Source: Defluviicoccus sp. | GTDB lineage: Bacteria; Pseudomonadota; Alphaproteobacteria; MPNO01 | Length of the DNA stretch: 41,048 bases | Assembly: GCA_028820505.1 (NCBI GenBank) | Contig: JAPPIT010000034.1 | Location: 89,565 to 130,612 of the forward strand | Direction: 5' to 3' | Shown here: positions 1 through 41,048 of the stretch, one piece after another | Numbering within the stretch: position 1 is the first letter of the stretch | Layout of the letters: each line of letters opens with the position of its first letter | Notes under the pieces: generated by a model | The model's database searches: none | What the model was told of the DNA's origin: nothing | What the model saw: only the letters and a program-made list of their open reading frames with translations | Made by a program: the position numbers and the translations under genes

Positions 1-756
1 CTTCATGTCGTCGAGATTGCGGTCCTTGTTGCGGTAGAGCCTGAGCGTTTCCTTGGCGAACTTGAGCCCGCGCGTGGGGTAGGAGGCGATCCGTCCGGCC
101 CAGGTGAGAGCGGTGTCCATCAGCTCGTCGGCGGGCACTACCTTGTTGGCGAGCCCGATGCGCCAGGCCTCCTCGCCGAGGACGAACCGGCCGGTGAGGA
201 TCATCTCCGCCGCACGCGCGTAACCGACGATCTTGGGCAGCACCCGCGGGGACGCCCATTCGCTCATGAAGCCCGCGGGCACCGCGATTTCCGACAGCTT
301 GGCCCGGTCGGAGACGATCCTGAGGTCGCAGCAAAGCGTGAACTCGAAGCCCATGCCGACGCAGACGCCGTCGATCGCGGCGATGGTCGGCATCGGCAGG
401 TCTTCCCACTTCCGGCAGACCTGCTGGGCGACGACATGGTGATGATCGTTCATCCACCAGATCACCATGTCCATGTACGCGCCGTCGAGACCGTGGGTCT
501 CCTCCGGGCGCTCCAGCGGCGCGGTCTCGACCTTGAGATCGCCGCCGCCGGAGAAGTTGCCGCCGGAGCCGGTCAGGATCACCACGCGCGCGCCGGACTC
601 CCGGATGTCGTCGACGATCCGGTCGAGCTCCAGCGCCATGCGCGGGCTGATGGCGTTCAACCGCTCCGGCACGTCGAGCGTCAGAATGCCGATCGCGTCG
701 TCGCCCGGGCACTGGGGCGAGGAGACGATTTCCCATTTGATGGTGTCGTATCTCAT
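1..756 (-). CDS. Enoyl-CoA hydratase/isomerase (crotonase) family protein, 3' end cut by window edge
   Basis: The reverse strand reads 252 codons from an ATG at 756-754 and runs off the left edge without a stop. It is a crotonase-fold acyl-CoA enzyme, predicted to act on an acyl-CoA thioester in the cytoplasm (hydration, isomerisation or C-C hydrolysis). The first oxyanion-hole segment FSGGGDL is at about residues 68-74. The second, GVCVGMGFEF, is at about 130-139, followed by CCDLRIVSDRAKLSEI. A typical family member has 255-290 residues, so little is missing. A stretch rich in H, W and M around residues 95-110 is unusual for the family. The gene diverges from the M20 hydrolase across a 126-bp gap. 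The exact reaction is not decidable. Confidence 0.9.
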   Translation of the reverse strand, partial: MRYDTIKWEIVSSPQCPGDDAIGILTLDVPERLNAISPRMALELDRIVDDIRESGARVVILTGSGGNFSGGGDLKVETAPLERPEETHGLDGAYMDMVIWWMNDHHHVVAQQVCRKWEDLPMPTIAAIDGVCVGMGFEFTLCCDLRIVSDRAKLSEIAVPAGFMSEWASPRVLPKIVGYARAAEMILTGRFVLGEEAWRIGLANKVVPADELMDTALTWAGRIASYPTRGLKFAKETLRLYRNKDRNLDDMK

Positions 757-882
757 CGGCGGTCTTGCCTTTCCTGATATTGGTAGGGGACAGTCCGCGA
801 CGCCGCGGACGGTAGCACCGGCATAATGGAGGCGGGCCGGTGCGGAATCCATCGAGGGTGCCGGAGGGGAGGGAGTTCCCGG

Positions 883-2118
883 ATGAAGAACCTGAAGATC
901 GACCCCGACCGGCTGTGGGCGTCGCTGATGGAGATGGCGGAGATCGGCGCGACGGAAAAGGGCGGTGTGTGCCGGCTCGCGCTGACCGATCTGGACCGCG
1001 CCGGGCGCGACCTGTTCATCCGCTGGTGCGAGGAGGCCGGCTGCGAGGTGAGCGTCGACCGGCTCGGCAACATCTTCGCCCGCCGGCCCGGCCGGGACGA
1101 GACCCGCTCGCCGGTGATGGCCGGCAGCCATCTCGACTCGCAGCCGACCGGGGGCAAGTTCGACGGCGCGTACGGCGTGCTCGCCGGGCTGGAGGTCGTC
1201 CGCACCCTCAACGACTTCGGGATCGAGACCGACGCGCCGGTCGAGGTCGCGGCCTGGACCAACGAGGAGGGCAGCCGATTCTCGCCGCCGATGATGGGCT
1301 CGGGCGCCTTCGCCGGGGTGTTCGGCGAAGAGGATCTGCGCGCGCGGCCGGACAACGTCACCGGCGAGCTGCTGGGCGACGAGCTCCGGCGCATCGGCTA
1401 TGACGGCGCCGCCCCGGTCGGCGGGCGCGAGATCGGCGCCTATTTCGAGGCCCATATCGAGCAGGGCCCGATCCTGGAGAACGAAGGAAAGACCATCGGC
1501 GTCGTCACCGGCGCCCAGGGCCAGCGCTGGTACGAGGTCACCGTGACCGGGCAGGAGGCCCATGCCGGCCCGACCCCGATGAAGCTCCGCAAGGATGCCC
1601 TGGTCGCCGCCGCCCGCATGGTCGACGCGGTCAACCGGATCGGCCACGATTTTCCGCCGGACGCCTGCGCCACCGTCGGTTTCGTCGAATCGAACCCGAA
1701 TTCGCGCAACACGATCCCCGGCCGGGTGTTCTTCACGGTCGATCTGCGCCATCCCGACGATGCCACGCTGGCGGCGATGAACGGCCGGCTGCGCGCCGAC
1801 CTCGCCGCGATCGCCGAAGCCGCGGGCTGCGCCGTCGAGATCGTCGATTTCTGGGATTTCCCCGCCACGCCCTTCGACGAGGACTGCGTGTCCGCGGTGC
1901 GCCGCGCGGCCGAGCAGGGCGGCCACGGCTGGCGCGACATCGTCTCCGGCGCGGGCCACGACGCCGTCTACATCGCCCGCGTCGCGCCCAGCGCGATGAT
2001 CTTCATCCCCTGCGAGAACGGGATCAGCCACAACGAAATCGAGAACGCGACGCGGGAAGACTGCGCCGCCGGCGCCGAGGTGCTGCTGCAGGCTGTCCTC
2101 GACCGGGCGGTGGGATAG
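883..2118 (+). CDS. M20 family Zn-dependent amidohydrolase (N-carbamoyl-amino-acid hydrolase / allantoate amidohydrolase type)
   Basis: A 411-residue dinuclear metallohydrolase predicted to cleave a carbamoyl or ureido C-N bond (N-carbamoyl-L-amino acid, beta-ureidopropionate or allantoate type). The metal-ligand motifs are complete: GSHLDSQ with H83, GKFDGAYG with D94, the TNEEGSRF box with E128/E129, EAHIEQGP with H191, and the C-terminal ISHNE with H383. The length is normal for the HyuC/AllC/AmaB group. The ATG at 883 is preferred over an upstream in-frame ATG at 826 because a GGAGGGGAGGGA ribosome-binding stretch precedes it and the family N-terminus starts here. The gene stands alone, diverging from the crotonase gene. 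With the amidase and deaminase nearby it suggests catabolism of a nitrogenous compound. The substrate is unknown. Confidence 0.92.
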   Translation: MKNLKIDPDRLWASLMEMAEIGATEKGGVCRLALTDLDRAGRDLFIRWCEEAGCEVSVDRLGNIFARRPGRDETRSPVMAGSHLDSQPTGGKFDGAYGVLAGLEVVRTLNDFGIETDAPVEVAAWTNEEGSRFSPPMMGSGAFAGVFGEEDLRARPDNVTGELLGDELRRIGYDGAAPVGGREIGAYFEAHIEQGPILENEGKTIGVVTGAQGQRWYEVTVTGQEAHAGPTPMKLRKDALVAAARMVDAVNRIGHDFPPDACATVGFVESNPNSRNTIPGRVFFTVDLRHPDDATLAAMNGRLRADLAAIAEAAGCAVEIVDFWDFPATPFDEDCVSAVRRAAEQGGHGWRDIVSGAGHDAVYIARVAPSAMIFIPCENGISHNEIENATREDCAAGAEVLLQAVLDRAVG

Positions 2119-2132
2119 CGCACGCCGCGAAA

Positions 2133-2223
2133 CGTCCCTCGATACGGCGCTGGCGCGCCTGCTCGGGATGAGGACATTCTTTTTCCCTCACCCTGAGTAG
2201 CCGCGAAGCGGCGTATCGAAGGG
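2133..2223 (+). repeat. Bipartite palindromic intergenic repeat, copy 1 (REP/BIME-like)
   Basis: This lies between the M20 and DJ-1 genes. Half 1 (2133-2173) begins CGTCCCTCGATACGG and ends CTCGGGATGAGG. Half 2 (2185-2223) begins CCCTCACCCTGAGTAG and ends GTATCGAAGGG. Each half holds a hairpin: GGCGC-tggc-GCGCC at 2146-2159 and GCCGC-gaa-GCGGC at 2200-2212. A second copy of the pair, in the opposite orientation, is at 32751-32831. The hairpin stem of half 1 differs there, but pairing is kept. Confidence 0.75.
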
Positions 2224-2271
2224 CGGCCGCCTGACGTGTAGGCTCGGCGGGAACGCTCAGGGAGCGAATCG

Positions 2272-2952
2272 ATGCGATTCCAGATCGGCCTCCTGCTTTT
2301 TCCCGATATCACCCAGCTCGACCTGACCGGCCCCTATGAGGTCTTCACCAAGTTCCCGGAAACGGACGTGCACCTGGTTTGGAAGACCCTCGATCCGGTC
2401 CGGGCCGCCGGCGGGATACGCCTGCTGCCGACGACCGTCTTCGCCGATTGCCCCTCGCTCGACCTGATCTGCGTGCCGGGGGGCGCGGGCATGAATCCGT
2501 TGCTGAACGACGAGGAAACGCTCGATTTCGTGCGCCGGCAGGCGTCCGGGGCGCGATACGTCACCTCCGTCTGCACCGGCTCCCTGGTGCTCGGCGCGGC
2601 GGGGCTGCTCGGCGGCAAGCGGGCGACGACGCACTGGATGTCGCTGCCGATGCTTTCCGCCTTCGGTTGCGAGCCGGTGGCGGAGCGCGTCGTCGTCGAC
2701 GGCGGCACGATCACCGGCGGCGGCGTCACCGCGGGGATCGATTTCGCGTTGACGATCGCAGGCGAGCTGTTCGGCGCGGAGACGGCCCGACGGATCCAGC
2801 TCGCCATCGAATACGATCCCCGGCCGCCCTACGATGCCGGCTCGCCCGCGCGGGCGGATGCGTCCCTGGTGGCGGCCACGCGCGAGGCTTCGGCGGCGCG
2901 ACAGGCCGAGCGCGAGGCCGCGGTCGAACGGGCGGCGGCCCGGCTGGCCTGA
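2272..2952 (+). CDS. DJ-1/PfpI family protein, isonitrile-hydratase-like
   Basis: A 226-residue cytosolic protein of the DJ-1/PfpI superfamily. It most resembles isonitrile hydratase (InhA), which hydrates isonitriles to N-substituted formamides using a nucleophilic cysteine. The nucleophile-elbow segment TSVCTGSLVLGAAGLL places Cys at residue 101. D17 in TQLDLTGPYEVF and the HW pair at 121-122 match the family pattern. The tail after about residue 190 is Ala/Arg/Glu-rich and probably helical. There is no HTH domain, so it is not one of the AraC-fused GATase1 regulators. It is followed 16 bp later by the ADH gene, probably in one operon. A DJ-1 protein with another hydrolytic or glyoxalase role cannot be excluded. 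Confidence 0.85.
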   Translation: MRFQIGLLLFPDITQLDLTGPYEVFTKFPETDVHLVWKTLDPVRAAGGIRLLPTTVFADCPSLDLICVPGGAGMNPLLNDEETLDFVRRQASGARYVTSVCTGSLVLGAAGLLGGKRATTHWMSLPMLSAFGCEPVAERVVVDGGTITGGGVTAGIDFALTIAGELFGAETARRIQLAIEYDPRPPYDAGSPARADASLVAATREASAARQAEREAAVERAAARLA

Positions 2953-2968
2953 TCTCGAAGGAACAGCG

Positions 2969-3994
2969 ATGAAAGCGATGGTCCTCTACGACCGGGAGAA
3001 GCCGTTTCGGTTGGAGGAGCGGCCGGATCCGCGCCCCGGCCCGGGCGAGGCGGTGATGAAGGTGCACGCGGCCGGGGTTGGACTTACGCTGATCAACATG
3101 CGGCTCGGGCGGATGGGCGGCTCTCTGCCGCGCGTCATGGGCCATGAGCTGGCGGGCGAGATCTTCGAGACCGGCGAGGGCGTGACCGCGATTTCGGCCG
3201 GCGACCGCTGCGCGGTCTATTTCTACCTCACCTGCGGGCGATGCCGCTGGTGCCGCGGCGGTCGCGAGACGCTGTGCGAGAATTTCGCCGGCTATGTCGG
3301 CGGCGACCGGGACGGCGGGTTCGCCGAATATGTATGCCTGCCGGCGGAGAACTTCCTGCCCGTTCCGGAGGGCTTGAGCGACGAGGCGGCGGCGGTCGCG
3401 GCCGATGCCGTCAACACCAACTGGCACTGCATGCGCGAGCGCGCGCGTGTCGGCCCGAACGACACGGTCCTGCTGATCGGGGCGGGCGGCGGCGTCGGCA
3501 TTCACGGCGTGCAGGTGGCGAGGCTGTTCGGCGCGCGGGTGATCGCGGCCGATGTCTCCGACGAAAAGCTCGATCTCGCGCGGCGCTGGGGTGCGGAGGA
3601 GACGATAAACGCGCGCGCGGTCGACGACGTGGCGGAGGAGGCGCGACGGCTCACCGGCGGCACGGGGGTCGATGCCGCGGTCGACTATGTCGGCCACGGG
3701 GAAACCTTCCAGGCGGCGATCGACAGCCTCGCGACGTCGGGCCGCGCCGTAGCGATCGGCGTCGGCACGGGCGAGGCGCGCCTCGATCCGACCGTGCTGG
3801 TCCGGACCGAGCGGATCGTCACCGGTTCGCGACATTCGACGCGCGCGGAGCTGATCGAGACCATGGATATGATGGCGCGCGGCCCGGTGGAGCCCGTCAT
3901 CGGCATGCGCGTGCCGTTCACGGAAGTGGAGACGATCTTCGAGGCGCTCAAGACCGAAACCCTGCTGGGTCGGGGCGCCCTGACCTATCCGTGA
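2969..3994 (+). CDS. Zinc-type medium-chain alcohol dehydrogenase, catalytic Cys position altered
   Basis: A 341-residue MDR-superfamily oxidoreductase predicted to interconvert an alcohol and a carbonyl compound with NAD(P). The structural-zinc lobe is intact (C89, C92, C95, C103 in CGRCRWCRGGRETLC). The Rossmann motif GAGGGVGIHG is at about 171-180, followed by an acidic residue in AADVSDEK, which suggests NAD(H) preference. GHE is present at 58-60. However, the usual GVCxTD segment reads GVGLTL, so the first catalytic-zinc cysteine is replaced by Gly38. The chemistry may therefore differ from classical ADH. The ATG at 2969 follows GAAGGAACAGCG. The last codons and stop (3974-3995) recur as a 22-bp direct repeat at 8627-8648. 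Confidence 0.88.
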   Translation: MKAMVLYDREKPFRLEERPDPRPGPGEAVMKVHAAGVGLTLINMRLGRMGGSLPRVMGHELAGEIFETGEGVTAISAGDRCAVYFYLTCGRCRWCRGGRETLCENFAGYVGGDRDGGFAEYVCLPAENFLPVPEGLSDEAAAVAADAVNTNWHCMRERARVGPNDTVLLIGAGGGVGIHGVQVARLFGARVIAADVSDEKLDLARRWGAEETINARAVDDVAEEARRLTGGTGVDAAVDYVGHGETFQAAIDSLATSGRAVAIGVGTGEARLDPTVLVRTERIVTGSRHSTRAELIETMDMMARGPVEPVIGMRVPFTEVETIFEALKTETLLGRGALTYP

Positions 3995-3995
3995 G
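3974..3995 (+). repeat. 22-bp direct repeat, copy 1 (end of ADH gene)
   Basis: Twenty-two bases starting GGCGCCCTGACC and ending CCGTGAG encode the final GALTYP-stop of the ADH. An identical 22-mer lies at 8627-8648, just upstream of the MetE-like gene. The bases on either side differ, so the match is exactly 22 bp. The two copies flank the block with the enolase-type, amidase and Rieske genes. Confidence 0.85.
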
Positions 3996-4019
3996 CGAAC
4001 GTGCGATGGAGGAACCGAC

Positions 4020-5147
4020 ATGAAAATCGGTCGCGTGGACGCGACGGGGTTACGCGTTTCCGTGCCCTTTCACGATTTCGGAATCGACCGGACGGTCGCG
4101 CTCAACGTCTGTCATGTCGAGGTCGAAACCGACGACGGTCTGATCGGCTACGGGTTCACGGCGATCGTCGAGGGCGAGGTCGTCGCCCATATCGTCAACG
4201 CCGTCGCGGGTCCGCTGATCCTCGGCGAAGATCCGATGGCGAACGAACGTATCTGGGAACGGCTCTACTGGAAGATGAGCCCGCGCGGCCAGACCGGCTA
4301 TGCAAGCCACGCGATCGCCGCGATCGACATCGCGCTCTGGGACATCAAGGGCAAGCACCTGAACCAGCCGGTGTGGCGACTTCTCGGCGGTGCCAGAAAC
4401 AGGGTTCAGACCTACGCGACGTTCGGGTTTCCGGTTTTCGACAGGGAACAGCTCGCCGACGCCGCCAGGACATGGCGGTCGAACGGCCACCGGAGGCTCA
4501 AGATGGTGGTCGCCAACGAAGCGCTGCCGAACCGGGACGCGGTCCGTCCGGTCGATGACGTCATTCGCGAGGACGCCACTCGCGTCCGGGCGGTACGGGA
4601 GGCCGTGGGCGAGGATGTCGATCTGTTCATCGACGCCAATTGCCGGCTCGATCCGTTCCAGGCCCGCAAGCTCGCCAAAATGGTGGAGGACTACGGGGTC
4701 ACGTTTTTCGAGGAGCCGATCACGCACAACGACGTTCGCCAACTGGCGAAACTGCGCCAGTCGACGAACATCCCGCTCGCCGCCGGGCAGAACGAGGGTC
4801 TTGCCTGGCGGTTTCGCGACATGCTGGTGCACGAGGCGGTCGACTGCCTGCAGCCCAATGTCGCGATCGGCGGCGGATTCACCCAATGCGTCAAGATCGC
4901 CGGCATGGCGGCGGCGTTCAACGTCCCCATCTGCAACGGCGGCGCCTGGATGCATCACAACATGCATCTGCACGCGGGCGTGGCCAACGGCACCATGGTC
5001 GAGCACCACTACGTCGCGACCGAGATCTGCAAGCAGATGTACCGGGATCTTCCCGAGCCGGTCGACGGCTGGCTTACCTTGCCCGAGACGCCGGGCCTCG
5101 GTTTCGCACCCGATCTCGACGCGATCCGGGAGCTGCCCAGGACATGA
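4020..5147 (+). CDS. Mandelate racemase / muconate lactonizing enzyme (enolase superfamily) protein
   Basis: A 375-residue enolase-superfamily enzyme with an N-terminal capping domain (about 1-125) and a TIM barrel. It is predicted to abstract a proton alpha to a carboxylate in a Mg2+-dependent racemisation or sugar-acid dehydration. The Mg ligands are visible as D205 (FIDANCR), E231/E232 (FFEEP) and E259 (AAGQNEG). The usual KxK base motif on strand 2 reads R159-L-K161, so one lysine is an arginine. The C-terminal catalytic stretch is unusually His-rich (GAWMHHNMHLHAG). The start is supported by GGAGG 9 bp upstream. It lies 25 bp after the ADH and is convergent with the amidase (7 bp between stops). 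Substrate is not assignable. Confidence 0.9.
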   Translation: MKIGRVDATGLRVSVPFHDFGIDRTVALNVCHVEVETDDGLIGYGFTAIVEGEVVAHIVNAVAGPLILGEDPMANERIWERLYWKMSPRGQTGYASHAIAAIDIALWDIKGKHLNQPVWRLLGGARNRVQTYATFGFPVFDREQLADAARTWRSNGHRRLKMVVANEALPNRDAVRPVDDVIREDATRVRAVREAVGEDVDLFIDANCRLDPFQARKLAKMVEDYGVTFFEEPITHNDVRQLAKLRQSTNIPLAAGQNEGLAWRFRDMLVHEAVDCLQPNVAIGGGFTQCVKIAGMAAAFNVPICNGGAWMHHNMHLHAGVANGTMVEHHYVATEICKQMYRDLPEPVDGWLTLPETPGLGFAPDLDAIRELPRT

Positions 5148-5154
5148 CGGCGTT

Positions 5155-6561
5155 TCAGATGTCGGGGGCGCGGCGATGCCAATCCGTTGCGCGCTGGAAC
5201 GCGGCACCCAGCGAGAAGAGCGTCGTCTCGGCGTACGGCCGCGCCGCCATCTGCATACCGAGCGGAATGCCGTTCGATCCGAAGCCGATCGGGCATGACA
5301 TGACCGGGATTCCAGGCAGGCTGAGCGGCCGCGTAAAGCGGGGATAGGTGGCCCAGAATTCCTCCGCGCCGGCGGGCCGAAGCGGATCGCACTCGGCCAT
5401 CGTCGGAGCGCGGCCGGGATAGGAAGGCAGCACGACCGCATCGACCCGGGAAAACACCGAACGCATGAAATCCTCGATCGTCCCGGTGCGCAGCCGCATC
5501 GCGTCGAGGTAGTCGGCGGCGGAGATCGCAAGTCCCGACTCCAGATGTTCGCGGATATAGGGCGCGTAATCGTCGCCTCTTTCCGTCAGCCTCGACCGGT
5601 GCAGCGCCGCGGCTTCGAACCTCGATATCAGCTCGCACAGGTCGAACATCGGGTCGACTCCGGGAATCTCGATATCGACGATTGACAGGCCCTCGTTTCG
5701 AAACACATCGAGCGCGGCGGAAAGCGCCGTGCGCGTTTCCGGATCGACATCCGGCGCCGATCCGGAATCCGGAACGCCCAGCCTGAGGCCCGCAACGGAT
5801 GCGCCCAGCGCCTCGACATGGTCGGGCACCGGCAGCGCGGAGCAATCGGGGTCCCTCGGATCGGGGCCGGCAACGACATCCAGCATCAAGGCGCAGTCTC
5901 TCACCGAGCGCACGAGCGGTCCGACGGTGTCGAGCGACCAGGTTCTCGGCATCACCCCATGCAGGCTGACGAGGCCCCGGGTCGGGCGTATCGTCGTCAG
6001 CCCGCACAGCGCGGCGGGCCATCTGAGCGATCCTCCGGTGTCGGTTCCGAGCGATCCGTAAACCAGTCGCGCGGCGACCGCCGAGGCGGAACCGCTGGAC
6101 GATCCGCCCGGGGAATAGTCGGTGTCCCAGGGATTGAGACAGTCTCCGAAATGGAGATTGTGTCCGGTTCCTCCGGCGGCGAATTCGCTCATATGCAACC
6201 GGCCGATGTCCACGGCGCCCGCGCGGGCGAGGCGTTCGAGCACGGTGGCCGTCTCGGTTCTCCGGACGCCGTCGAGGATCGTCGACCCGCAGGTCGCAAC
6301 CCCGTTCTCGCGCGAGAACAGGTCCTTGTGCGCCATCGGCACACCATGCAACGGACCCACGACCTCGCCCGTCGACAGCACCTGGTCGGCTTGTCGCGCT
6401 TGCGCCCGGGCGGCATCGGCGTCAAGGGCGATAAAACAGTTGAGTCGTCCGGCCAGACGTTCCGCGCGCGCCAGACAGGCCTCGGTCGCCTCCAGCGAGG
6501 AGATTCGGCGCGAACGGATTTCGACGGCAACCGCGGTCAGGTCGAGATCGGGGATCTCCAT
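5155..6561 (-). CDS. Amidase-signature family hydrolase
   Basis: A 468-residue amidase-signature (AS) enzyme, predicted to hydrolyse an amide to acid and ammonia in the cytoplasm. The Ser-cisSer-Lys triad is readable: K79 in MAHKD, the cis-Ser S154 in SPGGSSSGSASA, and the nucleophile S178 in GTDTGGSLR. The following WPAALCGLTTIRPTRG is the typical end of the signature. The ATG at 6561 is chosen because an upstream extension to 6699 is Arg/Pro-rich and unlike the family. Length fits single-domain amidases; GatA is possible but no gatB or gatC neighbour is seen. It diverges from the Rieske operon over 214 bp that probably holds both promoters. Confidence 0.92.
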   Translation of the reverse strand: MEIPDLDLTAVAVEIRSRRISSLEATEACLARAERLAGRLNCFIALDADAARAQARQADQVLSTGEVVGPLHGVPMAHKDLFSRENGVATCGSTILDGVRRTETATVLERLARAGAVDIGRLHMSEFAAGGTGHNLHFGDCLNPWDTDYSPGGSSSGSASAVAARLVYGSLGTDTGGSLRWPAALCGLTTIRPTRGLVSLHGVMPRTWSLDTVGPLVRSVRDCALMLDVVAGPDPRDPDCSALPVPDHVEALGASVAGLRLGVPDSGSAPDVDPETRTALSAALDVFRNEGLSIVDIEIPGVDPMFDLCELISRFEAAALHRSRLTERGDDYAPYIREHLESGLAISAADYLDAMRLRTGTIEDFMRSVFSRVDAVVLPSYPGRAPTMAECDPLRPAGAEEFWATYPRFTRPLSLPGIPVMSCPIGFGSNGIPLGMQMAARPYAETTLFSLGAAFQRATDWHRRAPDI

Positions 6562-6775
6562 TTTCGTCGGGTTTCTTTTCCGAGGCTTTCGAGGAGCGGC
6601 ATCGGCCGTTCGGGAACGTCTTGGGAGCCCGGCCGGCCGATCCGCGAGCCTACCGCGACCGCGCCGGGAAATCCGCCCATGGGCGGCGGATTTTGACACG
6701 CGTCGATGGCTACACTACGCTTTTTGGCGTGCAATTTCGGCGATGAAGATGCGGGACGGACCGGGAGAAACACCG

Positions 6776-8032
6776 ATGAGTCGATCGAACTTGCCCGCCC
6801 ATGGCGAACCCTGGCCGAAAAACGATCTCACGCGCGTTCCCTACAGCGTCTATCTCGACGAGGAAATTTTCGCGGCCGAGAACGACCTGATATTCCGCGG
6901 CCCGACCTGGAACTATCTCGGGCTCGAATGCGAGGTGCGGGATCCGGGCGATTTCGTAACGACCTTTGTCGGCACGATCCCGGTGGTGCTAAATCGCGCG
7001 AGCGACGGCTCGCTGCATGCGTTCGTAAACCGTTGCGCGCACCGCGGTGCTATGGTGGTACGCGAGAGTCGCGGCCACTGCGACAGCCACACCTGCATCT
7101 ATCACCAGTGGACCTACGACCACGAAGGGCGCCTGATCGGCGCTCCCTACCGCAAGGGAATCAAAGGCAACGGGGGCTTCCCGGGCGACTTCCGGCTCGC
7201 CGATCACGCTCTCGAAAAACTTCGCGTCGAGAGCTATGCGGGTGTCGTCTTCGGCACCTTCCACGAGGAAATGGAGCCGCTGGTCGATTACATGGAAAAG
7301 CCGGTCCGCGACCGGTTCGACGCCCTGTGCGGCCGGCCCTACCGCGTGACCGGTTATCAGCGGCAGATCGTCGAGGGCAACTGGAAGCTCTATTTCGAGA
7401 ACGTCAAGGACTGCTACCACGGCTCCCTCCTCCATATGTTCAACTCCAATTTCGGGTTCTTCCGCTCGACGCAACGCGGAACGTCCGCGATGACGAAGGG
7501 AGGGCTGCATTCGATCCTGACGACCTACGGCAAGACCGACGAGGAGCTAGGCGACACCTTCAAGGACATCGCGACGCACAAGCCGAAATTCACGCTGGAA
7601 GAAACCGGGGTGATAGATGTCGTCCGCGAGCACAGCGATGGAATGGTAACCACCATTCTCACGCTGTTCCCGACATTCGTGCTGGCGCAGATCGGCAACC
7701 ATCTCGGGTTCCGCCACGTGCGCCCGAAGGGACGGGACCGGTTCGAGCTGGTCTGGATCAACTTCGAATACGAAGACGACGACGAGTTTCATCGGGAGGT
7801 CCGGCGCAAGCAGGGCAACCTGCTCGGCCCGTCCGGCTATCTGTCGATGGAGGATGCCGAAGCTCTGGAGATCGCCAACAAGGCGGTGACCGGCGACTTC
7901 GGAAACGGCTACGCCTTCATCGAGATGGGCGGCCGCGGGTCCGACGATCAGGATCATCTCGTCACCGAAGCGCCGATCCGGGGCTTCTGGCGCGGCTACT
8001 GCGACATGATGGGTATTCCCTTCGACGACTGA
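6776..8032 (+). CDS. Rieske non-heme iron ring-hydroxylating oxygenase, alpha subunit
   Basis: A 418-residue catalytic subunit of a Rieske-type oxygenase, using O2 and electrons from a reductase to hydroxylate an organic, often aromatic, substrate. The [2Fe-2S] motif is C87-x-H89 and C107-x2-H110. The mononuclear iron site is DCYHGSLLH (H215 and H220, with N209/D212 nearby). D360 in SMEDAEALE is the likely carboxylate ligand. The start at 6776 has GGGAG nine bases upstream; an in-frame ATG at 6743 is an alternative. Much longer in-frame extensions to 6122 overlap the amidase and are rejected. The beta subunit follows 38 bp later. No ferredoxin or reductase gene is present in the window, so electron partners must be elsewhere. 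Confidence 0.94.
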   Translation: MSRSNLPAHGEPWPKNDLTRVPYSVYLDEEIFAAENDLIFRGPTWNYLGLECEVRDPGDFVTTFVGTIPVVLNRASDGSLHAFVNRCAHRGAMVVRESRGHCDSHTCIYHQWTYDHEGRLIGAPYRKGIKGNGGFPGDFRLADHALEKLRVESYAGVVFGTFHEEMEPLVDYMEKPVRDRFDALCGRPYRVTGYQRQIVEGNWKLYFENVKDCYHGSLLHMFNSNFGFFRSTQRGTSAMTKGGLHSILTTYGKTDEELGDTFKDIATHKPKFTLEETGVIDVVREHSDGMVTTILTLFPTFVLAQIGNHLGFRHVRPKGRDRFELVWINFEYEDDDEFHREVRRKQGNLLGPSGYLSMEDAEALEIANKAVTGDFGNGYAFIEMGGRGSDDQDHLVTEAPIRGFWRGYCDMMGIPFDD

Positions 8033-8070
8033 CGACCGTGTCGAGCCGGCAACAGGTGGAGGCGGCGAAT

Positions 8071-8589
8071 ATGTCCGAGTCTGTCCGGCCCGGCCCGCAA
8101 GAGCCCAGCGATACGGCGGGGGACGGCGCGGTCGAGCGCAAGATCGAAAGGATGTTCTATCTCTACGGCAAGTGCCTCGACGACGACAGGCTCGAGGACT
8201 GGCCCTCGTTCTTCATCGAGTCCGGCCGCTACGTCATTCACCCCAGGGACAATCTCGAGGCCGGACTCGAAGGTTACTGGATCTATTGCGACCACCGCCG
8301 GATGATCCGGGATCGGGTGCTTTCCCTGCGCGAGGCCAATATCTACAACATCCATTACGCCCGTCACCTGATCAGCAACGTCCTGGTGATCGGCCGCGAT
8401 GGGGACGTCCATGACGTTCGCGCCAATTACGTCGTGCTGCAGACCGACAACGAAGGCGTGACCCACAATTTCAGCGCCGGCGAGTATCGCGCCAAGGTGG
8501 TGTTCGAGGACGGCGAGCCCAAGTTCGCCGAAAACATCGTGGTTCCGGACACCTACCTGGTCAAAGCGCTGATCGCGATCCCGCTCTGA
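8071..8589 (+). CDS. Aromatic-ring-hydroxylating oxygenase, beta (small) subunit
   Basis: A 172-residue SnoaL/NTF2-fold protein of the ring-hydroxylating dioxygenase beta-subunit family. It stabilises the alpha3beta3 oxygenase and has no cofactor of its own. Family features are YGKCLDDDRLEDWPSFF near the N-terminus, the RMIRDRV segment, the IHYARHLISNV strand, and the C-terminal ENIVVPDTYLV. The ATG at 8071 has GGAGG eight bases upstream. The adjacent alpha-subunit gene makes the assignment firm. The first 22 residues are Pro/Ser/Gly-rich and probably disordered. Confidence 0.92.
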   Translation: MSESVRPGPQEPSDTAGDGAVERKIERMFYLYGKCLDDDRLEDWPSFFIESGRYVIHPRDNLEAGLEGYWIYCDHRRMIRDRVLSLREANIYNIHYARHLISNVLVIGRDGDVHDVRANYVVLQTDNEGVTHNFSAGEYRAKVVFEDGEPKFAENIVVPDTYLVKALIAIPL

Positions 8590-8626
8590 CTCCGCGTCGC
8601 GCTCTCGGGATCGCCTTCCCGGCTGC

Positions 8627-8648
8627 GGCGCCCTGACCTATCCGTGAG
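8627..8648 (+). repeat. 22-bp direct repeat, copy 2 (orphan ADH 3' end)
   Basis: Identical to 3974-3995, where it encodes the C-terminus and stop of the ADH. Here it sits in the gap between the oxygenase beta subunit and the MetE-like gene with no ADH reading frame upstream. It looks like the scar of an insertion, duplication or deletion. Confidence 0.85.
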
Positions 8649-8661
8649 AGGACCGGACGAA

Positions 8662-9675
8662 ATGCGGAAAATCCACCTTGTCGGCAGCGCTCCCTTCGGG
8701 ACCGCCGAGGAAATGTTTCGTACCGCCGCGGCGCATCTCGGGCCGAATCTCAAACGCCTGCCCGACGGCGAGGTCGGCGAGCGGGACAGCTGGATCAAGT
8801 GGCAGCACGCGCGGATCGGCCGGAGCCCCCAGTTCCGCCTCGTGGACGTCGACCCCGTGTACGTGCCGGTGCCGCCCTACGAGCTGGTCGACGGCGCGAC
8901 TTCGGCCGAGGCGATCGAGCTGCCCGATCTCGGCTACGCCGGGGCGGCGATCGCCTCCTTCGAGACCTTCCGGGAGCTGACGGAGGAGGGCGTCATCCCG
9001 CCCGGGACGCGCTTCCAGGTCGGGCTGCCCACGCCGCTCTCGGTGGCGAGCGCCTATATCGTGCCGGCATCGCGCGACGCGTTCGAAGCGGCCTACACAA
9101 GTGCGCTCGGCGGGCAGCTGGAAAGGATCCTGGCCGCGGTCCCGGCGGCGAGCCTCGCCTTCCAGTGGGAGGCGGCGGTCGAGTTCGCGCTGCTCGAAGG
9201 GCTGTTCCCCAGCCATTTGGGCGACGACATGGCGGGCGCCATCGCCCAACGGCTCGCCGGGCTGATCGACCTGGTGCCGGCCGGCGTCGAGGCCGGCATT
9301 CATCTTTGCTACGGCGATTCCGGACACAAGCACTTCTGCGAACCGGCGGATACGGGTCACCTCGTCGCCGTGGCCAACGGTGTGTCCGCGCGGGCGCGGC
9401 GTTCGATCGACTGGATCCACATGCCGGTGCCGAAGGAACGCGACGACGAAGCGTATTTCGCGCCGCTGGCCGACCTCCGGCTGAAGCCGGGTTGCGAGCT
9501 CTATCTCGGTCTGGTCCACACGACCGGCGGGATCGCGGGCACGCGCCGGCGCATCGCCGCGGCGGAAAGGGTCGTGCGCGATTTCGGCATCGCCACCGAA
9601 TGCGGGTTCGGCCGCCGGCCGCCCGACACCATCCCCGACCTGTTCCGCCAGCACGTCGAAGCGGCGGAGAGGTGA
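8662..9675 (+). CDS. MetE-like (cobalamin-independent methionine synthase / UROD superfamily) protein
   Basis: A 337-residue single-barrel protein of the MetE C-terminal-domain superfamily, whose members use zinc to activate a thiol for alkyl transfer. Zinc-site candidates are H214-x-C216 in AGIHLCYGDSGHKHF and C314 in ATECGFGRRP, spaced as in the MetE HxC...C set. The protein is far too short for full MetE and lacks the N-terminal folate barrel. Relatives include stand-alone methyltransferases and epoxyalkane:CoM transferase, so the substrate is open. ATG 8662 is chosen (GAGAGG upstream); a GTG at 8644 is in frame. The Rid gene follows after 31 bp in the same direction. Confidence 0.8.
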   Translation: MRKIHLVGSAPFGTAEEMFRTAAAHLGPNLKRLPDGEVGERDSWIKWQHARIGRSPQFRLVDVDPVYVPVPPYELVDGATSAEAIELPDLGYAGAAIASFETFRELTEEGVIPPGTRFQVGLPTPLSVASAYIVPASRDAFEAAYTSALGGQLERILAAVPAASLAFQWEAAVEFALLEGLFPSHLGDDMAGAIAQRLAGLIDLVPAGVEAGIHLCYGDSGHKHFCEPADTGHLVAVANGVSARARRSIDWIHMPVPKERDDEAYFAPLADLRLKPGCELYLGLVHTTGGIAGTRRRIAAAERVVRDFGIATECGFGRRPPDTIPDLFRQHVEAAER

Positions 9676-9681
9676 ACGGGG

Positions 9682-10111
9682 CCGGATCGAGCGAGGGAGA
9701 ACCGTCATGGCAAAGCGCGTGCTCAACCCCGCCACGGTGCAGGCCAGGGGGAGCTACAGCCCGGGCTGGGAGGTGTCCGGCGGCAGGGCGGTCTTCGTCG
9801 CCGGCCAGATCCCGTGGGACGAGAACGGCAACACGGTGTGCAAGGGCGACGTCGCCGGCCAGACCCGCCAGGTCTTCGCCAATATCGGGGCGGTGCTCGC
9901 GGAGGCCGGCGGAACCCTCGACGACGTGGTGAAGATCACCGTCTTCGCCGCCGACATCCGTTACCGCGACGCGATCAACCGGGTGCGCACCGAGACCTTC
10001 AGCGAGCCCTACCCGGCGAGCACCCAGGTCGCGGTGGCCTCGCTGGTCGACCCCGAATGGCTGGTCGAGATCGAGGCCGTGGCCTTCATCGAGGACTGAG
10101 ACGCGCCGAAC
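9682..10111 (+). repeat. Long direct repeat, copy 1 (Rid gene plus leader)
   Basis: About 430 bp matching 14958-15387 without gaps. It covers 25 bp of leader including the ribosome-binding region, the whole Rid reading frame, and perhaps about 12 bp after the stop, where similarity fades. Within the 393-bp reading frame I count three differences between copies. The copies are in the same orientation and flank the TRAP/deaminase genes. Confidence 0.92.
9707..10099 (+). CDS. Rid family (YjgF/YER057c/UK114) protein, copy 1
   Basis: A 130-residue trimeric-fold Rid protein. RidA itself deaminates reactive enamine/imine intermediates released by PLP enzymes; other Rid groups have catabolic roles. 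The family core FVAGQIPWDENGNTV, the central NIGAVLAEAGGTLDDVVKIT helix and the C-terminal VEIEAVAFIED are visible. The active-site arginine expected near residue 105 (the PARxxV context) is serine here (PYPASTQV, S105), so archetypal imine deaminase activity is doubtful. It probably shares a transcript with the MetE-like gene 31 bp upstream. The second copy (14983-15375) differs at the protein level only by P101L. Confidence 0.93.
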   Translation: MAKRVLNPATVQARGSYSPGWEVSGGRAVFVAGQIPWDENGNTVCKGDVAGQTRQVFANIGAVLAEAGGTLDDVVKITVFAADIRYRDAINRVRTETFSEPYPASTQVAVASLVDPEWLVEIEAVAFIED

Positions 10112-10140
10112 GGTTCGGCCTGATCGATCGTCGACCGACC

Positions 10141-10214
10141 CTAATCCGCATTTCTGACCAATGGCCGAAGAGGAGCTCGCACCGCGGCCGCCGCTCGTGA
10201 GAAATGCGGACTAA
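10141..10214. mobile_element. MITE-like element, 66 bp, with 4-bp CTAA target duplication
   Basis: Perfect 11-bp terminal inverted repeats TCCGCATTTCT (10145-10155) and AGAAATGCGGA (10200-10210) enclose a 44-bp GC-rich centre with no reading frame. The element is flanked on both sides by CTAA (10141-10144 and 10211-10214). CTAA fits the YTAR 4-bp duplication known for the IS5 group, though that assignment is inference. It lies between the convergent Rid copy 1 and TRAP large-permease genes, and its hairpin could also end transcription from either side. Confidence 0.65.
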
Positions 10215-10239
10215 GCGTTCATCGGGCATGCAGCCGAAT

Positions 10240-11559
10240 TCAACTGCCGAAAAGCAACGCCGGAAGGTAGAGCGCGGTGGGCGGATAGAACGCGACGATT
10301 GCCAGGACGATGAGCTGGCAGATCACGAAGGGCACCACGCCGCGGAACATCTCTCCATAGGTGATTTCGGGCGGCGCGATCGCCCGCAGATAGTATATCG
10401 ACGGAGCCACCGGCGGCGTGAGGTAGGAAGTCTGGATGACGATGCAGACCATTATGCCGAACCATATCGGATCGATGCCCACGCTCCTGATCAAGGGCGT
10501 AAAGATCGGCATGCAGATCAGCACGATCGACACCCAGTCGAGAATGAAGCCCAGCACAAAGAACACCGCGAGCATCAGGATCGTCAGCTCGACGGGGCCC
10601 GGCTTGAAGGTATCGAGAAAAACGCGGATCAGGTCGTTGCCGCCATTGACCATGAAGATCGCGGAGAACATCACGCCGCCCAGCACGGTGAACATGACCA
10701 TCACGTTCACCCGAATGGCGCGTTCGACGACCTGCATGGCGACATCCCAGGACATCCGCCCGTAGGCGACGATAAGCGCGACCGCGCCGAACGCCCCGAC
10801 AGCCGCGGCCTCGGTGGGCGAGGCGATGCCGGCGAGGATGGAACCGAGGACAGCCACGATCAGCACGATCGCGGGGACGAGCGCCACGACGGTGATGCGC
10901 AGCTTTTCCATCGTCGGCACGCGAATCTCGTCGGCCTCGACCGCCGGCCCGTCCTCAGGCCTCAGATGGCAGCGCACCGCGATATAGACGATGAACAGAA
11001 GGGTCATCAGGACACCCGGAATCACGACACCGGCGAACAGGTCGCCGATCGATTCCTCCACCACCGACCCGTAGACCACGACCACGACCGTCGGCGGAAT
11101 GATGGTGCCAAGGGAACCGCCGGCGCAGATCGTCCCCGATATGAGATCGTGCTTGTATCGCTGCTTGATCATCGGCGGGATGGCCATCATGCCGACGACC
11201 GTCTCGACCGCCCCGACGACGCCGGAGCAGGCGGCAAAAATGCTGCACATCGAGATCGACGTCAGCGCCAGCCCGCCGCGCAGCCTGCCGATCCAGAGCT
11301 GGATCGCGTGAAACAGCCGGTCGGCGATGCCGGATCGCTCCAACGCGCTGCCCATGAAGATGAACAGGGGCAACGCCGTCAGAACGTAGTTGGAAGACAC
11401 GTCCTTCAGCCGGCTGAACATCTGGGGGCCGAGCGTGTCGCCGAAAAACCAGTACCCGAACGCGAAGGAGAGCCCGATCATGGCGAACGCCACGGGTATG
11501 CCCATGAACACGAGAACGAACAGTGCCGGGAACATCCAGATCGCGGGAATTTCCAGCAT
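10240..11559 (-). CDS. dctM: TRAP transporter large permease (DctM family)
   Basis: A 439-residue inner-membrane protein with about 12 hydrophobic segments, the ion-coupled translocation subunit of a TRAP importer (family DctM). Diagnostic stretches are LTALPLFIFMG, SMCSIFAACSGVVGAVETVVGMMAIPPMIK, GGSLGTIIPPTVVVVVYG, ASPTEAAAVGAFGA and the C-terminal SYLTPPVAPSIYYLRAIAP. It is last in the amidohydrolase-dctP-dctQ-dctM order on the minus strand, 24 bp after dctQ. The substrate is an organic anion of unknown identity; the deaminase-type hydrolase in the same block is the best clue. Confidence 0.95.
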   Translation of the reverse strand: MLEIPAIWMFPALFVLVFMGIPVAFAMIGLSFAFGYWFFGDTLGPQMFSRLKDVSSNYVLTALPLFIFMGSALERSGIADRLFHAIQLWIGRLRGGLALTSISMCSIFAACSGVVGAVETVVGMMAIPPMIKQRYKHDLISGTICAGGSLGTIIPPTVVVVVYGSVVEESIGDLFAGVVIPGVLMTLLFIVYIAVRCHLRPEDGPAVEADEIRVPTMEKLRITVVALVPAIVLIVAVLGSILAGIASPTEAAAVGAFGAVALIVAYGRMSWDVAMQVVERAIRVNVMVMFTVLGGVMFSAIFMVNGGNDLIRVFLDTFKPGPVELTILMLAVFFVLGFILDWVSIVLICMPIFTPLIRSVGIDPIWFGIMVCIVIQTSYLTPPVAPSIYYLRAIAPPEITYGEMFRGVVPFVICQLIVLAIVAFYPPTALYLPALLFGS

Positions 11560-11583
11560 GACCGCGCCCGCGCCCGACCGCAG

Positions 11584-12117
11584 CTATTCCCTGTCGCCCG
11601 TCGCGCCGCGGCAGGCCGCCAGGACACCGGCCCCGTGCCGCACCGTCTCGACGCAGGCCTGCAGCCAGAGCGCGAACAGCCCGATTGCTAGCGCGGTATA
11701 GAACGGCCAGACGATCGGCGCCCAGGCGCTGACAAGCTCCACCTCGTCGGTGACGAACGCCGAGTAGCTCCGCCGGAACGCTGCGTCGGCGACGATCCAG
11801 ATCGCCGGAACGAACAGGAAGACGTAGGACAGGATATTGGCGATGTGCTGCACCGCCATCGGAAGGCGGGTCGAAAGGACATCGATGCGGACATGCACGT
11901 TCTTCTGCAGCCCGTACGCGCCGGTCAGCATGAAGAGAGCGCCGTGCACCATGAAAGTGATGTCGAAGGCCCAGATCGTGGGTGCATTGAACGCGTAGCG
12001 GGCGACCACCTCGTAGAGCCCGACAAGGATAAGCGCCGGGAACAGGGCGAACCCGGCATAGCAGACGAGGCGCGCCGGGGCATCCGCCCACCTGTTCGCC
12101 AGAGAGAGTATTCCCAT
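11584..12117 (-). CDS. dctQ: TRAP transporter small permease (DctQ family)
   Basis: A 177-residue membrane protein with four hydrophobic segments (about residues 15-37, 50-70, 95-115 and 140-160), the small membrane subunit that pairs with DctM. The region YEVVARYAFNAPTIWAFDI and the LQKNVHVRIDVLSTRLP loop are typical of DctQ. I use the ATG at 12117; an in-frame GTG at 12126 would add three residues, and neither has a strong ribosome-binding site. It lies 57 bp downstream of dctP. Confidence 0.9.
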   Translation of the reverse strand: MGILSLANRWADAPARLVCYAGFALFPALILVGLYEVVARYAFNAPTIWAFDITFMVHGALFMLTGAYGLQKNVHVRIDVLSTRLPMAVQHIANILSYVFLFVPAIWIVADAAFRRSYSAFVTDEVELVSAWAPIVWPFYTALAIGLFALWLQACVETVRHGAGVLAACRGATGDRE

Positions 12118-12174
12118 CGATCGCACCGGGGCGGGCGGGAATAGCGCCTCACCCGCCCGGGTGCACCCCGGCGG

Positions 12175-13236
12175 CTATTGCCGGTCGATGACGAGATATC
12201 TGGAGTTCTTCGACCAGGACTCCTGGAAGGCGTAGAAGCTCTTGGCGAACTTCTCCATCCATGGATTGCCCTTAGCGTTTTGCTCCTTGACCTTGGCGTC
12301 GGCCCATTCCCGTCCGGCCTTTCTCACTGCGTCGATGAACTCGGGGGACAATTCGACCAATTCGTTTGCCGGCGAGGCATCCATTTCGCTCATCGCCCTG
12401 GCGTTGTTGACGTTGAGCGTCGCATAGGAGCGGATCATCACGGAGTCGCAGACCATCTGCATCTTGGTCTGGATATCCCGCGGCAGGGCGTCCCAGCTTT
12501 CTTTTCGCATCAGGACTTCGTACAGCCCGCCCGGCGCGTGAATGCCGGGATAGATGACGTATTTGGCGACCTTCTGGAAGCCGAGGGAGTAGTTTCCGTA
12601 GGGATCGAGGTATTCGGCGCCGTCCACGGCCTTGCGCTCGAGCATGGTGAACACCTCGGGCCCGGGTACGAGCGTCGGCGCGGCGCCCAGCTTGCGCATG
12701 ACGAATGTGTTCGCTCCCGCGGTGCGGTAGCGGAACCCCTTGAGGTCGGCGAGCGATTGCACCTTCTTGTGAGAGTTCGCGAACAACTCCGAACCGATGA
12801 TGCCGCAGAACATCCCGTGATAGCCGAGGCTGTGGCGATAGTCGGTCCACAACTGCTCGCCGCCCCCGCCCAGCACCCAGAGGATCTTGGCGTGAGGCCC
12901 CATCCCGCCGGGAATGTCGCCGATGAACGCCGACGCGGGCAGTTCGTTGATCTCGAAACCGGGATAGTGATAGGCCATGTCGGCCCGGCGATCCTTCACC
13001 GCCCTGTGCGCCTCGAAGATGCTCGCCAGGACGAAAGCGCCGTATGGCTTGATCGCGACGGCGCCGTCGGTGGCGATCCTGACTTTCTCGGTAAAGGCTT
13101 GCGGAAAGAGCTTCCAGGTAACGGTGCCTTCCGGCACGAAGCTCGTCATCTTGAACTGGAACTTGGCCTGAGCGGCCGCGTCCGCCGCCAGGGCGAACGA
13201 AAGCGCTCCGGCCAACGCGATCAGTGATTTACGCAT
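12175..13236 (-). CDS. dctP: TRAP transporter periplasmic solute-binding protein (DctP family)
   Basis: A 353-residue periplasmic receptor of the TRAP importer. A Sec signal peptide (MRKSLIALAGALSFALAADAAAQA) leads into AKFQFKMTSFVPEGTVTWKL. The ligand-binding DctP pattern is present: LKGFRYRTAGANTFVMRKLGAAPT carries the conserved Arg, followed by MLERKAVDGAEYLDPYGNYSLGFQKVAKY. The ATG at 13236 has GGGAGGG eight bases upstream; a GTG two codons earlier is less likely. The aromatic- and Asp-containing pocket motif (AEYLDPYGNY) suggests the subgroup that binds alpha-keto or aromatic acids, but this is a guess. Confidence 0.93.
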   Translation of the reverse strand: MRKSLIALAGALSFALAADAAAQAKFQFKMTSFVPEGTVTWKLFPQAFTEKVRIATDGAVAIKPYGAFVLASIFEAHRAVKDRRADMAYHYPGFEINELPASAFIGDIPGGMGPHAKILWVLGGGGEQLWTDYRHSLGYHGMFCGIIGSELFANSHKKVQSLADLKGFRYRTAGANTFVMRKLGAAPTLVPGPEVFTMLERKAVDGAEYLDPYGNYSLGFQKVAKYVIYPGIHAPGGLYEVLMRKESWDALPRDIQTKMQMVCDSVMIRSYATLNVNNARAMSEMDASPANELVELSPEFIDAVRKAGREWADAKVKEQNAKGNPWMEKFAKSFYAFQESWSKNSRYLVIDRQ

Positions 13237-13275
13237 AGCCACACCCTCCCTTTTCTGGAATTTGACGGTCTGACC

Positions 13276-13385
13276 TCACCCGGCCGGCATACCGCCGCCC
13301 GTCGCGAAGGTCGGTGGGGACGGGTGCCCGGCCACTATCGCATCGCGGGAATAGTAGAGCAGTTCCCGCACCCGGTCGACCGCGG
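13276..13385 (-). pseudogene. Possible frameshifted C-terminal extension of the adjacent amidohydrolase
   Basis: Directly after the amidohydrolase stop, the -1 frame continues open for about 36 codons with protein-like composition (LTAVDRVRELLYYSRD, then IVAGHPSPPTFATGGGM) to a TGA at 13276-13278. Reading through needs one extra base in the run CCCC at the stop (TTC CCC TGA would become TTC CCC CTG ACC). It may be the original C-terminus, displaced by a real or sequencing frameshift, or simply an open frame in GC-rich DNA. Confidence 0.3.
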
Positions 13386-14840
13386 TCAGGGGAACAACTC
13401 GGCCATTCGCCCGGCCAGCGCGTACAGCCGACGATTGCGCTCGAGGATCCGCGACATCATCGGCGCGGCCTCCTCGAGGATGGATTCGGCGTCGAAGGCG
13501 ACAATCCGGCCGTCCTCCACGACCACCCGCCCGTCCACCAGCACCGTTTCCACCGAACTCCCGTTCTCGGCGAAAACCATCTGGCTCGACGGGTCGTTCA
13601 CCGGGACCCACCACGGCGCGTCCAGCCGGTAAAGGACGAGGTCGGCCCGCTTGCCGACCTCTATCGAGCCGACGGTCCCGGACTGCAGGATCGCCGCCGC
13701 ACCCCCGGCGGTGGCCATGCGCAAGACATCGTCCGCTCCGGGCCAGCGCCCGCGTTCGGGGAGCGCCGGCCGGTGCAGGATGGCCGCAAGACGCAGCGCC
13801 TCATGCATGATCAGATTGTCGTTGGTGCCCGCACCGTCGGTGCCGAGCGCGATCTTCACGCCCTTCGCCATCATCGCGGGGATGGGGGCCGTTCCAGCCC
13901 CGATCTTCAGGTTGCTCTCCGGGTTGTGCACCACCACCGACCCGCCGTCCGCGAGACGCCCGATGTCGTCGTCGTCCAGCCAGATCGAATGGGCGAGGGA
14001 GAGCCTGCGGTCGAGCAGACCGAGCCTGTCCAGGTGCTCGACCATCGTGCATCCGTATTTTCGTTGCGCGATCTCCGCCTGAACGCGCGACTCCAGAAGG
14101 TGGGTGTGGATGCCCAGATCGTACCGTTCCGCCAGCTCTCCGCACATGACGAGCGCCGCATCGGAGCAGCGTTCCGGGTTCGACGGGGCAGGGAACACCG
14201 CGAGTCTGCCGTCGAATCCGTGCCAGCGTTGGACCGCGCCGACGGTCAGCGCCCGCACCTCTTCGAGCGGCACCGGCTTCAGGGGATCGAGCGCTTCGAT
14301 CTCCGCCGCCACCTCGCGCGGTATCGCATCGTCGTCGGGCAGGATGTCGGCAAAGGCCGCATCGTAGAACCTGAGGCCGAGCACCGCCCGCATCCCTGAG
14401 TCGCGGTAGGCCTCCATCACCGCATCCACGTCCTCCATCGTGCAGGCCTGACCCGGGAAATGATCGAGAACGGCCGTCGTACCGCTCAACAGCATCTGGA
14501 TGCAGCCGAGCATCGCGCTGACATACACTTCGCGAGCCGTCCGGTGCGCGGTGTAGGCCTGGTTCATCCACATGAATGCAGGGTGGCTGAGGCGGTCGCC
14601 GGTCCCCTGGATCAAATTGGCCGGGGAATGGGTGTGCGCGTTCACGAAACCGGGCGCAAGCAAGCGTCCCCGCCCTTCGATCACGCGGTCGAAACGTCCT
14701 TCTCCGAGACCCGTGTCGGGCCCGATTGCAGAGATTTCGCCTCCGGAAACGACGACGTTGGCCCGGTCGTGAACGACATCGTCCCGATCAAGCGACAGGA
14801 CCATCGCGTCGCGGAGCAGAATGGTTTCTCGGGCGGCCAA
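13386..14840 (-). CDS. Amidohydrolase superfamily deaminase/chlorohydrolase (Atz/Trz, SAH/cytosine deaminase-like)
   Basis: A 484-residue metal-dependent hydrolase of the group that deaminates or dechlorinates N-heterocycles (guanine, 8-oxoguanine, S-adenosylhomocysteine, s-triazines). Ligands are H69 and H71 (VNAHTHS), H247 within IHTHLLE, H284 (LAHSIW) and D335 (LGTDGAGTND), with the C-terminal VGSIEVGKRADLVL typical of the family. The start is a TTG at 14840 preceded by GGGAG at six bases; no better ATG lies upstream. It is the first gene of the minus-strand block with the TRAP transporter (150 bp before dctP). The nucleotide context suggests an imported heterocyclic amine. See the possible C-terminal frameshift. 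Confidence 0.9.
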   Translation of the reverse strand: MAARETILLRDAMVLSLDRDDVVHDRANVVVSGGEISAIGPDTGLGEGRFDRVIEGRGRLLAPGFVNAHTHSPANLIQGTGDRLSHPAFMWMNQAYTAHRTAREVYVSAMLGCIQMLLSGTTAVLDHFPGQACTMEDVDAVMEAYRDSGMRAVLGLRFYDAAFADILPDDDAIPREVAAEIEALDPLKPVPLEEVRALTVGAVQRWHGFDGRLAVFPAPSNPERCSDAALVMCGELAERYDLGIHTHLLESRVQAEIAQRKYGCTMVEHLDRLGLLDRRLSLAHSIWLDDDDIGRLADGGSVVVHNPESNLKIGAGTAPIPAMMAKGVKIALGTDGAGTNDNLIMHEALRLAAILHRPALPERGRWPGADDVLRMATAGGAAAILQSGTVGSIEVGKRADLVLYRLDAPWWVPVNDPSSQMVFAENGSSVETVLVDGRVVVEDGRIVAFDAESILEEAAPMMSRILERNRRLYALAGRMAELFP

Positions 14841-14957
14841 GCCATTCTCCCGTCCTGCGGATCAAGCTTGTCTCTCCGGTGCGCGCACGGCAACCCCGAC
14901 CGGGTCCCGCCGCCGGGGGTGCGCCAGGGCCTGGAACGGGCCAGTATGGCTGTCCGT

Positions 14958-15387
14958 CCGGATCGAGCGAGGGAGACCGATCATGGCAAAGCGCGTGCTC
15001 AACCCCGCCACGGTGCAGGCCAGGGGGAGCTACAGCCCGGGCTGGGAGGTGTCCGGCGGCAGGGCGGTCTTCGTCGCCGGCCAGATCCCGTGGGACGAGA
15101 ACGGCAACACGGTGTGCAAGGGCGACGTCGCCGGCCAGACCCGCCAGGTCTTCGCCAATATCGGGGCGGTGCTCGCGGAGGCCGGCGGAACCCTCGACGA
15201 CGTGGTGAAGATCACCGTCTTCGCCGCCGACATCCGTTACCGCGACGCGATCAACCGGGTGCGCACCGAGACCTTCAGCGAGCTCTACCCGGCGAGCACC
15301 CAGGTCGCGGTGGCCTCGCTGGTCGATCCCGAATGGCTGGTCGAGATCGAGGCCGTGGCCTTCATCGAGGATTGAGCGGCCCCGAAC
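14958..15387 (+). repeat. Long direct repeat, copy 2 (Rid gene plus leader)
   Basis: Partner of 9682-10111. The homology starts abruptly at the CCGGATCGAGCG leader, 25 bp before the start codon in both copies, and fades shortly after the stop. Upstream sequence is unrelated in the two places. The spacing between copies is 5,276 bp. Confidence 0.92.
14983..15375 (+). CDS. Rid family (YjgF/YER057c/UK114) protein, copy 2
   Basis: A 130-residue protein identical to copy 1 (9707-10099) except P101L. The three nucleotide differences are C-to-T changes (codon 101, a silent Asp codon, and the last Asp codon). It has its own ribosome-binding region (GAGGGAGA). As in copy 1, the Arg expected at position 105 is Ser. 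It lies between two minus-strand genes, convergent with the ketopantoate-reductase-like gene (15 bp between stops). A longer upstream in-frame start at 14821 is rejected because homology to copy 1 begins only at the leader. Confidence 0.92.
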   Translation: MAKRVLNPATVQARGSYSPGWEVSGGRAVFVAGQIPWDENGNTVCKGDVAGQTRQVFANIGAVLAEAGGTLDDVVKITVFAADIRYRDAINRVRTETFSELYPASTQVAVASLVDPEWLVEIEAVAFIED

Positions 15388-15390
15388 GCC

Positions 15391-16419
15391 CTAATCCAGC
15401 AGCGAGCGCAACAGATCGGCGTTCGAGGGATCGGGAGCGAGGTCGCCGCGCTCGATCCGCTGGGCGATCTCGACGAGCCGCCGGTTGACCGTGGCCTCGC
15501 CGCCGAGCCGCGCCTGCTCTCCGGTGACGAGGCCGTTGATCTCGTCGATCTCTCCGCGCCGGCCCTTGATCCAGTCCTGGAGGGTCGCGACTTTGGTGTC
15601 CGACAGCGTCCACCCCCTCAGGACGGCATCGAAGAGGACCGTCGCATACTGGTCCGGGTCGTTCACCTCGACGCGCTTGTCGCCGAAAATCGGCACCAGC
15701 TTGTGGCCCAGCGCGACCCCGGTCCGCAGCGCTTCGCGCCCCGCCGCCTTCATCACGTCGTACATGCCGGGCAGCGCCACCGCATCGGCGAGCGGCAGGC
15801 CCAGGATCGACGACGGCAGGAACTCCGCCGCGTTGGCGACGAGCTTCATCCATTTCGCCGAGCGGATGTCGTCGCGGATCTCGACCTCGCCCGTGTGCCG
15901 CAGGACGTCGGCGACCTCCGCCTCCCGGCCGCGCGTCGCCTCGCCATACGGGCCGACGGCGAACCAGGTTCCGTCCGCCGGCGTCTGCCGCACCACCGTT
16001 CCCGGTTCGAACATGTTGGCCGCGACCTCGATCACCGCGCCGAGCGTGCGTTCGGGGCCGACGATCGAGGCCACCGCGTCCATCGTCATGCCGTTCTGGA
16101 GACCGACCACCAGCCCGTCGGCGGCGACCAGCGGCGCGATCAGTTCGCACGCCCATCGCGTGTCGTAGCCCTTGACGCCGATCAGGACGATGTCGAAGGG
16201 CGCGCGCAGCGTCGCCACCTCGCACACATGGAACGCGGCGACCGGCACAGTCAGCGACTCTTCCGGCAATTCGACGCGCAGGCCATGGGCGCGCATCGCC
16301 TCGACATGGGCCGGCCATTGCTCGACGAAGGTGACGTCGAGCCCGGCGTTCACCATGTCGGCGCCGAACCCCGCCGAGGTCGCGCCGGTCCCCACGATCG
16401 CGATTCGCTTGCCCGCCAT
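15391..16419 (-). CDS. Ketopantoate reductase (ApbA/PanE) family protein
   Basis: A 342-residue NAD(P)H-dependent 2-oxoacid-reductase-fold protein. The nucleotide-binding GTGATSAGFGADM is at about 9-21. The family catalytic Lys and Asn appear as SAKWMKLVANAAE (KxxxN), and the QNGM segment carries the conserved Asn. It could reduce a 2-dehydro acid rather than ketopantoate, since the context is catabolic. It has a paralog at 27946-28986 sharing WPAHVEAMR, VGPERTLG and the IAQRIERG-type C-terminal helix. ATG 16419 has GGAGG upstream; the longer frame to 16530 is Arg-rich and rejected. It diverges from the DUF3500 operon over 152 bp. Confidence 0.88.
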   Translation of the reverse strand: MAGKRIAIVGTGATSAGFGADMVNAGLDVTFVEQWPAHVEAMRAHGLRVELPEESLTVPVAAFHVCEVATLRAPFDIVLIGVKGYDTRWACELIAPLVAADGLVVGLQNGMTMDAVASIVGPERTLGAVIEVAANMFEPGTVVRQTPADGTWFAVGPYGEATRGREAEVADVLRHTGEVEIRDDIRSAKWMKLVANAAEFLPSSILGLPLADAVALPGMYDVMKAAGREALRTGVALGHKLVPIFGDKRVEVNDPDQYATVLFDAVLRGWTLSDTKVATLQDWIKGRRGEIDEINGLVTGEQARLGGEATVNRRLVEIAQRIERGDLAPDPSNADLLRSLLD

Positions 16420-16571
16420 GCCGCGCCTCCGCCCCGCCGGTCGTTTCGTCGTCCCCCGATCCCCGCCGCCGCGCCGGCGCAACGGTCGGGACAGGAGGGC
16501 AGATTCGGGAGCATACTCCGTTCGAAGCAAGACCGCTCGCCCCGCCGGAGCGAACCGCAGGAGGCAAGGCC

Positions 16572-17804
16572 ATGACCCATTGGACGGAGTTCGGACTCGG
16601 CAATCTGCCGCCCCTGTCGGCCCGGGAGCGCGTCACCGAGATGCCGCCGCCCCTGCGGGCGCTGATCGATACGTGGCAGGAATTGCTCGCGGAACCGCTC
16701 GCGGGCATCCGATTCGGCCCCGATCTCCGGCCGGGACTGTTTCCGCTGCGCGCGACCGGCGTCAGCACCCGGCCCGTTCTGGATGCGGCGCTCGCATTCC
16801 TCGACGCGCTCACCGCCGAGCAGCGCCAGCGGACGATCTTCCCGATCGCGGCGCCGGAGTGGCGGACCTGGCTCAACATGCATTTCAACCTGTCCCGGCA
16901 CGGGGTGATGCTGGAGGAGCTGCCGCCGGCGACACGCGAACTCGGTCTGGACGTGCTCCGCGCCACCCTTTCCGAACGAGGCTTCCGGCAGGCGCGCGAC
17001 ATCATGCGCATCAACGGTTTCCTCGTGGAGTTGACCGGCCGCACCGGGGAATACGGCGAGTGGCCGTATTTCCTGTCGATCTTCGGGAATCCGTCCGCCG
17101 ACGAGCCCTGGGGCTGGCAGATCGACGGTCACCATCTCATCGTCAACTGCGTCATCGTCGGCGATCAGATGGCGATGACGCCGACATTCATGGGTTCGGA
17201 GCCGTGCGCGATCGACCACGGGAAGCTGGCGGGGGTCCGCGTCTTCGCGACCGAGCAGCGGGCGGGGCTGGACATGGTGCGGAGCCTGCACGGGGAACAG
17301 GCGTCGAAGGCTATCCTCTACCCCTCCCTCCATCCCGACGACCTGCCCGAGGAGCTGGCCAGGCCGTTCGACGGCCGCGTGTTGTCGGGCGCTTATCAGG
17401 ACAATGTCCGCATCGACCATGCGGGGGTCTGCGCCACCGATCTGAGCGACGCGCAGCGGCGGCTTCTCGAGTCTCTCATCGGCGCCTATGTGGGGTGGTC
17501 GCGCGACGGCCATGCCGGCGTGAAGATGGCCGAGGTGAAGAAGCATCTCGACGAAACCTGGTTCGCCTGGATGGGCGCGACCGGCGAAGAGGGCCCGTTC
17601 TACTACCGGGTGCAGAGCCCGGTCGTGCTGATCGAGTTCGACCACCTTCCCGGCATCGTGTTCGACAACCATGTGCCGTCCCACCATCACGTTCATACGG
17701 TGGTGCGAACGCCCAACGGCGGCGACTACGGCGCCGATCTCCTGCGCCAGCACCACGAGCGCTACGACCACTCCGGCGGCCACCACCGGATTCGCCGGGA
17801 TTGA
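16572..17804 (+). CDS. DUF3500 family protein
   Basis: A 410-residue protein I recognise as DUF3500, a family without an established function to my knowledge. The diagnostic segment EPWGWQIDGHHLIVNCVIVGDQMAMTPTFMG at about 178-208 is present, and the C-terminus is strikingly His-rich (VPSHHHVHTVVR, RQHHERYDHSGGHH), suggesting metal binding. No signal peptide is visible. AGGAGG 8 bp before the ATG is a near-perfect ribosome-binding site. It is first in a six-gene same-strand run ending at 22896, with the alpha/beta hydrolase 31 bp downstream. The conserved DGHHL and HHHVH elements would fit a metal hydrolase or oxygenase, but this is inference. Confidence 0.85.
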   Translation: MTHWTEFGLGNLPPLSARERVTEMPPPLRALIDTWQELLAEPLAGIRFGPDLRPGLFPLRATGVSTRPVLDAALAFLDALTAEQRQRTIFPIAAPEWRTWLNMHFNLSRHGVMLEELPPATRELGLDVLRATLSERGFRQARDIMRINGFLVELTGRTGEYGEWPYFLSIFGNPSADEPWGWQIDGHHLIVNCVIVGDQMAMTPTFMGSEPCAIDHGKLAGVRVFATEQRAGLDMVRSLHGEQASKAILYPSLHPDDLPEELARPFDGRVLSGAYQDNVRIDHAGVCATDLSDAQRRLLESLIGAYVGWSRDGHAGVKMAEVKKHLDETWFAWMGATGEEGPFYYRVQSPVVLIEFDHLPGIVFDNHVPSHHHVHTVVRTPNGGDYGADLLRQHHERYDHSGGHHRIRRD

Positions 17805-17835
17805 GCCGCAGCGTTCCCGTCGGCGCAGGCGGCAC

Positions 17836-18570
17836 ATGGCAATTTTCGTCGTAGCCCACGGCGCCTGGTCGGCGGGCTGGGCGTGGCGGAAGATGCACCG
17901 GCCGATGTGTGCGGCGGGGCACGCGCTGTGGACGCCGACCATGACCGGGATCGGCGAGCGCGGCCATCTGGCGGCGAAGACCGTCGATCTCGAAACCCAT
18001 ATCGCCGACATCGAGGCCGTGCTCGAGTTCGAGGATCTCCGCGACGTCGTCTTGGTCGGTCACAGCTATGGCGGCATCGTCGCCACCGCGGTCGCGGACC
18101 GCGCGCGCGACCGCGTCGCCCGTCTGGTCTATCTCGATGCCTTCGTGCCCGAGGACGGCCAGAGCCTCCTCGATCTGGTGCCGCAGGCCACGCGCGAGGC
18201 CATGCGCGCGGCGGCGCGGGACGAGGGCGACGGCTGGCTGGTGCCGCCCAACCCGATCCCGGACGACACCGCCGACGCCGATGCCGAATGGATACGGGAC
18301 CGCCGGATGCCGCAGCCGCTCGCCACCTTCGAGGCGCCGTTGCGGATGACCCGCCGGGCGATCGTCCAGCCGCGCAGCTACATCTACTGCACCCGCGCCG
18401 GCCCCGGCGATCCGTTCCGCCGGTTCGCCGAGCACGCGCGCGCATCGCCGGACTGGACCTGTCACGACCTCGATGCCAGCCACAGCCCGCACGTCACCGC
18501 CCCGGACCGCTTGCGGGAGGTGCTGATCCGGACGCTTGGGGATCGCGGCCGCGGCCCGTTTGCGCGATAG
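17836..18570 (+). CDS. Alpha/beta hydrolase (esterase/hydroxynitrile-lyase-like group)
   Basis: A 244-residue alpha/beta-hydrolase fold protein, predicted to hydrolyse an ester, lactone or amide. The oxyanion turn is HGAWSAGWAW (8-17) and the nucleophile elbow VGHSYGG has S77. The C-terminal catalytic His is in DASHSPHVTAP. The arrangement matches the small salicylate-esterase/EstC-like branch. The ATG at 17836 begins the conserved first beta strand (IFVVAHGAW), and longer in-frame starts would run into the DUF3500 gene. It is the second gene of the six-gene operon. Confidence 0.85.
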   Translation: MAIFVVAHGAWSAGWAWRKMHRPMCAAGHALWTPTMTGIGERGHLAAKTVDLETHIADIEAVLEFEDLRDVVLVGHSYGGIVATAVADRARDRVARLVYLDAFVPEDGQSLLDLVPQATREAMRAAARDEGDGWLVPPNPIPDDTADADAEWIRDRRMPQPLATFEAPLRMTRRAIVQPRSYIYCTRAGPGDPFRRFAEHARASPDWTCHDLDASHSPHVTAPDRLREVLIRTLGDRGRGPFAR

Positions 18571-18616
18571 TCGCCGTTCCCCCGCCCACCGCGGGTCACG
18601 GCATGGAGGGAAGGAC

Positions 18617-19156
18617 ATGGACCGAAGCGGGAACGACGCATCGCTGGAGGCGCGGCTGCGGAACATCGAAGACAGGCTCGAGATCTACGACCTGATCGCG
18701 TCGCACCCGCCGAGCGCCGATACCGGGGCCGACTACTACACCCGGATCGTCTACACCGAAGACGGCAGCTTCGACCGCGGCGAGGGTCTCACGAGTGCCG
18801 TCGGCAACGAGGCGATCGCCGCGATGACCCAGACGCCGGGGCACCGGCGCGCGATCGAGGGCGGCCTCGCGCATTTCGCCGGGTTGCCGTACATCGCGAT
18901 CGCTGGCGACAGGGCGTATGTCACGTCGTACCTGCTGCTGCTCCATCCGGACCCGCGCGACGATGTCCGGGAACTGCCCAATCACGGAACTTCGGCCGGC
19001 GTCCGCATCCACCGGGTCGCCGCCAACCGATGGACGCTCGCGCGAACCTCCGAAGGGTGGCGGATCGAGAGCCGCAAGCTGCGCCCGCTCGACGGATCGC
19101 AGCCCGCGCGCGATATCCTCGAGCAGGCCCTTGCCGGCTACCGTCCGGCGGATTAG
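18617..19156 (+). CDS. SnoaL/NTF2-like fold protein
   Basis: A 179-residue protein of the SnoaL-like polyketide-cyclase/NTF2 fold, predicted from the N-terminal RLRNIEDRLEIYDLIASHPPSADTGADYY helix, the central HFAGLPYIAIAGDRAYVTSYLLLL strand pair and the WTLARTSEGWRIESRKLRPL end. Members act as isomerases, dehydratases or small oxygenase-like subunits. It lacks the longer beta-subunit features of the gene at 8071. ATG 18617 follows GGAGGGAAGG. It is third in the operon, 13 bp ahead of the TauD-like gene. Confidence 0.8.
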   Translation: MDRSGNDASLEARLRNIEDRLEIYDLIASHPPSADTGADYYTRIVYTEDGSFDRGEGLTSAVGNEAIAAMTQTPGHRRAIEGGLAHFAGLPYIAIAGDRAYVTSYLLLLHPDPRDDVRELPNHGTSAGVRIHRVAANRWTLARTSEGWRIESRKLRPLDGSQPARDILEQALAGYRPAD

Positions 19157-19169
19157 GGACATCGGCCGG

Positions 19170-20033
19170 ATGGCGTTCCAGGTCAATCGTCTCGGGGAAT
19201 GCTTCGCGGCGGAGATCGTCGGGATCGACCTTGCGCAACCGCTGTCCGACGGGGAATTCGCGGCGGTTCGCGACGCGTGGTTCGAGGCCGGCGTCGTCGT
19301 CTTCCGCGACCAACGTCTGAGCCCTGCCCGGCAGGTCGGCTTCAGCCGCCGCTTCGGCGAGCCGATCGTGCACGTCATGAGCCAGTTCCTGCTGCCCGGC
19401 CATCCGGAGATCCTGCTGATCTCCAACAGGAAGCACCCCGACGGCACGCCCATGGGCTTCGAGGATGCCGGCCGTTACTGGCATTCCGACGTCTCCTACG
19501 ACGAACGCCCGGCGCTGGGATCGCATCTCTACGCGGTCGAGATCCCGCCCGAGGGGGGCGACACGCTGTTCGCCGACATGCGGCACGCGCTCCGGACCCT
19601 GCCGGACGATCTCCGCCGGCGCATCGACGGACGGCGCGCGCGCCATTCCTACACGCGGAACTGGCGCAGGAACGAGACGGTGGAGGGCGGTCGGCCCGCC
19701 GTCAGCGCCCAGCAGCGGGACAGGCTGCGCGACATCTCCCATCCGATGGTCCGCAGGAACGAGGACACCGGCGAGGAGGCGCTGTTCGTCAATCCCGGGT
19801 TCACCTTCGCCGTCGAGGACATGGACGACGACGGGAGCGACGCGCTTCTTTCCGCGCTCTTCGAGCACAGCACAAGGGAGCCGTTCCTCTACACCCACGC
19901 GTGGCGGCCCCGCGACCTGCTCTGCTGGGACAACCGGACCGTGATGCATCGCGCGACGATCTACGATACCGCCCATACGCGGCACATGCACCGCACGACC
20001 ATCGCCGGCGGCCGTCCCGTGCAGGCGGCGTGA
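19170..20033 (+). CDS. TauD/TfdA family Fe(II)/2-oxoglutarate-dependent dioxygenase
   Basis: A 287-residue non-heme iron oxygenase that couples 2-oxoglutarate decarboxylation to hydroxylation of an organic substrate. The facial triad is H105-x-D107 (YWHSDVSYDERP) and H260 (NRTVMHRATIYD), with 2-oxoglutarate-binding Arg in the RHMHRTTI segment (R271/R275). Length is normal. The likely start is the ATG at 19170, though its ribosome-binding site is weak; it may be coupled to the SnoaL-like gene 13 bp upstream. The next gene starts 2 bp after its stop. Sulfonates, aryloxyacids and other carboxylates are all possible substrates. Confidence 0.92.
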   Translation: MAFQVNRLGECFAAEIVGIDLAQPLSDGEFAAVRDAWFEAGVVVFRDQRLSPARQVGFSRRFGEPIVHVMSQFLLPGHPEILLISNRKHPDGTPMGFEDAGRYWHSDVSYDERPALGSHLYAVEIPPEGGDTLFADMRHALRTLPDDLRRRIDGRRARHSYTRNWRRNETVEGGRPAVSAQQRDRLRDISHPMVRRNEDTGEEALFVNPGFTFAVEDMDDDGSDALLSALFEHSTREPFLYTHAWRPRDLLCWDNRTVMHRATIYDTAHTRHMHRTTIAGGRPVQAA

Positions 20034-20035
20034 CG

Positions 20036-21058
20036 ATGATCGTCGACATTCACTGCCACTACGTCCCGGAGGCCTATTTCCGCTTCATCGAGCGCGACGA
20101 GGCTTTCGACGTGCGCCGCACCCCGACCGGCGACGAAACGGTGGAGGTGCAGGTCGGCGGCGCCGGGTTCGGCATGAACAGGACGTTCTTCGACGCCGGG
20201 CGGCAGCTGCGCCGGATGGACGGGCTCGGGGTCGACCTCAGCGTCCTGTCGCTCGCCACGCCGCTCATCGACTACGCCGCGCCGGCGGACGCGGCGCTCG
20301 CCGCCGCCCGGATCTTCAACGACGAGCTGGCCCTCTTGAGGGACCGGCACCCCGGCCGGTTCGACGGCTGGGCCTTCCTGCCGATGCAGGATCCCGCGCG
20401 GGCGGCAAGGGAACTCCGGCGCGCGGTCGCCGAGCTCGGACTGCGCGGCGGGCACATCGCGTCCAACGTCGGCGGCCGCTATCTCGACAGCCCGGAATTC
20501 GCCCCGGTCTTCGAGGCCGCGGTCGATCTCGACGTGCCGCTCTTCGTCCATCCCAGCAACCCCGCGGGCGCCGACCGCACGGGGCGCTTCGAGCTCACGG
20601 TGGTGAGCGGCTATCTGTTCGACACCACGATCAACGTCTTCCACATGATCTTCGGCGGGACGCTCGACCGCTACCCGACGCTGAGGCTGTGCTGCGCGCA
20701 TGCCGGCGGCTACGCGCTGCTGCTGCGGGCCAGGATGCAGCGGGAGGTGGACACCAACCCCGGACTCGCCGAGACCCTCTCGGGCACGGTCGACGATTAC
20801 CTGGGGCGTCTCTACTACGACACGGTGTGTTTCGAGGACGGCTACCTCGCCTGGGCCGCGGAACTCCTCGGCCCGGATCGGCTGGTGCTGGGGAGCGACG
20901 GCCCGTTCCCGCTCGGCGAGCCGGACCCGGTGGGCTTCGTCCGGCGCGCGTTCGGAGACGACCCGGCCGGCGCCGACATCCTGCACCGCAACGCCGCCGG
21001 GATGTTCGGTCTCGCCGGGCAGGAGGCCGACACGTGGAAGCCCATGACGACAGGGTGA
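20036..21058 (+). CDS. Amidohydrolase_2 family (ACMSD-like) metal-dependent hydrolase/decarboxylase
   Basis: A 340-residue TIM-barrel protein of the amidohydrolase_2 group, which includes ACMSD, gamma-resorcylate decarboxylase and related C-C or C-N lyases. Metal ligands are H6-x-H8 (DIHCHY), H172 (LFVHPSNP), H222 (CCAHAGGY) and D288 (LGSDGPFP). The overlapping ATGA-type spacing (start 2 bp after the TauD stop) indicates translational coupling. The preceding oxygenase could create its substrate. It is the fifth gene of the operon. Confidence 0.9.
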   Translation: MIVDIHCHYVPEAYFRFIERDEAFDVRRTPTGDETVEVQVGGAGFGMNRTFFDAGRQLRRMDGLGVDLSVLSLATPLIDYAAPADAALAAARIFNDELALLRDRHPGRFDGWAFLPMQDPARAARELRRAVAELGLRGGHIASNVGGRYLDSPEFAPVFEAAVDLDVPLFVHPSNPAGADRTGRFELTVVSGYLFDTTINVFHMIFGGTLDRYPTLRLCCAHAGGYALLLRARMQREVDTNPGLAETLSGTVDDYLGRLYYDTVCFEDGYLAWAAELLGPDRLVLGSDGPFPLGEPDPVGFVRRAFGDDPAGADILHRNAAGMFGLAGQEADTWKPMTTG

Positions 21059-21126
21059 GGCCCGGCGCTTCCAACCGAAACGGCCACGCTCTAAGTTGAG
21101 ACTCCGACGGCGTGGGAGATGCGCTG

Positions 21127-22896
21127 ATGGCCCCGAAGAAGCTGCGCAGCCGAAGCTGGTTCGACGATCCGCTCGATCCCGGCATGACCGCGCTCTATAT
21201 CGAGCGTTACATGAATTTCGGCCTGACCCGCGAGGAGCTGCAGTCCGGCAAGCCCATCGTCGGGATCGCGCAGACCGGCTCCGACCTGTCGCCCTGCAAC
21301 CGCATCCACCAGAGCCTGGCGGAGCGGATGCGGGAGGGAATCCGCGAGGCGGGCGGCATTCCCCTCGAATTCCCGGTTCATCCGATCCAGGAGAGCGGAC
21401 GGCGGCCGACCGCCGCCATCGACCGCAACCTCGCCTATCTCGGTCTCGTCGAGATCCTGCACGGCTATCCGATCGATGGGGTGATCCTGACCACGGGCTG
21501 CGACAAGACCACGCCGGCGCAGATCATGGCGGCGGCGACGACGAACCTGCCCGCGATCTCGCTCAACGGCGGCCCGATGCTGAACGGCTGGTGGGAGGGC
21601 CGCCGGTCGGGTTCCGGCACCATCCTCTGGGAAGCCCGGCGGCTGCTCGCCGCCGGCGAGATCGCCGACGACGAGTTCATCGAGATGGTCGCCTCCTCCG
21701 CGCCCAGCCCCGGCCACTGCAACACCATGGGCACGGCGTCCACCATGAACTCGCTCGCCGAGGCGCTCGGCATGTCGCTGCCGGGCTCGGCGACCCCGCC
21801 CGCGCCGCACAAGCAGCGCGCCCAGTACGCCTACGACTCCGGCCGGCGGATCGTCGCGATGATCCACGAGGACCTCACGCCCGACAGGATCCTGACCCGC
21901 GCCGCCTTCGAGAACGCCATCGCCGTCAACAGCGCCATCGGCGGCTCGACCAATGCGCCCATCCACATCAACGCGATCGCGCGCCACGTGGGCGTCGAGC
22001 TCTCGCTGGAGGACTGGCAGGCGGTGGGCTACGACCTGCCGCTGCTGGTCAACTGCCAGCCGGCCGGCGAGTACCTGGCGGAGGACTATCACCGCGCCGG
22101 CGGGGTGCCGGCCGTCATGGGCGAGCTGTTGCGCGCCGGCAAGCTGAACGGCGGGGCGCTCACCGTGAACGGGCAAACGGTGGCGGACAACGTCGCCGAC
22201 GCCGCGCCGTCCGACGAGGACGTCATCCGCCCCTTCGACCGGCCGCTCAAGGAGCGGGCCGGCTTCGTGGTCATGGGCGGAAACCTGTTCGACGCCGCGA
22301 TCATGAAGACGAGCGTGATCTCCGAGAGCTTCCGCGCCCGCTTCCTCGAGGCCGCCGACGACCCCGACGCGTTCGAGGGCCGCGCCATCGTCTTCGACGG
22401 CCCGGAGGACTACCGCGCCCGGATCGACGATCCGGCGCTCGACATCGACGAGACCTGCATCCTGGTGATGCGGGGCACCGGACCGGTCGGTTACCCCGGA
22501 TCCGCGGAGGTGGTGAACATGCAGCCGCCGGCGGCGCTGATCCGGGCGGGCATCGGCGAGCTGCCGACCCTCGGCGACGGCCGGCAGTCGGGCACGTCGG
22601 GGAGCCCCTCGATCCTGAACGCCAGCCCCGAAAGCGCGGTCGGCGGCAACCTCGCCATCCTCGAGACCGGCGACCGTCTCCGCGTCGACCTGCGGCGCCG
22701 GCGCGTCGACATCATGCTGCCGGAGGAAACCCTCGCGGCCCGGCGGGCGGCGTACAGCCCCGCCGAGCTGCGGCACCGCACGCCGTGGGAGGAGCTCTAC
22801 CGCGCCCATGTCGGTCAGCTGGCGGACGGCGGTTGTCTCGAATTCGCCACCCGCTACCGCGCCGTGACCAAAGAGGTGCCGCGGCACTCTCACTAG
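21127..22896 (+). CDS. IlvD/Edd family [2Fe-2S] dehydratase (sugar-acid dehydratase-like)
   Basis: A 589-residue dehydratase that converts a 2,3-dihydroxy acid to a 2-keto-3-deoxy acid using an Fe-S cluster. The cluster cysteines C57 (SDLSPCNR), C125 (TTGCDKTTP) and C198 (SPGHCNTMGTAST) match the arabinonate/xylonate dehydratase branch, as does the length (~580-600) and the conserved K127. ATG 21127 is preferred over 21112 because of GGGAG spacing and family N-termini. It closes the six-gene operon, 68 bp after the amidohydrolase. It is unlikely to be the biosynthetic IlvD, which has a somewhat different N-terminus, but this is a context judgement. Confidence 0.92.
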   Translation: MAPKKLRSRSWFDDPLDPGMTALYIERYMNFGLTREELQSGKPIVGIAQTGSDLSPCNRIHQSLAERMREGIREAGGIPLEFPVHPIQESGRRPTAAIDRNLAYLGLVEILHGYPIDGVILTTGCDKTTPAQIMAAATTNLPAISLNGGPMLNGWWEGRRSGSGTILWEARRLLAAGEIADDEFIEMVASSAPSPGHCNTMGTASTMNSLAEALGMSLPGSATPPAPHKQRAQYAYDSGRRIVAMIHEDLTPDRILTRAAFENAIAVNSAIGGSTNAPIHINAIARHVGVELSLEDWQAVGYDLPLLVNCQPAGEYLAEDYHRAGGVPAVMGELLRAGKLNGGALTVNGQTVADNVADAAPSDEDVIRPFDRPLKERAGFVVMGGNLFDAAIMKTSVISESFRARFLEAADDPDAFEGRAIVFDGPEDYRARIDDPALDIDETCILVMRGTGPVGYPGSAEVVNMQPPAALIRAGIGELPTLGDGRQSGTSGSPSILNASPESAVGGNLAILETGDRLRVDLRRRRVDIMLPEETLAARRAAYSPAELRHRTPWEELYRAHVGQLADGGCLEFATRYRAVTKEVPRHSH

Positions 22897-22918
22897 GGCG
22901 TCCCTCGACCTTTCTTCC

Positions 22919-22947
22919 GTCATGCCCGGAACAAGTCCGGGCATGAC
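22919..22947. repeat. Perfect 12-bp inverted repeat (REP-like hairpin)
   Basis: GTCATGCCCGGA (22919-22930), a 5-nt loop, then TCCGGGCATGAC. It lies 22 bp after the IlvD/Edd stop. No T-run follows, so it is more like a scattered REP-type palindrome than a canonical intrinsic terminator, although it could protect the 3' end of the operon transcript. Confidence 0.6.
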
Positions 22948-23044
22948 GACAGACGGGCGATTCCATGGCGGGCCGCCGCGGCCTCCGCGCTATACTGGCG
23001 GCATCGCGGAGATGCGATTCCGGGCCCGCGGCAGGGAGTTGGGG

Positions 23045-24823
23045 ATGCAATCGCTCGATCTCGCCGTCATCGGGAACTGCACCTACGCGGGCCTGCTCGA
23101 TTCTCGGGCGCGGCTGGTCTGGGCGTGCATGCCCCGCTTCGACGGCAACCCGGTGTTCTGCGACCTGCTGCGCCCGGTCGAGCCGATCGGCTTCTACGAG
23201 ATCGAGCTCGAGGATTTCGAGTCGAGCGAGCAGCGCTATCTGCCCAACACCGCGATCGTCGAGACCACGCTGCGCGCCAGGTCCGGACACGCGCTGAAGA
23301 TTCAGGACTTCGCGCCGCGCTTCAAGCGGCACGGCCGGCTCGCCCGGCCGCTGACGCTGGTGCGCCGGCTGATCCCGGTCTCCGGCTCCCCGCATATCCG
23401 CATCAGGCTGCGGCCCGCCGGGAACTACGGCGCGGTGCGGCCGGAGGTCACGCGCGGCAGCAATCACCTGCGCTACGTCCTGCCGGACCACGTGCTCAGG
23501 CTCACCACCAACGCGTCGGTTTCCTTCGTGATCGAGGAAACCCCGTTCCTGCTCAACCGCCCGCTCGACCTCATACTCGGCCCCGACGACGCCATCGAGC
23601 GGGACATCGCCGAGCTTTCCCGCGAGTTCTTCGAGCGGACGGAGGATTACTGGCGGGAATGGGTGCGCTACATCGCGCTGCCCTTCGAGTGGCAGAACGA
23701 GGTGATCCGGGCGGCCATCACCCTCAAGCTTTGCGAGGTCGAGGAGACCGGCGCCGTCGTCGCCGCCATAACCACCTCGATCCCCGAGGCCGACGGCACC
23801 GCGCGCAACTGGGACTACCGCTTCTGCTGGCTGCGCGACGCCTATTTCGTGATCCGCGCGCTCAATCGCCTCGGCATCACAAGGACGATGGAGGAGTATC
23901 TCAACTACATCCTCAACGTCGTCGCCGCGAGCCTGGACGGCACATTGCAGCCGGTGTTCGGCATCCAGATGGAGACCGAGATCACCGAGCGCGAGATCGA
24001 TACGCTCCAAGGCTATCGCGACCACCGGCCGGTGCGGGCCGGCAACAAGGCTTACATCCAGACGCAGAACGACGTCTACGGCACCGTGATCCTGGCCTGC
24101 GCGCAGGCGTTCTTCGACGAGCGGATCGACCTGCGGGGGGACGAGAGCCTGTTCCGCGTCCTCGAACGGGTCGGCCAGGCGGCGGCGCGGTTCTACGACA
24201 AGGAAGACGCGGGGATCTGGGAGCTGCGCGGGACCGAGCGGGTCCATACCTTTTCGGTCCTCATGTGCTGGGCGGCCTGCGACCGCCTCGCCCGTATCGC
24301 CCACCGTCTCGGGCTGGAGAACCGCGCCTGGCTGTGGCAGGCGCGCGCCGACAACATCCGGGAAACCATCGAGCGCGAGGCGTGGAACGAGGAGAAGCAG
24401 AGCTATGTCAGCGCCTTCGGCGGCAGCGAGATCGACGCGGCGCTGCTGCTGATGCACGAGATTTCCTACTGCGACCCGCTGGAACCGCGCTTCATCGGCA
24501 CCGTCGCCGCGGTCGAGCGCGAGCTGCGCCGCGGCGACCACGTGTTCCGCTATGTAGAAACCGACGATTTCGGCGCCCCGGAGAACGCGTTCAACGTCTG
24601 CACCTTCTGGTACATCGACGCGCTCGCGGCGCTCGGCAGGCGGCAGGAGGCGCGGCGCCTGTTCGAGAACATGCTGGCCTCCTGCAACCCGATGGGCCTG
24701 CTGTCGGAGGACCTCGACCCGAAGACGGGCGAGCTCTGGGGCAACTTCCCGCAGACCTACAGCATGGTCGGTCTGATCACCTCGGCGATGCGGCTCTCCC
24801 GGCCCTGGGAGGACGCGTTCTAG
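23045..24823 (+). CDS. Glycoside hydrolase family 15 protein (glucoamylase/trehalase-like)
   Basis: A 592-residue protein with an N-terminal beta-sandwich (about 1-200) and an (alpha/alpha)6 barrel, typical of bacterial GH15 enzymes that cleave alpha-glucosidic bonds. The family motif NWDYRFCWLRDA is at about 255-266. The later GLLSEDLDPKTGELWGNFPQTYSMVGLI contains the region of the second catalytic Glu. Its place directly before otsA suggests a trehalase-like or trehalose-related role rather than starch breakdown. ATG 23045 has GGGAG at seven bases. No signal peptide is seen, so it acts in the cytoplasm. Confidence 0.9.
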   Translation: MQSLDLAVIGNCTYAGLLDSRARLVWACMPRFDGNPVFCDLLRPVEPIGFYEIELEDFESSEQRYLPNTAIVETTLRARSGHALKIQDFAPRFKRHGRLARPLTLVRRLIPVSGSPHIRIRLRPAGNYGAVRPEVTRGSNHLRYVLPDHVLRLTTNASVSFVIEETPFLLNRPLDLILGPDDAIERDIAELSREFFERTEDYWREWVRYIALPFEWQNEVIRAAITLKLCEVEETGAVVAAITTSIPEADGTARNWDYRFCWLRDAYFVIRALNRLGITRTMEEYLNYILNVVAASLDGTLQPVFGIQMETEITEREIDTLQGYRDHRPVRAGNKAYIQTQNDVYGTVILACAQAFFDERIDLRGDESLFRVLERVGQAAARFYDKEDAGIWELRGTERVHTFSVLMCWAACDRLARIAHRLGLENRAWLWQARADNIRETIEREAWNEEKQSYVSAFGGSEIDAALLLMHEISYCDPLEPRFIGTVAAVERELRRGDHVFRYVETDDFGAPENAFNVCTFWYIDALAALGRRQEARRLFENMLASCNPMGLLSEDLDPKTGELWGNFPQTYSMVGLITSAMRLSRPWEDAF

Positions 24824-24945
24824 GGTCGCGCTCAACAAGACAAAATCTGATCGAGCATGTCTCCGACCATTCGTAAATCTGTATCGTCGTAGTTCCGCCG
24901 AAGGGATACGCTGGCCGACATGACTCGCCAGCCGCCTCGGACCGC

Positions 24946-26328
24946 ATGACCGACCGCATCGTCGTCGTTTCCAACCGGGTCGCGCCGGTGAACGAGGGCA
25001 GGGCTGCCGCGGGCGGTCTGGCCGTGGCCGTGCTCGCCGCGTTGAGGCGCTCGGGGGGCATCTGGTTCGGCTGGAGCGGCAACGTCGTCGACGTTCCCGG
25101 CGAGACCGTAGAGCTGACCGAGAGCGGGCGGCTTGCCCGCGCCACCGTCGATCTCGGCGAACGCGACTACGAGGAGTATTACAACGGCTTCGCCAACGCG
25201 ACGCTCTGGCCGCTGTTTCATTACCGCGTCGATCTCGTCAACTTCGACCGCGGAAACTACGCCGGCTATCGGCGGGTCAACGCGGAGTTCGCCCGCAAGC
25301 TGGCCCGCCTGATCGAGCCCGACGACGTGATCTGGGCCCACGATTACCACCTGATTCCCCTCGCCGAGGAGTTGCGGCGGCTCGGCCTCACCAACCGGAT
25401 GGGCTTCTTCCTGCATACCCCCCTGCCGCCCCGGGAACTGGTGGCGACCCTGCCGGTGCACGACGAGCTGATGCGCGGTCTTTCGTCCTTCGACCTTGTC
25501 GGCTTCCAGACGGAGACGGACCGCGGGCATTTCTGCCGCTATCTCATCGTCGAGGCCGACGCCCGCGTGCGGGAAACCGGGGACGGGGCCACGGTCCGGG
25601 CGTTCCAGCGCACGTTCAGGGTCGAGTCCCATCCCATCGGCATCGACACCGGGTATGTGGAGCGCGAAGCGGCCAACACGGGCGGCTTGAGGGAGATCGA
25701 GCGCCTTCGGGTCAGCCTCGCCGACCGCCGTCTGATCATCGGCGTGGACCGGCTCGACTACTCGAAGGGGCTGCCGCAGCGCTTCGACGCCTTCGCGCAT
25801 CTCCTGCGGACCTGCCCCGAGCACCACAACCGCGTCTCGCTGATGCAGGTCGCGCCGCCGACGCGCGGCGGCATCGCCGAATATTCCGAGACCCGCCGAA
25901 CGCTGGAGACCCTCGCCGGACACGTGAACGGCGAGATGGCGGACATCGACTGGGTGCCGATCCGCTACCTGAACAAGAGCTACAGCCGGCGCACCCTGTT
26001 CGGCTTCCTGCGGCTCGCGCGGGTCGGGCTGGTGACGCCGCTGCGGGACGGGATGAACCTCGTCGCGATGGAATATCTCGCGTCCCAGCCGCCCGACGAC
26101 CCGGGCGTTCTGGTGCTCTCGCGCTTCGCGGGCGCGGCCCGGTACCTGCCGGACGCGCTGATCGTGAACCCCTACGACATCGAAGGCGTCGCCGGCGCCA
26201 TCCAGGCGGCGCTGGCGATGCCCCTGAGGGAACGGCGCGAGCGCTGGGAGAGGTCGATGCAGGTGCTGCGGTCGAACAGCGTCGAGGCCTGGTACGAACG
26301 GTTCGTCTCCCGCCTCGCCGAGGCGTAG
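24946..26328 (+). CDS. otsA: Trehalose-6-phosphate synthase (OtsA, GT20)
   Basis: A 460-residue retaining glycosyltransferase that makes trehalose-6-phosphate from UDP-glucose and glucose-6-phosphate. GGLAVAVLAALR at 23-34 is the donor-binding Gly loop. FDRGNYAGYRRVNAEFA, WAHDYHLIPLAEELRR, VDRLDYSKGLPQRFDAF and LRDGMNLVAMEYLASQ complete the family signature. The end is slightly short (typical 455-490). It is followed, after 7 bp, by the convergent otsB end, so the two genes are transcribed toward each other. The GH15 gene is 122 bp upstream. Confidence 0.96.
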   Translation: MTDRIVVVSNRVAPVNEGRAAAGGLAVAVLAALRRSGGIWFGWSGNVVDVPGETVELTESGRLARATVDLGERDYEEYYNGFANATLWPLFHYRVDLVNFDRGNYAGYRRVNAEFARKLARLIEPDDVIWAHDYHLIPLAEELRRLGLTNRMGFFLHTPLPPRELVATLPVHDELMRGLSSFDLVGFQTETDRGHFCRYLIVEADARVRETGDGATVRAFQRTFRVESHPIGIDTGYVEREAANTGGLREIERLRVSLADRRLIIGVDRLDYSKGLPQRFDAFAHLLRTCPEHHNRVSLMQVAPPTRGGIAEYSETRRTLETLAGHVNGEMADIDWVPIRYLNKSYSRRTLFGFLRLARVGLVTPLRDGMNLVAMEYLASQPPDDPGVLVLSRFAGAARYLPDALIVNPYDIEGVAGAIQAALAMPLRERRERWERSMQVLRSNSVEAWYERFVSRLAEA

Positions 26329-26335
26329 CGCAGGT

Positions 26336-27088
26336 TCAGGCGGACGGACGCGCCGAACCCGCCACCCGCGCCAGCCAGTCCAGCAAATCCGCGACCGTAT
26401 CGACCCGCACCGCCGCCCGGGTGGCCGAACGCCCGCCGACGCGGACGCTCACGCCGCCTTGCGCGTTGACGGCCGCGAAACCGTCCTCGTCCGTGATGTC
26501 GTCGCCGCAGAAGACCGGTATCCGCCCGACGAACGGCGGCTCGCTCAGGAACGCTTCGATCGCGGCGCCCTTGGCGAAACCGCGCGGCTTGATCTCGAAG
26601 ACCATCTTCCCTTCGAGGATTTCCCAGCCCTCCGCGCCGTCCTCGAGCGCGGAGTCCACGACGCCCCTGCAGGCGTGCTCCAGGGAGGGGGCGAGACGGT
26701 AATGCAGGGCGAGGGAATATCGCTTGTCCTCCAGAAGGATACCGGGATGCGCCGCGGCGAACGCTTCCAGCGGCGCCCGGATGCGCCGCAGGTCGTCGTT
26801 CGGCGGTGGAGCGACGATCGCGCCGTCCGCTCTGCGCCGCTCCAGCCCGTGCAATCCCGCGACCGCCGGGACGGCGGCGCCCAGATGGAAGTCGATCTGC
26901 GCGATGGGCCGGCCGGTGACGATCGCCACCGCGCCGCCCAGCGTCTCGCGCAGGGCGAGAAGGAGCGGAGGCAGGGTTTCCGGCACGACGACCGAGTCCG
27001 GCGTCGGCGCGATGTCGACGATGCTGCCGTCGAAATCGAGAAAGAGCGCCCAGTCCGCGCGCGGTTCGGGCAGATCCCGGGGACGCAC
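26336..27088 (-). CDS. otsB: Trehalose-6-phosphate phosphatase (OtsB, HAD family)
   Basis: A 250-residue HAD phosphatase that dephosphorylates trehalose-6-phosphate to trehalose. The DxD nucleophile motif is FLDFDGSIVDIAPTPD (D18, D20) and the metal-binding C-terminal motif is VFCGDDITDEDGF. The start is a GTG at 27088, nine bp after the stop of the DUF1194 gene on the same strand. It is convergent with otsA rather than in the common otsBA operon order, so synthase and phosphatase are under separate promoters. Confidence 0.95.
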   Translation of the reverse strand: MRPRDLPEPRADWALFLDFDGSIVDIAPTPDSVVVPETLPPLLLALRETLGGAVAIVTGRPIAQIDFHLGAAVPAVAGLHGLERRRADGAIVAPPPNDDLRRIRAPLEAFAAAHPGILLEDKRYSLALHYRLAPSLEHACRGVVDSALEDGAEGWEILEGKMVFEIKPRGFAKGAAIEAFLSEPPFVGRIPVFCGDDITDEDGFAAVNAQGGVSVRVGGRSATRAAVRVDTVADLLDWLARVAGSARPSA

Positions 27089-27097
27089 CGCCGCGCC

Positions 27098-27847
27098 TCA
27101 GCGTAGGTTCGGCGTCTTGCGCGCCAGCCTTCCCGAAATCCCGCCCGTCCCCGGCGCCGACCCGTCCCGCCCGGCGATCTCCAGGATCATCTTCTTGAGG
27201 ATCGCATCGGCGAACGACCGTCTGTCGTCGGCCTTGATGACGAAGGAGCGGGGACCGCCGGTGACCGCCGCGCGGTAATATTCGTCGAGGTCGGGCATCG
27301 ACGGGCGCTCGATCACCAGCCCGTTGACCGTGATCCCCGCCGCGACCGCCGAGTCGCGGGCGAACTCGACCGGCAGGCCTATCGTGTTCGGGCCGTCGCC
27401 CGAGACGTCGATCACCAGCCGCGTGCCCTCGAACCCGTTGCCGGCGATCGAGGCGGTCGCGAGCGCCACGGCGTCGCCGATGGCGTTCCCGCCGGGACAG
27501 AACATCGGCGGCAAAGCGAGGATTTTGCCGCCGAAGGTCCTTGCGCCGGCGCCGTCGGAGACCCGGGTCCAGCCGACGCTGACGCGTTCGCAGCCCGGAC
27601 CGGCGAACTCGATATAGGCCACCGCGACGGCGCGCAGGAATCCGCTCCCGATGGCGCCCAGCACGCGCGGGTTGGCGAGCGCGTCGGCATAGCCCCGGCG
27701 CTGCAGCCGGGTCTCGGCCTCGTCGATGCTGCCCGACGCATCGACGACGAAGGCGAGTTCGAGGTCCACCGCCGCGCGCTGCGCGTGCGCGGGCCAGGCG
27801 ATGCAGAGCAGGACCAGTGCGGTCGAAAGGAACGGCCTTCCCGGCAT
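27098..27847 (-). CDS. DUF1194 family secreted vWA-like protein
   Basis: A 249-residue protein with a signal peptide (MPGRPFLSTALVLLCIAWPAHAQ, AxA-Q cut) and a von Willebrand factor A fold. The MIDAS motif is FVVDASGSIDE (DxSxS) near residues 32-42, with TRLVIDVSGDGPNT as the second segment. DUF1194 has no established function to my knowledge; metal-dependent protein binding in the periplasm is likely. It is transcribed with otsB, overlapping closely (9-bp gap), which would co-regulate an exported adhesion-like protein with trehalose synthesis. It diverges from the ketopantoate-reductase-like gene at 27946. Confidence 0.88.
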   Translation of the reverse strand: MPGRPFLSTALVLLCIAWPAHAQRAAVDLELAFVVDASGSIDEAETRLQRRGYADALANPRVLGAIGSGFLRAVAVAYIEFAGPGCERVSVGWTRVSDGAGARTFGGKILALPPMFCPGGNAIGDAVALATASIAGNGFEGTRLVIDVSGDGPNTIGLPVEFARDSAVAAGITVNGLVIERPSMPDLDEYYRAAVTGGPRSFVIKADDRRSFADAILKKMILEIAGRDGSAPGTGGISGRLARKTPNLR

Positions 27848-27945
27848 GGCGTTCTCCCCGTTCGAACCCGTCGCCCGCCGCGGCGAGGGGGATAGAATAG
27901 CAGGACCGGCCGGATCGGGACCGGACAGGCGGGGAGGGCTCTGCA

Positions 27946-28986
27946 ATGCCGCGGAAGATCGCGATCGTCGGAAGCGGCGCCAACGGCACCTCGATCGGCG
28001 TCGACGTCGCGCGCGCCGGCCATGACGTGACGCTGATCGACCAGTGGCCGGCGCATGTCGAGGCGATGCGGAAGAACGGTGCCACGATCGCGATGCCGGA
28101 GGAAACCGTCGTCCAGCCGGTGAACGCGCTCCATCTCTGCGAGGTCTGCACGCTGAAGGAGCCCTTCGACGTGGTGCTGGTGGTGACCAAGGCCTACGAC
28201 GCACGCTGGTCGAGCCAGCTCATCGAGCCCTGGCTGAAAGAGGACGGACTCCTGGTCGCGGTGCAGAACGGCATGACCGCCGGGACCGTCGCGGAGGTCG
28301 TCGGTCCGGAGCGCACCCTCGGCTGCGTGATCGAGATCTCGTCCGGGCTGTTCACGCCGGGGATCGTCGAGCGCCACTCGCCGCCCGCCCGGTCCTGGTT
28401 CGCGGTCGGCAGCTTCCACCCGGCGACGAAGGGGCGCGAGGGCGAGGTAGCGGCGCTTCTGTCCTGCGCCGGCGCCTGCGAGATCGTCGACGACATCCTC
28501 GCGGCCAAGTGGATGAAGCTGGTCAGCAACTGCACCACGCTCGCGACCACGGCCTGCCTCGGCAAATCGATCGTGGACGCGGAATCGGTGCCCGGGATGC
28601 GCGCGTTCATGCTGCGCGCGGGCCAGGAGGCGCTCGACGTGGGCGCCGCCGTCGGGCACGAGCGGCGGCCCATCCTCGGGATGTCGGAGCGCGACGTGCG
28701 GGATTCGAACCGCCTGGTCGAGACCATGCTCGACCGCCTGATGGAGGGCTTCATCCTGCCCGACACCAGGGGCGTGGTGCTGCAGGACTGGGAGAAGGGG
28801 CGCAAGAGCGAGCTCGACAATCTCAACGGCCACGTCGCCCGCACCGCGCGCGAGGCCGGCATCGCCGCGCCGGCCTGCGAGGCGGTGTCCGAAATCGCCC
28901 GCCGCATCGAGCGCGGCGAGCTGGAGCCCGGCGTCGAAAACCTCGCCTTGCTGAACGATTTGGCCCAAAGCTACGCGCGGGGGTGA
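27946..28986 (+). CDS. Ketopantoate reductase (ApbA/PanE) family protein, second paralog
   Basis: A 346-residue NAD(P)H-binding protein, paralog of 15391-16419. The Rossmann motif is IAIVGSGANGTSIGVDVARAG, the conserved Asn is in VQNGM, and the KxxxN pair is AAKWMKLVSNCTT. The start has GGGGAGGG upstream. With an Asp-rich ISEWARRIERGELEPG-like C-terminus shared between the copies, both appear to belong to a lineage distinct from canonical PanE. It stands alone, diverging from the DUF1194 gene over 98 bp. Confidence 0.87.
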   Translation: MPRKIAIVGSGANGTSIGVDVARAGHDVTLIDQWPAHVEAMRKNGATIAMPEETVVQPVNALHLCEVCTLKEPFDVVLVVTKAYDARWSSQLIEPWLKEDGLLVAVQNGMTAGTVAEVVGPERTLGCVIEISSGLFTPGIVERHSPPARSWFAVGSFHPATKGREGEVAALLSCAGACEIVDDILAAKWMKLVSNCTTLATTACLGKSIVDAESVPGMRAFMLRAGQEALDVGAAVGHERRPILGMSERDVRDSNRLVETMLDRLMEGFILPDTRGVVLQDWEKGRKSELDNLNGHVARTAREAGIAAPACEAVSEIARRIERGELEPGVENLALLNDLAQSYARG

Positions 28987-29216
28987 GGATACCGAGGATA
29001 ACCTGACGGACGGGCTCTTCCGTATCGATATTGGTGCTGTCTTTACCGGCCGCAGAATATATTATTGTCTATATGAAATACTGACATATCGTTTTTTCCA
29101 ATACTTTGCTGGACGGAACGAGATGAGCCGCAAGGCCCTGTAAGTGCGGGCGCTGGCGGCAGGTCCGCCGTCGGTGCGGCCGGCGTGCCCCGGTCGATCA
29201 ACAGAGAAGATGCACT

Positions 29217-29876
29217 ATGAACCCACGTTCGCTCGGTACGTTCGTTGCCGTTTCGATTTCCGCTGCCCTGATCGCCGCCGCGAGCCCGCCCGCGCTCGCT
29301 CAGGACAACCGCCCGCGCGACAGTTCCGGCGCCGTCATGGACCTTTCCAGGTGGCACTCCATGCCGACGCACGAGTTCATGCTCAACATCGTCGATTTGC
29401 CCGGCGCAGCGTTCACGCGCGCGCAGCGGCGAGTGCGCAACAAAGGTATCCCGCACGAGCGCATCCGGTTCGATGGTGGCGAGGGAAGCATGTTCGTCGA
29501 GCACATTCTTTCGGGGGTTTACAATTCCTACGTCACTGACCGTTTGCAGAATCGCGCCGATATGGATCGCCGCCTCGACCGCTTCGGTCAACGTCACGGT
29601 CAGGTGTTCGAGGTTGTGGAAAACCGAAAAATCTACCGCTACGGCGAGCGTGGCGGCTGGGTCTACGCGATACGCGGTCGGCGCACGGGTGAGACCTGCA
29701 TTGTCTCCCGGTTCGGGTTCCTCTCGGATTGGGCGAAGATCGGGCAGCGCACCGGCGAGCACTACGACACCTCCATTACATTTCGCGACTGCTCGGGAAA
29801 GCGCTCGCTCGACGACGTGGTGAAGTGGGTCAATAGCGCGAAGATCGTCGAGCTCCCATACAACCGAGTTCGTTGA
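29217..29876 (+). CDS. Exported protein of unknown family, 219 aa
   Basis: I do not recognise a family. A Sec signal peptide (MNPRSLGTFVAVSISAALIAAASPPALAQ, cut after AxA at about residue 29) predicts export. The mature part has exactly two cysteines, C161 (GETCIVSR) and C192 (FRDCSGKR), which could form one disulfide, and is basic with aromatic clusters (KIYRYGERGGWVYAI). It is first in a same-strand run with a 56-aa ORF, an S8 protease and a lipoprotein, so a role as substrate, inhibitor or folding partner of the protease is possible but unproven. A 230-bp leader with an AT-rich patch (29050-29115) precedes it and probably carries the promoter. Confidence 0.8.
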   Translation: MNPRSLGTFVAVSISAALIAAASPPALAQDNRPRDSSGAVMDLSRWHSMPTHEFMLNIVDLPGAAFTRAQRRVRNKGIPHERIRFDGGEGSMFVEHILSGVYNSYVTDRLQNRADMDRRLDRFGQRHGQVFEVVENRKIYRYGERGGWVYAIRGRRTGETCIVSRFGFLSDWAKIGQRTGEHYDTSITFRDCSGKRSLDDVVKWVNSAKIVELPYNRVR

Positions 29877-29878
29877 CC

Positions 29879-30049
29879 GTGCGCTACATCGCTCCGATCG
29901 CAGCTGCCCTCGTCCTCGGACCAGGCTGCGACACCTCGTTCGGGACCCTGACCCTCATCGGGTCGGGCGTCGACGCCGTCACGACCGTTATCGAGTCCGG
30001 TCCGCCCTCCGAGGAGCAGAACGCCAAGCCGGAACCCGGCGGCGAGTAG
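29879..30049 (+). CDS. Small 56-aa ORF, GTG start, possible lipoprotein
   Basis: The frame opens with GTG two bp after the upstream stop and ends with TAG at 30047-30049. The product begins MRYIAPIAAALVLGPGC, a short positively charged, hydrophobic stretch ending in Cys17, then a Thr/Val-rich segment and a Pro/Glu/Gly tail. LGPGC is only a weak lipobox. No ribosome-binding site is seen, so translation would depend on coupling to the 219-aa gene. Existence as a gene is supported by position and signal-like N-terminus only. Confidence 0.5.
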   Translation: MRYIAPIAAALVLGPGCDTSFGTLTLIGSGVDAVTTVIESGPPSEEQNAKPEPGGE

Positions 30050-30084
30050 GCCGCGCCGGGGGCATGACGATCAAGGAGAAAACC

Positions 30085-32427
30085 ATGTTCAAGCGTATCC
30101 TGTTCGGCGCAGTTGCTTTGGCGTTGCTCGCCGCCTGCGGCGGCGGTGGAGGCGGCGGATCGAGCGCCCCGACGCCGCGACCCCAGCCGCAACCCGGGCC
30201 GGCACCCCAACCGCCTTCGACCGACTCGGAGGCCGCACGTCACCTCGGGACGGCGCGGTTCACCACGCATCAGCCCCGCGCGCTGGAACAGATCGGGGCG
30301 CACCATGCCTATGCGCGAGGCCTCTCCGGGCGGGGCGTGCGCATCGGCATCGAAGACAGCGTTGTCGACTACACGCAGCGTGGAGAATTCGGAAACCGGG
30401 TCAGGCTCCGCGATGCGGACGGTGCGGTGCTGTCCCATCCGCACCACCTCGCAGAAATAAGCGGCAGCGACGTGGATGTCTGTCTGCGCAGGCGCACATG
30501 CACTGCTTTCACGGAAAACAGCCAAGGCGGCGACGAAGCGCGAAACCGCTGGGTACAGCAGATCGTAAGCCGGGACGGTTGGCCCACGAGAGACAATTCC
30601 GTGTTCGTGGCCGATGACCACTACAGCGCCAGCGATCCCTTCGAGGCGTTGTACCGATGGTCGGAAGTGCTGACGCCCTACGGCGATGCGGCACATGGGA
30701 CAATCGTTGCCTCGGTTGCAGCCGGGACCAACCTCGGCGTCGCGCCGGAAGCAACGATCATTCCGGTTGCGGTGGACTTTGCCGCCCGCCAACAGCGGGA
30801 GAACGACTTTGCGGACGCGGTCTTGCGATCCGTGATCGCCTCGCTCCCCGGCGCGGACCGTCGGCAAGTCGACGACGAGTTTGCCAATTTCTACCGGGAG
30901 GACTACGCGAAGTTCGATATCATCAATCGGTCCTATGGCATCGACCTGTTCGATCCCGCTGTGATCTCGGCGGACATCGACTCCGAACTCCGGTGGTATC
31001 GGCGCTACCTGCCCAGGACCCTCGATGCCGCTCTGCAAGTGGGTACGCCGGACGGGCGGAAGACCATCCTCGTATATGCTGCAGGCAACTCGGGTCAGCC
31101 CTGGTCGGGGATAGGCGCAGACCTTCCCTTCTATATCCCTGAGCTGCGCGGATATTCCCTGTCGGTCGTTGCGACGGACCCACGGACGGGTAACATCGCA
31201 AGCTACTCGAACCGCTGCGGTGCGGTCCCCAGCGACTGGAATGCAGCGCGACATGGACGGCACTACTGCCTCGCCGCTCCGGGCACGGTGCGGGGTCTGG
31301 TGCCCAACCGAAACCGTCCCGGAAGGGGCGACGCGAGAAACGGACTGGAAGGAACCAGCTTCGCCGCGCCCCTCGTATCGGGCTCCCTCGCGCTGTTGAA
31401 AGAGCACTTTCGGGGGACGCGCGGAAACACCCAAGTCGTCAAGCGGATGCTCGACACCGCCGATCGAAGCGGGCGGTACGCCGATCTTGAGACCTATGGC
31501 GCGGGACATCTGGACCTTGAGGCGGCGCTCTCGCCGGTCGGCGCGCTCAGCGCCGGACGCTCGGGACATGCGCTCAGCCGCACTTCGTTCCAGGCTCCGG
31601 CCGCATTTGGCTCGGTCGCCCAGCGCGCCGGCTCCATCGAGCTGGCGACGTTCGACGAGCAGGAGTTTCCGTTCTGGGTTCCGGTGTCCGCGCTGATCTC
31701 GGAGGGGGCGGCCGGCCGCTCCCCCATCCCCCGCTTCGAGGATGTGGAGAAACCGGCCTTGCCCGCGCCCGGTCTCGACGCTCTCAACCTGCACTGGACG
31801 GAGATCGACGGCGCCGGCGACGACCGGCCCCGGGGCGGCAGACACTGGGTGATGGGGTTTGGCCCGACTTCGGCAAGCCTAGCGCGTCGGCCGCTCGATG
31901 ACGGTTGGGGGTACGGGCTGAGCTTCGACGACGCCGGGCACCTGGGAGCCGAGACCTCCGGCGCGTTCGGAACGGACCCGCGATCCGGCATGGTGTGGAC
32001 CTCGCGAGCCTTCGAGCGTGGGTTCGGCGACGGCTGGACGGTCAAGGCCACCGGCACGGCGGCACTCAGCCTTCCGCAATACGAGAAGGATGCGATGTTT
32101 CGGGCGAGCCCTTCCATGTTGTCCGCGATGTCGATGCGGGTCGGCACCGAGACCACGGGGGTCGTCGTCGAACAGCCGCTCCGCGCCGAATCGGGCACAG
32201 GCCGATTCCGGGTCGAGAACGGCAGGATCGAGAACGGAAAGCGGCTCCATGACGAGTTTCGAGTTCCGCTGCGCCCCGATGGGCGGGAGGTGCGGATGAC
32301 GCTTCGCCATGACTTCGCTGCTCTCGGGGGGAATTTGGCGGTCGAGATCGGCGGTGCGGTGAATGTCGGCCATGTCCCGGACGAGCGCGAAGCGAATGTC
32401 GGGCTCGCCTACCGTTCGACCTGGTGA
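30085..32427 (+). CDS. S8 (subtilisin-like) serine protease with lipoprotein signal and autotransporter-like C-terminus
   Basis: A 780-residue protein. MFKRILFGAVALALLAAC carries a lipobox with Cys18, followed by a Gly run and a Pro/Gln linker. The S8 triad is D91 (IEDSVVDY, with the usual DSGVD varied), H204 (AAHGTIVASV) and S425 (GTSFAAPLVSG), with oxyanion N335 (AAGNSG). Residues ~580-780 alternate polar and hydrophobic positions and end in Trp, resembling the end of a beta-barrel; the barrel seems shorter than the usual 270-300 residues. The layout resembles NalP-type lipidated autotransporter proteases. ATG 30085 has AAGGAG at six bases; the earlier ATG at 30064 lacks one. Confidence 0.9.
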   Translation: MFKRILFGAVALALLAACGGGGGGGSSAPTPRPQPQPGPAPQPPSTDSEAARHLGTARFTTHQPRALEQIGAHHAYARGLSGRGVRIGIEDSVVDYTQRGEFGNRVRLRDADGAVLSHPHHLAEISGSDVDVCLRRRTCTAFTENSQGGDEARNRWVQQIVSRDGWPTRDNSVFVADDHYSASDPFEALYRWSEVLTPYGDAAHGTIVASVAAGTNLGVAPEATIIPVAVDFAARQQRENDFADAVLRSVIASLPGADRRQVDDEFANFYREDYAKFDIINRSYGIDLFDPAVISADIDSELRWYRRYLPRTLDAALQVGTPDGRKTILVYAAGNSGQPWSGIGADLPFYIPELRGYSLSVVATDPRTGNIASYSNRCGAVPSDWNAARHGRHYCLAAPGTVRGLVPNRNRPGRGDARNGLEGTSFAAPLVSGSLALLKEHFRGTRGNTQVVKRMLDTADRSGRYADLETYGAGHLDLEAALSPVGALSAGRSGHALSRTSFQAPAAFGSVAQRAGSIELATFDEQEFPFWVPVSALISEGAAGRSPIPRFEDVEKPALPAPGLDALNLHWTEIDGAGDDRPRGGRHWVMGFGPTSASLARRPLDDGWGYGLSFDDAGHLGAETSGAFGTDPRSGMVWTSRAFERGFGDGWTVKATGTAALSLPQYEKDAMFRASPSMLSAMSMRVGTETTGVVVEQPLRAESGTGRFRVENGRIENGKRLHDEFRVPLRPDGREVRMTLRHDFAALGGNLAVEIGGAVNVGHVPDEREANVGLAYRSTW

Positions 32428-32431
32428 GCCG

Positions 32432-32734
32432 ATGGACGGGCTTCGCCGGCTGGCGCTTGCGTTTGGTTGCGTGGCCCTGCTCGCCGCAGCCTGCGCGTCT
32501 GAACCGAGGCCCGAACCGGGCCCCGCCCCTTCGGCGCTGGGCCCGCCGGTCTTACGGCAGGGCGTCGTCTACACCCCCGTCAGCACCGACCCCCGGGGAT
32601 GCGTCCTCTACCGCGTGAGCATTCCGGGCGGTCGCGCGCCCGCCGCCCTGATATACCGGAGCAAGAACGGCGCGTTCACCTATGACCGTCCGCCTCGATG
32701 TGTCACCAGCGCCGGGTTCAAGGCGTCCCGATAG
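32432..32734 (+). CDS. Small lipoprotein of unknown function, 100 aa
   Basis: The N-terminus ends in LLAAAC with lipidation Cys21, then a Pro-rich linker (SEPRPEPGPAPSALGPP) and a compact domain with two more cysteines (RGCVLYRV, PPRCVTS). It starts 4 bp after the protease stop, so it is very probably co-translated with it. No family recognised. It would be anchored in the outer or inner membrane, alongside the lipidated protease. Confidence 0.75.
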   Translation: MDGLRRLALAFGCVALLAAACASEPRPEPGPAPSALGPPVLRQGVVYTPVSTDPRGCVLYRVSIPGGRAPAALIYRSKNGAFTYDRPPRCVTSAGFKASR

Positions 32735-32750
32735 GGCCGATTTGCGTCCG

Positions 32751-32831
32751 GCGCTTCGCGGCTACTCAGGGTGAGGGTTTCATCTCCGTCACCTCATCCC
32801 GAGTAGGCCCGAAGGGCCGTATCGAGGGACG
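32751..32831 (-). repeat. Bipartite palindromic intergenic repeat, copy 2
   Basis: Reverse-oriented copy of 2133-2223. Half 2 (32751-32777, reading CCCTCACCCTGAGTAG on the minus strand) precedes half 1 (32792-32831). The half-1 hairpin is GGCCC-gaa-GGGCC at 32806-32818, differing from copy 1 in sequence but not in pairing. Confidence 0.75.
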
Positions 32832-32833
32832 CC

Positions 32834-33802
32834 CTACTGCGCCGCGATGCCCGCCCCGGCTTCCGCCCCCATCGCGCCCGCTTCTTCGAGGGCCGCGCGT
32901 AGCGCCTCGCGGTCGTCCTCGCCCAGCATTCTGAGCGGCCGTCTGGGCGGGCCCACCGGGCGGCCGAGGATGTCGAGCCCGGTATGGCCCACCCGGATAT
33001 GCGATTTGGCGCAGATCATGTCGCAGATCGGGAACAGCCGGTCCCAGATCGCGCGCGCCTGGGCGACATCGTCCTCGTAGACCGCGGCGCGGAAGAACGC
33101 CATCGCCTCCGCGGGCAGGAAATTGCTCACCACCGGCGCCCAGCCGGTGGCGCCGGCGCTGAACGCCTGGAGGCTCGTCGACTCCCAGCCGGCGATGATC
33201 GCCACGTCGTCGCCGGTCAGCGCGCGGATCCGGCTGATCCGCGTGAGGTCGCCGGTGCTTTCCTTCACGCAGCGCATGTTCTCGTGCCGCGCGAGTTCGG
33301 CGAGAAACTCGGGCGGCATGTCGATGCCGGTGGTCCACGGGTTGTTGTAGACGCAGATCGGCAGGCCGATCGCGTCGGCGACCCGCTCGAAATGCGCCCG
33401 CACCTCGTCCAGCGTCAGCGGCCAGTAGGTCATCGGCAGGATCATCACCCCGTCGCAGCCCACGGCCTCCGCGTGCTGCGACAGCCGCGTGCAGGCGGCC
33501 GTGGTGCGCGCCCCGGTGCCCGCGATCACCGCGATGCGCCCGTCGACATGCCGCGCCGCGACCTCGATGCCGCGCTTCATCTCGTCCTCGGAGAACGAGC
33601 CGTTGCCGCCGGTCGAGCCGAACACGCAGACTCCGTCCACGCGGTTCCCGATCTGGTGGTCGAGCACCCGGCGCAGGCCGTCCTCGTCGATCGCTTCGCC
33701 GTCGTCTTCGAGCGGCGTCGGAACGAAGGTGAAAACGCGGGACCAGAATTCGTGCTTCGCGACCATGTGTCCCTCGTCGAAGTTGTGGGGACGGTCGGTC
33801 AT
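32834..33802 (-). CDS. DapA-family (dihydrodipicolinate synthase/N-acetylneuraminate lyase) aldolase or dehydratase
   Basis: A 322-residue class I TIM-barrel lyase. The Schiff-base Lys is K180 (RCVKEST) and the partner Tyr is Y152 (CVYNNPWTTG). The usual GxTGE substrate loop reads GSTGGNGSF (about 62-70), with the Glu absent. The context and the altered loop argue against biosynthetic DapA and for a catabolic aldolase/dehydratase of a keto acid. The start at 33802 or an ATG 12 codons later (33766) are both possible. It diverges from the NMT1-like gene over 95 bp. Confidence 0.88.
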   Translation of the reverse strand: MTDRPHNFDEGHMVAKHEFWSRVFTFVPTPLEDDGEAIDEDGLRRVLDHQIGNRVDGVCVFGSTGGNGSFSEDEMKRGIEVAARHVDGRIAVIAGTGARTTAACTRLSQHAEAVGCDGVMILPMTYWPLTLDEVRAHFERVADAIGLPICVYNNPWTTGIDMPPEFLAELARHENMRCVKESTGDLTRISRIRALTGDDVAIIAGWESTSLQAFSAGATGWAPVVSNFLPAEAMAFFRAAVYEDDVAQARAIWDRLFPICDMICAKSHIRVGHTGLDILGRPVGPPRRPLRMLGEDDREALRAALEEAGAMGAEAGAGIAAQ

Positions 33803-33897
33803 CTTATGCCCCGATCCCGCGCGGCGACAACAAAACGATGGACGGCGCGGGCGGGGCGGGCTAGCAGGGGCGCGACCGCCCCGAAAGGACCCCGCCC

Positions 33898-34785
33898 ATG
33901 ACCCGGATCGACATCCAGTTCTCCCTGTTCTCCGCCTTCTACTCGCCGCTGATCGCGACGATGGCGGGCGGGTTCCTCGCCGAGGAGGGGCTGGAGGCCG
34001 AATGGTCGGTCTCGCAACCCGGGGTATCCGCGATCGCGGCGCTCAAGGACGGCACCGCCCACGTGGTGCAGTCGGCGCTGAGCCAGGCGTTCGGGCCGCT
34101 GTCGCGGGGCGAGGACCCGGGCGTCGTCCACTTCGCCCAGATCAACGAGATGGACGGCTTCTTCCTCACCGCGCGCGAGCCCGATGCCGATTTCGACTGG
34201 CGCCGGCTCGAAGGCGCCCCGGTCGTGCTGTTCGGCGGCGGCCAGCCGCTCGCCATGTTCAAATACGCCTGCCACAAGGCGGGCATCGACTACGACCGGA
34301 TCGAGGCGATCCATCCCGGCGGCGCCGCCGACATCGACCGCGCCTTCCGCGACGGCGAGGGCGCCTACGTGCAGCAGCAGGGGCCGTTCCCGCAGCAGCT
34401 CGAAGCCGACGGGGTCGGCCATGTCGTGGCCGAGGTCGGAAGGCAGGTCGGGCTGTGCGGCTTCTCCAGCCTGTGCGCCCGGCCCGACTGGCTCGAAACC
34501 GACATGGCGCGCGCGTTCGTCCGCGCCTACCGCAAGGCGCGCCGGTGGCTGAACGAGACGCCGGCGGCCGAGGTCGCGCGCGCCGAGAAGTCGTACTTCC
34601 CCGACATCGACCTCGCGGTCCTCGAACGCTGCATCGCGAGCTATCAAGGGCTCGGCTGCTGGTCGCCCCATATCGAGATCACCCGCGAGGCGTTCGAGGC
34701 GACGCTCGACATCTTCGCCTATAACGGATTGATCCAGGAACGCTTCCCCTACGACCTCGCCTGCGCCCCGCCGCCGGCGGGGTAG
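33898..34785 (+). CDS. NMT1/SsuA-like substrate-binding-type protein without signal peptide
   Basis: A 295-residue protein with the periplasmic-binding-protein type II fold of the NMT1/THI5/SsuA group (FSAFYSPLIATMAGGFLAEEGLEAEWS, then GVSAIAALKDGTAHVVQSALSQ). The N-terminus starts directly with MTRIDIQFSLFSAFYSP, so no Sec or lipoprotein signal is present. No ABC permease or ATPase gene is adjacent. It could be a cytoplasmic enzyme or sensor of the THI5-like fold rather than a transport receptor. ATG 33898 follows GAAAGGACCCC. Confidence 0.82.
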   Translation: MTRIDIQFSLFSAFYSPLIATMAGGFLAEEGLEAEWSVSQPGVSAIAALKDGTAHVVQSALSQAFGPLSRGEDPGVVHFAQINEMDGFFLTAREPDADFDWRRLEGAPVVLFGGGQPLAMFKYACHKAGIDYDRIEAIHPGGAADIDRAFRDGEGAYVQQQGPFPQQLEADGVGHVVAEVGRQVGLCGFSSLCARPDWLETDMARAFVRAYRKARRWLNETPAAEVARAEKSYFPDIDLAVLERCIASYQGLGCWSPHIEITREAFEATLDIFAYNGLIQERFPYDLACAPPPAG

Positions 34786-34831
34786 GGGGAAGCCGGTTCG
34801 GTCGGAGGCGTTCCTTCCGCTTTGCCCCTCA

Positions 34832-34929
34832 CGTCATGGTCGGCGGAGGCCGACCATCCACGTTTTGTTTTTGTTTCCTCCTCGATCACAGAAAAACTCG
34901 TGGATGCTCGGCCTTCGCCGAGCATGACG
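34832..34929. repeat. Inverted pair of 31-bp palindromic repeats (REP doublet)
   Basis: Copy 1 (34832-34862) folds ATGGTCGGC-ggag-GCCGACCAT. Copy 2 (34899-34929, opposite strand) folds ATGCTCGGC-cttc-GCCGAGCAT. The 31-bp units differ at three places; two of them form a base-pair swap (G:C to C:G) in the stem. The 36-bp spacer is AT-rich. The pair fills the gap between the NMT1-like and DUF3891 genes. Confidence 0.8.
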
Positions 34930-35040
34930 AAAAGAGGAGTCATGCCGCCAGGGCTCCCGAAACCCCTCCGTTGATGCCAAGCCGCTCCGTTTCCGCTTAA
35001 ATGCGCGGCATCCGTCGCATTCCGGAGGAGGGACGAGGCG

Positions 35041-35883
35041 ATGATGATCCAGACCGCGCCGCCGGGCGAGGCGCATTTCCTCTGCTCGATGCGTGAGCAC
35101 AACGCGCTCTGCGGGCAGTTCGTACGCGCCTTCGGCAACGACGCGTTCGAGCGCTGCGAGCCGCACGAGGAGATGGTTTACGTGGTGAGCCACCACGATT
35201 ACGGCTGGGACGATTTCGACGGCGACCCGGTGCTCGACGACCGCACCGGCCTGCCCTGCGGCGTCGGCAACGCGCCGGTGCCGGGCGGGACCGAGACGGG
35301 AAGGCGGTCGGCCGACGTCAACGAGGCCCGCCACCTCTATTGCGGGCTGATCTCCTCGATGCACTCCTGGGGGCTCTACCACGCGCGCTACGGCTATTCC
35401 GAGTTCTGCGTGCGTCCCGGCGGGTCGACCTCGATCCCGGTCGGGCCCGCCGACCGCGAGGAGGTCGACAGGATGTTGTCGGGCGAGATCGCGCGCCAGG
35501 AACGGATCAGGGAAACGCTCGCCGTCGACCCGGAGACCGCCGCGTGGGTCGAGGAGGCGCATATCGTCCAGAACTACAAGCAGCTCCAGTTCTTCGACAC
35601 GCTGGCGCTCTATTTCAACCTGCGCCACGAGACCGATCGGGGGGTCGAGACCTTCACCTGCGTGCCGAGGGACGCGGAGACCGACGCCGAGGTGACGGTG
35701 ACGCCCAAGGGGGGCGGGGTCTACGCGCTCGACCCGTTCCCGTTCGCGGGCGACCGGCTTGAGACCGTGTGCGCCGGGCGCTATCTCGCCGCCTACGCCG
35801 AGGGCGGGGCGCCGGACGACCTCGCCGCCGCGCTCGCCGGCCTGCCGACCGAGATGCAGACCTACACCCTCGTGAAAGAGTAG
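35041..35883 (+). CDS. DUF3891 family protein
   Basis: A 280-residue cytosolic protein assigned to DUF3891 from SMREHNALCGQFVRAFG at the N-terminus, VVSHHDYGWDDFDGDPVLD with a HHD motif at about 43-45, and the YHARYGY element in the middle. The His/Asp pattern resembles a metal-dependent hydrolase, but no function is established to my knowledge. The ribosome-binding stretch GGAGGAGGGA precedes two adjacent ATGs (35041, 35044). Next comes the DUF1640 gene, 48 bp away. Confidence 0.85.
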   Translation: MMIQTAPPGEAHFLCSMREHNALCGQFVRAFGNDAFERCEPHEEMVYVVSHHDYGWDDFDGDPVLDDRTGLPCGVGNAPVPGGTETGRRSADVNEARHLYCGLISSMHSWGLYHARYGYSEFCVRPGGSTSIPVGPADREEVDRMLSGEIARQERIRETLAVDPETAAWVEEAHIVQNYKQLQFFDTLALYFNLRHETDRGVETFTCVPRDAETDAEVTVTPKGGGVYALDPFPFAGDRLETVCAGRYLAAYAEGGAPDDLAAALAGLPTEMQTYTLVKE

Positions 35884-35931
35884 ATACACGCCAGGGTTGC
35901 ATCGCCGCCCGGTTCCGGCTAGGCTCGGCCG

Positions 35932-36288
35932 ATGGCCGCCGCTTTCGACACCCTGACCGCCGCCCGCCGCATGGAAGAGGCGGGGATGAAGCGCGAGCAG
36001 GCGGAGGCCGTCGCCGAAGCCGTCCGCTCCGCCGCGAAGGCCGATCTCCAGCACTTGGCCACCAAGGCGGATCTGGCGGCAGTCAAGGCGAACATAGCGG
36101 CGCTCAGGGCGGAGCTCAAGGCGGATATCGCCGCGCTCAAGGCGGAGTTCGAAGGGAATCTCGAATCGGGCCTCGCCGGGCTCAGGGCCGAGCTCGTGGA
36201 CCGGATGCAGTCCACCGAACGGCGCATGTACGCCGCCGTCTTCGGCGTCGGCGGGCTGCTGTTCGCCGCGCTCAAGCTGGTTCCCTGA
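35932..36288 (+). CDS. DUF1640 (CCDC90/MCUR1-like) coiled-coil membrane protein, paralog 1
   Basis: A 118-residue protein: an N-terminal AAFDTLTAARRMEEAGMKREQAEAVAEAV signature, an Ala/Lys/Glu heptad coiled coil with repeated ADxAALKAE units (about 40-90), and one C-terminal transmembrane helix (MYAAVFGVGGLLFAALKL). It resembles DUF1640, relatives of mitochondrial CCDC90/MCUR1, whose bacterial role is unknown. The C-terminal 25 residues are nearly identical to those of the tandem paralog at 36399. Confidence 0.85.
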   Translation: MAAAFDTLTAARRMEEAGMKREQAEAVAEAVRSAAKADLQHLATKADLAAVKANIAALRAELKADIAALKAEFEGNLESGLAGLRAELVDRMQSTERRMYAAVFGVGGLLFAALKLVP

Positions 36289-36398
36289 CGCCCATGGGAG
36301 GGTCGATCCGTTCCCGTTCGCCCGCCCGCCGGCCGGTACGCAGGCCCGCGCCTTCCCGAACGGGCGGTCCCGCGATGGCGAAGCGGAGATAGGCCGGA

Positions 36399-36710
36399 AT
36401 GGCCGCTGCTTTCGACACCCTGACCGCCGCCCGCCGCATGGAGGACGCGGGCATGAAGCGCGAGCAGGCCGAGGCCGTCGCCGAAGCCGTCCGCACGGCC
36501 GCGGAATCCGGCCGAGAAGAGTTGGCGACCAAGAGCGACATCAGGGTGCTCAAGGCAGACATGGCTGCGCTGAAGACGGAGCTCAAGGCGGACATCGCCG
36601 CGGTCAGGGTAGAACTCGTGGACCGGATGCAGTCCGGCGAACGGCGCATGTACGCCGCTGTCTTCGGTGTCGGCGGGTTGCTGTTCGCCGCGCTCAAGCT
36701 GGTTCCCTGA
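36399..36710 (+). CDS. DUF1640 coiled-coil membrane protein, paralog 2
   Basis: A 103-residue paralog of 35932-36288, with the same N-terminal signature (one Glu-to-Asp change in MEDAG), a coiled coil shortened by about 15 residues, and the same C-terminal helix ending LLFAALKLVP. The DNA is strongly similar at both ends, so this is a tandem duplication with an in-frame change in coiled-coil length. Ends and anchor are conserved, middle varies. Confidence 0.85.
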   Translation: MAAAFDTLTAARRMEDAGMKREQAEAVAEAVRTAAESGREELATKSDIRVLKADMAALKTELKADIAAVRVELVDRMQSGERRMYAAVFGVGGLLFAALKLVP

Positions 36711-36740
36711 CGCCGGCGCGGAACGGCGTCCCGTTCCCCC

Positions 36741-36862
36741 GTCATTTCGACCGGAACGCCGTCAGGCGTGGAGCGGAGAAATCTGCCACCCCAACGCCGC
36801 GGTCCGGTGCCTGACAGATATCTCCGCTGCGCCGCGCCGCGCGCGGCTCCGGTCGATATGAC
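36741..36862. repeat. 122-bp imperfect palindrome (MITE/REPIN-like)
   Basis: Ends GTCATTTCGACCGGA and TCCGGTCGATATGAC pair with one mismatch. A second inner pair, GCGGAGAAATCTG and (opposite arm) CAGATATCTCCGC, also pairs with one mismatch. No coding frame is convincing. It fills part of the 256-bp gap between DUF1640 paralog 2 and the LLM gene. Confidence 0.7.
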
Positions 36863-36966
36863 GCGCGAGGGGGCGAAGACTCCAACCCGCCCCGCCCGGC
36901 GAATGCATCGGCCGCGCGCGTCTGCTACGCTCGCGCGCAATTCCAACCCGAAAGGCCGATACCGCG

Positions 36967-38214
36967 ATGAAGGTGCTGTGGTTCCACCTGATGCCCTATA
37001 CCGAGCTCCCCGAGGACTTCAAGGAGCGGCATCCCGGGGTCTGGGTCGAGATCGACCCGGCGCTGTTCGATCCCGAGCGCGCGCACGTCATGTACAACGA
37101 CTTCATGGACGAGCTCGAATTCGCCGCCGAGCAGGGGTTCGACGGGATCTGCGTCAACGAGCACCACTCCAACGGCTACGGGCTGATGCCGTCGCCCAAC
37201 CTGATCGCCTCCACCCTCGCCCGGCGCACCAGGGACGCCGCGATCTGCGTCATGGGAAGCTCGGTCGCGCTCTACGACCCGCCGGTCCGGGTCGCCGAGG
37301 AGTTCGCGATGATCGACTGCATATCGGGCGGGCGGCTGATCGCCGGCTTCCCGGTCGGCACGCCGATGGACACCTGCTACGCCTACAGCCGGAACCCCAG
37401 CCTCCTGCGGCCGCGCTATTACGAGGCGATCGACCTGATCACCCGCGCCTGGCGGGAGGAAAAGCCGTTCCCCTATAACGGGCGCTTCAACCGGATGCGC
37501 TATGTCAACCCGTGGCCCCGGCCGGTCCAGAAACCGCGCCCGCCGGTCTGGGTGCCGGGCTCCGGCTCGGTCGAGACCTGGCGCATGTGCTACGAGAACG
37601 ACTTCGTCTACGCCTACCTCTCCTACTGGGGCTACAAGGCGGGGCTCGGCGTGATGAAGGGCTTCTGGGAGGAGATGAAGGCAATGGGGGCCGAGCCCAA
37701 CCCCTATCACGCCGGCTTCCTCCAGGCGGTCGGAGTCGCCGAGAGCCACGCCGAGGCGGTCGACCTGTACGCCAGGCCGGCGAGCTATTTCTACGACCGC
37801 TGCCTCCATCTCGACCCCAAGTTCGCGCGCCCGCCGGGCTACATCTCCGAGGCGACGGTGCGCGCGCGCCTCACCTCGCAGGTCACCATGGCGGCCGACC
37901 AGGCGATCGCCGCGCGCCCGTTCCAGGCGCACACGGACAACGTCCTCGAGCAGGGCCACGTCATCGTCGGCAGCCCCGACGAGGTCGCCGACCAACTGCG
38001 CAAGGTGGCGGTCGACCTCAATGTCGGCCACCTGATGCTGCTGCTCCATTTCGGCAACATGTCGAAGGATCTCACCCGCCATAACACCCGGCTCTTCGCC
38101 GAGAAGGTGCTGCCCCAGATCGCCGATCTGTTCGACGACGAGTGGGAAGACCATTGGTGGCCGAACCCGATGCCGAGCCAGAGCCGCGCGGTGCCGGAGC
38201 CGGTCGCCGTATGA
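36967..38214 (+). CDS. LLM-class (luciferase-like) flavin-dependent oxidoreductase
   Basis: A 415-residue bacterial-luciferase-fold monooxygenase using reduced FMN or F420-type cofactor. VNEHHSNGYGLMPSPNLIASTLARRT is the family signature near residues 58-83, followed by RVAEEFAMIDCISGGRLIAGFPVG and PPVWVPGSGSVETW. The C-terminal part (HVIVGSPDEVADQL, LMLLLHFGNMS) is also typical. The stop overlaps the next ATG by ATGA (38211-38214), so the hydrolase is translationally coupled. Such pairs occur in degradation of sulfur, amine or long-chain compounds; the substrate here is unknown. Confidence 0.92.
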   Translation: MKVLWFHLMPYTELPEDFKERHPGVWVEIDPALFDPERAHVMYNDFMDELEFAAEQGFDGICVNEHHSNGYGLMPSPNLIASTLARRTRDAAICVMGSSVALYDPPVRVAEEFAMIDCISGGRLIAGFPVGTPMDTCYAYSRNPSLLRPRYYEAIDLITRAWREEKPFPYNGRFNRMRYVNPWPRPVQKPRPPVWVPGSGSVETWRMCYENDFVYAYLSYWGYKAGLGVMKGFWEEMKAMGAEPNPYHAGFLQAVGVAESHAEAVDLYARPASYFYDRCLHLDPKFARPPGYISEATVRARLTSQVTMAADQAIAARPFQAHTDNVLEQGHVIVGSPDEVADQLRKVAVDLNVGHLMLLLHFGNMSKDLTRHNTRLFAEKVLPQIADLFDDEWEDHWWPNPMPSQSRAVPEPVAV

Positions 38215-39002
38215 CCGGCCATTCCGAACGCTCCGCCGCGGTCGCCGGCGGGGAATTGCGGGTATGGGAGAAGGGCGAGGGGTCCGGCATCTGCTGGTTC
38301 GCGGGCCTCCCCGGCCTGCCCCGCTGGCTCCCGGTGCTCGACCGGCTGGCGGAGGCGCACCGCGTCGCCGCCCCGTCGCTCCCGGGCGCGCCGGGCGGGC
38401 AGTCCGCCGATCTGCTGGACGAGCATGTCGACTGGTTGCTCGCCGCGCGCGACGCTCACCGGGCGGCGGATACCGAGGGCGGCGCGCTGGTCGGCGCGTC
38501 GTCGGGCGGGGCGCTCGCCGCCGACGTCGCCGCCGTCTGGCCGGAGGCGGTCGGAAGGCTGGTGCTGATCGCGCCGTTCGGCCTGTTCGACGAGGCCGAG
38601 CCGGTCGCCGACGTGTTCGCCCAGCGCCCCGCCGACCGTTCGCCGCTGCTCACCGCGCGGCCCGACGAGTTCGACGCCTGGACCGCGTTCGGCACCGACG
38701 ACGCGGGCGAGGCGATGGAATGGGACATCGCGATGCAGCGCGCGACCAACGCGGCGGCGCGCCTCCTGTGGCCGCTCGGCGACACCAGGCTCGCGACCCG
38801 GCTCGCGCGCATCGCCTGTCCCACGCTCCTGATCTGGGGCGGGGACGACCGGGTGATGCCGCGTTCCTACGCCGCGCGCATCGCGGACGCCATTTCGGGC
38901 CCCGCCAGGGTCGAGATCGTCCCCGGCGCCGGCCACATGGCCGAGTTCGACCGCCCGGGCGCGGTGGCCGGGGCCATCGCGGCGTTCCTGGCGGAGGGGT
39001 AG
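38211..39002 (+). CDS. Alpha/beta hydrolase, coupled to LLM oxidoreductase
   Basis: A 263-residue alpha/beta-hydrolase fold protein. The nucleophile elbow is GASSGG (S97), the acid is in LLIWGGDDRVMP, and the catalytic His is in VPGAGHMAEFDRP. It begins inside the LLM stop codon (ATGA overlap), so the two are made together; the hydrolase could open the ester or lactone product of the flavin enzyme. The N-terminus starts with a short polar stretch before the first strand. Confidence 0.87.
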   Translation: MTGHSERSAAVAGGELRVWEKGEGSGICWFAGLPGLPRWLPVLDRLAEAHRVAAPSLPGAPGGQSADLLDEHVDWLLAARDAHRAADTEGGALVGASSGGALAADVAAVWPEAVGRLVLIAPFGLFDEAEPVADVFAQRPADRSPLLTARPDEFDAWTAFGTDDAGEAMEWDIAMQRATNAAARLLWPLGDTRLATRLARIACPTLLIWGGDDRVMPRSYAARIADAISGPARVEIVPGAGHMAEFDRPGAVAGAIAAFLAEG

Positions 39003-39018
39003 CGCGGGGGCGGCGCGC
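39002..39018 (+). terminator. Possible weak intrinsic terminator
   Basis: GCGCG at 39002-39006 can pair with CGCGC at 39014-39018, followed after a few bases by CTATTTAAAATTT. The stem is short and the T-run is broken, so the call is weak. Confidence 0.25.
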
Positions 39019-39220
39019 CGCTATTTAAAATTTCTCTGTAATTCTTAACAACGTTGCGGTCTATTCAATTCGGTTTAACAGGAATTTCCGCTGGGGAAGC
39101 TTGGCGGACCGAATGTCGTCGAACCGTCCCGCGGACAAGAAAACTCTAATTAAAAACTTTGGAAAAAATCTTAATAATGCTAAACCAAATTAAAGTTCGC
39201 TTAACTAAGGGTCTCTCCGC
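39019..39220 (+). promoter_or_regulatory. AT-rich upstream region of the Fic gene
   Basis: This 200-bp stretch is clearly richer in A and T than the rest of the window (runs such as TATTTAAAATTTC, CTAATTAAAAAC, AAATTAAAG). TTAAC recurs at least three times. No reading frame is credible. It probably contains the promoter, and perhaps nucleoid-protein (H-NS/MvaT-type) silencing sites, but no -35/-10 pair can be fixed by eye. Confidence 0.5.
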
Positions 39221-40381
39221 ATGGATCGGGGTGAGACTGGCCGATACGAAGCGATCGTCGTGGGTGGCGAGACGGTGCGAGCCTTCGTTCCGGCGCCTCT
39301 GCCGCCGGCGCCCTCCCTGGATCTGACGGTTCTGCAGTCGAGTCTTGAGCGAGCCTTGCTCGCTCTCGGCCGCCTGGACAGCCTTTCCACGTTGCTGCCC
39401 GACATCCGCCTCTTCCTCTACACCTATGTCCGCAAGGAGGCTGTCCTTTCCTCGCAGATCGAGGGCACGCAGTCCTCGCTGTCCGATCTTCTGTTGTTCG
39501 AACTGGACGAGGCGCCTGGCGTCCCGCTCGACGACGTCGTGGAGGTCTCGAACTACGTGGCGGCCCTGGAGCACGGGTTGCGTAGGCTGCGCGAGGATTT
39601 CCCACTCTGCAACCGGCTCATCCGCGAGATTCACGAGGTATTGCTCAGCCGAGGCCGTGGCCGCGACAAGGCGCCCGGGGAGTTTCGCCGTTCGCAGAAC
39701 TGGATCGGCGGACCGCGGCCGGGTGTGGCGCGTTTCGTCCCGCCGCCGGTTTCCTCGGTCGCCGATTGCATGTCCGATCTGGAACGCTTTCTGAACGCGA
39801 GCGACGACGGGTTGCCCCTGCTCCTGCGGGCCGGCCTCGCTCATGTCCAGTTCGAGACCGTCCATCCCTTCCTCGACGGCAATGGAAGGGTAGGTCGCCT
39901 CCTGATCGCCCTCATGCTGCATCACGGCGGTGCGTTGCGTGAGCCGCTTCTCTATCTGAGCCTCTTTCTCAAGCAGCATCGGGACGACTACTACGCGTTT
40001 CTCAACGAAGTGCGACACCGGGGCGACTGGGAAGCGTGGCTGGCATTCTTCCTCCACGGGGTGACGGAGACCGCCGAAGGCGCGGTCGAGACCGCACACC
40101 GATTGCTTGCGCTGTTCGGGGAAGATCAGGCACGCATCCAGCGGATGGGCCGCGCGGCGGGATCGGCACTGCGGGTGCACCAGGCGTTGCGAGAGCGTCC
40201 CATTGGAGCGATTCAGGCGCTGGCGAATGGCGCGGGTCTCTCCTTCCCCGCCGCGTCGGCGGGGATGACGGTTCTCGAGAACCTGGGCATCGCCCGTGAA
40301 TTGACGGGCAAGAAGCGGAACCGGCTCTTCGGTTACGACCGATACCTTGCAATTCTCGGCGAGGGGACCGAACCGCTGTAA
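39221..40381 (+). CDS. Fic/DOC family AMP-transferase with N-terminal inhibitory helix
   Basis: A 386-residue Fic protein, predicted to transfer AMP (or another nucleotide part) to hydroxyl side chains of target proteins. The active motif is HPFLDGNGRVGR (H215-R226). The inhibitory motif S77-S-Q-I-E81-G82 matches (S/T)xxxE(G/N), so it is a class II, self-inhibited enzyme. A winged-helix-like domain (about 315-375) follows, as in many two-domain Fic proteins. No obvious separate antitoxin gene is adjacent. The ATG follows a weak AAGG site. Composition appears slightly less GC-rich than neighbours. Confidence 0.93.
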   Translation: MDRGETGRYEAIVVGGETVRAFVPAPLPPAPSLDLTVLQSSLERALLALGRLDSLSTLLPDIRLFLYTYVRKEAVLSSQIEGTQSSLSDLLLFELDEAPGVPLDDVVEVSNYVAALEHGLRRLREDFPLCNRLIREIHEVLLSRGRGRDKAPGEFRRSQNWIGGPRPGVARFVPPPVSSVADCMSDLERFLNASDDGLPLLLRAGLAHVQFETVHPFLDGNGRVGRLLIALMLHHGGALREPLLYLSLFLKQHRDDYYAFLNEVRHRGDWEAWLAFFLHGVTETAEGAVETAHRLLALFGEDQARIQRMGRAAGSALRVHQALRERPIGAIQALANGAGLSFPAASAGMTVLENLGIARELTGKKRNRLFGYDRYLAILGEGTEPL

Positions 40382-40445
40382 GAGTCTCCGTTCCCGCCGC
40401 CCCCGGGGGCTTCGGCCCGCCCCTCCGATCGCCTAACCTCCCCTC

Positions 40446-41048
40446 ATGTGCGGACGCTTCACCCAGCGCTTCTCCCTGCGGGAGATCCAGGAGCTCCTCG
40501 GCCTCGCCGGGCCGGCGGCGAACTTGCGGCCGCGCTACAACGTGGCGCCGGGCCAGGAGGTCGCGGCGGTCCGCGCGGAGGGGGGCGAACGCCGCCTCTC
40601 GATGCTGCGCTGGGGGCTGATCCCGGCCTGGTCGAAGGATCCGAAGATCGGCTACCGGACGATCAACGCGCGGGTCGAGACGGCGGCCGAAAAACCCTCC
40701 TTCCGCGCCGCCTGGCGCGCCCGGCGCTGCCTGATCCCGGCCGACGGGTTCTACGAATGGGCGCGCCGCGGGAAGGAGAAGCAGCCCTGGCTGTTCCAGC
40801 CGGCCGACGGCGGGGCGTTCGCCTTCGCCGGGCTGTGGGAGCGCTGGACGGTGCGGAAGGGCGCGGCCCTTCCCGCCTCGATGGCGGAGCTCGGACCCGG
40901 CGACACGGTCGAGACCTGCACGATCCTGACGACCGAGGCCAACGCGCTCGTCGCCCGCGTCCACCACCGGATGCCGGTCGTCCTGCCGCCCGACGCTGTT
41001 GTCTCCCGGTCTAACCGGGTAGGAGACTGGCGATTTTTGTCGGTTTGA
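40446..41048 (+). CDS. SRAP/YedK-like abasic-site protein, C-terminus displaced
   Basis: The first ~184 residues are an SRAP domain (HMCES/YedK), which forms a covalent link to abasic sites in single-stranded DNA. The catalytic Cys2 is right after Met, with N74 (TINARVET), E104 (GFYEW) and H173 (HHRMP). The family continues about 25-40 residues past VVLPP. Here, after residue ~184 the sequence becomes VVSRSNRVGDWRFLSV, unlike the family, and stops at the last base of the window. The truncation begins at about nt 40997. No ribosome-binding site is seen (CTCCCCTC); TAACCT at 40434 suggests leaderless translation. Confidence 0.88.
   Translation: MCGRFTQRFSLREIQELLGLAGPAANLRPRYNVAPGQEVAAVRAEGGERRLSMLRWGLIPAWSKDPKIGYRTINARVETAAEKPSFRAAWRARRCLIPADGFYEWARRGKEKQPWLFQPADGGAFAFAGLWERWTVRKGAALPASMAELGPGDTVETCTILTTEANALVARVHHRMPVVLPPDAVVSRSNRVGDWRFLSV
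40997..41048. mobile_element. Probable end of an insertion element, cut by the window edge
   Basis: From about 40997 the DNA leaves the SRAP gene and shows a foreign character. GTCTCCCGGT (41001-41010) is followed after CTA by ACCGGGTAGGAGAC, an imperfect palindrome, and then an AT-richer CGATTTTTGTCGG. The inserted end begins with TG, as many IS families do, but the family cannot be named from 50 bp. The window ends here, which would fit an assembly breaking at a multi-copy repeat. Confidence 0.45.

Follow-up and report, generated by a model that had tools for sequence, protein, structure and literature searches.

For the T6SS effector-immunity arrays of Vibrio cholerae, the insertion of modules by homology-facilitated illegitimate recombination has been proposed (PMC5361080). 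Direct repeats around an added stretch are also described for tandem duplication and merodiploidy through repeats during transformation (PMC3784515), and interlocus gene conversion with concerted evolution is described for prokaryotic paralogues that are closer to each other than to their orthologues (PMC6053082). The gene doubled in the locus presented here encodes a Rid protein; in RidA, an arginine is essential for imine hydrolysis, and about 10% of RidA proteins carry serine at the arginine position (PMC4433059).

The locus lies in a window of 41,048 nucleotides, the whole stretch of DNA that was analysed (G000:C77:89565-130612), which belongs to a draft genome of Defluviicoccus sp. (G000; 5.49 Mb in 228 contigs). 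Four genomes of the same genus (G001, G002, G003, and G004), all drafts whose records are labelled Defluviicoccus sp. MAGs, served for comparison, and counts are given over three sets: the five genomes of the genus (G000-G004), 27 genomes of the order, and 61 genomes in all. G002 is MPNO01/bin129, with the sponge Aplysina aerophoba as its source (PMC5649159), and bin129 has been placed apart from the sludge clades (PMC9041414). Within the window, neither RNA families at gathering thresholds nor tRNA genes were found. Two tandem ORFs in direct repeats lie at 35932-36288 and 36399-36710; their DNA is 80-89% alike, and a weak similarity to CCDC90-like coiled-coil proteins stays under the cut-off of Pfam.

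Two Rid genes in direct orientation bracket a TRAP/amidohydrolase block (Table 1). As the preliminary description of this DNA had it, their ORFs are near-identical and differ at three of 393 bases in the alignment: 10008 C/T (P101L), 10051 C/T, and 10096 C/T, the latter two silent, with 303 consecutive identical bases at 9705-10007. That description also let the homology take in 25 bp of leader and then stop. The leaders (9682-9706 and 14958-14982) do align, with three mismatches in 25, all among the six bases preceding ATG; the repeat, however, runs about 13 bases beyond the stop codon, and this tail holds three more mismatches. The Rid repeat is the longest in the window, its second copy is recovered by whole-genome search (98% over 431 bases, E 5e-213), and it is genuine, not a chance match. 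At E <= 1e-30, Rid is found in seven of the 61 genomes, with two full-length copies in G000 only (1/61) and none in G001. The Rid gene of G003 follows a glyoxalase-family gene, and a same-length ORF occupies the same place in G002. G004 has one full and one truncated gene; the latter (L024, 9999-10240) is truncated at its 5' end, retains residues 52-130 at 85% amino acid identity, and lies inside an ORF whose N-terminal part is unrelated. A pattern for Rid relatives matched 12 stretches in viral contigs, none of which was confirmed.

Table 1. Features of the Rid locus and the adjoining block (window coordinates)
Feature	Position	Strand	Remarks
Left copy of 29-base duplication	3967-3995	+	End of alcohol-dehydrogenase-like gene; 3974-3995 exact
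Block 1	3996-8619	n/a	Enolase-superfamily gene, amidase, Rieske dioxygenase alpha and beta; 4.6 kb
Right copy of 29-base duplication	8620-8648	+	Relic of the upstream gene's 3' end ahead of metE-like gene
metE-like gene	8662-9675	+	Older Rid neighbour; 88% amino acid identity in G004 (query 8644-9675)
Repeat copy 1	9682-10112	+	25-base leader, Rid1 ORF 9707-10099, 13-base tail; after metE-like gene; PF01042
Left junction	10113-10238	n/a	Absent from G003 module; holds palindromic element
Module common to G003 (L126)	10239-14902	-	90.7% identity; includes about 60 bases upstream of amidohydrolase
DctM	10240-11559	-	
DctQ	11584-12126	-	
DctP	12175-13242	-	
Amidohydrolase	13386-14840	-	Amidohydro_1
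Right junction	14903-14957	n/a	Common to neither G003 nor G004
Repeat copy 2	14958-15388	+	25-base leader, Rid2 ORF 14983-15375, 13-base tail; before ApbA
ApbA/PanE-like reductase	15391-16530	-	Older Rid neighbour; adjoins Rid in G004

An empty version of the site is present in G004, on a contig of 4894 bases (L018, JAJDVM010000321.1) that carries g2272, an alcohol-dehydrogenase-like gene, the metE-like gene, a single Rid, ApbA on the other strand, and DUF3500. Its positions 1-1745 match window 2251-3995, 1717-3204 match 8620-10107, and 2779-4754 match 14958-16937, the latter two overlapping by 426 contig bases at Rid, i.e., by one Rid unit. Two blocks of the window are missing there, 3996-8619 and about 10113-14957, and doubled G004 sequence flanks each of them. 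The block between the Rid copies had been proposed to be inserted, and a comparison of related genomes for one versus two Rid copies and for the block agrees: G004 lacks the block, and the same neighbours there enclose a single Rid. Relative to G004, 10113-14957 is therefore inserted, and Rid stands doubled, one copy on each side. From one genome with the empty site and one with the bracketed block, we infer that the module was gained. At the loci examined in G001, G002, and G003, the metE-like gene is not beside Rid and Rid is not beside ApbA, Rid being absent or elsewhere.

Some further observations concern these neighbours. The metE-like gene has no Pfam or NCBIfam match, and its name reflects what we take to be a resemblance to metE. 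ApbA has a paralogue at 27946-28986, about 47% identical and in opposite orientation, which accounts for the inverted repeat 16292-16404/27958-28070. G003 lacks the alpha/beta hydrolase gene that stands between DUF3500 and SnoaL (window 16443-18602), and G002 is without DUF3500 and most of the adjoining alpha/beta hydrolase gene (same interval).

The module also occurs at a second site. In G003, a contig (L126) carries amidohydrolase-DctP-DctQ-DctM, which aligns with the window over 4664 bases, just past a tRNA-Phe gene (4065-4140) and ahead of a cupin gene; G002 has these tRNA-Phe and cupin genes too, with an interval of about 0.59 kb and no module between them. Since the same module stands elsewhere in G003 and G002 is module-free there, the TRAP/amidohydrolase module is mobile. 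Compared with the G002 interval, L126 4065-8941 is a variable tRNA site. No direct repeats at the two ends of the G003 insertion were found among the matches listed. The amidohydrolase orthologue is found in G000 and G003 (92%), that is, in two of the 27 genomes of the order, the next best match reaching at most 53%, and the module is in two and absent from three of the five genus genomes. Together with the empty G004 locus, this supports the expectation that the block varies between relatives. Two other suggestions of the preliminary description found no support. In G003, which is the one further carrier among the 27 genomes of the order, no Rid gene adjoins the module; Rid is thus not part of the mobile unit there, and the Rid copies are not supported as its vehicle. 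Amplification finds no second copy of the block in G000, where the next amidohydrolase is 49% identical.

By Pfam, the block encodes DctM, DctQ, DctP, and an amidohydrolase, and all four genes are transcribed opposite to Rid, as had been noted. The amidohydrolase had been called a deaminase. Its family and its nearest models, which are deaminases, accord with that name, but its best NCBIfam model, 5'-deoxyadenosine deaminase, gives 286 bits against a cut-off of 522, below every cut-off shown, and the name hence stands as a family guess only. Judged from these gene families, the module may serve the uptake and first breakdown of a nitrogen-containing solute. A transposon or a composite or integrative element was considered and rejected, as no transposase, integrase, or recombinase is among the four block proteins (Pfam). 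Between Rid1 and DctM, at about 10141-10213, lies a palindromic element with the inverted ends CCGCATTTCT/AGAAATGCGG. It looks like a MITE-type repeat and has partial matches at 15 other places in G000, one in G001, and one in G002, some copies being longer with further palindromes inside; no match was found in G003 or G004.

The adjoining block 1 is missing from G001 and G004, where the same neighbours stand without it. It is flanked by a direct duplication of 29 bases, 22 of them exact between the window copies, and the first junction is intact in G001 (L125) too, with a 29-base overlap. Because a relic of the upstream gene's end precedes the metE-like gene and the junction is intact in two relatives, the best reading of block 1 is a gain. 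A search of nine genomes with its Rieske alpha protein gave no relative above 45% in the eight besides G000. As a control on such junctions, sequence from G000 (659 kb) and parts of the four other genomes were compared, giving 245 kb of pairwise alignment at an identity of at least 82%; many contigs were read in part, and only indels leaving <=60 bases were counted. Among the resulting 20 rows, the two blocks account for -29 twice and -426, three rows (-420, -407, and -250) were set aside as matched by Rid itself only, and the 14 other gene-scale indels have gaps of -3 to +55. None of these 14 sampled indels in the genus has a duplication like those of the two blocks. With the cut-off at 76% or more, in a comparison of less sequence, large-overlap rows appear at 76-81% (L164/L219 both ways, L226/L209), which were read as paralogues and are gone at 82% or more. 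Two unrelated modules about 1 kb apart with host duplications of 22-29 and about 430 bases, and none at the 14 others, would fit a locus-specific process in which the edge of the target gene is copied as a module is added and every neighbour is left whole; we regard such a process as a long shot.

The age of the Rid copies has to be read with their flanks. Nei-Gojobori dS between Rid1 and Rid2 is 0.021, compared with 0.22-0.25 to G004, 0.34 to G002, and 0.36 to G003, while the module genes reach 0.28-0.34 against G003. A maximum likelihood tree groups Rid1 with Rid2 (support 92; deeper nodes 39-67). In leader and tail together, six of 38 bases mismatch, compared with three of 393 in the ORF (p 2e-5, Fisher). 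When the ratio of flank to ORF rates to G004 (1.8 or 3.7) is allowed for, the test gives p 5e-4 or 0.013, and when counted as four events of seven, about 0.01 (0.011) or 0.08, figures that rest on 38 bases. Since leader and tail differ far more than the ORF, later gene conversion is favoured, and the Rid ORFs were likely homogenised after the flanks had diverged. Gene conversion, previously offered as one option, is thereby strengthened, with both copies in one genome only; a recent date for the insertion itself is not supported, because the identity of the ORFs may date only the last conversion. Over the 13 bases before ATG, Rid2 has 0/13 differences to G003 and 3/13 to Rid1, and Rid1 is nearer to G004 (2 differences). 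The first 8 bases of the Rid1 tail equal the G004 tail, and the Rid2 tail fits neither G004 nor G003. With a G003-like leader and a tail like neither on the same copy, no single clean model covers both ends.

We assign a probability of roughly 0.6 to the reading that the module was inserted at the Rid gene of a G004-like locus by Rid-anchored recombination with an illegitimate join, followed by conversion. The older order would have been metE-like, Rid, ApbA, and DUF3500, as in G004. The mobile TRAP/amidohydrolase module would then have entered at Rid, leaving Rid with its leader and tail on both sides and the neighbours unbroken, and the flanks suggest that the ORFs were afterwards kept alike by gene conversion or converted once. 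Of the possible ways of joining, the likeliest would be recombination anchored in Rid on one side and an illegitimate join on the other, a route by which DNA is added and the anchor is repeated. No donor with Rid beside the module was found.

Integration of a circle that held one Rid and the module, recombined with the resident Rid in the Campbell manner of a translocatable unit, would equally give direct repeats at both ends and intact neighbours, and it predicts the donor 5' end in the right copy, where the G003-like leader does lie, the G004-like one being in the left. The tails, however, run the opposite way, the G004 type being that of Rid1 and not of Rid2. Moreover, the module of G003 has no adjoining Rid, and an ORF dS of 0.36 would be expected from a G003-type donor instead of 0.021, so that conversion is needed here as well; circle integration appears unlikely. 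Insertion at a G004-like Rid also has to be weighed against loss, in which an ancestor already had the block with a Rid copy on each side and the block was deleted in G004 as the two copies recombined, an outcome of which would be exactly a single Rid flanked by the same neighbours. The preliminary description had pointed to the repeats as sites of such loss. No loss was seen. Against it, the tail beside ApbA in G004 is of the Rid1 type at three sites, a type not expected after a simple Rid x Rid deletion, the module is absent in three of the five genus genomes and elsewhere in a fourth, and block 1 next door speaks for gain. We consider this history improbable. There is likewise little to favour an assembly error, in which a metE-Rid-ApbA chromosome, as in G004, and a module from elsewhere or from other strains were misjoined in a draft of many contigs through an exact repeat longer than the usual short read, as the differing leaders, tails, and three ORF sites mark both copies as assembled from distinct sequences, and the alternative pairing needs a 5.3-kb circle, for which no replication gene was seen in the block.

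The locus offers a clean comparative case of the way in which this lineage, which includes sponge symbionts, builds large catabolic gene sets from small mobile modules: one TRAP/amidohydrolase set stands at two sites, each in a different species, and either site also has a module-free version. It further cautions against taking near-identical bracketing genes as the mark of a recent event, since the flanks can be of greater age than the ORFs would suggest.

When compared to known systems, the Rid protein shares with RidA the PF01042 domain (113 bits, Pfam), and its solved relatives include YabJ and PH0854. Unlike RidA, it has serine in place of the catalytic arginine (Arg105 in E. coli TdcF); all seven full-length Rid copies aligned have this serine, in a PAST motif, against PAR in four solved relatives. 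Its imine deaminase activity is therefore doubtful on this replacement. The direct repeats that flank the added stretch resemble those of tandem duplication or merodiploidy during transformation; in the account of that process, the repeats pre-exist and the stretch between them is doubled, whereas here only one copy of the stretch exists and it is the repeat that is new (PMC3784515). As in the interlocus gene conversion and concerted evolution reported for prokaryotes, the paralogues are closer than the orthologues and their likeness is concentrated in the ORF, but with both Rid copies in one genome only, the likeness need not reflect long-lasting concerted evolution (PMC6053082). In the V. 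cholerae T6SS arrays, as presented in PMC5361080, old and new immunity genes differ, whereas here the anchor is doubled near-identically and no donor with the anchor was found. As in those arrays, a foreign module has been added at a conserved anchor with the resident gene kept beside it, and the locus makes a good, if ordinary, instance of modular growth of a genome.

Follow-up and report, generated by a model that had tools for sequence, protein, structure and literature searches.

The window, the 41,048-nucleotide stretch of DNA analysed here, contains a 3.85-kb segment with four genes, all on the + strand, which encode a 219-aa exported protein, a small open reading frame (ORF), a predicted lipidated peptidase of family S8 and a 100-aa lipoprotein (Table 1). 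This segment is an accessory island. It is absent from the sister species G004, in which the ApbA-like and DHDPS-like genes that flank it, about 89–92% identical in DNA to those of the window, lie just 70 bp apart; it is likewise missing beside the ApbA gene of G003, where there is further rearrangement. GC3 is 0.77–0.86 in the four island genes versus 0.93–0.94 in the nearest flanking genes, and no terminal repeats of note were found at the island.

Table 1 Features of the island and of the S8 protease encoded in it, in window positions.
Feature	Position	Strand	Basis or remark
Accessory island holding all four genes	28988..32834	.	Segment absent from sister species G004
219-aa exported protein, conserved Cys pair C161/C192	29217..29876	+	Not a conserved protease partner
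56-aa ORF, doubtful lipoprotein	29879..30049	+	Poor lipobox GPGC, Pro at -2
Shine-Dalgarno AAGGAGA of protease	30073..30079	+	Sequence
Predicted lipidated S8 protease, OMP-like C-terminal domain, 780 aa	30085..32427	+	PF00082, E 1.4e-25
Predicted lipoprotein signal peptide, lipobox LLAAC	30085..30138	+	Cys18 codon 30136-30138; +2 residue Gly
S8 catalytic domain	30274..31533	+	Codons: Asp 30355-30357, His 30694-30696, Ser 31357-31359
C-terminal domain, probable outer-membrane beta-barrel	31771..32424	+	Family profile; ~210 residues
Terminal strand EANVGLAYRSTW, OMP beta-signal-like	32389..32424	+	Aromatic end, alternating hydrophobicity in family
100-aa lipoprotein, protease partner	32432..32734	+	Cys21; conserved Cys57, Cys90

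The protease ORF that opens at 30064 encodes 787 aa, and AAGGAGA stands just ahead of its second ATG, at 30085, which gives a protein of 780 aa. With the start read at this second ATG, the cysteine of the lipobox falls at position 18, as a preliminary description of the locus had proposed. That description had also called the protein an S8 protease, and it is a member of peptidase family S8 (the subtilases) with an intact triad: Pfam returned Peptidase_S8 alone, over the cut-off, together with a sub-threshold lipid-attachment motif, and Asp98, His211, Ser432 and the oxyanion residue Asn342 (numbered on the 787-aa ORF) are invariant in an alignment of the window protease with eight relatives. 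Its signal peptide with lipobox and cysteine, conserved in homologs (a lipobox is present in 14 of 15 scanned family members), makes it a predicted bacterial lipoprotein. No recognisable propeptide domain was found in the window protease, and in NCBIfam its protease part weakly matched EprS (score of 54 against an equivalog cut-off of 1700). The window protease is most similar to L030, its paralog within the genome (66–67% identity), and to L029 from a Paracoccaceae MAG (65%), with other S8 proteins of the genus at ~30%; among the nine aligned sequences, only the window protease and these two carry an insert of ~85 residues between Asp and His. Both the protease (dN/dS of ~0.18–0.19 versus its two closest relatives) and the 100-aa lipoprotein (0.36–0.54) are under purifying selection.

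The C-terminal domain of the protease is probably an outer-membrane barrel, of a family other than PF03797. By eye, residues 572–787 (787-aa numbering) contain ~12 amphipathic strands. When the C-terminal 300 residues were used as a profile, hits fell at roughly 100 places, in 55 of the 289 alphaproteobacterial genomes sampled, and the domain sits behind an S8 domain in all ten proteins scanned. An aromatic last residue with alternating hydrophobicity ahead of it is the signature of outer-membrane barrel proteins (the BAM beta-signal). The last residue is aromatic in 39 of 39 family members (F in 32, W in 6 and Y in 1; a copy cut off by the end of its contig was excluded), hydrophobic or aromatic residues fill positions -5, -7 and -9 in 95–97% and position -11 in 85%, and positions -2 and -4 are mostly polar. 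The protein was earlier described as ending like an autotransporter barrel, and this OMP-type terminal strand with its aromatic last residue, a hallmark of type Va autotransporters, upholds that description. Membership in PF03797 (Autotransporter), the classical type Va family, was rejected: with thresholds of E 1 for the window protein and E 5 for ten homologs, Pfam gave no match, and a comparison of profiles against 25 PF03797 barrels fell short of significance (22.7% probability). The domain has no Pfam family, its sequence profile has no match in the PDB up to E 10, and an AF2 model of the C-terminal 300 residues, made with a two-sequence alignment only, has a pLDDT of 28.9, too low to support a barrel.

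Slam (SlipAM, PF04575) genes adjoin four relatives of the window protease, L031 in the same genome, L079 in G004, L029 and L165 in G101, and TbpB-like lipoprotein genes lie nearby in three of these four loci. Such neighbors, along with GAFG-like motifs that occur in both protease relatives and TbpB-like lipoproteins, could mean that the C-terminal domain is a soluble TbpB-like barrel instead of a membrane barrel and that Slam (type XI secretion, T11SS) carries the protease as its cargo. However, the TbpB-like lipoproteins mostly end in a GAFGxxK-like sequence, and because all protease family members have the aromatic OMP end, we set this explanation aside as quite unlikely. The TbpB-type C-terminal barrel domain expected of T11SS cargo gave no Pfam match in the window protein, which has the OMP-type end instead, or in ten homologs. 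No Slam gene adjoins the window protease: none was matched in the window, and the whole-genome search lists none for its contig. The main text of a T11SS cargo survey has no mention of subtilases or subtilisins (PMC12282271).

The gene directly downstream of the protease encodes a 100-aa lipoprotein (Cys21) and starts 4 bp past the protease stop, just as the preliminary description stated. It is a real partner of the protease and belongs to an undescribed family, whose members have a lipobox, a conserved cysteine pair and a mature part of ~55–80 residues; searches of Pfam, NCBIfam and PHROGs gave no match above the curated cut-off. AF2 predicts a small beta fold with a core pLDDT of ~88, to which we assign no known fold because the best PDB matches were unconvincing (Foldseek E of 1.0, VIA-align Z of 2.9). 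In L029 and L030, a lipoprotein with 47–52% identity is encoded immediately 3′ of the protease gene, and a profile of the three sequences matched further genes in G185, G055 and G145, each 3′ of an S8 gene. Extended loci confirmed these matches and revealed a second copy in G055, bringing to seven the loci in which the lipoprotein gene directly follows an S8 gene, either about 5 bp from the protease stop or overlapping it by ~15–20 bp. This linkage is far above chance.

In a tree of 41 S8 proteins built by maximum likelihood, the lipoprotein-linked proteases fall into two well-separated groups, one with the window, L029 and L030 and the other with G145, G185 and G055. The strongly supported branches between the groups force at least two changes in linkage; the lipoprotein has joined such proteases independently at least twice. 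Because of this repeated attachment, the lipoprotein is probably a dedicated helper or safety catch of the proteases. The family is also wider than the partnership, although the partnership recurs. In G106 and G220, its homologs are flanked by metabolic genes, with no S8 gene within 16 kb of context, none was found around those in G121 and G230, and the S8-free occurrences belong to two other genome families; conversely, the majority of S8 homologs in the protease family have no small lipoprotein neighbor. A third context is G240, where the gene of a lipoprotein relative converges on that of a flagellin with a complete S8 domain (Flagellin_N, E 7e-31; S8, E 4e-46; Flagellin_C, E 1.5e-20). Plasmid searches with the 100-aa lipoprotein gave no match, and in a phylum-wide sample of 398 genomes the family was found in the window's own genome only. 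These S8-free relatives and the accessory nature of the island would fit mere co-travel on one mobile segment, the lipoprotein having no role for the protease. We regard this as unlikely, given that the same gene order and tight spacing arose on separate branches of the S8 tree, that the lipoprotein persists where the remaining island genes do not and that it is under purifying selection.

The preliminary description had grouped all four genes as one dedicated system for secretion or surface processing, a reading that their common island and lower GC3 might seem to favor. The 219-aa exported protein with two cysteines is present as described, but its gene is absent at both closest S8 loci, L029 and L030, and its one other homolog in 143 genomes (G018, 32% identity, both cysteines retained) has no S8 gene nearby. 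The small ORF, which encodes 56–58 aa depending on the start chosen (29873 or 29879, to 30049), was put forward as a possible lipoprotein; this call is weak, with proline at -2 of its GPGC motif and no family match, and the ORF has no homolog at the same two loci. We therefore dropped both as parts of the system, since they share the island and not the partnership, and we consider a four-gene system very improbable. The predicted co-occurrence with S8 proteases holds for the 100-aa gene, which follows them in distant genomes, and fails for the 219-aa and 56-aa genes, so that what remains of the proposed system is a two-gene module of protease and lipoprotein. Candidate partners do occur in genomes away from the protease, the 219-aa protein in G018 and the 100-aa family both with and without S8 neighbors.

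The combination of lipidation and an OMP-type C terminus in an S8 protease is best explained by self-display of the kind described for NalP (PMC5472700, PMC7857515). We consider it probable that the island encodes a surface subtilase that displays itself much as NalP does, together with a lipoprotein acting in trans to assist or restrain this protease. The protease would be synthesised as a lipoprotein. Sorting would take it to the outer membrane, where BAM would insert the putative barrel, leaving the S8 passenger outside with the N-terminal lipid as its tether. Once displayed, it may, like NalP, cleave proteins on the surface or close by. The 100-aa lipoprotein, translated right after the protease, would act on it in trans, most likely by binding it in the envelope, and may either aid its folding or display or hold it inactive until it is outside. 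Because the flagellin with an S8 domain has no autotransporter route, we lean slightly toward an action on the protease domain and not on the translocator.

Several known systems share parts of this arrangement. The subtilase autotransporters SphB1, which is lipidated, Ssp and EprS likewise join an S8 passenger to a C-terminal translocator, whereas the C-terminal domain of the window protease is of a different family and its EprS score is far under the cut-off. AprI/Inh is a small envelope inhibitor encoded beside the secreted metalloprotease that it restrains; the window lipoprotein is likewise predicted to be a small envelope protein, encoded beside a probably secreted protease, but it has a lipobox, is tied to S8 proteases rather than metalloproteases and gave no match to Pfam Inh. 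NalP (AspA) of Neisseria meningitidis has the succession predicted for the window protease, with N-terminal lipid, S8 passenger and C-terminal outer-membrane-type end (PMC5472700). The NalP-like reading offered earlier is supported by the lipobox, by the intact catalytic triad and by the OMP-type C terminus, but PF03797 membership is not supported, and the window protease differs from NalP further in its co-encoded small lipoprotein. In dentilisin (PrcB-PrcA-PrtP) of Treponema denticola, an acylated protease of the subtilisin family is encoded with other lipoproteins; the 23-kDa PrcB interacts with PrtP, is required for PrtP expression and is reported to have no homologs outside oral treponemes (PMC8167434). 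The PrcB family gave no match to the window lipoprotein. In Salmonella, the small lipoprotein SadB is encoded in an operon with the autotransporter SadA and aids its display (PMC3953254), although SadA, unlike the window protease, is a trimeric adhesin. Precedents for the 100-aa lipoprotein are of two classes, lipoproteins needed by a surface protease or autotransporter encoded with them (PrcB, SadB) and co-encoded inhibitors of secreted proteases (AprI/Inh). By analogy with PrcB or SadB, the 100-aa lipoprotein may assist or restrain its protease.

Subtilase autotransporters are usually described as self-sufficient. Tentatively, we raise the broader possibility, to which we give less than even chances, that these proteins form an alphaproteobacterial lineage of lipidated subtilase autotransporters with a new type of translocator domain, that this lineage has repeatedly taken on a small undescribed lipoprotein with two cysteines, which would aid folding or inhibit in trans, and that some members are coupled to Slam, either shedding lipoproteins displayed by the T11SS or using Slam to move their own lipid anchor. 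A gene partner that has come to follow S8 proteases at least twice and also stands beside a flagellin with an S8 domain, hence a protease exported by another route, suggests a general way of keeping secreted proteases, which are dangerous, in hand. The Slam links make two questions testable: by what means the lipid anchor of a lipidated autotransporter reaches the surface, and whether dedicated proteases shed T11SS cargo outside Neisseria.

Meningococcal NalP releases LbpB, itself carried by Slam1, from the surface (PMC5472700), which makes a sheddase role plausible for the relatives of the window protease that lie near Slam and TbpB-like genes; by this analogy, the four Slam-adjacent relatives suggest shedding of surface lipoproteins. 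NalP is also subject to a poly-C switch (PMC5472700), whereas the window protease gene has no homopolymer tract of 7 or more. In the paralog L030, an 11-G tract directly follows the lipobox cysteine, and the lipobox and protease frames are out of register. This tract is reminiscent of the NalP switch and may be an assembly error; G runs are common in the draft assembly, contig ends included, and we did not accept it as proof of phase variation. A tract of 8 G is present in L031.

S8 proteases of the same family as the lipidated S8 protease of the window adjoin genes for Slam (SlipAM, PF04575), a type XI secretion (T11SS) protein, in the window's own genome and in others, and genes for TbpB-like lipoproteins lie near the S8/Slam pair in L079, L029 and L165. 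Another lipoprotein encoded at L029, 561 aa long, contains an HEAGH motif, matches reprolysin-like proteins weakly and ends in a TbpB-like C-terminus; it is possibly a metalloprotease with Slam as its carrier. A DUF1194 protein gene, conserved in the sister species G004, adjoins the four-gene island containing the window protease but is not part of it; in marine Rhodobacteraceae, DUF1194 has been proposed as T11SS cargo (PMC12282271). Just 3′ of Slam genes, a gene for a 63-79-aa protein with a PDLxERVARIEE-type N-terminal start recurs in the window's genus, and in L031 it sits between the Slam and S8 genes.

Coordinates of the features described
Feature	Locus	Coordinates	Strand
S8 protease adjoining Slam	L031 (window's genome)	102-3938	
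S8 protease adjoining Slam	L079 (G004)	155-4418	
S8 protease adjoining Slam	L029 (Paracoccaceae MAG)	2041-8202	
S8 protease adjoining Slam	L165 (G101)	726-9208	
561-aa lipoprotein	L029	9368-11050	
DUF1194 protein	window	27098-27994	-
63-79-aa protein	L031	2640-2831	
63-79-aa protein	L075	6465-6656	
63-79-aa protein	L077	3126-3320	
63-79-aa protein	L078	7972-8163	
63-79-aa protein	L082	6203-6415	
63-79-aa protein	L072	4802-5041	
Protease paralog	L030 (contig C105)	7428-10131	
C-terminal-domain fragment	L032 (contig C221)	6465-6602	
Tandem S8 proteases (n=3)	L035 (sister species)	4062-11223	
Tandem S8 proteases (n=2)	L034 (sister species)	5123-9906	
Flagellin with S8 domain	L156 (G240)	6325-8481	

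The window's genome carries a paralog 66% identical to the protease (L030), in which the lipobox and the protease, on either side of an 11-G tract, are out of frame with each other; this arrangement could be an on/off switch or, alternatively, an assembly error. A C-terminal-domain fragment of the window-protease subfamily (61% identity), located at the start of a different open reading frame in the same genome, is probably a remnant. In the sister species, members of the family occur in tandem, and two of the copies in the L035 array are near-identical along most of their length.

A flagellin gene of G240 encodes a complete subtilase (S8) domain inserted between the N- and C-terminal helical regions. 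In flagellinolysins, the published proteolytic flagellins, the protease part is instead a metallopeptidase, and the main text of that paper makes no mention of subtilases (PMC5595980).
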